DNA from: Bacillota bacterium
Lineage (GTDB): Bacteria; Bacillota; Desulfitobacteriia; Desulfitobacteriales; JAJXUE01
NCBI GenBank assembly: GCA_021811155.1
Contig: JAJZPO010000022.1
Coordinates: forward strand, 1 to 37,452
DNA length: 37,452 bases
Direction of reading: 5' to 3'
Positions within the stretch are counted from its first letter, which is position 1. Every line of letters starts with the position of its first letter. The notes beneath the pieces were generated by a model, which was not told where the DNA came from, searched no databases, and saw nothing but the letters and a program-made list of their open reading frames with translations. A program made the position numbers and the translations under genes. Positions 1 to 37,452 of this stretch are shown here, one piece after another.

Positions 1-643
1 TTTGGGGGGCAAGGGTGGCGGTGCCGATAACTTTTAGTACGGGCCTGGTCTTAATCCAGCGGTCCCGGGCTATTGCCGGGTTGTAGTAGAAAAGAGCGCC
101 CCCCGTAGGGTCCTCCCCGCTTACGGCCGCGGCCGCAGCCTCCCGGGCCGCCTCGTCGGGCTTAAGCCTTACCTGCCGGTCCTGAACAGCGCTGAACGCC
201 CCGGGCTGGTAGACGACTTCGTACAGGCTTTTGGGGAAGTCGGGATCCTCGAGCCGGTTAAGCACCACTGCGCCTACAGCAACCTGGCCCTCAAAATCCT
301 CTCCTCTTGCTTCCGCGTAAATTACCCTGGCCAGAAGGTCCATTTCGCCGGCCGAAAAACGACCCAACCTGCCGAAGGTTGAACCGGCAGCTGGGCGTAC
401 CAGCAGAGCCTGGCCAGGATAAAGGGTATCGGGCTTGCTCAGCGTATTCCAGGCAACAAGCTCCTTGACCGTCACTCCATACCTCTGGGCTATGAGCCAG
501 AGGTTCTGACCCTGGCTTACCTTATGTACGATAAAGCTGCTTCCCGGCCTGGCGCTCGCAGAGTGCGCAGGCGCCGCCGCGAGGCCAAGTCCCACCAACA
601 GAGCCACTGCCAGCAGCGCCCGGCCCAATCGGTGTATTGACAA
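1..643 (-). CDS. sleB: LysM + SleB-type cell wall hydrolase, C-terminus cut by window edge
   Basis: Exported hydrolase expected to cleave (spore cortex) peptidoglycan. The reading frame stays open to base 1, so the last residues are missing. Translation from a TTG at 643 gives a short basic N-terminus and a hydrophobic signal segment ending near AAAPAHSA. A LysM domain follows at about residues 34-80 (FIVHKVSQGQNLWLIAQRYG). A Hydrolase_2/SleB domain then runs from about residue 93, with the AEARGE motif carrying the presumed catalytic Glu and the family signature DPTGGALFYYNP near the edge. The TTG start is chosen because GAGGTG lies 6 nt upstream and no better start precedes the signal peptide. 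It is transcribed away from the CWB2 genes. Family assignment is firm; a spore role is inferred from SleB relatives, and vegetative wall hydrolysis is also possible. Confidence 0.9.
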   Translation of the reverse strand, partial: MSIHRLGRALLAVALLVGLGLAAAPAHSASARPGSSFIVHKVSQGQNLWLIAQRYGVTVKELVAWNTLSKPDTLYPGQALLVRPAAGSTFGRLGRFSAGEMDLLARVIYAEARGEDFEGQVAVGAVVLNRLEDPDFPKSLYEVVYQPGAFSAVQDRQVRLKPDEAAREAAAAAVSGEDPTGGALFYYNPAIARDRWIKTRPVLKVIGTATLAPQ

Positions 644-792
644 AATACCCACCTCACATCAAAGTGTCAGTTAGTATTTTGTCCCAATTCGGGTAAGTAT
701 AACCATATGCTTTAGACCCCCGCAAAGCGGCTTGGTTCAACGCATAAATAAAATAAAAACAGAAGAATAGGCTATTTGCGGCATTGCGCATT

Positions 793-816
793 AATCCCCG
801 GACGCGGGGATTTTTT
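793..816 (+). terminator. plus-strand intrinsic terminator with no plus-strand gene before it
   Basis: An 8-bp stem (AATCCCCG / CGGGGATT) with loop GACG is followed by a run of T. It is oriented to end plus-strand transcription, yet no coding region lies on that strand to its left. The core CCCCGGACGCGGGG (796-809) recurs exactly at 12217-12230, and both copies are preceded by TTGCGCA. It may end a short RNA transcribed divergently from the SleB gene. Confidence 0.6.
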
Positions 817-837
817 GTTTATCCGCTCGCAGGATAA

Positions 838-869
838 AACAGGAGCCATGCCTCAGCATGGCTCCTGTT
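838..869 (-). terminator. intrinsic terminator of the Ig-like/CWB2 gene
   Basis: A 14-bp perfect stem (AACAGGAGCCATGC and its complement) with a 4-nt loop begins about 14 nt after the stop codon at 884. On the minus strand it is followed by TTTT. It is the natural end of the transcript from 4474. Confidence 0.85.
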
Positions 870-883
870 GATTGAGAATTGAC

Positions 884-3800
884 CTACTGCAGGATGCCGG
901 TCTCGATAGCGCTGTACACGCTGTCGCTCACTGCCGGCGCTCCGCCCAGGATATACGCCTTGACGAACATCTGAGGATTGCCCGTGATGAAGCTGCCGGC
1001 GCCTGAGGGCAGGGAGTTGGTTCCGGTCAGAATCAGCGCAGCGCCTTCGTGCGCGGCGAACGCGGCTCCGGCCAGAGCGTCAGGATAGTTGTCGCCGGTG
1101 GCGAAGACATAGTTGGCTTCGTCATTGGCGTAGGTGTTGAAGATCTGGCTCGCTGTCGCGTAGCGGTCCTCACCGCCCAGTCTGGTGACGCTGGTAATTC
1201 CAGACATCCCCTGCAGGGAGGAGAACAGGGAGTCGGAGACTACTGCCGAGCTGCCCAGCACCGTGATGTTGCTGATGCCCAGGTCCTTAATGACTGCCTG
1301 GGTGGAGGGATCAAGGCTGTTGCCGTCTGTCAGCAGGATCGGGGTATGGCTGCGGGCCGCAAAGGAGGCTGCAGCCAGGGCATCCGGGAAGTTTAGGCCA
1401 TTGGCCAGGAAGACCTTGCCGTTCATGCCGGACTTATTGGCTACCGCACGGGCGATGCTGGCGGAGGTTTCAAACCGGTTCGCCCCGGCGTAGCGGGTGA
1501 CCGTCAGGCCGGCGTTCTGCAGGGAGCTGAACACACTGTCGCTGATAACCGCGGTGCCGCCCAGGACCAGAGCTTTCGTGGCATGCAGGCGGGCGATTTC
1601 AGCGCTTACGGCAGGATCAAGGGCGCTGCCGCCGGTGAGCAGGATCGGAGCGTCATACGAGGCGGCCAGCACGCTGCCGGCCAGGGCATCCGGGAAGTCG
1701 TAAGCGGTTGCGATCACGACCGTGTCGGATTTTGCCCAGCCCTTTTGGCTCATGTCAATGGCTGTCTGGATGCGGTTAGCTCCGGCGACACGGGATACCA
1801 CACTGGACTTGTCCACCGCGTACAGGGTGCCGATTTGGACTGAAACACTTGGCCCAATGAAGTTGACATCGTAGCGGTCACTGGTGGACGGGTTAATGGT
1901 GAACTGGACATTGCCGTTGCCGTCAACCGGGTAGGACCAGGAAGTGAGGCCGACCGTATTTTGATCGTTAATTTTGATTGAGTAGCCGGCACCGGCCAAG
2001 GCGTTGCCATGTGCGTCTTGCACCCGGAAATTAACCGTGTTGTTTTGACCGATGATGAGGCGGTTGCTGTTGGTGATACCTTTCACCGGCTTGACGGTGA
2101 AGGTGGCCACCGGCACTCCATTCAATTTGAGGCTTACAGCATCTGCCTTTTGGTCGTTTAGAATATTGACGTAAACTGTGGTGGAATAAACATTGGTAGC
2201 GGAATTCAAGCTCAGACCACCTGAGCTCGCGGTGATTTGGGTTGCGGTAATGTCTTGGTCTGCCAGACTGAATGTGTTCGCACCGGTTATGGCAGTGTTA
2301 CTGCGTGGGTCGACCGCACTCACGCTCACGTTTTCACCGATACCCGCCGTAAGGAGCATATCGGAGGGAGTGATGGTCAGTTTGGGAGCCACTACGCTGA
2401 TATTGGCTGCGCCGGTGTTGTTCTTGTTGGCTGAAGTGAGGGTGACCGTCAGGTCAGCCACTTTCGGGGCCATGAGTCCGGTAACCTTGAAGCCGATAAC
2501 ATTGCCGGAGCTGTCTGTAGCATCCACAAGCGAGGTGAATGCCACGCTGGCACCGTTGGAGACCGTCAACGCATAGGTCTTACCCGTAATGTCAGCGGCT
2601 TTAATCAGGTTGCCCTGGGCGTCTTTGGCGACGATGACCACATCCTCAGCCAGTCCGGCCACCAGCGTGCTGGTTTGAGACTGGACGCTGAGGGTGGAAG
2701 AACCGACAACCTTGCCCGCGGGAAGCACGGCCATCAAGTTGTTGCTCTGGTCATACACGTTTACGGTCACATTGCCGGCGTTGTCCGCTTGCATAGTTTG
2801 GAAGGTATAGACGCCGTTGTTGACCGGGTGGGTGGTGTCCAGGGTGAAACTGCTGATGCTGGGGTTGGCAGCAAAGGTGCCGTCAGGCTGCTGCACCGCA
2901 AACATGTTGGCAGCGTCGCCCACTACCTGGACGTTGGCGTTGTTGACAGGGTAGCCGTTGGCGTCAAGAACCGTGACAACCGGGGTCACAGCGGAGCCGA
3001 TGCTCCGGGTACCGAAGTTGTAGCTGACCTGGTAGCCGGTCACAGCAGCAGTCGCCGCGGCGTTGACAGGAACCGCGTTGGTGCCGATCAGGGCGCCGAG
3101 AGTCACTGTCACTTTCCCGCCTTGCTGAGGATTGACCGAGCTGAACACCAGGTCCGTGCTGTCGACGTTGACGTTGACGTTGCTACTTACGGAAATGCTT
3201 TTGCTCTTGTCAGCGTTGTAAAGCGCCGGGGTTTGCGCGTTCCCGGTCAGGGTGCCGGTATAGGTGTCATCGCCGGGCACAGTCACGCTGAGGTTAATCT
3301 GTTTGATTTGCTGAGTGGCGTTCGGGTCCGCCCTAAAGCCGTAACCGTCCTGGTTATAGACGTTGAGGGTGAAGTTGTTGTTAGTGCCAACCGTCAAGCC
3401 TGTGCTGGCGCCGGCGCCGTTGATGTCGGTCAGGTTGGCCGTGAATACCCCGGGGGCGCCCACGCTGAAGCTGGTGCTGCCGGTGTAGTCAGTAATTTCC
3501 GGTGTGCTGCTTGGGTCATAAGTCACAGAGACTGTGACCGTGCCTGTGCCCGCAAAGGTTACCTGGGACAGGTCCAGAGTGCTGGTGGTTTTGGCCACCA
3601 CTTTGCTGTACACACCGTTTGCCGATGTCGAATTGTCGGTGTCAAAGCCCGCGAGGGTATTGACGTTTTGCATGCCGACGCCGGTGATGGTGTAGGTGAG
3701 GGTCTGTGAAGTGGCAACCAGGCTGCCGTCCGTCTTGGTCGGGTCAAGCACTGTGATGGCCTGGCCTGCAGCCGGTACGGCGTTGCCGGTCACGCTAGCT

Positions 3801-4474
3801 TTCGCAGCCTTGACCGTCAGGGTGTTTAACCCATTGACGCTGAAGGTGCCGTAAGGGGTATAAACCCCTGCGTTCAGGGTGCCATAGTCGTACACCGCTG
3901 CGGCAGTAAGGGTCACGGTTTTGCTGAAAGCGCCGTTCGACGGGATGATGGAAACGGCGTCGGCCGTCACTTCCGTGCGGGAGCCGTCCGCGTTCAGCAG
4001 TGTGGGAACAAAATAGACATTCTCATCGACTCCAGTGCCATCGCTTTTCAGCAGGGTACCGGAGAAAGTGACGCTGTCCCCAATTTTCATGGGGTTTGGA
4101 ACTGACATGGTAAGGTTGTATTTAGAGGTAATTTTGACCGGATTGGTTACGCCCACAACGCTCAGCGTGTAGACGCCTTCCGTGCCAAAGGAGTAGGTAA
4201 AGCTGAAAGTTCCGGCCGCGCTGGTAATCTCGTTAACCGGGGTTGCAGTGCCGCTGGGGTCTTTCATTGTAACCGCAGCACCGGCCAGGGCCTTGCCGTC
4301 TGTGCCGAGAGCGGTGCCACTGACGGTGGCTGTTTGCCCTACCGCTACGCTGCTGACATTCAAAGTGACCTTCGAGTAGTCAGGGAGGGCGGCAAATACA
4401 GACTGGATTGGCAACATAGTCAGCACCATGGCGATGAGCGCAAGAATAGCCAAGGGCTTTTTGGTCTTTCTCAT
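884..4474 (-). CDS. large exported Ig-like protein with C-terminal CWB2 anchor
   Basis: A surface protein of 1196 residues. Residues 1-28 form a signal peptide (MRKTKKPLAILALIAMVL... ending SVFA). Residues 30-890 are a long run of Thr/Ser/Val-rich bacterial Ig-like modules resembling Big and carboxypeptidase-regulatory folds. Residues 893-1196 are three CWB2 repeats, seen from FPDALAG, FPDALAA and YPDALAG, and the VLGG/VLGS-x-AVVSDS motifs. CWB2 modules anchor proteins to wall polysaccharide, so this is probably a structural or adhesive wall protein. I chose the ATG at 4474 because GAGAGGAG lies 11 nt upstream, the same spacing as in the paralogue at 37026, and the two signal peptides align. 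An in-frame ATG at 4537 with GAGGGG 4 nt upstream would add 21 residues and cannot be excluded. Its leader is shared with the 37-kb gene. Confidence 0.9.
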   Translation of the reverse strand: MRKTKKPLAILALIAMVLTMLPIQSVFAALPDYSKVTLNVSSVAVGQTATVSGTALGTDGKALAGAAVTMKDPSGTATPVNEITSAAGTFSFTYSFGTEGVYTLSVVGVTNPVKITSKYNLTMSVPNPMKIGDSVTFSGTLLKSDGTGVDENVYFVPTLLNADGSRTEVTADAVSIIPSNGAFSKTVTLTAAAVYDYGTLNAGVYTPYGTFSVNGLNTLTVKAAKASVTGNAVPAAGQAITVLDPTKTDGSLVATSQTLTYTITGVGMQNVNTLAGFDTDNSTSANGVYSKVVAKTTSTLDLSQVTFAGTGTVTVSVTYDPSSTPEITDYTGSTSFSVGAPGVFTANLTDINGAGASTGLTVGTNNNFTLNVYNQDGYGFRADPNATQQIKQINLSVTVPGDDTYTGTLTGNAQTPALYNADKSKSISVSSNVNVNVDSTDLVFSSVNPQQGGKVTVTLGALIGTNAVPVNAAATAAVTGYQVSYNFGTRSIGSAVTPVVTVLDANGYPVNNANVQVVGDAANMFAVQQPDGTFAANPSISSFTLDTTHPVNNGVYTFQTMQADNAGNVTVNVYDQSNNLMAVLPAGKVVGSSTLSVQSQTSTLVAGLAEDVVIVAKDAQGNLIKAADITGKTYALTVSNGASVAFTSLVDATDSSGNVIGFKVTGLMAPKVADLTVTLTSANKNNTGAANISVVAPKLTITPSDMLLTAGIGENVSVSAVDPRSNTAITGANTFSLADQDITATQITASSGGLSLNSATNVYSTTVYVNILNDQKADAVSLKLNGVPVATFTVKPVKGITNSNRLIIGQNNTVNFRVQDAHGNALAGAGYSIKINDQNTVGLTSWSYPVDGNGNVQFTINPSTSDRYDVNFIGPSVSVQIGTLYAVDKSSVVSRVAGANRIQTAIDMSQKGWAKSDTVVIATAYDFPDALAGSVLAASYDAPILLTGGSALDPAVSAEIARLHATKALVLGGTAVISDSVFSSLQNAGLTVTRYAGANRFETSASIARAVANKSGMNGKVFLANGLNFPDALAAASFAARSHTPILLTDGNSLDPSTQAVIKDLGISNITVLGSSAVVSDSLFSSLQGMSGITSVTRLGGEDRYATASQIFNTYANDEANYVFATGDNYPDALAGAAFAAHEGAALILTGTNSLPSGAGSFITGNPQMFVKAYILGGAPAVSDSVYSAIETGILQ

Positions 4475-4907
4475 GTAGTGTTTTTCTCCTCTCTTTTTTT
4501 CTGGGGTTTTGGTCTGCGGGTCCGGATCCGCACTCATCCTTCCCCTCTAGCTGCTTGCAGCTTTCTCCTCCTGCTACACCCCCCTTACATTCGCACAAGC
4601 TTTAGACATTGCGCAATATCTAAAGGTATCCACTGCCCCACCTTGGTGCATGGAGGCGTCCCCCCCTAAATTTGTCAACTGGGGGTGGTTTACCCTTTAG
4701 ACTAGCGATTAATGAAGAAACCCCTTGCAGGTTCCAACATTGTTTATAGGTATTCTTTTTAAAATATGATAATCCTGCAATTGTCGGAATAAAATTTGGA
4801 AAAAGCTCTAAATATTTTCGACACGTTTCTACATCATATAACTTAACTGTTTTGTACGTTCTTGCGGCCAAGCCGCAGAGCTCTGGTTTCTTACAGGGGG
4901 ATTGGTC
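4475..4907. other. 433-bp intergenic region: amidase 3' end, AT-rich stretch, CWB2 leader
   Basis: There is no convincing gene. The right part (about 4720-4860) is much more AT-rich than its surroundings and probably holds the promoter of the gene starting at 4474; no clean -35/-10 pair could be fixed. The left part carries the structured, conserved leader described separately. A short GC hairpin (TGCGGC/GCCGCA at 4863-4877) follows the amidase stop but lacks a T-run, so I do not call it a terminator. An 83-codon open frame at 4620-4871 overlaps the leader and resembles no family. Confidence 0.6.
4561..4702 (-). promoter_or_regulatory. structured 5' leader of the Ig-like/CWB2 gene (riboswitch-like, type unknown)
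   Basis: On the minus strand, 4685-4702 can pair with 4618-4633 in a stem of about 15 bp with one bulge and a small internal loop. It encloses a second G/C-rich hairpin (ACCCCC...GGGGG). The 3' arm (CCTTTAGA, 4619-4626) can instead pair with TCTAAAG just downstream (4600-4606), forming a near-perfect 26-nt palindrome at 4600-4625. The block 4561-4617 aligns closely with 37115-37164 upstream of the other large CWB2 gene. I did not recognise a known riboswitch class. Confidence 0.5.
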
Positions 4908-6515
4908 TTAATATCCCTCAAATACCAAAATTCCGCGGTATATACCCAATGCGGCGCTGCTCCGGTAGGCAGCTGAAGCGAGCAGTTGTTCTTCTGTTGG
5001 GTTGGAAATAAAGCCTACTTCCACCAGTACCGCCGGCATCACAGTATTCTTGATAACGTAAAAGGGAGCGTCTTTGACCCCGCGGTCATGCAGACTGTCA
5101 AGACCCAGCTGCTGCGCCAGTTCGGCCTGTATATTCTTGCCCAGCCTCTGGGACTGGCTTGAGACGGGGTTCTTTGAACTGTAATAGGTCTCTGTCCCTG
5201 CGGCGCTTTGGCTGGTGTAAGAATTGTTGTGAATACTGACGAACAGGTTCGCTTTAGCATCGTTGGCAAGTTTTACTCTGGCCTGGAGATCGGGGAGTTC
5301 ACTGTAGCCCGCCCCCGTTGGCGGAGTATCGCTGCTGCGCGTCATCACTACCGTGGCTCCTGCCTTGCGCAAGAGATCCGCCAGGTTCAGGCCGATGGCC
5401 AGGGTGTTGTTTTTTTCCAGCGTGCCGGAGGGGCCCATAGCCCCGGGATCCGGTCCGCCGTGCCCCGAGTCAACAACTATAGTTGAACCGGCTAACAGGT
5501 AAGACGGCTGGACAACCCCTTCTACCACACTCTGAACCTGAGCGGAGATGGCCGCAGTGCTGCCAATCAGATTTACCACCATGTTTCGCTCCGCCGCGTT
5601 ACCCATGACAGAATAACTCACTGCCGGCAAGGAGGCTGTCGCTGTGAGAAAGATCGGGGCATTCTGCCTTGCCGCCAGCGCTCCTGCCACCAGACCGTCC
5701 GGGAAGTCTTCTCCTGTTACCAGGTAGGCCTGAGGCGCAGCCTGACTCCCCGCCGGAGCTCCCGGCAGCTTGTCCTGGGCAAAGAGGTCAAACTTTGCTG
5801 CAGTTTCGTAGCGGTCACTGCCGCCGATCCGGTTGACATTGGGCAAGCCAGTGATAACCGCATCCGCGATGGCCGCCTGACTGCCAAGCACCAGGGTCTG
5901 AGCCGCACCCAACTTAGCTAACTCAGCGCCTGTGGCAGACGGCAAGGCTTTCGCGCCGGTGAGCAGAATCGGAGTGCCGGTAACCGCGGCGTAAGGACCG
6001 GCTGCCAGGGCGTCCGGAAAATTCTCGCCGCTGGCTAAGATCACCTGACCGCTGCTCCCCAGCTTATCCGCGACCAAAGCGGCCGTGGCATAGCGGTCGC
6101 TTCCGCCGATGCGTTCGACGCTCAATCCCGCCTTGGTTAATGTGTCTGCAATTGCTTGCGACAAGGCTTTGGTACTGCCGAGCAGAACCACATGCTTAGC
6201 CTGCAGGCGCTTGATTTCACTTAACGCTCTCGGGTCAAGACTGCCGGGGTTGGTAAGGAGAATCGGCGCTCCCAGCCGGTAGGCCAAGGGTACGGCAACC
6301 AGGGCATCGGGAAAGTCATCGGACCTGACAAGAACAACGTTATCCGAGGTCTGCCAGCCGTTCTGGGAAACGCTGATTGCTGTGTCGATGCGGGTTGGGC
6401 CCGACATCCTCTGAGTCTTCTCTGTCAGTGGGGCAGCCTGTGCCATTGTCCCGGCAGCCAGCCAGAATAAGAGTAATAAACATGCTGTGGCTGCCCGCCT
6501 AACGTGTTTCTGCAA
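4908..6515 (-). CDS. CWB2-anchored N-acetylmuramoyl-L-alanine amidase (Amidase_3)
   Basis: A wall-bound autolysin that hydrolyses the bond between N-acetylmuramic acid and L-alanine in peptidoglycan. It has 535 residues with a signal peptide at 1-28 (ending AQA). Three CWB2 repeats span about 36-335, and a zinc amidase domain spans 344-535. Visible zinc/active-site residues are H352 in DSGHGG, E367 in LEKNN, H429 in SIHNN and E499 in LVEVGF. The start is a TTG; GGGGGTGA lies about 6 nt upstream and the TTG leads directly into the basic n-region of the signal peptide. It lies 71 nt downstream of the subtilase gene with no terminator between them, so the two are probably co-transcribed. The domain order, anchor first and enzyme last, is opposite to that in the subtilase. 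Confidence 0.93.
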   Translation of the reverse strand: MQKHVRRAATACLLLLFWLAAGTMAQAAPLTEKTQRMSGPTRIDTAISVSQNGWQTSDNVVLVRSDDFPDALVAVPLAYRLGAPILLTNPGSLDPRALSEIKRLQAKHVVLLGSTKALSQAIADTLTKAGLSVERIGGSDRYATAALVADKLGSSGQVILASGENFPDALAAGPYAAVTGTPILLTGAKALPSATGAELAKLGAAQTLVLGSQAAIADAVITGLPNVNRIGGSDRYETAAKFDLFAQDKLPGAPAGSQAAPQAYLVTGEDFPDGLVAGALAARQNAPIFLTATASLPAVSYSVMGNAAERNMVVNLIGSTAAISAQVQSVVEGVVQPSYLLAGSTIVVDSGHGGPDPGAMGPSGTLEKNNTLAIGLNLADLLRKAGATVVMTRSSDTPPTGAGYSELPDLQARVKLANDAKANLFVSIHNNSYTSQSAAGTETYYSSKNPVSSQSQRLGKNIQAELAQQLGLDSLHDRGVKDAPFYVIKNTVMPAVLVEVGFISNPTEEQLLASAAYRSSAALGIYRGILVFEGY

Positions 6516-6586
6516 TTAGAATCACCCCCGCTACTGGTATGATGCTTTGACTTTTGCTGTGACGGATCGCCCAGAGGCTATTCCTT

Positions 6587-9500
6587 TCAGTTCACAAGCC
6601 CGTTTACAGTGTCAACCACCGACTGGGGAACAGCCGCTTCGGACCCCAGGGTTACAATATCGTCCACTTTGCCCTTGCTGCCTGCCAGAAAACTGCTGAC
6701 CTCCGGCTCTAGCATAGCGCCGTCCACCAGAACTATGGCGTTCCCGCCCCTTGCCGCCAGGGCGGAACCGGCCAGGGCATCCGGAAAGTTCTCTCCTGTG
6801 GCGACATAAATAGCAGCCAGGTTGAGCCCAAGACCGCGGTTTATCTCAACCGCGGTCTGGTACCTGTCAGCGCCCCAATAGCGGTTTGCTCCCGGCAGCT
6901 TGGCGGCCACGCTGTCGCTGACCACCGCAGCGCTTCCGACAACGACAGTCTTTGTGACTCCCAGGTCGCTGAGGGCGTTTTGGGTGGCGGCCGGCAGCGA
7001 GTCTTGTGCGGTCAGGAGAATTGGCACGCCGTTGAAAGCCGCCCAGGGCGAGACAGCCAAGGCATCAGGGAAATTGAAACCATAGGCGACAACAGCCTCG
7101 CCCCTGCTGCCCAGACAGACGGCTATCTTGGCCGCTGTATCAAAGCGGTCCGCCCCCCCCAGCCTCTCCACGTCTTTGACATAACTTTTAGCCTTCAGGC
7201 TTTGTTCGATGCCGCCGGACAGCGCCTGCGCCGATCCGAGAATAAAAACCTTCTGTGGTCTGAGGCGGTCCAGCTCTGTTTCAACCGCGGGAGTCAGGCG
7301 CGAAGGATTGGTCAGCAAGATGGGAGCGTTGTATTTGTAAGCCAGGGGGGTTCCGGCCAAGGCGTCGGGAAAATCGTCGTCTCTTGCCAGGACTACTGTA
7401 TCAGCCCCGGTTGGCCAGCCGCGCTGCGCCACCGCAATAGCTGTCAGGTCACGGTCGCTGCCGGCAAGTCTGGCAAGCGTTGCTGCGGTGTTCGTAATCG
7501 TAAATTGCGCTGTGAAGGCGCCGGCCATGGCAAGGCCCACCGGGTTTTTCAGGTTTGCAACGACCAATTGATAGGTGTTGCCAACAGTTAGCGGAGTGTC
7601 CGGCTTCAGGGAAATGGTACTGGAATCAAGCAGCGAGACAGTTGAATTCACGGCTGTGCCGTCAGAGCCCTTCAGCAAAACATTGCCGCTGTTCACGCCG
7701 GCTGGGTCAATGTTCTGGTCCATCTTGATGATTACCGTAGGCTCGGTAGTGTTGACCCCGGAGCCGTCGGGATAATTCAAGGACTGTACCCGCGGCGCCG
7801 TGAATGCCGCAAAATTGTACGAGACATCAGGGGTGTCGTTGTAATCATACATGTTGATGTAATACTTGCCCGGATTCAGCCAGATGCTGGTTTGCTCCGT
7901 GACACCCGCATAGCCGGCATTAACATGCTGGATCAGGTTACCGTTAGGCTTAAACACATCAAACGCCGCATCAATTACCGGCCCTCCCATAGCCAGATAG
8001 ACCTGGCCGCCGGTCTTAAGGTTTACCTGGTACCAGTCTATGTCCCCCGCCGGCGTCAGGGTTGCCGAACCTGCTGTGTTGGTGATGTCTTTAGCCTGTT
8101 CCCGGGTATCATTCACCTCCCTGCTGTCTCCGCCGTCAGAAAGCGAGACGGTATATGGATTTGCTGAAAAACCCCCTCCTTCGCCGCTAATCGCCAGATA
8201 ATAGCCGCCTGGCCCGGGGAGGCTGACCTTCGTTTTGAGCTGGCCTCCCTTGCCCGGGTGAAAGCTGTATACGGCCTTCCGGCTGCTGTCCAATACGCTT
8301 AAATCTGCATCCAGATCGCCCGGGGCCTGGAAATCAAGCGTCAAGTTATTGCTTTGGGCCTGGATATAAAAATAATCAACTTCGCCGGGCCCGTCGACGC
8401 GCGCGTTCCAGGTCATCCCCGAATAGACGTGATATGCGGCGCCGGCGGAATTATTCGGCTGAAACCGATCGGCTGCCTGGTAGTTTTGCAGTGTGCGCAA
8501 GACGTCCAGGCGGCCTGCGCCGTATTCAGGATCAGTGCCGGGGTCACCCAGATCAGCTGCTCCTTTTTCGATGCGGTCCGCCACTTGGGCGGGTGTCAGA
8601 TTAGGCTCTTTTCCGAGGAGCAAGGCAGCTGCCCCGGTTACAAACGGCGCGGCCATGGATGTTCCGCTCATACTGGCGTAGCTTGACGCGCCGGTGGAGG
8701 GGTCGTAATAGGTACTCAGTATGTCTGCTCCGGGGGCGCTCACAGCAACCTGCGGCCCTTGAGCGGAAAAAGGCGCCTCAACATCTTCTGAATTGGTTGC
8801 CGCCACGGCGATTACCCCGGGAAACGCGGCGGGATATTCCACCGGTCCGCCATTGTCGTTACCTGCTGCGGCAACCACCACCACACCCTTGGCAACAGCG
8901 TTTTCTACCGCCTGAGCCAGCAAAGGGTCGTAATCCGCCCCGCCGAGACTTAGGTTTACGACCTTTGCCCCTTTAGCTACGGCCCAATCAATCCCAGCCG
9001 TTATGGCATCAGTAGTTATAACCGGGTTTCCCGCCGCATCTAAATAGGCTGCCCTTACCGCAAGTAATTGAGAATTGGGCGAGACTCCGGCTATGCCTGT
9101 CCCGTTGCCCGCAGTCGCTGCCGCGATGCCGGCCACATGGGTGCCGTGACCGACTATATCCTGGGCGTACCCCTCGCTGCGATTCACCGCATCATATTGG
9201 CCCGCGATCTTGTTCCTTAAATCGGGATGGTTAACATCAATGCCGGTGTCGACAATGGCGATTAATGCCCCCGGGCTGCCCGGCGATACGTCCCACGCCT
9301 GGGGAGCATTGATGCGCTGCAGCCCCCACTGCCGGCTGAATTCCTGGTCATTGGGGACAGCGGCAAGGGTGTACCTGTAGTTTGGCTGCACTTGTTTCAC
9401 TGACGGGTCCGATTTCAGTTCCGCCAAGAGACGCTCAGCAGCTTTGGCGTTGGTTGTTTTAATCAGGCTGAACCCCTGCCTTGCTTGCACGCTTTGGATT

Positions 9501-9826
9501 TTGCCGGCATGCCGGGCGATGACCCGGTCGCCGTTATTCCCGTCTTTGAACCGGACCAAAATCTCGTCCGCCGCCGTCTTTGTCCCCGGCGCGGGGTTGC
9601 TTTGGCCTTTTGGCACAGGCTTGGGGAGCAAGACAGGCTGCGGCCCCAGCAGTTCAGCGCCGGGGCCGCTCGAGACAAAGCCTGCCGATTGTGTTAACGG
9701 TTTATCTTGAACGAGTTCATTTTCCCTGCCTGTTGCTGCCGGGGAAATAACCAGATTGGGAAATACCAGCGCCGCGATCGCGAAACTTATAATTTTTTTT
9801 AACCAACGTTTTGACATTTTTCTCAC
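6587..9826 (-). CDS. S8 subtilisin-like protease with PPC, Ig-like and CWB2 domains
   Basis: A secreted, wall-anchored serine protease of 1079 residues. Order: signal peptide (about 1-31); linker; inhibitor-like propeptide (about 85-155, EILVRFKDG... VKQVQPNY); S8 catalytic domain (about 165-445) with D193 in IVDTGID, H227 in GHGTHVAG, oxyanion N323 in AAAGND and S390 in SGTSMAAP; two pre-peptidase C-terminal (PPC) type beta domains (about 450-670); an SbsA/Big_5-like Ig domain (about 675-780); and three CWB2 repeats (784-1079). The longest start is a GTG at 9826. An ATG three codons in (9817) is equally credible, because the only SD (GGAG) sits 3 nt from the GTG and 12 nt from the ATG. It heads a likely two-gene unit with the amidase and is divergent from the GH18 gene. 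Substrates are unknown; processing of surface proteins or scavenging are both possible. Confidence 0.93.
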   Translation of the reverse strand: MRKMSKRWLKKIISFAIAALVFPNLVISPAATGRENELVQDKPLTQSAGFVSSGPGAELLGPQPVLLPKPVPKGQSNPAPGTKTAADEILVRFKDGNNGDRVIARHAGKIQSVQARQGFSLIKTTNAKAAERLLAELKSDPSVKQVQPNYRYTLAAVPNDQEFSRQWGLQRINAPQAWDVSPGSPGALIAIVDTGIDVNHPDLRNKIAGQYDAVNRSEGYAQDIVGHGTHVAGIAAATAGNGTGIAGVSPNSQLLAVRAAYLDAAGNPVITTDAITAGIDWAVAKGAKVVNLSLGGADYDPLLAQAVENAVAKGVVVVAAAGNDNGGPVEYPAAFPGVIAVAATNSEDVEAPFSAQGPQVAVSAPGADILSTYYDPSTGASSYASMSGTSMAAPFVTGAAALLLGKEPNLTPAQVADRIEKGAADLGDPGTDPEYGAGRLDVLRTLQNYQAADRFQPNNSAGAAYHVYSGMTWNARVDGPGEVDYFYIQAQSNNLTLDFQAPGDLDADLSVLDSSRKAVYSFHPGKGGQLKTKVSLPGPGGYYLAISGEGGGFSANPYTVSLSDGGDSREVNDTREQAKDITNTAGSATLTPAGDIDWYQVNLKTGGQVYLAMGGPVIDAAFDVFKPNGNLIQHVNAGYAGVTEQTSIWLNPGKYYINMYDYNDTPDVSYNFAAFTAPRVQSLNYPDGSGVNTTEPTVIIKMDQNIDPAGVNSGNVLLKGSDGTAVNSTVSLLDSSTISLKPDTPLTVGNTYQLVVANLKNPVGLAMAGAFTAQFTITNTAATLARLAGSDRDLTAIAVAQRGWPTGADTVVLARDDDFPDALAGTPLAYKYNAPILLTNPSRLTPAVETELDRLRPQKVFILGSAQALSGGIEQSLKAKSYVKDVERLGGADRFDTAAKIAVCLGSRGEAVVAYGFNFPDALAVSPWAAFNGVPILLTAQDSLPAATQNALSDLGVTKTVVVGSAAVVSDSVAAKLPGANRYWGADRYQTAVEINRGLGLNLAAIYVATGENFPDALAGSALAARGGNAIVLVDGAMLEPEVSSFLAGSKGKVDDIVTLGSEAAVPQSVVDTVNGLVN

Positions 9827-9984
9827 ATTCTCCAGCCATAAATCCCTTTAATGGATTCAATTCGACTCGAAGTTTTATTTTCCTGGGGTCTAAATCTATT
9901 CGGGCAAAAAAAACTGTTGTGCGAGCTGTATTCCTCAGCAAATGTTCTATTTTCTCGGCAGGTATTAAGCAGATTTAACACGAA

Positions 9985-10037
9985 TTTAAGGAGGTGATGC
10001 TTGTTTCAGAAACGGGGGTAAGAAAACGGAGAAAATG
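9985..10037 (+). promoter_or_regulatory. perfect Shine-Dalgarno with mini-ORF before the GH18 gene
   Basis: AAGGAGGTGATG, fully complementary to the 16S rRNA tail apart from its last base, lies about 38 nt before the real start, too far to serve it directly. A TTG 6 nt after its GGAGG core opens a six-codon ORF. An ATG overlapping the SD itself opens a 13-codon ORF whose TGA overlaps the GH18 start codon (ATGA). It may be a coupled leader peptide, or an mRNA-stabilising SD of the kind known in Bacillus. Confidence 0.4.
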
Positions 10038-12035
10038 AAAAAACACAGCTTCATTTTTTTGCTTGCACTGGCGGTTCTTTTAACCGTGCCGGGGATTGCC
10101 TCGGCAGCGCCGGTGATTACCCGCCTCGCGGGTTCAAACCGCTACCAGACCAGTGTGGCTATTGCCCAAAACGGCTGGACCCAGTCCGACACTGTAATTC
10201 TGGCTACCGGCGCAGACTTTCCTGACGCCCTGGCCGGAAGCGTGGTGGCTAGAAAGTATAACGCTCCGCTTCTGCTCACCCCGCCTGCCGGCCTTGATGC
10301 CGGCGTAGCTCAGGAGATCAGAGCCTTGCAGGCCAGGCAGGTAATCATTCTGGGCAGTTCCAGCGCGGTGAGCGACAGCGTGGCCAGGGAGCTTGAGTCC
10401 CAGGGACTTGCCGTCCCGCGGCTCCAAGGGGCCGACAGGTTCGCGACTGCGGTGCGGATAGCCCAAGCGGTGGCAGGCGCTGCCACGCCCAACAGTGTTT
10501 ACCTGGCCAACGGCGATGGTTTTGCTGACGCGCTCAGTGTGGCGCCGGTGGCGGCAAGGTTGCAGCTTCCGGTCCTGCTGACAAGCAGTGATACTCTTCC
10601 TGCGGTTACCCTAAGCTACTTGCTGGATGCCCATGTCAGCCACGTAACCCTGATCGGGAGTTCGGTTGTGATCAGCGACAGCATCAAAACCCTGCTTCAG
10701 TCCAAGGGCATCTCTGTGGACAGGCTGCAGGGCGCCGACCGGTTCGCCACCAACACCGCCGTGGCAGCCAGCTCCGGCTCGGACTTCTCCAATGTTTACC
10801 TGGCTACAGGTTTGGATTTTCCCGATGCGCTGTCCGGCGCGGCCTTGGCTGCTCTGCATAACAGCATGGTGATTCAGGTGCAGCCGAATCAGCTCCCCTG
10901 GTCAACCTACTCCTTCCTCTCCTCGCACCGGGGGGAAATCAAGAATTACTTTATTCTGGGGAGCAGTATGGCGGTGAGCGCTGCGGTGGATTCCTCCATC
11001 AGAACAAATCTGGCCAATCTTATATCCCTCATGTACCTCGGGCCCGGGAATTCCTCGGTTAGCAGCTATGAGTCGCGCCTGAGCGCTGACCCGAATATCC
11101 TTCAGGCCGTCAATTATCTCTCTCCTTCCTGGCTGAGCCTGATTGACGGCAATGGTACGGTGGTTGAAGATTCCCGTTACAGCGCCTCAGATTACCAGAG
11201 CTTTGTGCAGTGGGCCCATGGCAGGGGTTTGAGCGTCCTGCCTCTGGTGGCCAGCCCCTGGGGCAGCGAGGGCCGCGCCTGGGTCAACACAACCCTGCAG
11301 AACGCTCCCCAAACCCTGGTTAATAACCTGGTCTCGCAAGTAAACAGTTTGGGGGCAGACGGGCTGGTCCTCGACTTCGAGGATTTCAGCACATCCTCTA
11401 CCCTGTTTACCAACCTGGTTTCCCAGCTGGCCGACGCCCTTCACGCCCGGAACAAGCTTCTTGTTGTAGCGGTAATGGCTAAAGACGGCGCCAGCGACAG
11501 CTGGCTTGGCCGGTTTGATTATGCCGGCATCACCGCCAAGGCAGACTTGATGAATATCATGACCTATGACAACCATATCGGCGCCAACGACCAAGGTCCG
11601 GTGGCGCCTGTGCCTTGGATCCAGACAGTCCTGGACAGGGCCATCAACACCTACCATGTCCCGTCCTCCCGCATCCTGATGGGCCTGCCCCTCTACGGAC
11701 GGCACTGGTACCTCGACGCTCAAACAGGGAACTGGCTGGAGACGAAACCGCTTTCCTGCCAGGATGCCATGAACCTGGCCGCGTCTAACGGGGCTCCCGT
11801 CCAGCGGAGCGGCTCGGACCCGACTCCCGGCTTTAGCTTCCAGGGACCCTACCCCTCAACCTATCAGGGCTCCGCCACAGGTAATACCCAGCACCAGGTG
11901 TGGTTTGACGACCCGCTGAGCTGGAGCCGGAAGCTGGACTTAGCCGGCCTCAATAACCTCGGAGGCGTGGCCTCCTGGGGCTTCAACTGGCCGGCCCCCC
12001 CTGACCTATGGACCATAATGCAGCAAAAGATATAA
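10035..12035 (+). CDS. CWB2-anchored GH18 glycosidase (SleL/YaaH-like)
   Basis: An exported wall-bound glycoside hydrolase of 666 residues. A signal peptide spans 1-24 (ending ASA), three CWB2 repeats span about 28-325 (FPDALAG, FADALSV, FPDALSG), and a GH18 TIM barrel spans about 332-664. The GH18 signature DGLVLDFE (442-449) is intact, with E449 as the catalytic acid and D447 assisting; MTYD (509-512) and a late SWGFNW tryptophan also match the family. SleL/YaaH relatives are N-acetylglucosaminidases acting on peptidoglycan or cortex, so peptidoglycan is the likeliest substrate; chitin-type glycans are an alternative. The ATG has GGAG just 3 nt upstream, a short spacing, and translation may be helped by the upstream SD and mini-ORF. 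It is transcribed alone, divergently from the protease. Confidence 0.92.
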   Translation: MKKHSFIFLLALAVLLTVPGIASAAPVITRLAGSNRYQTSVAIAQNGWTQSDTVILATGADFPDALAGSVVARKYNAPLLLTPPAGLDAGVAQEIRALQARQVIILGSSSAVSDSVARELESQGLAVPRLQGADRFATAVRIAQAVAGAATPNSVYLANGDGFADALSVAPVAARLQLPVLLTSSDTLPAVTLSYLLDAHVSHVTLIGSSVVISDSIKTLLQSKGISVDRLQGADRFATNTAVAASSGSDFSNVYLATGLDFPDALSGAALAALHNSMVIQVQPNQLPWSTYSFLSSHRGEIKNYFILGSSMAVSAAVDSSIRTNLANLISLMYLGPGNSSVSSYESRLSADPNILQAVNYLSPSWLSLIDGNGTVVEDSRYSASDYQSFVQWAHGRGLSVLPLVASPWGSEGRAWVNTTLQNAPQTLVNNLVSQVNSLGADGLVLDFEDFSTSSTLFTNLVSQLADALHARNKLLVVAVMAKDGASDSWLGRFDYAGITAKADLMNIMTYDNHIGANDQGPVAPVPWIQTVLDRAINTYHVPSSRILMGLPLYGRHWYLDAQTGNWLETKPLSCQDAMNLAASNGAPVQRSGSDPTPGFSFQGPYPSTYQGSATGNTQHQVWFDDPLSWSRKLDLAGLNNLGGVASWGFNWPAPPDLWTIMQQKI

Positions 12036-12039
12036 CGCC

Positions 12040-12069
12040 AAGAACCTTAGGGTCACCCCTAAGGTTCTT
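12040..12069 (+). terminator. terminator after the GH18 gene
   Basis: A 13-bp perfect stem (AAGAACCTTAGGG and complement) with loop TCAC starts 5 nt after the stop codon. The following tract is only T-rich (CTTAT), so termination may be incomplete; a second plus-strand terminator follows at 12213. Confidence 0.75.
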
Positions 12070-12130
12070 CTTATCTGGAAAGAATTACATCCTCCCGCAT
12101 CGAGAAAAATAAATCTTAATGTCGAATATA

Positions 12131-12211
12131 TTAATGAGAAAGACTTCTCGCCTTTCTCATGTAGTGTTTGGCAAGTTTCTAGTTTTCGCACAGACTGGAT
12201 ACTTGCGCAAT
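12131..12211 (-). pseudogene. remnant of a CWB2-gene leader and start codon
   Basis: On the minus strand this stretch holds, in order, TTGCGCAA, then GTCT next to GTGCGAA, then an 18-nt segment (12152-12169) identical to the start region of the gene at 4474 (4466-4483), including the ATG and next two codons. The frame then reads nine codons (MRKARSLSH) and stops at 12131. The same elements occur in the same order in the intact leader at 4466-4617. This looks like a deleted or recombined copy of a CWB2 gene front end. An inverted ATGAGAAAG (12134-12142) faces it, forming a 9-bp inverted repeat. Confidence 0.5.
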
Positions 12212-12212
12212 G

Positions 12213-12238
12213 GGAGCCCCGGACGCGGGGCTCCTTTT
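12213..12238 (+). terminator. second plus-strand terminator, twin of 793-816
   Basis: A 9-bp stem (GGAGCCCCG / CGGGGCTCC) with loop GACG is followed by TTTT. It shares the 14-nt core and the preceding TTGCGCA with the copy at 793-816. It may back up the weak GH18 terminator or end a short RNA encoded between 12070 and 12238. Confidence 0.7.
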
Positions 12239-12250
12239 GTCTTGACGACA

Positions 12251-12278
12251 AAAACCGTACCGCTGAGGGTACGGTTTT
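12251..12278 (-). terminator. terminator at the end of the polysaccharide cluster
   Basis: An 11-bp stem (AAAACCGTACC / GGTACGGTTTT) with a 6-nt loop abuts the stop codon of the sugar transferase. On the minus strand it ends in TTTTTG. The T-rich arms on both sides make it potentially bidirectional. Confidence 0.85.
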
Positions 12279-12938
12279 CTAATAGGCTCCTTTGCCGCTG
12301 AAGACTACGAATAACGTTTTCCAGAGAATTTTGAGGTCAAGCCAGAGGCTCCAGGTCCGGACATATTCCAAGTCGTAGGCCATAGTTTCACCCAGGGTGA
12401 GTTCGCTGCGGCCATTGATCTGGGCCAGGCCGGTGACGCCCGGGAGGACCTTCAGGCGCTGACGCTGAGCCGGGCTGTATTTTTGCACAATTTCCGGGAT
12501 CTCCGGGCGAGGACCCACCAGGCTCATGCTGCCCGCCAGGATGTTCAGGAGCTGAGGCAGTTCGTCCAGGCTGGTCTTGCGCAGAAATCTGCCGCTGCGG
12601 GTGACCCTCGGGTCAGACTGCTCTTGAAAGACGAAGTCATTCAGCTCTTTGATCCCCGCCAGTTTACTCTGGAACGCAGCCTCCGCGTTTTGGACCATGG
12701 TCCGGAACTTGAAGATCGTATAGGGTTTGCCCGAGATTCCTATCCTGGTTTGGCGGAAAATTGCCGGCCCGGGTGAATCCAGACGGATCCACAAGGCGAT
12801 CACGAGCCACAGGGGGGACACCAGCAGCAGCAGAACTATGCTCGCAACAATATCAATCAAGCGCTTGAACCAGTAATGCCAGCGGGGCAGATACCCCGCC
12901 GCAGCAGCATCATTATGAGCAGCCAAATTTCGTCCCAT
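12279..12938 (-). CDS. priming polyprenyl-phosphate sugar-phosphate transferase
   Basis: A membrane enzyme that moves a sugar-1-phosphate from a UDP-sugar to undecaprenyl phosphate, starting repeat-unit assembly on the inner membrane face. The 219-residue protein is the short form of the bacterial sugar transferase family (PF02397). It has one hydrophobic segment (about 28-50) after KRLIDI, then DSPGPAIFRQTRIG (54-67), FKFRTM (76-81), and the downstream DELPQLLN, LVGPRPE and GVTGLAQINGR motifs. It lacks the long N-terminal membrane region of WbaP/CpsE, so it resembles PglC or the C-terminal half of WbaP. The ATG has GGGGTG about 9 nt upstream. It is the last gene of the cluster, before a strong terminator. 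The sugar cannot be read from sequence; the dehydratase and the neighbouring aminotransferase make a 4-amino-6-deoxy HexNAc plausible. Confidence 0.92.
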   Translation of the reverse strand: MGRNLAAHNDAAAAGYLPRWHYWFKRLIDIVASIVLLLLVSPLWLVIALWIRLDSPGPAIFRQTRIGISGKPYTIFKFRTMVQNAEAAFQSKLAGIKELNDFVFQEQSDPRVTRSGRFLRKTSLDELPQLLNILAGSMSLVGPRPEIPEIVQKYSPAQRQRLKVLPGVTGLAQINGRSELTLGETMAYDLEYVRTWSLWLDLKILWKTLFVVFSGKGAY

Positions 12939-13012
12939 CCAAAATCACCCCTTCCAGGACACGGGGACGGTTCCGGCGCGAGCCCTGCTGGAATCGAGTA
13001 CGCTGGGAATTG

Positions 13013-14179
13013 CTAGCTCCGGGAACGCTCTGCCACCCGTTTCACCGCTTCAATTACGTCCAGCCTGTCCTGGTCGCTCATCCTGGGATAAAGCGGCAGG
13101 GACAAAATGCGCTCGAACGTTTCCGCTGCCCGGGGAAAATCCCCCGGCTGATAGCCGAATGTGTCGCGATAATACGGGTGGAGGTGCACGGGAATGAAGT
13201 GCACGCTGGTACCGATTTTTTCAGCCTTCAGCTCCTCGATGAACTGATTGCGGTCTGTCTTTAGTTTTGCCAAATTCAGCTTGAGAACGTACAGGTGCCA
13301 GGCGTGGCGGGCATAATCCAGCTCGACCGGGATTTCCAGTTCCGGCATGTTGCCAAAGGCTTCATTGTACTGCGCGGCGATCCCGCGCCTTACCGCCTGC
13401 AGCCTCTCCAGCTTTGCCAGCTGGCTCAAACCCAGGGCAGCCTGAATATCTGTCATATTATATTTATAACCGGGGTAAAGAATTTCGTAAAACCAGGAGC
13501 CGGACGCAGTATAGCGGTTCCAGGCATTCCTGCTCATGCCGTGCAGGCTGAGCACACGTATCTTGTCGGCTAAGCCGGGATCATCGGTGGTAACCATGCC
13601 CCCTTCACCGGTGACCAGGTTTTTGGTGGCGTAGAAAGAAAAGGCCGTCGCGTTGCTGATGGAGCCAATCATCCTGCCTTTGTACTGGGTGTATACGGCG
13701 TGGGCCGCATCCTCCAGCACAAACAGGTTATGCTGCCGGGCCAGGGCCAGGATTCCGTCCATGTCACAGGGATGCCCGGCTATATGAACCGGTACGATGG
13801 CTTTAGTGCGGGAAGTGAGCTTGGCCTTGATTTGCTCCGCATCTATGTTCATGGTTATGGGGTCAATATCGGCAAATACCGGAGTGGCGCCGGTATGGAT
13901 GATCACATTGGCTGAGGCTGCAAAGGTGAAGGGCGTGGTTATGACCTCATCTCCCGGCCCGATTCCGGCCGCGACCAAGGCAAGATGCAGGGCAGCTGTA
14001 CAGGAGTTGACGGCTACAGCGTGTTTGGCCCCCACATAGGCGGCAAATTCCTTTTCAAACTCCAGGGTCTTGGGGCCTTTGGTAATCCAATCAGATTTCA
14101 GACTGTCAACTACCCCGGCGATGTCATCGTCTTCTATCAGGGGCAGGGCGTAGGGCAAAAACTCCTGTCGTCTCGCCAC
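13013..14179 (-). CDS. DegT/DnrJ/EryC1/StrS sugar aminotransferase (ArnB/PseC-like)
   Basis: A PLP-dependent transaminase, 388 residues, expected to aminate a 4-keto sugar nucleotide using glutamate. The family core is complete: NSCTAALHLAL near 58-68, ITTPFTF, the LEDAAHA aspartate, and the Schiff-base lysine K186 in SFYATKNLVTGEGG. The tract YKYNMTDIQAALG is typical of the ArnB/PseC/RfbE branch. I chose a GTG at 14179: AAGGAGG lies 9 nt upstream. The longer TTG start at 14230 would overlap the flippase gene and adds residues outside the family core. With the 4,6-dehydratase at 30015-31955 it could make a UDP-2-acetamido-4-amino-2,4,6-trideoxyhexose. The exact keto substrate and stereochemistry are undetermined. 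Confidence 0.85.
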   Translation of the reverse strand: MARRQEFLPYALPLIEDDDIAGVVDSLKSDWITKGPKTLEFEKEFAAYVGAKHAVAVNSCTAALHLALVAAGIGPGDEVITTPFTFAASANVIIHTGATPVFADIDPITMNIDAEQIKAKLTSRTKAIVPVHIAGHPCDMDGILALARQHNLFVLEDAAHAVYTQYKGRMIGSISNATAFSFYATKNLVTGEGGMVTTDDPGLADKIRVLSLHGMSRNAWNRYTASGSWFYEILYPGYKYNMTDIQAALGLSQLAKLERLQAVRRGIAAQYNEAFGNMPELEIPVELDYARHAWHLYVLKLNLAKLKTDRNQFIEELKAEKIGTSVHFIPVHLHPYYRDTFGYQPGDFPRAAETFERILSLPLYPRMSDQDRLDVIEAVKRVAERSRS

Positions 14180-14207
14180 TTGCGGTCTCCTCCTTACAAA
14201 GTCCAAA

Positions 14208-15638
14208 TTAGCGGGTAACGGTCTTGACAATTCTCATACGTCCCAAAGCATAGATTATCACACCATGAATGTCCTTATCCAGGCGGTCCAATACCAGCAG
14301 GTAGGCGATTCCACCCAGGGCCAGGGCCAGAATCGGGTTGTACCTGGAGAGCAAGTACAGGATAAAGCCCAGAATCAAGCCGGCTATGCCGACCCCGGTG
14401 AGTTGTTTCACAACGTTTACATCATACACCTTTTTGCGCACGGCGAAAAGATAGGCAAGCAAGATGTAGGTCTCGGTGATCAGGGTGGCGGCGCTGGCGC
14501 CGTAGATGCCGTAGCGGGGTATCAGAAACAGGTTCAGGAGTACGTTTCCCACCGCGGCGCTGCCCTGGATAGCTGTGCGGATCCATTGGTTGTCAGTGGT
14601 AGTCAAGACATCCCCAATGGGAAAACTCATGGCTTCCAAGGCGAAAAACCAGGCCAGGATCTTCAGGGCCGGCCCTGCGTTGGCAAAACGGTGGCCGTAC
14701 AGCAGGTTAATGATTGGGTCCGCCAGCAGAAAAAGCCCCAAACTTACAGGCAGACCGATCGCTGCCAGGAACTTGAAAATCTTCTCCACGGTCTGTTTAT
14801 GGGTATCCCGGTTGGTCACGCCCAATTGGTATAGAATTGGGTACAACACAGACGTTAGGATGCCCGGGATGAATAAAAGCACGGAAATAAGCCGGTAAGC
14901 CGCAGCGTAGGTGCCTACCTCCACGGTGCTGCTCATCAGGGACAGCATGAAGGAATCGATCTGGAAGTAGATATAATAAAACAGATAGGCGATGCCAAAA
15001 GGCAGCCCGCCCCTGAGCATCAGCCCCAGGCTTCTGGGTTCGAGCCGCAAGCAGGTCGCCTTTGTTACCGCCCTGTAAAGCAGAAGGGTGATGCAGGCGA
15101 TGACCACGGCTTGGGCCCAGGCGATCTGAATCACGCCATAACGTAGAACAAGCACCACAATTGTTCCCAGCCCGATCAAAAAGGTGGAAAGGAACTGGTA
15201 GATGGCAGCGATATACATCTCCTGACGGGCCTGGAAGTAATTATAGAACATGTTGTTCAGGGCGCCCGCACCGTTAGCCAGGCCGAATATTGCCACCATA
15301 GTGATGACGTTGCTGTCGTACCCAAGCGGTTTGGCGGCCAGCCACATAATCACGTCCACCACCAGAATCAGGAGCGCCCGGAAAACCAGAGTGTTGCCCA
15401 GATAGCCAGGCAGCTTCTTGGGTTCGCGGGAGCCTTCCTGGACGATGTACTGGCCCAGGCCGAAGTCCGTAAACAGGATCACCATACTGACAAAGGTCGA
15501 CGCGGTGGCGTATTCGCCGGAAGCTGCGGGCCCCAGATAACGGGTGACAAAAATCCCCACCACCGCTGAAATGGCCCGGGCCAGCACCGTGGCCACGCTT
15601 AAGGCTACTGTGTTCTTAAAGATGACCCTGGCTTCCAC
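14208..15638 (-). CDS. wzx: Wzx-type polysaccharide flippase
   Basis: A multi-pass membrane protein (476 residues) of the polysaccharide transporter branch of the MOP superfamily, which moves undecaprenyl-PP-linked repeat units across the membrane. The N-terminus (VIFKNTVALSVATVLARAISAVVGIFVTRYLG) is characteristic, and hydrophobic segments recur along the whole length with short charged loops, as expected for 12-14 helices. Translation starts at a GTG at 15638, only 3 nt after the stop codon of the upstream glycosyltransferase, with GGGGTG shortly before; the pair is probably translationally coupled. It is the only flippase in the window, which points to a Wzx/Wzy-dependent rather than ABC-transporter pathway. 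Confidence 0.9.
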   Translation of the reverse strand: MEARVIFKNTVALSVATVLARAISAVVGIFVTRYLGPAASGEYATASTFVSMVILFTDFGLGQYIVQEGSREPKKLPGYLGNTLVFRALLILVVDVIMWLAAKPLGYDSNVITMVAIFGLANGAGALNNMFYNYFQARQEMYIAAIYQFLSTFLIGLGTIVVLVLRYGVIQIAWAQAVVIACITLLLYRAVTKATCLRLEPRSLGLMLRGGLPFGIAYLFYYIYFQIDSFMLSLMSSTVEVGTYAAAYRLISVLLFIPGILTSVLYPILYQLGVTNRDTHKQTVEKIFKFLAAIGLPVSLGLFLLADPIINLLYGHRFANAGPALKILAWFFALEAMSFPIGDVLTTTDNQWIRTAIQGSAAVGNVLLNLFLIPRYGIYGASAATLITETYILLAYLFAVRKKVYDVNVVKQLTGVGIAGLILGFILYLLSRYNPILALALGGIAYLLVLDRLDKDIHGVIIYALGRMRIVKTVTR

Positions 15639-15641
15639 ACT

Positions 15642-16805
15642 CTACACCCCTGCCTTGGCCCGGTTCCGGCTGAGCCCGTGATAAAGGTCAGCCAGCTTCC
15701 TGCCCATCTGTTCCCAGTTCCAGTCCTTCGCTACCGCCTCTTGGCCCCGCATACCCATCTCTTCAGCTTCTGCAGGGTGGTCCAGCAGATAGCGGATGGC
15801 GTTGGCAATCTGCTCTGGGCGGGTGGGGTCTACAATCAGCCCGCAGCGGGCCTTTTCCACATAGCTGCGGATAGGGGGCAGATCGCTCCCCACCACGGGA
15901 ATGCCGCAGGCCATATATTCAAACTGCTTAATAGGGATATTTTTATAAAACTTGGGAACGGGTAGAAGTGTAACCAGACCGGCTTTAGCGGCAGCCACAT
16001 AGCCTGGCACCTTTTCATGGGGCACAGGCCCTACCATATCTACCCATTGGGCCAGATCGTTCTCTGTAATGTAGTGTTCCATATCGACCTTGCATTGCTG
16101 GTCGCTAAAGGGCCCCACGAACACCAGCATGATATTGGGGTGGGTCTTGCGCACTTGATTGACCGCAGCCAGAAGTTCCAGCGGGCCCCGCACGCGGGCA
16201 ATACCCCCTTCATAGATCACGATGTCGCGCCCCGCATACCGGGCCATAAACTCCGGGTCAGGCTTGGCCTTATAGAAGAGATCGGTGACAGGATAGTTGA
16301 AGATGGTGGTAACGTTGCGGTTCAGCTTGCTGTAGCGTTTTTCAATATTGTCGTCGGCGGTGATGATTTGGTCCATGCCTGGCACGAACCAGCGCTCCCA
16401 GCGATCCATGCCCCAGGCAGCCAGAAGCTTCAGCCACCCCGGCAGACGGGTGGTATTGAGCATCATGTCGGGGTAATGTTCGTGGGCATCGAAGATTACC
16501 CTGCGCCCAGTGCGTGCCTGTAAGCGCCTGCCGACCCAGAGCAATTCAGGCTCATGAAACTGGTAGGCATCACAATCAATCATTTCCGCCCGCGCCGCTA
16601 AGCGCCCGAGGACCTTCAAGCGGCTCCACAGGCCTTCCCCCCGCGGCAAACTTATGAGATTAATGCCATCAGCCTCGCTGACAACTTCCGGCCCTGTACC
16701 GAGGATGGTTACGTCTATACCCTGGCGCTTCAGGCTAAGCGCTTCCTTATGATAGATCCTGTCATCTTTTATGTCGTGGGTAGTGGTCAACATGCAAACA
16801 TGCAT
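15642..16805 (-). CDS. GT4-type glycosyltransferase
   Basis: A GT-B glycosyltransferase of 387 residues that probably adds one sugar of the repeat unit on the cytoplasmic face. The N-terminal domain starts MHVCMLTTTHDIKDDRIYHKEAL. The C-terminal nucleotide-sugar domain shows VIYEGGIARVRGP and the KQFEYMACGIPVVGSDLPP loop where GT4 enzymes bind the donor. I reject the longer frame from 17045: its extra 80 residues are low-complexity and would overlap the opposite-strand gene at 16885. The ATG at 16805 follows AAGGAG by about 10 nt. It heads the sub-operon running to 12279. Donor and acceptor are unknown. Confidence 0.88.
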   Translation of the reverse strand: MHVCMLTTTHDIKDDRIYHKEALSLKRQGIDVTILGTGPEVVSEADGINLISLPRGEGLWSRLKVLGRLAARAEMIDCDAYQFHEPELLWVGRRLQARTGRRVIFDAHEHYPDMMLNTTRLPGWLKLLAAWGMDRWERWFVPGMDQIITADDNIEKRYSKLNRNVTTIFNYPVTDLFYKAKPDPEFMARYAGRDIVIYEGGIARVRGPLELLAAVNQVRKTHPNIMLVFVGPFSDQQCKVDMEHYITENDLAQWVDMVGPVPHEKVPGYVAAAKAGLVTLLPVPKFYKNIPIKQFEYMACGIPVVGSDLPPIRSYVEKARCGLIVDPTRPEQIANAIRYLLDHPAEAEEMGMRGQEAVAKDWNWEQMGRKLADLYHGLSRNRAKAGV

Positions 16806-16849
16806 TGGGCCTGTCTCCTTGCCGGCTTTCCTTTTTCTAAGCCTCAAGC

Positions 16850-16855
16850 TATAAT
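16850..16855 (+). promoter_or_regulatory. candidate -10 element (TATAAT) of the inverted glycosyltransferase
   Basis: A perfect TATAAT lies 30 nt before the ATG at 16885 in the 79-nt gap between two divergent genes. The hexamer 17 nt upstream (TTTCCT) is a poor -35 match. GGGAGG then precedes the start codon by 8 nt. A dedicated promoter fits this gene being the only plus-strand member of the cluster. Confidence 0.45.
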
Positions 16856-16884
16856 GAAGTGAATGTTTTCTGGGAGGTATTACG

Positions 16885-18078
16885 ATGCGCATCCTGCTGG
16901 TTTCCCATATGTATCCAAACTCTTTTAACCCTGTGGCCGGCATCTTTGTCAGGCAACAAGCGGAAGCTTTGCAGGCGCTAGGTATTGAGCTTATAGTGAT
17001 TTCACCCGTGCCCTGGGCGCCCGGACCCCTTCGCTTACACCCCAAGTGGGCGCGTTATGCGGAAATACCCCTGGAAGAGGATGTCAATGGCATACACGTT
17101 TTCCACCCACGGGTCCCGGAGTTTCCTCGCTCCTATGGTCTGCGGTTTTCCGGCTGGTTGTATCAAACCAGCGTCAAACCCCTCTTGACAAAGCTGCACT
17201 GTCAGCGGCCATTTGATTTGGTGCACGCCCATGTGGCATTGCCGGACGGCGCCAGCGCCCTCGCTTTCTGCCGCCATTATAACGTGCCCTTGGTACTAAC
17301 TATCCATGGACAGGACTTCTTTCATACCATTCACAGGAACCATGCCTGCCGCGCCAAAGTTCAACAGGTGCTTCAGGCTGCGGAGCGGGTCGTACTGGTA
17401 AGTTCTAAGCTCAGAAGCCTGGCCGAAGCAGAAGGGCTTGTATCAGATATGAGCAAAATAAAGATAGTACATAACGGGGTCGACCTGAAGAGCGTTTACC
17501 AAGGCGAAAACCCGCTGCAAGCCGCCTATGCCGGTAAACAATTGGTACTATCAGTCGGATATTTAATCAAGCGCAAAGGACATGCCTTCATGCTGGAGGC
17601 AATTTCCCGCCTGGCACCGAACTTCCCGCAACTCCGCTACCTGATTGTGGGCAGCGGGGAGGAACAAGAAAACTTGGCATCCCAGGCCAAGGCTCTTGGC
17701 ATAGCTGAGAGGGTCGAGTTTCTAGGCCGGCGCTCCCACCGGGAAGTGCTGCAGTATATGGATGCCTGTGATATCTTCGCCCTCCCCAGCTGGGATGAAG
17801 CTTTCGGCGTGGTCTATGCAGAAGCCATGGCGCAGGGCCGGCCGGTAATCGGCTGCAGGGGAGAGGGTATCGAGGACTTTGTCGTACACGGGAAAACCGG
17901 ATATTTGGCTGAACCCAGAGACACTGAGTCCCTTACCAGGATCCTCGCCAATCTTCTGGCGCATCCCTCTCAAGCAGTAGAAGTGGGACTGGCGGCCAGG
18001 AAAGTGGTGGCAGAAGAGTTTACCTGGGATAAATGCGCCCTTAAGTTAAAGGAAGTTTATGCTTCTATGCTAAGCTAA
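16885..18078 (+). CDS. GT4 glycosyltransferase, inverted relative to the cluster
   Basis: A 397-residue GT-B enzyme with a typical N-terminus (MRILLVSHMYPNSFNPVAGIF). Donor-domain motifs include VLSVGYLIKRKGH near 221-233, the LIVGSGEE turn, and an EX7E motif (E305 and E313 in DEAFGVVYAEAMAQGRPVIG). It probably adds a sugar to the same lipid-linked repeat unit. Everything else between 12279 and 31955 is on the minus strand, so this gene is a one-gene inversion or insertion. It has its own TATAAT, a good SD and a strong terminator at 18149-18186. Its last 9 bases overlap the end of the convergent gene. Confidence 0.9.
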   Translation: MRILLVSHMYPNSFNPVAGIFVRQQAEALQALGIELIVISPVPWAPGPLRLHPKWARYAEIPLEEDVNGIHVFHPRVPEFPRSYGLRFSGWLYQTSVKPLLTKLHCQRPFDLVHAHVALPDGASALAFCRHYNVPLVLTIHGQDFFHTIHRNHACRAKVQQVLQAAERVVLVSSKLRSLAEAEGLVSDMSKIKIVHNGVDLKSVYQGENPLQAAYAGKQLVLSVGYLIKRKGHAFMLEAISRLAPNFPQLRYLIVGSGEEQENLASQAKALGIAERVEFLGRRSHREVLQYMDACDIFALPSWDEAFGVVYAEAMAQGRPVIGCRGEGIEDFVVHGKTGYLAEPRDTESLTRILANLLAHPSQAVEVGLAARKVVAEEFTWDKCALKLKEVYASMLS

Positions 18079-19287
18079 GATCCCTAACTGGTCCAGCCAA
18101 GACTTGATGATTTGCTGCCAGCTATAATGCTCCGAGACGAAAATTCTCCCCGCGCGTCCCATCTCTTGACGCGCGGGATTTTTTTTCAGCTGCAGCACTG
18201 CCTCAGCCAGTTGTGCCGGGTTCTCCGGTTCAACCACAACCCCTCCTCCGGACTGCAGGACCAATTCTGCCGCCTCTCCCTCTCCACAGTAGATTACCGG
18301 CACTTCAGAGCCTAGAGCAGGAAACATTTTGGAAGGGCGGGCGCCCTCGAAGAGCTTTGATTTTTTCAGGGGCACGATGCTGGCGCCGGCCAGGGAAAAA
18401 TAGCGGGGCATCTGCTGGACGGGTTGGAAGTCAACGAAACTTACATGTGTTAAGCCCCTGGCTTGCGCCATTTCCTGCAGCTTAGGTTTTTCTGTTCCAT
18501 CACCTACGAACAAAAACCTGATATCCCGGTGCTCCTTCAATATCTCAGCTGCCGAGATCACGCTTTCCAGCCCCTGGGCATACCCCATGGTGCCCGTGTA
18601 AATCAATACAAAGTCATCGGTCCCCAGCTTTAAACTCTCGGCCAGCTGCCAATCCCGCTCCCGGGGTGAAAACATATCCAGGTTAACACCGTTGGGTAGG
18701 AATGTGACCTTCTCAGCCGGCAGGCCGCGCTCAAGCAAAGAGTTGCGAATACCTTCGGTCTGAGTGGAGATTTTCCATGCTTTGCGGTAGAGCAGGTTTT
18801 CCAGCCGCTTTGCCGCTGAAATCATCCATTTATTGTTCACCAGGCCAAGAGCCACAGCGGACTCAGGCCACAGGTCAGAAATATTCATAATCATTTTGCA
18901 GTTATGCCACCGGCTGTATGTTAGGGCTGCAATCCCCAGAAAAAGGGGTGGCGACTCAAATAGGATGATGTCCTGCTGTCCTGCCTTGCTCAAGCCCCAG
19001 AAGGAGGAAAAGACGAAAGAAAAGTAGTTCGAGAGGCGTTTCCAGAATCGGCCGCGTTCTACCGGATATATCCAGGTGCGCCAAACCGGAAGGCCGTCTA
19101 CTTCATCATGCATCAGCCACCGGCCCCGGTATTCAGGTGGAATTACACCTGTGGGGTGGTTGGGGAAAGCTGTCACCACGGTTACCGCATGGCCCGCCTG
19201 CTGCAGCCCTTTTGCGACTTCTTTCAGACGCACCTGGGCGGCTCCGGACTCGGGCGGGAAGTATTGGGTCAGGATTAGGATGCGCAT
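18070..19287 (-). CDS. WbuB-like GT4 glycosyltransferase
   Basis: A 405-residue GT-B glycosyltransferase. The N-terminus (MRILILTQYFPPESGAAQVRLKEVAKGL) and the motifs TAFPNHPTG, SDLWPESAVALGL and FLPNGVNLDMF are characteristic of the WbuB group, found in O-antigen and capsule clusters and often acting on amino-deoxy sugars. The ATG at 19287 has GAGGAG 5 nt upstream; a TTG at 19308 would overlap the preceding gene. The 3' end is unusual: the codons for KKNPARQEMGRAGR also spell, on the other strand, the terminator of the convergent gene. It ends the upstream sub-operon that begins near 31955. Confidence 0.88.
   Translation of the reverse strand: MRILILTQYFPPESGAAQVRLKEVAKGLQQAGHAVTVVTAFPNHPTGVIPPEYRGRWLMHDEVDGLPVWRTWIYPVERGRFWKRLSNYFSFVFSSFWGLSKAGQQDIILFESPPLFLGIAALTYSRWHNCKMIMNISDLWPESAVALGLVNNKWMISAAKRLENLLYRKAWKISTQTEGIRNSLLERGLPAEKVTFLPNGVNLDMFSPRERDWQLAESLKLGTDDFVLIYTGTMGYAQGLESVISAAEILKEHRDIRFLFVGDGTEKPKLQEMAQARGLTHVSFVDFQPVQQMPRYFSLAGASIVPLKKSKLFEGARPSKMFPALGSEVPVIYCGEGEAAELVLQSGGGVVVEPENPAQLAEAVLQLKKNPARQEMGRAGRIFVSEHYSWQQIIKSWLDQLGILA
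18149..18186 (+). terminator. strong terminator of the inverted GT gene, inside the convergent coding region
   Basis: A perfect 10-bp stem (CCCGCGCGTC / GACGCGCGGG) with a 9-nt loop is followed by A and eight T. It lies about 70 nt after the plus-strand stop codon at 18078 but wholly inside the minus-strand reading frame. Its G/C arms and T-run meet all the usual criteria for intrinsic termination on the plus strand only. Confidence 0.85.
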
Positions 19288-19304
19288 GCAATCTCCTCGC
19301 TTAG

Positions 19305-20300
19305 TCAACGGCCTAAGACCTTTTTTAGATACGAACCGTACCGGGCGTATATGGTCCTGCCCACCCGGGCCCCAATAGTGCGGTTACGGTAGGCGTAAAG
19401 GTAAGATCGTTCCGTACTGCCAAAACTCTTTTTGAATTTGGCAATGCTGGGAATGTTGGCTCCTACCATATCGTATAATTTCACACCACCCGCCAGAGCA
19501 CGTTTAAGGTATTCCCACTGAATCAGGTTGTTGGGCACCACTTTATTATACTCACGATCAGAAACCCCGTCGAGGTAATAGGAGGTGCTGCGGTCGCGGG
19601 GAAAGACTCCCCCGGCAATATATTTACCTTCGTAGCTGGCCATGAGTACAGTCAAGTCACCGCTTGGATAAAGCTTTTCCCATAATATTTTAAAGTAATC
19701 GCGGCTGAAGGGAGGTTCCTTTCCCTGGCGGGTGTACACACCCCGGGATAGTATATAGTAAGGGTCCAGCCACTCCTCTAGATTCCGGGCCTCCAGGATC
19801 TCTACTCCCACTTTTTCGGCTTTACGCACAGCATTTCGGCAGCGCACTTCCAGCTGGGACCAAAGAGACTCTTCGTCTTCAGGTATCAATAAGTCCAGAG
19901 TGCAAAGCTCCTGAACCACGAAGCTATGCTGCTGCAGAACCTCCCGGGCTGAAGTGTCAGACAGGGCCAGTTCCAGATAGTCGATACGGTGTTCCGCCGC
20001 ATATTGTTCCAAGGCAGGAAGAAACTCAGCCAGATCTATAAATCCCAAGGGACCGCTGTGAGGCGTAGCAATTCCCATGAGAGGACTGCCGGCCAATTTT
20101 AAGGTCCATATGTGCCGCTCCGCCAGGGGTAAAATTCCTGCCAGGTTTCCCTCGGTGTCAAAAATGCCCAGCCGGTTAACCTTAACCCCAAAACCCTTTT
20201 CCACAATGTCCTGCCATTCCCAGCGGTGAAATAGAGAGCCCCTTGAATTTTGCAGCAAAAACTCCTGCCACTGTTCAAAGGTGAGCGGTTTAAGCTCCAA
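19305..20300 (-). CDS. FemAB-like GNAT acyltransferase
   Basis: A 331-residue protein of the FemAB/GNAT fold. Known members transfer amino acids from aminoacyl-tRNA to peptidoglycan precursors, or act beside exopolysaccharide systems. Visible features are the N-terminal SRGSLFHRWEWQDIVEKGFG motif, RNAVRKAEKVGVEI in the middle, the GKYIAGGVFPRDRSTSYYLDGVSDREY core, and the closing IAKFKKSFG, which recurs in FemAB-type proteins. Translation probably starts at a TTG at 20300, 11 nt inside the upstream gene, with AGGGAAG about 7 nt before. Placement in the polymer cluster suggests aminoacylation or acylation of the glycan or of its peptidoglycan acceptor. That role is inference. Confidence 0.8.
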   Translation of the reverse strand: MELKPLTFEQWQEFLLQNSRGSLFHRWEWQDIVEKGFGVKVNRLGIFDTEGNLAGILPLAERHIWTLKLAGSPLMGIATPHSGPLGFIDLAEFLPALEQYAAEHRIDYLELALSDTSAREVLQQHSFVVQELCTLDLLIPEDEESLWSQLEVRCRNAVRKAEKVGVEILEARNLEEWLDPYYILSRGVYTRQGKEPPFSRDYFKILWEKLYPSGDLTVLMASYEGKYIAGGVFPRDRSTSYYLDGVSDREYNKVVPNNLIQWEYLKRALAGGVKLYDMVGANIPSIAKFKKSFGSTERSYLYAYRNRTIGARVGRTIYARYGSYLKKVLGR

Positions 20301-21603
20301 AGCTGTTCTTCCCTTCTCTGTCGATGTAGCCCAAAGTCAAAAGCATTGCCATACTTAACCAAATCATCGGATCTTCAAAAAAACGCGCCTCGGACTGCGA
20401 ACTGATAAACACAGCAAGAAACCACAACAGATAGCCCACCCCCGGCACGTAGGCTGCATTGTCCAGACGGCGTAAGCGCCAGAGGCCCCTAAAGGCACAT
20501 ACAAGCACCCACGCCAGTGCCAAAAGCCCCAGGGCGCCTAATTCGGCGGCAATGGTCATGAGAGTGGTATGAGACAGTGTGGCCCCGTAGGGTACAGTCT
20601 TCAAGGCGCTGTAGTATTTCAAAAAGGTCTGTTGAAAGCCTCCCAGGCCCACACCCAGGAGAGGGTGGGAGCGAAACATGGCCCACGCCGCTTTCCACAG
20701 GTACAGCCGCTGCTCGTCCACAGCTCCCACACCCTGCTTCAAAGTCGCCAGGCGCTCATACACCGTTGGCCGCAGAATCACGATCATCCCGCCGAATAGG
20801 GTCATCAACCCTGCAGGCATCATAATGCCGGTCCTGGGCAGGAGGATTATCAGCATGATCAGAGCCAGAACGGTGGTGAGCAGTCCGCTCCTGGACAAGG
20901 TGACGGTCAAGGCCGCAAGGAGAGCAAGCAGAGAAACTATGTAAATCGCCTTAAACTTCGGCCGCTTTTCATGGTAAAAGAGGAGCAGATTGGAGACAAT
21001 CCCTAGAGCCAGGTAACGAGCGAAGATGTTAGGATCCACAAAAGTGGCGTTAACCCTGGCAATTTCACCTGTAGCCAGGTTGGCGTACCACAGGAAGTGA
21101 AGGGTCTTCCCCTCATACAGGGCCAGTGGGCTTAAGGCCACACCCACCCACTGTACTACCCCCAGGAGCTTCCATGCCTGCTTCCTTTCCGCCAATACAA
21201 TGAGGCTGAGAAAGAGGACAAATAGAGATATCAGGCGTACAACTTCGGTCAGGCTTTTCATTCTGCCCACCGAAACTAAGATACTCAAGGCCCCCACACC
21301 TATGTACAATATAAAAGCTCTGGTCAAGGGCTGCTTGAACGCCCACTTGAGCTTATCCCGCTGCAGTGGTTCCCGCCAGAGGCGCAGGGCAGCAGCCAGA
21401 GTTATCACTACTGTGACAATCCTGGCCAGGGAAACCATGCCAAAGGCTCCGCTGGAGCCCAATGACGGGTACCAGGTGCTCGATATGTCCAAAGCCACCG
21501 CAGCGGCCAAAACATAGACTAACGAGCCGGGGCGCTTCCAACCCAGATAGGCCAGACAACCCAGTGTAAGCAGGAGCGCCAGAGTCTTAAGCAACAGCAA
21601 CAT
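20290..21603 (-). CDS. wzy: Wzy/O-antigen-ligase family membrane protein (copy 1)
   Basis: A 437-residue multi-pass membrane protein with many hydrophobic helices and the Wzy_C/O-antigen ligase core. Key parts are NATFVDPNIFARYLALGI, TLSRSGLLTTVLAL, and the loop ending FRSHPLLGVGLGGFQQTF near 310-335, which precedes ALSHTTLMTIAAELGALGLL. Such proteins polymerise lipid-linked repeat units or ligate chains to an acceptor. The ATG overlaps the upstream stop codon (TGATG) and has GAAGGAG upstream, implying coupling. Together with the copy at 24207-25508 there are two members in one cluster, so one may be the polymerase and the other a ligase; sequence alone does not assign them. Confidence 0.85.
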   Translation of the reverse strand: MLLLLKTLALLLTLGCLAYLGWKRPGSLVYVLAAAVALDISSTWYPSLGSSGAFGMVSLARIVTVVITLAAALRLWREPLQRDKLKWAFKQPLTRAFILYIGVGALSILVSVGRMKSLTEVVRLISLFVLFLSLIVLAERKQAWKLLGVVQWVGVALSPLALYEGKTLHFLWYANLATGEIARVNATFVDPNIFARYLALGIVSNLLLFYHEKRPKFKAIYIVSLLALLAALTVTLSRSGLLTTVLALIMLIILLPRTGIMMPAGLMTLFGGMIVILRPTVYERLATLKQGVGAVDEQRLYLWKAAWAMFRSHPLLGVGLGGFQQTFLKYYSALKTVPYGATLSHTTLMTIAAELGALGLLALAWVLVCAFRGLWRLRRLDNAAYVPGVGYLLWFLAVFISSQSEARFFEDPMIWLSMAMLLTLGYIDREGKNSFGA

Positions 21604-23129
21604 CAGCCATCTCCTTCAAACTCTATTTGAAGCATTTCCTGAACGGGCATGTCGATATAACCCTCTCCTAGTTCGAAATCGCCTGTTACGGCAAGTATGC
21701 GCTCCGTTGGACAGTACAGCCGGATTCGGCCCGGCGGCAAGCCATCTCCTCTAACGCCCTGCCAATGAATCTTCCAGAGCCTTCCTTCCTGGTGTAAACT
21801 CAGCCTGGACTGGCGCCGGAGGTAAAACCAGCCCAGGATGTCCCGGGGAATAGCGATCCATGCTCCTTCTTTCTGGGCCTGTTGTATCAGTCGTACATAG
21901 ACATCGCCCCAAAAACGTGGCGCTGTGAAACTTTGGTTGTGCCAAAGCAGACTGACCATGCCGCCGAAGCGACGTGCGCTGGCCAAAATAGGCTGAACCA
22001 GGGAATAGGCTTGCTCCCGGTTCAAGTTCAGGTGTTCCTCCGCCAAGAGCGCCCCGTCCTGAATGTGCAGAGGCAGTTCCCACAAGTGTTCACAGTTTAA
22101 TGGCCGGTAGGGCTGGAGAGTACCGGCCCGGAACCCAACTGTTTCGTTAAAACCAAAGGTGGAATCATAAAGAAAGCCACCCTTGTCCAGAGCCTCAAAG
22201 GAGTCGGGAGACTTGAAATAAAGCCAATGCATTCTTACCCCCAAATCGGAGCGCCCCGTACGCTGGCTGATCTGCTTTAACTCCTGTGCAGCGTCTTCAG
22301 CATTGTGCCAGGCATCTATTCCGTGGACCCCAACTTCCCAGCCCTCTTGCTCTAAAGCCTGAAGCATTTCCTGATATTGCTCGGGTTCATAGTGGGATGC
22401 CCTATTAGCTGGCGCCCGTGGAATGTCTATTCCCTTGCCGGGCTTGCCGGGCTCCGGCATAAAGTACAGGCTTGAACGCACTTGCAAACTGCGCTCCAAC
22501 TCCAGAAGCTGGTTCAGTGCCTTCTGCCAGCAGTCTTGGCCCAGTCCAAGCTTGGCAGCGCAGGCTTTGTTGGCCTGCCACAATCCGGCAAGAAATTCCC
22601 TGATTGTAACTTTGCCGGAGCGTAAACGCCGCCAGTTCACCAGTGTGCTGCGGTAGAGATAACCCAAAAAGGTGCGTCCCAAGGGGAGTTCTTTCAGACT
22701 GAGGATATCTATATCATGAGTTAAGGCCATGCAATAAGTATAGCCCCATGGCACAGGCGGCAATTCAAGCCAGACCTGCAGTTCACGTCTGAAGACCTGG
22801 CGCAGTTCGTGTAATAGTTCATCGAGCCGGGGGCTGGAAGCCTGCCCAGGCGGCTGACCAAAGAGCAGCAAGGATTTGGCCTCCTGGCCGAGAGCAGGGA
22901 ATTCCACGCGGTGCAGCCTAGGGTTTTCGCCACTGACAGGCCCGCAGACCACAGCAAGAGGCGAACCGGATACAGTAGTGAGGTCGACTCCATCTACCAG
23001 CAGCACATCCACGCTAAAATCATTCCAATAAAAGGAGAGGCCCAAGAGCGCCTCTAATTCCTGGTACAGCCTAACCAAAGGCTGCCCGACATAACAGCCA
23101 ATCTTTCCCGCCGAAACCTCTGCGGTCAT
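21603..23129 (-). CDS. NodB/polysaccharide-deacetylase-like protein with uncharacterised flanks
   Basis: A 508-residue, apparently cytoplasmic protein with no signal peptide. The central part carries NodB-fold motifs: MALTHDIDIL near 154 (metal-binding Asp/His pair), EGWEVGVHG near 285 (His), a catalytic-type tract ending GVRMHWLYFKSP, and LLWHNQSF near 400. This matches the polysaccharide deacetylase superfamily in its THDVD-type subgroup. The first 140 residues and the last 80 have no obvious match. Its start overlaps the 2-epimerase stop (ATGA) and its stop overlaps the Wzy start, so it sits in a tightly coupled trio. N-deacetylation of the polymer or a precursor is the natural guess, but a cytoplasmic location is unusual for polymer deacetylases. 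Confidence 0.75.
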   Translation of the reverse strand: MTAEVSAGKIGCYVGQPLVRLYQELEALLGLSFYWNDFSVDVLLVDGVDLTTVSGSPLAVVCGPVSGENPRLHRVEFPALGQEAKSLLLFGQPPGQASSPRLDELLHELRQVFRRELQVWLELPPVPWGYTYCMALTHDIDILSLKELPLGRTFLGYLYRSTLVNWRRLRSGKVTIREFLAGLWQANKACAAKLGLGQDCWQKALNQLLELERSLQVRSSLYFMPEPGKPGKGIDIPRAPANRASHYEPEQYQEMLQALEQEGWEVGVHGIDAWHNAEDAAQELKQISQRTGRSDLGVRMHWLYFKSPDSFEALDKGGFLYDSTFGFNETVGFRAGTLQPYRPLNCEHLWELPLHIQDGALLAEEHLNLNREQAYSLVQPILASARRFGGMVSLLWHNQSFTAPRFWGDVYVRLIQQAQKEGAWIAIPRDILGWFYLRRQSRLSLHQEGRLWKIHWQGVRGDGLPPGRIRLYCPTERILAVTGDFELGEGYIDMPVQEMLQIEFEGDG

Positions 23130-24193
23130 GGCCCGCTTTCCTCCATAGCAGCAAGTATTTCCTGACTGGCCCTGCCATCGCCATAAAGATTCTCGATATA
23201 ATCCGGTCTGGGGTGGTTTTGATAATGTGCCACTGCTGCAAGGATTTTATCCCGGTCAGTACCGGTTAACACGTTCCACCCTGCTTCAACGGTTTCTACC
23301 CACTCAGTCTCGTTTCTCAGCGTAATGCAGGGAACCTTGCTCAGATACGCCTCTTTTTGCACTCCGCCCGAATCAGTCAGAACCAGCGCAGTCCTCTGAA
23401 GCAGCCAAACCATGTCAAGGTACCCTACGGGTTCCAGGATCTGTACATTATCTGATACAGTAACGTTGCTGTCATTTAGCACCTTTCGGGTGCGGGGGTG
23501 AAGCGGTAGTATGATCTTTGCCGGAATCCGAGCAAATGCCTGAAAAATTTGTTTCATACGTGAAATATCATCGGTATTTTCCGCCCTGTGGATCGTAGCA
23601 AGTAGGTAAGAGTTTGGTGCTAACTGATACCTTTTCCCTACGTTGCGTTCCTTTGCCCTTGCGGCAGATAACCGAAAAGCGTCGCACATTACGTCACCGG
23701 TGCGGACAACCCCTCGGGTTATGCCCTCCAGCGCCAAGTTTTTTACCGCTTGATCCGTAGGGCAGAACAATAGGCTGGAGATGTGATCAGTCAGAACTCT
23801 GTTTACTTCTTCGGGCATACGCTTGTTGTAGCTGCGCAGCCCAGCTTCCACGTGTGCGACGGGTATGTGCAATTTTGCTGCCGCCAAGGCTCCTGCCAAG
23901 GTCGAGTTGGTATCCCCATATACCAGAACCCAGTCTGGTTTCTCACCCAGCAAGATCCTTTCAACTCCGGCCAGCATCTCTCCCGTCTGCTCGCCGTGCT
24001 GCTTCGAACCAACACCCAGGTAAAAGTCTGCAGGCGGTATGCCAAGCTCTTCAAAAAATATGTCAGACATCTGTGGGTCATAATGTTGTCCCGTATGGAC
24101 TATTAGCTCCGTGTGCTTAGTGCGTAAAACCGCAGACACAGCCGCTGCCTTGACAAATTGTGGTCTGGCACCGATAACTGTTACTACTTTCAT
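23126..24193 (-). CDS. wecB/wbpI: UDP-GlcNAc-type 2-epimerase (WecB/WbpI family)
   Basis: Non-hydrolysing UDP-N-acetylhexosamine 2-epimerase, 355 residues, the usual length. Motifs are intact: VIGARPQFVKAA, HTGQHYD, DTNSTLAG, HVEAGLRS with E117, RMPEEVNR, LATIHRAEN, LHPRTRK and the TDSGGVQKEA donor loop. WecB makes UDP-ManNAc from UDP-GlcNAc; WbpI makes UDP-ManNAc3NAcA from UDP-GlcNAc3NAcA. With homologues of WbpA, B, D and E just upstream, the WbpI reaction is favoured here, but the paralogues cannot be told apart by eye. The ATG at 24193 (AGGAG 10 nt upstream) is preferred over an adjacent TTG at 24196. Confidence 0.9.
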   Translation of the reverse strand: MKVVTVIGARPQFVKAAAVSAVLRTKHTELIVHTGQHYDPQMSDIFFEELGIPPADFYLGVGSKQHGEQTGEMLAGVERILLGEKPDWVLVYGDTNSTLAGALAAAKLHIPVAHVEAGLRSYNKRMPEEVNRVLTDHISSLLFCPTDQAVKNLALEGITRGVVRTGDVMCDAFRLSAARAKERNVGKRYQLAPNSYLLATIHRAENTDDISRMKQIFQAFARIPAKIILPLHPRTRKVLNDSNVTVSDNVQILEPVGYLDMVWLLQRTALVLTDSGGVQKEAYLSKVPCITLRNETEWVETVEAGWNVLTGTDRDKILAAVAHYQNHPRPDYIENLYGDGRASQEILAAMEESGP

Positions 24194-24206
24194 CAATAGT
24201 CAACTC

Positions 24207-25508
24207 CTAGCTTGGCAGCCTCTCCATGCCGTACACCAAGCCCATCAGTCCCATCAGGATTGGCATCAATTGCAGGTTGTAGAGAAGCCCGGCGGTAAGG
24301 TCGAAAAACATCACTGCTACGGTCGCTATAATCAGTGAAATAGCCAGAATCGCATTTGTTCCCGTTCCTTGGGAATGCTTGCGCGCTACCAGACAGGGCT
24401 TCAAGAATATCCAGAGGTAAATCAGCGCTCCGATCAACCCATAACGTCGGAAGATCAGTAAATACTCACTATCCACAAGGGTCGTCTGGCTCTCCTTACC
24501 GGTACCCCAACCAAGAATAGGTGATCGCTTTGCGACATCTAAGGATGCCATACCACGTTTATAATGTCCCTGAGCAGACGTGCTGGTTTCTAGACGAGAA
24601 CCTTCGAGCATCCTGCCATAAAAGTAGGGGGGGGAAGTAAGGAGCACTGCTATTGTGAGTACAAATACTACGCCAATTTTTCTTAATGTCCCTTTATTCC
24701 ATTGGTATCTCCATAAGGCCCAAATACTCATCAGCACCAAAACGATGGCCGCACTGGCAACTGCCATTCGGGAGATAGTCAGAAATACAAGCTTAAGAGA
24801 AAAGGCTATCAAGATTAATAACAAAGCGGACGCCTTTAGCTTATCGCTGCGAAAATAGTAAAAGCCCGTGACGTAGGCCAAAACAATTACCGCGAAAATG
24901 CCGGACATGTTCGGATTGTCAAAAGTACCTAAAACCCTCGGAGGATTTGCCCCAACCAAATTATCTAAATGGCCCGGAGCTAGAAATGGGGTTAGCCAGC
25001 TGTTCATATTCAACAGGTTTACAAACTGTCCGAGTGAAATAACCACTATCACGGCAAAAGCCAAGAAAAAACCCTTTTTCAAAACTTTGTATTCCCTTTC
25101 GCCGGCTTCCAGGCTGATCAATAGAGTACCAACAAGGTAGTACTTGGCCAGCGTGACTATTTCCATTAGATCACGGATGCCAAATGAGTTTTTTAGTACA
25201 AATACACCATAAAGATTTGAAGCAATATAGGATGCCAAAAAGAGCAAGAAGACCTGGGAAATTTGCTTTATAGGCTTACTTATTCGACTTTTAGCCGCTT
25301 TAGCGGTTTCGTCAAGCTTTGCTCCTTGCAACAGAAACAAAAGCGCGTTGAGAGTAAAACTGACGAAGATCAAGACATCATCAAGGCGGACGCGGGGCAG
25401 TCTGGAGCTGACTTCAAAGGAAGGCAGCAGCATCGTAGAGAACATGATAGCCAGAACAAGAACAAGTTTATTCTTGTTGGTCTTTGTAATGCCCATATAC
25501 CAGAACAT
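24207..25508 (-). CDS. O-antigen ligase/polymerase family membrane protein (copy 2)
   Basis: A 433-residue multi-pass membrane protein with the O-antigen ligase/Wzy layout. It has repeated hydrophobic helices, a FDNPNMSGIFAVIVL segment equivalent to the DPN motif of copy 1, TISRMAVASAAIVLVL, and a large loop ending VAKRSPILGWGTGKESQTTLVDSEYL before the last helices. Its coding sequence is visibly more AT-rich than the flanking genes, as is common for serotype-specific Wzy genes, and this may indicate horizontal replacement. The ATG has AGAGGTG nearby. It separates the 2-epimerase gene from the four other sugar-pathway genes. Confidence 0.8.
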   Translation of the reverse strand: MFWYMGITKTNKNKLVLVLAIMFSTMLLPSFEVSSRLPRVRLDDVLIFVSFTLNALLFLLQGAKLDETAKAAKSRISKPIKQISQVFLLFLASYIASNLYGVFVLKNSFGIRDLMEIVTLAKYYLVGTLLISLEAGEREYKVLKKGFFLAFAVIVVISLGQFVNLLNMNSWLTPFLAPGHLDNLVGANPPRVLGTFDNPNMSGIFAVIVLAYVTGFYYFRSDKLKASALLLILIAFSLKLVFLTISRMAVASAAIVLVLMSIWALWRYQWNKGTLRKIGVVFVLTIAVLLTSPPYFYGRMLEGSRLETSTSAQGHYKRGMASLDVAKRSPILGWGTGKESQTTLVDSEYLLIFRRYGLIGALIYLWIFLKPCLVARKHSQGTGTNAILAISLIIATVAVMFFDLTAGLLYNLQLMPILMGLMGLVYGMERLPS

Positions 25509-25521
25509 CTTGCACCTCTTA

Positions 25522-26622
25522 TTAATCAGGTATTTGCGTAATTATATTTGCGATCTCTATTTGTTGTTGTACATCAAGTTCCGGGTAACATGGAATCGCT
25601 AAAGCTTGTTCACAAGCTTCTTCTGCTACCGGGAAATCTCCCGTTTTGTAACCCAGGTACTTGAACGCATTTTGCAGGTGCAGCGGTACAGGATAATAGA
25701 TTGCACTGGCAATGCCTGCCGCGGCCAGTCGGTCCATTATCGCTTGGCGCTGCCGGCTCCTAAGCACGTATAGGTGATAAATCGGCTTAGCATGCCGGTC
25801 TAGACCCGGGGTGATAATATCTGTGTCCCGCAGCAGTTCATCATACAGCTTTGCTCTTTCGCGGCGGGCCTCATTCCATCTTTCCAGATAGCGCAGTTTA
25901 ACCCGTAGGATTGCTGCCTGGATTTCATCCAGCCGGCTGTTGTAACCAATCTTATCATGGTAGTATTTCGTTTTGCAGCCATGAAACCGTAGCGTACGCA
26001 GCTCTGTCGCAAGCTCTATGTCGTTGGTCACGAGCATTCCCGGATCGCCGAAGGCTCCCAAGTTTTTTGTCGGGAAAAAGCTAAATGTTCCGGCATGGCC
26101 AAGGGAACCGGCCTTGCGTCCTTTGTACTCGGCTCCAATCGCTTGGGCAGCATCCTCTATAACAACGAGGCCTCGTGGAGCAGCAATCTCCCTGATCCGC
26201 TCAACATCAAGCATTTGACCAAAGATGTGGACTGGGATGATGGCCTTGGTGCGAGGGGTTATAACTGCCTCAAGCTGGTCCAAATCCAGATTTAAGGTAA
26301 GCGGATCGATATCACAGAAAACGGGCGTGGCTCCTACTTGGGCGATGGTTTCAGCCGAGGCAAAAAAGGTAAAGGGACTTGTTATTACTTCATCACCCGG
26401 TCCGATATTACTTGCTCTAAGGGTTAGCATCAGGGCGTCTGTACCGTTTGCCACAGCCACAGCCTCCCTTGTACCGCAGAAAGCAGCAATCTCCTTTTCC
26501 AGTTGCGCCATCTCCGGGCCCATAATAAACCGGCCGTCGTCCAGAACTCTTAACACAGCTTCATCCACTTCAGCTTTGATACTATGGTACTGTGCCCTAA
26601 GGTCTAAAAGCGGTATGGCCAT
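25522..26622 (-). CDS. wbpE: WbpE-like sugar aminotransferase (DegT family)
   Basis: A PLP transaminase of 366 residues. In the WbpE reaction the 3-keto group of UDP-GlcNAc(3-keto)A is aminated. The N-terminus MAIPLLDLRAQYHSIKAEVDEAV matches the WbpE/WlbC branch. Core motifs include ANGTDALMLTLRA near 58-70, ITSPFTFFASAETI, IEDAAQAIGAEYKGRK, the Schiff-base lysine K186 in SFFPTKNLGAFGDPG, and YNSRLDEIQAAILRVKL. I start at the ATG at 26622, which has GGAGGAG 6 nt upstream, rather than the longer frame from 26730, which would run into the acyltransferase gene. Its position between WbpD-like and WbpI-like genes supports the specific assignment. Confidence 0.87.
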   Translation of the reverse strand: MAIPLLDLRAQYHSIKAEVDEAVLRVLDDGRFIMGPEMAQLEKEIAAFCGTREAVAVANGTDALMLTLRASNIGPGDEVITSPFTFFASAETIAQVGATPVFCDIDPLTLNLDLDQLEAVITPRTKAIIPVHIFGQMLDVERIREIAAPRGLVVIEDAAQAIGAEYKGRKAGSLGHAGTFSFFPTKNLGAFGDPGMLVTNDIELATELRTLRFHGCKTKYYHDKIGYNSRLDEIQAAILRVKLRYLERWNEARRERAKLYDELLRDTDIITPGLDRHAKPIYHLYVLRSRQRQAIMDRLAAAGIASAIYYPVPLHLQNAFKYLGYKTGDFPVAEEACEQALAIPCYPELDVQQQIEIANIITQIPD

Positions 26623-26659
26623 TGATTTCTCCTCCAAAGTAACGGTTTTGACTATGATG

Positions 26660-27505
26660 TTACAATAGTTCGTCTTCCGGGACTTGCCGTACATCCCGAG
26701 CCGGGAATCCTTTGACCACCCGTTGTGCAACGGTGTCTTTGGTAACTAAAGCTCCAGCAGCCACAAAGGTCTCCGGTGCCACCTCAACTCCAGGCAATAA
26801 AATTGAACCCCCACCGATACGGGCTCCCCGTCTAATGGTGGCCCCTTTTATGTGTTTAAATCGTTTTTCCGTTCTGCCCATGAAGTTATCGTTGGTAGTT
26901 GTTACCATGGGAGCAATAAACACGTGATCTTCTATGTCCATGTAGGCGGTAATATATGAACCTGTTTGAATTTTGGTATAGGACCCGATCCTCGTGTCGT
27001 TTTCTATCGCTACTCCGCTTCCGATAACTGTAAAATCGCCAATTTTACAGCGTTCCCGCACTATCGCTCTGTCCCCGATAAAAACCCTTTCTCCATATGT
27101 TGTTCCGGCGTACAGCACCGTAGAACAACCAACCACACCTCTTTCACTCATAAGCAAAGGAGGAATTTCGTCCTGCACTTTGACTGTGCTTGTAAAAGCC
27201 GGTCTCGGTGGTCTTCCAATTGAGGAATTTGACCCAATGAAACAACCATTGCCCAAAAGTGTATTTGGGTAAATCGATGTATGAGCCTCTACCTGGACTT
27301 CTTCACCCAACACTGACCTTTCAGCCACGGAGCATAGGTTGCCAATCCGTGAACCCCGGCCTATCCTGACTCCGTCCGCTAATACGCAACCCGCGCCAAG
27401 AACCACTTCCTCGCCCAGGATTACATTCTCACCAATTACGCAAAAAGGGCCAATCTTGGCGCTCTTCGGGATTTCAGCGCTCTTCGCAATCTGCCGCATA
27501 GCCAA
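26660..27505 (-). CDS. wbpD: left-handed beta-helix N-acyltransferase (WbpD-like)
   Basis: A 281-residue hexapeptide-repeat protein, probably acetylating the 3-amino group made by the WbpE-like enzyme with acetyl-CoA. Imperfect [LIV]-G-x-x-x-x repeats run almost throughout. The segment HVFIAPMVTTTNDNFMGR corresponds to the FTND loop of WbpD/WlbB acetyltransferases, and the C-terminus FVAAGALVTKDTVAQRVVKGFPAR is typical of these trimers. It is longer than WbpD/WlbB (about 190 residues), with extra N-terminal coils, so LpxA-like or other sugar N-acyltransferases remain alternatives. The gene lies 37 nt before the aminotransferase start and just downstream of the oxidoreductase. Confidence 0.75.
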   Translation of the reverse strand: MAMRQIAKSAEIPKSAKIGPFCVIGENVILGEEVVLGAGCVLADGVRIGRGSRIGNLCSVAERSVLGEEVQVEAHTSIYPNTLLGNGCFIGSNSSIGRPPRPAFTSTVKVQDEIPPLLMSERGVVGCSTVLYAGTTYGERVFIGDRAIVRERCKIGDFTVIGSGVAIENDTRIGSYTKIQTGSYITAYMDIEDHVFIAPMVTTTNDNFMGRTEKRFKHIKGATIRRGARIGGGSILLPGVEVAPETFVAAGALVTKDTVAQRVVKGFPARDVRQVPEDELL

Positions 27506-27521
27506 CTCCTTTTCGCACCCA

Positions 27522-28574
27522 TTAATCTTCCTTCAAAGGCAAGTATACCGGTTGCCCGGTCCTCTGACACTTGTAGATGGCAAGGATTATTTCCAGAGCT
27601 TTCCGGCCTTCCTCACCGGGAACAGCTGGCAACCGGTCTTCCCATATGGCGCGAATCATGTCAGCAATAAGCTCGCGGTGGCCAAAACCGTAAACGCTGG
27701 GCGGGTCGCTCTCCTGACGGGATATGATCTCCTGCTTCTCGCTGTCCGCTCCGGGGAATTCCCAACACTCGATGCGGTTTACAGCGATGCCGCCCACGAT
27801 GACCGATCCGCTTTCGCCAAATATGTTCAAGGTCTCTTCGATATTCTTAGGGTAGATGGTAGAAGATGCTTCAATGACACCCAACGCTCCGCTCTTGAAC
27901 TTAAGCGCCGCTACCCCAACATCCTCCATTTCTATTTTGCGCAGGTTGGTGGCCGTGTAACCGAAGACGGACTCTACCGGCCCGAACATCCACTGCAAAA
28001 GGTCTATGTTGTGGATGGACTGATTCATCAGCACCCCGCCGTCTTGCAGCCTGGTACCGCGCCAGGGGGCCTGGGCATAGTAGTTGTCGTCCCGGGTCCA
28101 GCGCACTGTGGCCTGCCCGTGAGTGAGTTTGCCGAAGCGGCCCTGTTCCACGGCTTGCCGGGTGAGCTTGATGGCTTTGTTAAAGCGGTTTTGGTGAATT
28201 ACACCCAGCTTGACCCCTGCGGCGCTGCAGGCTTCTATCAGGGCATCGGCGCTTGCCAGGGTCATGGCCATGGGCTTTTCCACCAATACATGCTTTCCGG
28301 CCCTGGCTGCCACAATACCTATCTCGGCATGCAAGTCACTGGGGGTAGCAATAGTAATTACGTCCAGGCCGGCACGCTCGAGCATTTCCCTGTAATCCAG
28401 ATAGGGTTCTGCGCCGTACTTTGTCCCAAACTCCCCGGCCCGTTCAGGCACAATGTCACAGACCGCCACCAATTGGGCCTCCGCCAGCCCCATAATCGCT
28501 TCGGCATGTTTGTATGCGATGCGGCCGCAGCCGATGATGCCAAAGCGAACTCTCTGTGCCATCTTTTCTTCCAT
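27522..28574 (-). CDS. wbpB: Gfo/Idh/MocA sugar oxidoreductase (WbpB/WlbA-like)
   Basis: An NAD-dependent oxidoreductase of 350 residues. WbpB-type enzymes oxidise C3 of UDP-GlcNAcA to the ketone used by WbpE. The Rossmann motif GIIGCGRIA (12-19) and the family signature GKHVLVEKPMAMT (93-105, catalytic-type Lys in EKP) are clear. Further along, GGVLMNQSIHNIDLLQWMFG carries the conserved active-site His region. The ATG at 28574 has GGGAGAG 6 nt upstream; a TTG at 28589 would place that SD inside the gene. A hairpin lies between this gene and the dehydrogenase. Other Gfo/Idh substrates are possible, but the four partner genes make WbpB function likely. Confidence 0.85.
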   Translation of the reverse strand: MEEKMAQRVRFGIIGCGRIAYKHAEAIMGLAEAQLVAVCDIVPERAGEFGTKYGAEPYLDYREMLERAGLDVITIATPSDLHAEIGIVAARAGKHVLVEKPMAMTLASADALIEACSAAGVKLGVIHQNRFNKAIKLTRQAVEQGRFGKLTHGQATVRWTRDDNYYAQAPWRGTRLQDGGVLMNQSIHNIDLLQWMFGPVESVFGYTATNLRKIEMEDVGVAALKFKSGALGVIEASSTIYPKNIEETLNIFGESGSVIVGGIAVNRIECWEFPGADSEKQEIISRQESDPPSVYGFGHRELIADMIRAIWEDRLPAVPGEEGRKALEIILAIYKCQRTGQPVYLPLKED

Positions 28575-28618
28575 GCTTTTCTCTCCCAAATTGGAATTTC
28601 TGCAAAACGACCTTAAAC

Positions 28619-28641
28619 AAGGGAATCAGTGCGATTCCCTT
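28619..28641 (-). terminator. hairpin between dehydrogenase and oxidoreductase genes
   Basis: A 9-bp perfect stem (AAGGGAATC / GATTCCCTT) with a 5-nt loop sits 7 nt after the stop codon at 28648. On the minus strand it is followed only by GTTTAAGG, so it is a weak terminator at best. It may lower expression of downstream genes or protect the upstream mRNA end. Confidence 0.45.
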
Positions 28642-28647
28642 GCTCCT

Positions 28648-30003
28648 TTAAATCTTTACAATCTTTTCCCGGTTTTCCCGCACCTGCTTGGTAGCATTGC
28701 GTGTATCCACCACTAACTTGGCTTTATCTACAACCCTCTGGTAATCCACATTGCTGTGGTCGGTAATAATCAGCACGCAGTCAGCGTCCTCCAGGGTTGC
28801 ATCGCTCAACTCCCAGCTCTCCAGCCGAACCGTACTGCCGCCGTGGGGCTCAATCACCGGGATATAGGGATCGTGATAACTGATCTCGGCGCCGTGCTGA
28901 CGCAAAAGTTCCATGATTTTCAGCGCCGGTGATTCCCGCACATCGTCCAAGTCTTTCTTATAGGCTACGCCCAGCACCAGGACAGCGGCGTCTTTCAGGC
29001 TCTTGTTAAACTGATTTAAGGCCCGCATCACCTTGTTTACCACGTAATAGGAAACCTCCACGTTGATTTCCCCGGCCAGCTCGATAAAGCGGGTGTGAAA
29101 ATCGTACTCGCGGGCCTTCCATGTCAGGTAGAAAGGGTCAATCGGTATGCAGTGCCCGCCTACCCCCGGGCCAGGATAGAAAGTCTGGATGCCAAATGGT
29201 TTGGTCCCAGCCGCCTCCACGATCTCCCAGATGTCCAGGCCCATGCGGTCACACAACAGCATCAGCTCGTTGACCATGGCTATGTTCACAGCGCGGTAGG
29301 TATTTTCAAAGACCTTGGTAAGTTCCGCAGCCGCCGGGGAGGACACCGGCACCACGTTCTGAATGGTCTGGGAGTAAACCGTATAGGCGATCTCCATACA
29401 TACAGGAGTCACGCCGCCCACCACCTTGGATGTGTTTTTGGTAGTGAAGCGCTTGTTGCCGGGATCCACCCTTTCCGGCGAAAAGGCGAGGAAAAAATCC
29501 TTGCCCACTTTGAGCCCCGTCTTTTCCAGGCGGGGAAGTATGACCTCCTCCGTTGTGCCGGGATAAGTTGTGCTCTCCAGGGTGATTAGCTGGCCCTGCC
29601 GCAGGCTGGCGGCAATCTGTTCTGTCGAGGCTTCTATGTAGGAAATGTCAGGGTCACGGGTAATCGTTAAAGGGGTAGGAACACAGATAATGATAACGTC
29701 ACATTCCGCCAGGCGGGAAAAATCCGTTGTAGCCGTTAGCGCCCCTTTTTCCGCGAGCTCTTTCAGCTCGCTGTCTTTGACATCGCCGATGTAATTCTCG
29801 CCGGCGTTAACCTTGCCTACCCGCTTGGGATTGATGTCAAAACCCAATACCGGGAAGCCCACCTTGGCTTTTTCCACTGCCAGAGGGAGCCCGACATAAC
29901 CCAAACCGATTACCCCCACCAAAGCCGTGTGATTCTCAATCTTCACCTTGAGGCCCTTAGCCACTACGTCTTCATCTGTAATTACACGCCTGACTTCTAG
30001 CAT
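28648..30003 (-). CDS. wbpA: UDP-N-acetylglucosamine 6-dehydrogenase (WbpA-like)
   Basis: An NAD-dependent nucleotide-sugar dehydrogenase, 451 residues, which oxidises C6 of a UDP-HexNAc to the uronic acid. The Rossmann motif GVIGLGYVGLP (30-40), CVPTPL, LESTTYPGTTEEVI (142-155), FSPERVDPGN (174-183), KVFENTYRAVNIAMVNE and the catalytic Cys C285 in GPGVGGHCIPIDPFYLTWKA are all present. The ESTTYPGTTEE and ERVDPGN tracts favour the UDP-GlcNAc (WbpA) subgroup over WecC or Ugd. The ATG has AAGGAGG 6 nt upstream. It is the first enzyme of the five-step route and the first of these five genes in transcription order, just after the 4,6-dehydratase. Confidence 0.9.
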   Translation of the reverse strand: MLEVRRVITDEDVVAKGLKVKIENHTALVGVIGLGYVGLPLAVEKAKVGFPVLGFDINPKRVGKVNAGENYIGDVKDSELKELAEKGALTATTDFSRLAECDVIIICVPTPLTITRDPDISYIEASTEQIAASLRQGQLITLESTTYPGTTEEVILPRLEKTGLKVGKDFFLAFSPERVDPGNKRFTTKNTSKVVGGVTPVCMEIAYTVYSQTIQNVVPVSSPAAAELTKVFENTYRAVNIAMVNELMLLCDRMGLDIWEIVEAAGTKPFGIQTFYPGPGVGGHCIPIDPFYLTWKAREYDFHTRFIELAGEINVEVSYYVVNKVMRALNQFNKSLKDAAVLVLGVAYKKDLDDVRESPALKIMELLRQHGAEISYHDPYIPVIEPHGGSTVRLESWELSDATLEDADCVLIITDHSNVDYQRVVDKAKLVVDTRNATKQVRENREKIVKI

Positions 30004-30014
30004 TGCTGTCCTCC

Positions 30015-31955
30015 TTAATTATTAGCTGCCCGCTTGGAAGCTTTCCGGCGGAAATTCGGCACCAACCCGCCGATAAACTCGAGCACCTCAGCCGGCCTCA
30101 ACGTCGAGCCGCGCTCACGGATAACCTGAACCAATTCCTCAAGCTTTGCGGTATCAATTGAATTGGGCTGCGCCACGAAAATCCGTTTGTGCTTGGTAGA
30201 GGTAGTCCCTTCTTCAGATGTCAGCAATTCCTCGTAAAGCTTTTCCCCGGGGCGCATACCCGTAAACTTGATGTTAATGTCCTTTCCCGGTTCCATGCCA
30301 GACAGGCGGATGATGTCCATGGCTAAATCCACAATCTTAACGGGTTTTCCCATGTCGAGAATAAAAACTTCCCCGCCGTTAGCCATAGCGCCTGCCTGAA
30401 TCACCAGCTGTGCTGCTTCCGGAATGGTCATAAAATAGCGCACCATTTCCGGATGAGTCACCGTAACGGGTCCGCCCCTGGCAATTTGTCTTTTGAAAGT
30501 CGGAATTACGCTTCCCCGGCTGCCTAAGACATTGCCAAACCGGACCGCAACAAACTTTGTGTCCGAAACCTTGTCCAAACTCTGAACAACCATCTCAGCA
30601 ATTCGCTTGGAAGCGCCCATGACACTGGTTGGATTTACAGCCTTGTCAGTGGAGATCAGCACAAAAACATTTACACCGCTTACGGCCGCCACTTCAGCCA
30701 GGTTCCTGGTGCCCAGCACATTGTTTTTTAAGGCCTCCGCCGGATTGCGTTCCATCAATGGAACATGCTTATGCGCGGCGGCATGGAACACTACCTTGGG
30801 TCGATGAGTACTAAAAACCACTTCGAGCCTGGCCTGGTCTTTGATATCGGCAATCTCGGCAGAGGCCTTCAAATCGGGATAATTTTCCAGAAGTTCCTGT
30901 TCGATGTCGAAAATACTGTTTTCTCCATGTCCAACTAGAACAAGCTTTTGGGGGTTGAAGTTGGCAACCTGGCGGCAGAGTTCCGACCCTATCGACCCGC
31001 CGGCGCCGGTTACCAATACCACCTGATTCCTAAGGTAACCGGCTATTTCTTCAAGATTTAAGACAACAGGCTCCCTGCCCAACAAGTCTTCAACCTGAAC
31101 CTCCCGGATGGACTTGATTTCGATGTTGCCGCTGAGAATATCATAGACCCCGGGCAGGATTTTCATGCTTGCACCGGTCTTTTCGCAAATCTGTACCAGG
31201 TCCCGGATCGTTTCACTGGGAGCGGAAGGCATGGCAATGATTATTTCGTCAATATTGTGTCCCTTTACTGCCCGCTGGATATCCTTACGTGTTCCAAGTA
31301 CAGGCAATCCAAACAGCTGCAGTCTTTGTTTGTGCGGGTCGTCGTCAATAAAACCCACAGGCCTGCCATCTCTGTAGTTCCTGTTGCGCAATTCCCGCGC
31401 GGCCAGAACTCCGGCATCACCGGCTCCAACAATCAATACCCTCTTTGCAGCTGAAACGGGATCCGTCAGAAATACCCTTTCCTGTAAAACCCGCCACAGA
31501 AAGCGCGACCCGCCTATCAAGATAACACTCAGCAGCCAAAGTAAAATGGCCGCCTTATGCGGTACCCTGAACGGCGCAAGGAAATACACAGCTGCCGCTG
31601 TTGCGCCCGTACCGATGGAGACGGCGTAAATAATTGACAACAATTCGCCAACACTGGCATATTGCCAAATTCGTTTGTACATGCCAAAGTAGTAAAAAGA
31701 TGCCAAAAAAATAATGGTCGATGACACTGCGGTGTGATAATAAGTTTGAAAATAATCACTTGGGATGTTACCTTCAAACCTAAGGTAGAAGCTGCCGAAA
31801 GCCGCCAGGTTTATTAACAAAATATCCATTATTGCCAAAGACATGGCACGCTTGTGATAAGTCAAGTCCCTCAACCTCTCAAAGATGTGAGAATTTGCAT
31901 CATGCTTATCCTGATTACATTCAAATAGTTTACTATATCTCAGAGAGCTTGGCAA
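30015..31955 (-). CDS. membrane-bound UDP-GlcNAc 4,6-dehydratase (WbpM/PglF/CapD family)
   Basis: A polysaccharide biosynthesis protein, 646 residues from the longest frame. About four membrane helices (roughly 40-160) are followed by a CoA-binding-like Rossmann region (RVLIVGAGDAGVLAARELRNR, about 168-190) and an extended SDR dehydratase domain from about 312. That domain shows VTGAGGSIGSELCRQ, DIKDQARLE, HAAAHKHVPLME, STDKAVNPTSVMGASK (the Met-x3-Lys pair replacing YxxxK) and the closing TGMRPGEKLYEELL. It converts UDP-GlcNAc to a 4-keto-6-deoxy sugar. The start is uncertain: the TTG at 31955 has no good SD, while a TTG at 31865 has GAGAGG 9 nt upstream and lies closer to the first helix. 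It heads the polysaccharide transcription unit. Confidence 0.9.
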   Translation of the reverse strand: MPSSLRYSKLFECNQDKHDANSHIFERLRDLTYHKRAMSLAIMDILLINLAAFGSFYLRFEGNIPSDYFQTYYHTAVSSTIIFLASFYYFGMYKRIWQYASVGELLSIIYAVSIGTGATAAAVYFLAPFRVPHKAAILLWLLSVILIGGSRFLWRVLQERVFLTDPVSAAKRVLIVGAGDAGVLAARELRNRNYRDGRPVGFIDDDPHKQRLQLFGLPVLGTRKDIQRAVKGHNIDEIIIAMPSAPSETIRDLVQICEKTGASMKILPGVYDILSGNIEIKSIREVQVEDLLGREPVVLNLEEIAGYLRNQVVLVTGAGGSIGSELCRQVANFNPQKLVLVGHGENSIFDIEQELLENYPDLKASAEIADIKDQARLEVVFSTHRPKVVFHAAAHKHVPLMERNPAEALKNNVLGTRNLAEVAAVSGVNVFVLISTDKAVNPTSVMGASKRIAEMVVQSLDKVSDTKFVAVRFGNVLGSRGSVIPTFKRQIARGGPVTVTHPEMVRYFMTIPEAAQLVIQAGAMANGGEVFILDMGKPVKIVDLAMDIIRLSGMEPGKDINIKFTGMRPGEKLYEELLTSEEGTTSTKHKRIFVAQPNSIDTAKLEELVQVIRERGSTLRPAEVLEFIGGLVPNFRRKASKRAANN

Positions 31956-31964
31956 CTATTTGCC

Positions 31965-31984
31965 GGATATTCCTTGGATATTCC
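31965..31984. promoter_or_regulatory. tandem GGATATTCC repeats upstream of the polysaccharide operon
   Basis: Two direct copies of GGATATTCC start 11 bp apart, about one helical turn, just upstream of the first gene of the operon. The 11-mer GGATATTCCTT also occurs at 37301-37311, where it would overlap the -35 region of a candidate promoter for the largest CWB2 gene. The arrangement looks like an operator, but no regulator could be assigned. Confidence 0.4.
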
Positions 31985-32002
31985 TGGCCGCCCAGGTAAA
32001 AT

Positions 32003-32030
32003 TAAAAAACCAGGAGCTTCCCCCTGGTTT
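32003..32030 (-). terminator. terminator after the TPR gene
   Basis: An 8-bp stem (AAACCAGG / CCTGGTTT) is followed on the minus strand by TTTTTT and further A/T bases. It lies between the TPR gene and the polysaccharide operon, so the operon should have its own promoter. Confidence 0.8.
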
Positions 32031-32126
32031 ATTAATCCACTCCCATAATATCCAAGAGCCAGGCTTATTGCCGCTGTGTCACCAAGCCGGAAGCGTATTC
32101 ACGCAAGAGAATGCGCTCGGACGCCT

Positions 32127-32732
32127 CTATTTCTTGGTCTGCTCCAGGGTCTTGCCCAGTTCTTGCAGGCTCTTGTATAGCTGGTCCGTTACTGCCACAC
32201 GGGTCAGGCTTTCCTTCACAGCCTGTTTGGCAGCGTCTAAACTACCTAAATCCTTATTGCATAGGGCCAGGTTCAACCAACCATAGGCGAATGCAGGATT
32301 TATCCGGGTAGCTTTCTCATAGTACTGCAGGGCATCTTTCGGCTTATTCAAACCTCTGAAATATACATTCCCCAAATTGTTGTATGCCACTGCGTTGCTG
32401 GGGTCATTTTCAATCGCCAGCTTGTAATATTTAATTGCCTTTTCATTGTCTTTATTTACATAGGAGCTGACACCTGCATCGAACTGAGCCTTGGCATCCT
32501 TGGAATTCCTTTTCGCAGCTTCTTCAAACTTGGCAAGCTTGTCCGCTCCTGAGTAGTTATCCGCCCCGATTACGACGGACTGATTCGGCTGTTCTTTTTG
32601 CGAATTGGCTGTCGGGGTCTTAGAGTTACTGTAAACCTCGTCCTTCACTGAGTTTTGCGCTCTGCAGCCCTGAGAGATGACGAAGGCTCCAATGATAAGG
32701 CCTACAAGTAGGCTTTTGTTAATTTTACTCAC
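32127..32732 (-). CDS. exported TPR-repeat protein
   Basis: A 201-residue protein from a GTG at 32732. The N-terminus (SKINKSLLVGLIIGAFVISQGC) is a signal peptide; the Cys after QG suggests a lipoprotein, although SQGC departs from the usual lipobox, so attachment is uncertain. A Ser/Asn/Gln-rich linker follows, then about three tetratricopeptide repeats (roughly 77-180). The clearest are KAIKYYKLAIENDPSNAVAY, DALQYYEKATRINPAFAYG and the partial GSLDAAKQAVKESL. TPRs mediate protein-protein contacts; a scaffold role at the membrane or wall is plausible but unproven. The longer frame from 32792 is rejected because its extra codons are the terminator of the preceding gene. It stands alone between two terminators. 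Confidence 0.8.
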   Translation of the reverse strand: MSKINKSLLVGLIIGAFVISQGCRAQNSVKDEVYSNSKTPTANSQKEQPNQSVVIGADNYSGADKLAKFEEAAKRNSKDAKAQFDAGVSSYVNKDNEKAIKYYKLAIENDPSNAVAYNNLGNVYFRGLNKPKDALQYYEKATRINPAFAYGWLNLALCNKDLGSLDAAKQAVKESLTRVAVTDQLYKSLQELGKTLEQTKK

Positions 32733-32770
32733 AGAAGTACACCATCCTGTCAATCTGTAAAAAATAGGGA

Positions 32771-32799
32771 GAAAGGGTTGGGTCAAACCCAACCCTTTC
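32771..32799 (-). terminator. terminator of the largest CWB2 gene
   Basis: A 13-bp perfect stem (GAAAGGGTTGGGT / ACCCAACCCTTTC) with a 3-nt loop begins 21 nt after the stop codon at 32821. The T-run (TTTTTT) starts about 6 nt after the stem on the minus strand, a slightly imperfect placement. Confidence 0.75.
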
Positions 32800-32820
32800 G
32801 AGAACTACCAGAGGACTTGC

Positions 32821-35800
32821 TTAGGGAATGTAGACTGTTGCAGATGCTCCGTTGTAGTAGACAGTGACGATTGTGCCAGGAGCCGCATGGAAGTCATCAA
32901 TCACGTTGTGTGAAGGTTCAGAAGGGTTAACCGGGAAGTGCCATGATGACCACGTGACTCCAGAGTGAGTGATGTCACTGTTGCCCACTACTCCGAATTC
33001 GTTCACAAAGGGTTCATAACCGGTGATATCGACTGTCAGTTGTCCGCTATTATAGGTGGCTGCGACCGTGGAGTTGGACGGGGAGACAAAGTTGATGCTC
33101 CTCCAATGGTCAGCCAGTGGGCGCCCATAGATGTCTACGACATCATAGGTGACGCCTTGTGCGGTAAACGGTTGAACCGATACCCTAATAGGCAGTTTAA
33201 CCAGCGGAGCCTGGATAATCGTATCTTTCAGGGTAAGGGCGATGGTGTTGTCTTGAACTGCAACTCTCTTGACCTCGTAGGACCGCTCACCGGTTAGTGT
33301 AGGAGTTTGAACTACAAACTCGCCGGGGATAACCGAGCCAGGATTGACGTTTTCGTTAAACTCCAGCGTGATAACGTCATCGGAGCCCGACTTACTCAGG
33401 GACGCGTTCTTCAGACCGAAGATATCTGTCACAGGCTCGGCATAGTTCATGATGTAGCTGATGGTTTCATCTCCGACTTTGGCGGTAACAACGCTGGTTT
33501 GACTGCTTCCATTGCCGTTGCCGTGGAGTACTGCGGAAGCTATGCCGTTGGCATCGGTTGTAGACTGGATGTCTGTCAGAGATCCGCCATTAGCGACTGA
33601 GAATTCTACCCGCTTGTTCGGGATAGGATTGCCAAAGTTGTCGCTAACCTTGACAAAGAGCTGAGCTGAACCGTAAGGAGGAATTGTATTGCCGCCAGGT
33701 ACGATGAAGCTGGCATGCTGGCCTACTACGCCCCAGGAGATCGGTACAGTCAGGGTGCCGGTGAAGTTAGGTTTGCCTGTGCCTACTCCGGTGAAGACTC
33801 TACCGTTGCTGTAGGTAAAGGTTACCGGACCGGTGGGTTCGCCGAATTGTCCGACCACCCGCTCAACACCGGATACTGTGGAGGTTGCGTTGAACTTGGT
33901 GGTATCGGCCACTTTCTCAAGGGTGCCTACACTGCCAGGCTCGGCGGTAAACTCAACGGGAACTCCATTAATGGTGATATTGGCGTAGCTGCTGTCCCAA
34001 ACTTTGTATTCGAATTGCCACGGTTGACCAACGGACACGTTCACATCAGGTGCGATTTGGTTATCCTTGTTGGTTACGGTCCAGTTGCTGGTAACCCGAT
34101 CCAGGTAAGCCAGCTTCGCATCAATCCAGGTCAAGGTAACTCGCATAATTGTGTCTTGGCCGACAGTTACAACAAGATTGTAATCCCTGCTGGTCTTAGC
34201 TGAGATTTGAGGTACTGTTGCAGCTTGGCCGGCTTGCAGCACCAAGGTAGCCTGACCGTGGATATCTGTTACGTTATCCATGGATACTACGGCCACATTT
34301 GTGCCGTCAATTTGGTTTCCAGGTCCGGGAACGGACAGGTCGTCAACGCCCCAGAACCAGTTGATCGGATGGCTGTCGACGGATACGGGATTGCCGTTGG
34401 CGTCTGTCAGCTGCGCTTTCAGCGTAATGTACTGGCCGGCTAAGGCGTATTCCCTGTTGACGGGCACAGGAGCGTTGGGCAGCGGAGTCCATTGGACGGA
34501 AGTGTGGATGGTATTGTTGGTAGCATTAAGACCGTCCTTGTCAACGCCCGGCAGATTGATGGTGCCCACCAGTTGGGTGGAACCTACTGCGTAGGAGTTT
34601 ACTGTCACGTCATTTCCGCTTTGGCTGATGGTTCCTACGCTGTTAAGAGCTTCAGGTTCGGAAGCGAAGGTGGCCATTGGCCCATGCCAGCATCTGCCAT
34701 AGAAATGGCTGAAGTCGAGGACATTTTGGTTATAGCCGTTATTTACGGTAGGATAGGTAAAGTATTGTTTGATGTTGCCATTGACGTCTTTGCCGACGAT
34801 GATGGCGTCACCGGTGAAGGGGAACACTGGTACGCGGTAGGTGTAGGTGTAATCCGGATTGTAGTACTCTTCTCCCAGGTAGCGCTCCAAAATATTGCCC
34901 CTGTAATGGTCTTGGGAGTGTTGGGCCGTAAGTTCTTGATTATAATGGGTTACTATATCCAGCCCAAAGTTTCTTTCTTCCTGGCTGTATTCAGGCTTGG
35001 CAGTTGTCCAGGTGATGGATGCTCCGGGGAAGTCGATTATGCGCTTGCTATGCTCGACGGAATCATAGTACACTCCCGTAATGTCGGAGAGGGTAAGTCC
35101 GCCGTGCTTGTTGGTTTGAATCTGTCCAGGAGATGCAAGGTTTACGATGACCCTGGCCCTGTGCTTGTCATAAATCGGGATTTGCACGCCGAAGTTGCTC
35201 TCTTCCCGCGGTCCTTGCAGGGTGGCTACAGGAACCACGTTGCCGTGTTCATCCAGGATGCTTATAGTTACTACGGCATACCTGTCAAGCTGCAGGCTCT
35301 TGAATGTCAGGGTGGCGTACATTAACCCTTCGGGCAGGTTAATGCTGGTGGACCAGCCAGCGTATTGGTTATAAGCGCCGGAGGTGATGTTCAGGTCTTG
35401 TTTAAACATGTCAACGTTATGGGTATCCAACTCAGGCGGCAGAATGAGTTTGGGAGGTGCGGTAAATTCCACTGCGTGGTTGGCTGAGCCGTTGGCACTG
35501 ACTTGCTGACCGGCAACATACTCGGTGGGATCCAAATTCATATCCCAGGTGCCATATGGGGTAGTCAGGTTCGGGTTATTAATCGGAGGTTCGAGATTTT
35601 CAGGGTTTGCAACACTGACCGGTTGGTAACCAACAGCGGCGAAGTTCACTACGTTGGCAGCAGAGATCTTGGTGCCGACAACAGTGGCGGAATAGCGCAC
35701 TGCAGCGATTTCTCTGACATCGGTGGCCTTGATGGGCTCACGTCTGTTATTCTCCTGCACCATGACCATTTGAGCGATACCTTGAGCATCAGTGGTTACC

Positions 35801-37026
35801 ACAGCGTCGTCGGTGGCAAATTTGGTGTCGTCCTTGCCACATCCTCTTTTCTCCACTTCGGTGAACAGAACGTTGGCATTAGGCACGACATTGCCATTGG
35901 CGTCAGTTACCACAGCCTGAATTGCTGCGTGCTGCCCCACAAGTACAGTGTCGGTCTGGGACTGCAGGGGATTGGTGATGGAAACGCTGACTTTTGCTGC
36001 GGCCAGGCCTGCCGGGGTTTGGGAAATCAGCATGCCTACCACATCGGCGGGTGTCACTTTGGATGCGCCCAGTGCAACGGCTTTGGCGCCGAAGGGCATT
36101 TTGCCTGTTACATAGGAGACTGAACCCGGGTCAATGGTAGAGTAGGACAGAACTATCGGGGACTTGGTCAGGGCTGCCAGGGCCGACCCGGCCAGGGCAT
36201 CCACCAGATGTTCGTCGGTGCCGTTGGCCACAAAAACATAATCGTATTTCAGGTCGCTGTCAAACGCTTTGAGAACCGCGATATTGGTTTCCCATCTGTT
36301 GCTGCCGCCGAGACGGTGGGCATTGGGGAACATCGCTTTCATAGCGTCGCTGATGGCGACGGTGCTCCCCAGTACATAGCTGTTCTTAATCGTGGGGTGC
36401 TGGTCCAGATAAGCTTTGATACTGCTATCCATTGAATTTGTCGGGGTTAGCAGCACCGGCATGCCTTTGCTTGCCGCGATAGACGCTGCGGACAGGGCAT
36501 CTGCGTAAATGTCGGCCCTGGCCACAAATATGTCCGTAGGCGCTGCGGTTACCTGGTTGGCAATAGCGATGGCGGTCTGGAATCTGTTATCGCCGTAAAC
36601 CTTGGTAACTTTATAGCCCGAAAGGGCTTCCAACATAGGGGCGATAGCGCCGCTGACTACATAAATGTTTTTTACCCCTAAGGTCTTAAGGGCATTTCCA
36701 GTGGCATCGCTTAATCTGTTGTTCTCAGTCAGCAGAATGGGGGCTTTCAGTTTGGCAGCCAGAGGTGATGCGGTCAACGCATCCACCAGATGGTCGTCAT
36801 CGCCGGAGGTGAGAATGGCCGTGTCTGTTCCATCTGGATAAGCTTGTACCGCAATGTGGGCTGCAGTTTCATACCTGTCGTACCCCCAGATCCGGTCCGG
36901 CATGGTCGCGGATTGGGGAGCGACGGCTGCAGTGGTGTTTGCCGCTGCAAACACTTGGGCCGGAATCATGGAGAGTATCATGGCAATGAGAGCCAGGATA
37001 ACCCATGATTTCTTAGTCTTCTTCAT
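32821..37026 (-). CDS. 1401-residue CWB2/Ig-like surface protein, S-layer candidate
   Basis: The largest protein in the window. A signal peptide spans 1-27 (MKKTKKSWVILALIAMILSM... ending VFA), closely like that of the protein at 4474. Three divergent CWB2 repeats occupy about 42-335: the middle one has YADALSA where others have FPDALAG, and repeats one and three carry a longer HLVDAL form (79-84, 273-278). A Big_1-like module (about 347-470) follows, then a long region of novel and Ig-like beta domains, and an SbsA-like Ig domain near 1250. The anchor is N-terminal, as in C. difficile minor Cwp proteins. Size, anchor and long beta-rich body fit an S-layer or major surface protein; an adhesin is the alternative. 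The start at 37026 is chosen because GAGAGGAG lies 11 nt upstream, as for its paralogue. A TTG immediately upstream is possible. Confidence 0.9.
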   Translation of the reverse strand: MKKTKKSWVILALIAMILSMIPAQVFAAANTTAAVAPQSATMPDRIWGYDRYETAAHIAVQAYPDGTDTAILTSGDDDHLVDALTASPLAAKLKAPILLTENNRLSDATGNALKTLGVKNIYVVSGAIAPMLEALSGYKVTKVYGDNRFQTAIAIANQVTAAPTDIFVARADIYADALSAASIAASKGMPVLLTPTNSMDSSIKAYLDQHPTIKNSYVLGSTVAISDAMKAMFPNAHRLGGSNRWETNIAVLKAFDSDLKYDYVFVANGTDEHLVDALAGSALAALTKSPIVLSYSTIDPGSVSYVTGKMPFGAKAVALGASKVTPADVVGMLISQTPAGLAAAKVSVSITNPLQSQTDTVLVGQHAAIQAVVTDANGNVVPNANVLFTEVEKRGCGKDDTKFATDDAVVTTDAQGIAQMVMVQENNRREPIKATDVREIAAVRYSATVVGTKISAANVVNFAAVGYQPVSVANPENLEPPINNPNLTTPYGTWDMNLDPTEYVAGQQVSANGSANHAVEFTAPPKLILPPELDTHNVDMFKQDLNITSGAYNQYAGWSTSINLPEGLMYATLTFKSLQLDRYAVVTISILDEHGNVVPVATLQGPREESNFGVQIPIYDKHRARVIVNLASPGQIQTNKHGGLTLSDITGVYYDSVEHSKRIIDFPGASITWTTAKPEYSQEERNFGLDIVTHYNQELTAQHSQDHYRGNILERYLGEEYYNPDYTYTYRVPVFPFTGDAIIVGKDVNGNIKQYFTYPTVNNGYNQNVLDFSHFYGRCWHGPMATFASEPEALNSVGTISQSGNDVTVNSYAVGSTQLVGTINLPGVDKDGLNATNNTIHTSVQWTPLPNAPVPVNREYALAGQYITLKAQLTDANGNPVSVDSHPINWFWGVDDLSVPGPGNQIDGTNVAVVSMDNVTDIHGQATLVLQAGQAATVPQISAKTSRDYNLVVTVGQDTIMRVTLTWIDAKLAYLDRVTSNWTVTNKDNQIAPDVNVSVGQPWQFEYKVWDSSYANITINGVPVEFTAEPGSVGTLEKVADTTKFNATSTVSGVERVVGQFGEPTGPVTFTYSNGRVFTGVGTGKPNFTGTLTVPISWGVVGQHASFIVPGGNTIPPYGSAQLFVKVSDNFGNPIPNKRVEFSVANGGSLTDIQSTTDANGIASAVLHGNGNGSSQTSVVTAKVGDETISYIMNYAEPVTDIFGLKNASLSKSGSDDVITLEFNENVNPGSVIPGEFVVQTPTLTGERSYEVKRVAVQDNTIALTLKDTIIQAPLVKLPIRVSVQPFTAQGVTYDVVDIYGRPLADHWRSINFVSPSNSTVAATYNSGQLTVDITGYEPFVNEFGVVGNSDITHSGVTWSSWHFPVNPSEPSHNVIDDFHAAPGTIVTVYYNGASATVYIP

Positions 37027-37114
37027 CAACAGCTTTGCTCCTCTCTTGTTTTTAGCTTTTCAAAAAGGATTGGACCGTGTGGCTTGCAGCCACTTTTTGT
37101 ATTGGTTGTGTGAC

Positions 37115-37164
37115 CTTTCTCCTTACACCTCCCCGTATCGCTCAGTCTTAAGACAGGGCGCAAT
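37115..37164 (-). promoter_or_regulatory. conserved leader block of the largest CWB2 gene
   Basis: Read on the minus strand, this block shares with 4561-4617 the ordered elements ATTGCGC, TGTCT, AAG, GCGA, GGGG, GGTGTA, GGAG and AGAAAG with nearly constant spacing. It contains the perfect palindrome GTCTTAAGAC. Upstream, GGTCT (37196-37200) could pair with AGACC (37172-37176) or with AGACT inside the block (37144-37148), again offering alternative structures. Confidence 0.5.
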
Positions 37165-37279
37165 TTTCCCAGGTCTTGCACTCCCCCGCAAACCCAGACC
37201 GCCTAAGAACTTGTGCAGAAAAAGTGAAGCCTGGTTAAAGGAAAAGGAATCAACTCGGACCAGCACCTGGATACCGTAG

Positions 37280-37308
37280 ATAATATTCATGGGAAGATTG
37301 GGATATTC
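37280..37308 (-). promoter_or_regulatory. candidate promoter of the largest CWB2 gene
   Basis: On the minus strand TATTAT (37280-37285) is a good -10. At 17-bp spacing the -35 position (GAATAT, 37303-37308) does not match TTGACA but lies inside the GGAATATCC motif, as expected for an activator-dependent or repressor-covered promoter. Transcription would begin near 37273. Confidence 0.35.
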
Positions 37309-37407
37309 CTTCCATTACTCTGCCAATTTTTCCAGAATTTTCCGACACAAATTGCCGCTTATTTTTCCCCTTCCGACAGATGTCCTCCTGACTGCAAAAC
37401 AAAAGTC

Positions 37408-37445
37408 CTCTGTTCGAGGAAACATTAAGTTTCACACGAACAGAG
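37408..37445 (-). terminator. hairpin at the right edge, possible terminator of an upstream gene
   Basis: A 9-bp outer arm CTCTGTTCG / CGAACAGAG encloses a 5-bp inner stem GAAAC / GTTTC; on the minus strand the structure is followed by GACTTTTGTTTT. It would end a gene lying beyond the window. Caution: the last bases of the right arm coincide with adapter-like sequence, so part of the fold may be artificial. Confidence 0.45.
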
Positions 37446-37452
37446 ATCGGAA

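Follow-up and report, generated by a model that had tools for sequence, protein, structure and literature searches.

Related leader elements

Proteins of the S-layer type are often among the most abundant of a cell. Except in a few model species, however, little is known, to our knowledge, of how their messages are kept stable or tuned. The nearest parallel in the literature to the leader described here is the SLH motif, a riboswitch candidate reported from Synergistaceae, Clostridia, and Negativicutes, where it stands before SLH-domain genes (about 60%) (Stav et al. 2019, PMC6429828). In Bacillus thuringiensis, the cry3A message carries a STAB-SD element, an SD-like site in the 5'-UTR where a bound 30S subunit stops RNase J1 (PMC4113751). 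The likeness to STAB-SD lies in an SD-like 5'-UTR site that pairs with the 3' end of 16S rRNA, does not serve initiation, and lies about 100 nt ahead of the start codon in a highly expressed message (PMC4113751). In contrast to cry3A, the site considered here is preceded by a 5' hairpin and an extensive conserved fold, and protection from RNase J1 is a prediction. From comparison of sequences, this leader is an undescribed, folded mRNA element of about 200 bases that precedes S-layer-type CWB2 genes across an order of anaerobes, its novelty being judged against Rfam and open papers.

Two CWB2 genes with a common leader

The window, a stretch of 37,452 nucleotides from a Bacillota bacterium, contains two genes, A and B, with the following features:

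884-4474, minus strand: gene A, a 1196-aa signal-peptide protein with three CWB2 repeats (Pfam PF04122, E 3.9e-53)
4486-4493, minus strand: true ribosome-binding site of gene A, GAGAGGAG, conserved in nearly all relatives
32821-37026, minus strand: gene B, a signal-peptide protein of about 1401 aa with CWB2 repeats and Big_1 domains (Pfam)
37038-37045, minus strand: true ribosome-binding site of gene B, GAGAGGAG

The ATG of gene A is at 4474, as against 4537 in the mechanical ORF list, and that of gene B at 37026; GAGAGGAG does lie exactly 11 nt 5' of both, as the initial annotation had stated. The short words which that annotation had listed as common to the two upstream regions all occur on the minus strand of both leaders in the same order, with GGAG and AGAAAG overlapping by two bases in leader B. 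When the two leaders are aligned locally, the score is 74, compared with a mean of 31 (sd 5.6, maximum 53) for 300 dinucleotide-preserving shuffles. The shared block of about 55 nt is real, but the conserved region is far longer, extending over about 200 bases from the promoter to an SD-like element (about 4577-4776 for gene A and 37126-37310 for gene B). The gene A block (4561-4617) lies inside this conserved leader RNA.

Between the two genes is a polysaccharide assembly cluster (12279-31955) encoding a sugar transferase, a flippase, two Wzy-like proteins, epimerases, a UDP-sugar dehydrogenase, and DegT aminotransferases. Together with the flanking CWB2 genes, the arrangement resembles a surface-layer cassette that comes with its own anchoring polymer. 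Three further CWB2 genes (amidase, subtilase, and GH18; 4908-12035) adjoin gene A without a leader, so the leader marks a subset with the KTKK-type signal peptide. About eight CWB2 genes are present in the genome, and a leader match is found only at A and B.

Distribution and targets of the leader family

The family was searched with a pattern of the 26-base block and then with a covariance model built from 35 leaders. The pattern recovered a near-identical core from most members of the largest sampled genus and from relatives. There is usually one copy per genome, and each core precedes a gene whose start is of the same type. An exact scan for the core among named genomes returned Desulfosporosinus, Acididesulfobacillus, Paradesulfitobacterium, Candidatus Dichloromethanomonas, and other Peptococcaceae; from these organism names, we take the order carrying the leader RNA to be Desulfitobacteriales. 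The covariance model matched 56 of 83 genomes of the class, with up to five matches per genome, some of them weak or on the opposite strand. No true match outside the order was found among 399 genomes drawn from the phylum.

In the 3.2-Mb genome of the window, leaders A (93.1 bits) and B (20.5 bits) are the sole matches at E<=1. Leader B reaches E 0.0024 in a search of the window with filters off, where opposite-strand or unrelated sites score at most 12.9 bits; it is a weak, strongly diverged family member. A clear orthologue of leader B was sought in 20 near relatives and not found.

All 39 downstream proteins tested against Pfam families contain CWB2 and, on visual inspection, have a MKKTKKALASLAIAGM-type signal peptide; they share only about 30-39% identity with gene A. 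The initial annotation had pointed to CWB2, SLH, and LysM genes as places to look; CWB2 genes do lie downstream, whereas no SLH or LysM gene was seen there, and no SLH domain occurs among the Pfam families found. The leader RNA thus keeps a constant position 5' of one gene class. Like the SLH motif, it is a structured leader candidate before S-layer-type genes, Clostridia included, but it precedes CWB2 genes only, a distinction drawn from the target genes (PMC6429828).

A similarity search of plasmids gave no match, and the exact core was absent from viral contigs. The Rfam 15 covariance models gave nothing but chance hits, even with cut-offs of E<=5 for the window and E<=3 for seven loci, in agreement with the earlier statement that no riboswitch class could be recognized. 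Several candidates were discarded: a Chloroflexi locus in which the palindrome occurs by chance without a surrounding leader, two loci from a loose pattern (L068-L069) that are chance matches, and a weak covariance match (G230) that is the start of infA. Three more loose-pattern loci (L065-L067) contain a different Desulfosporosinus repeat. There, GTTTGCNCTGCGTCGTAAGACTGAGCGATGTAC or a near variant is repeated in three Desulfosporosinus-type genomes (L065 1520-1545, L066 1474-1499, L067 1466-1491 (minus)) next to unrelated genes, and is perhaps another conserved RNA.

Promoter and 5'-terminal hairpin

In Bacillus, sigma-H (Spo0H) recognizes the consensus RnAGGAwww-N11/12-RnnGAAT. The 5' end of the conserved region has the following features:

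4752-4776, minus strand: putative sigma-H-type promoter of gene A, AGGA-N17-GAAT (family pattern count)
37285-37310, minus strand: putative sigma-H-type promoter of gene B, AGGA-N18-GAAT (family pattern count)
4711-4741, minus strand: 5'-terminal hairpin P0 of gene A (AAUG-GGAACC...GGUUUC-CAUU), at the predicted transcript start (fold z -3.5)

AGGA-N17/18-GAAT is found upstream of 50 of 77 leaders, where 0.42 would be expected, and the window's own genome encodes sigH (381 bits). Both traits of a sigma-H regulon, the promoter consensus and the sigma factor gene, are present; the likeness to sigma-H promoters is that of the AGGA-N17/18-GAAT pattern in both window genes and most relatives, and the start site is predicted. 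Joint control of the two genes, already proposed in the initial annotation, is supported by their common sigma-H-type promoter and leader RNA.

Just 3' of the expected start, P0 has a mean z of -2.15 over 48 single-sequence folds, on which this hairpin rests. Its two-part stem is formed by AAUG/CAUU and AGAACC/GGUUUCU or by GGUA/UACC and GAGAAGC/GCUUCUC in different clades. As promoter and P0 lie 5' of the block, transcription is predicted to start upstream of it. In a group of Desulfosporosinus paralogues (L106, L110, L115, L116, L128, L143, L148, and L149), sigma-A-like promoters with TTGAAA-N17-TATGTT-like boxes replace the sigma-H type and the leader is kept, which argues that the RNA acts apart from the promoter.

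A covarying fold, P1-P4

Downstream of P0, the leader folds into a multi-helix domain, which is reduced in gene B:

4619-4701, minus strand: domain P1-P4 of gene A, supported by covariation over 75 relatives; P1 pairs 4694-4701 with 4619-4626, P2 pairs 4681-4688 with the 4627-4642 region, and P4 (4652-4665) has a GACG loop
37167-37208, minus strand: reduced P1 domain of gene B, pairing UCUUAGG (37202-37208) with CCUGGGA (37167-37173) around one hairpin (covariance-model alignment), without P3 and P4

Across 75 leaders aligned to the model, two-sided changes occur in 23 of the 27 pairs of P1-P4, a count that none of 500 shuffles reaches, 93.9% of cells are paired, and the covariation score is 0.388 (shuffled mean 0.164, maximum of slid controls 0.172), all figures that are favoured by the fitting of this alignment to the structure. 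An unfitted MAFFT alignment of 35 leaders points in the same direction, with 9 pairs and 0 of 500 shuffles. The GACG loop of P4 is almost invariant. In one divergent leader, L053, P1 and P2 persist in a different sequence (AACUGC/GCAGUU) and the GACG hairpin is missing. At the level of sequence covariation, helices P1-P4 are proven.

The initial annotation had suggested a cis-regulatory RNA or a binding site, to be followed up through homologues and covarying pairs; many homologues and strong covariation in P1-P4 now lend strong support to a structured, cis-acting RNA. The same data bear on whether the two leaders are alike simply because a gene start was duplicated, with no function attached. 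The signal peptide and ribosome site are indeed also common to both genes, but different genera retain the leader, with double compensatory changes, in front of proteins only about 30-39% identical to gene A, and functionless duplication, contradicted by the covariation, is very improbable.

The stretch GGGUAAACC...GGGACGC bears what is presumably a passing likeness to the c-di-GMP-I (GEMM) riboswitch. The helix plan and downstream part are unlike that class, which was rejected since its Rfam model gives no match even at E 5.

The invariant linker and a possible alternative hairpin

The initially annotated block is part of the leader, but most of it is a conserved linker that joins P1 to the SD-like element:

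4591-4618, minus strand: linker of gene A, UAUUGCGCAAUGUCUAAAG..UGUGCGA, almost invariant by alignment column counts and present in all close relatives
37138-37164, minus strand: linker copy of gene B, AUUGCGCCCUGUCUUAAGACUGAGCGA
4600-4625, minus strand: candidate alternative hairpin H5 of gene A, competing with P1 for CUUUAGA (95% of cells pairable)

The most conserved stretch of the family, UUGCGCAAUGUCUAAAG, lies 3' of P1, is almost invariant, and might pair with the 3' strand of P1 to form H5; P1 and H5 are mutually exclusive in principle. A riboswitch or protein-sensing leader is conceivable on this basis, though doubtful: binding to P1-P4 would stabilize P1, and otherwise the 3' strand of P1 would pair with the second UCUAAAG as H5, the exchange altering the accessibility of the SD-like site or exposure to decay enzymes. 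UCUAAAG does occur twice, flanking its own complement, in nearly all members, the computed energies of P1 and H5 are close (mean difference -1.45 kcal/mol, with 40 of 75 within 3), and the P4 loop is strongly conserved. In addition, a leader that has lost the second UCUAAAG (L140) shows two compensatory double changes in P1, as if freed from a double constraint. However, none of the 75 sequences shows a two-sided change in H5 and 19 of them break its inner pair 130-137, neither a coding-strand terminator in leader A nor an element sequestering the ribosome-binding site was recognized, and the targets are all structural surface proteins, with no metabolic gene hinting at a ligand. Somewhat more speculative is a new class of bistable RNA sensor, in which P1-P4 would sense an envelope or growth signal and the exchange of P1 with the UCUAAAG hairpin would set the stability or translation of S-layer-type mRNAs order-wide.

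A terminator-like hairpin is present elsewhere in the upstream region of leader B, and no control was of matching strength. The GTGGC/GCCAC hairpin at 37079-37093, between the SD-like site and ribosome-binding site of leader B, scores as terminator-like on the plus strand.

The linker could also act as DNA or as coding sequence. The palindrome CTTTAGATATTGCGCAATGTCTAAAG, near-perfect over 26 bp in most members, might be an operator for a dimeric regulator joining both genes, the RNA fold being secondary. This is improbable, as positions constant in the right half vary in the left half (position 130 is changed in 19 of 75), the gene B copy is not palindromic, the surrounding P1, P2, and P4 covary as RNA, and the palindrome lies well inside the predicted transcript. 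Marginally less probable still is a short upstream reading frame, AUG-UCU-AAA..., beginning in the linker and controlling the gene through its own translation. Most members do have AUG (GUG once), then UCU and in most cases AAA or AAG, but neither frame nor length is kept (4 to 48 codons, with a stop after 4 in L017, L019, L107, and L108), a control frame is of similar length, no SD precedes the AUG, and gene B has no AUG there. The same start occurs in the chance infA match, a point counted in favour of the frame.

An SD-like site and a proposed 5' stabilizer

The conserved region ends in an SD-like site:

4577-4586, minus strand: SD-like site of gene A, AAGGGGGGUG, not followed by a start codon (energy of the duplex with the 3' end of 16S rRNA)
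37126-37134, minus strand: SD-like site of gene B, GGGGAGGUG

The duplex of AAGGRGGUGA with a general bacterial 16S end has a family mean of -15.9 kcal/mol, taken on alignment columns, compared with -13.0 for the true ribosome-binding site, taken from an automatic site search that picked the wrong stretch in some leaders (e.g., L120, L124, and L032). By the same automatic search, no ATG lies 3-13 nt behind the SD-like site in any of 73 leaders. The STAB-SD trait of an SD-like 5'-UTR site with no start codon behind it is thus present in the family; the site is absent or altered in L133, L134, and L142.

The leader probably protects or tunes messages for surface proteins. Held with middling confidence, the preferred reading is a conserved, cis-acting CWB2 leader RNA that would act as a 5' mRNA stabilizer and translation aid, with sigma-H switching both window genes on together as growth slows. 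P0 would leave decay enzymes almost no free 5' end, the folded P1-P4 domain would block their way, and a 30S subunit parked on AAGGRGGUGA would stop a 5'-to-3' exonuclease, as at the STAB-SD of cry3A. The stabilized message would then serve a protein made in large amounts. Stabilization alone gives no reason for the near-invariance of UUGCGCAAUGUCUAAAG. Also counting against this reading are the few members whose SD-like site is missing or changed, the weakness of leader B and its loss of P3 and P4, and the terminator-like hairpin in the upstream region of leader B. The leader, order-wide, proven by covariation, and with a defined promoter class, would constitute an RNA family absent from Rfam, in hosts that include sulfate reducers and dehalogenating relatives, and is likely a natural example of a 5' hairpin, a folded domain, and a STAB-SD combined.

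By eye, the 3' strand of P4 could pair with the SD-like site. In L053 (657-900), an ATG frame comes after the SD-like site and ends in a stop codon that overlaps the start of the main gene (TGATG), an overlap that suggests translational coupling in that lineage.
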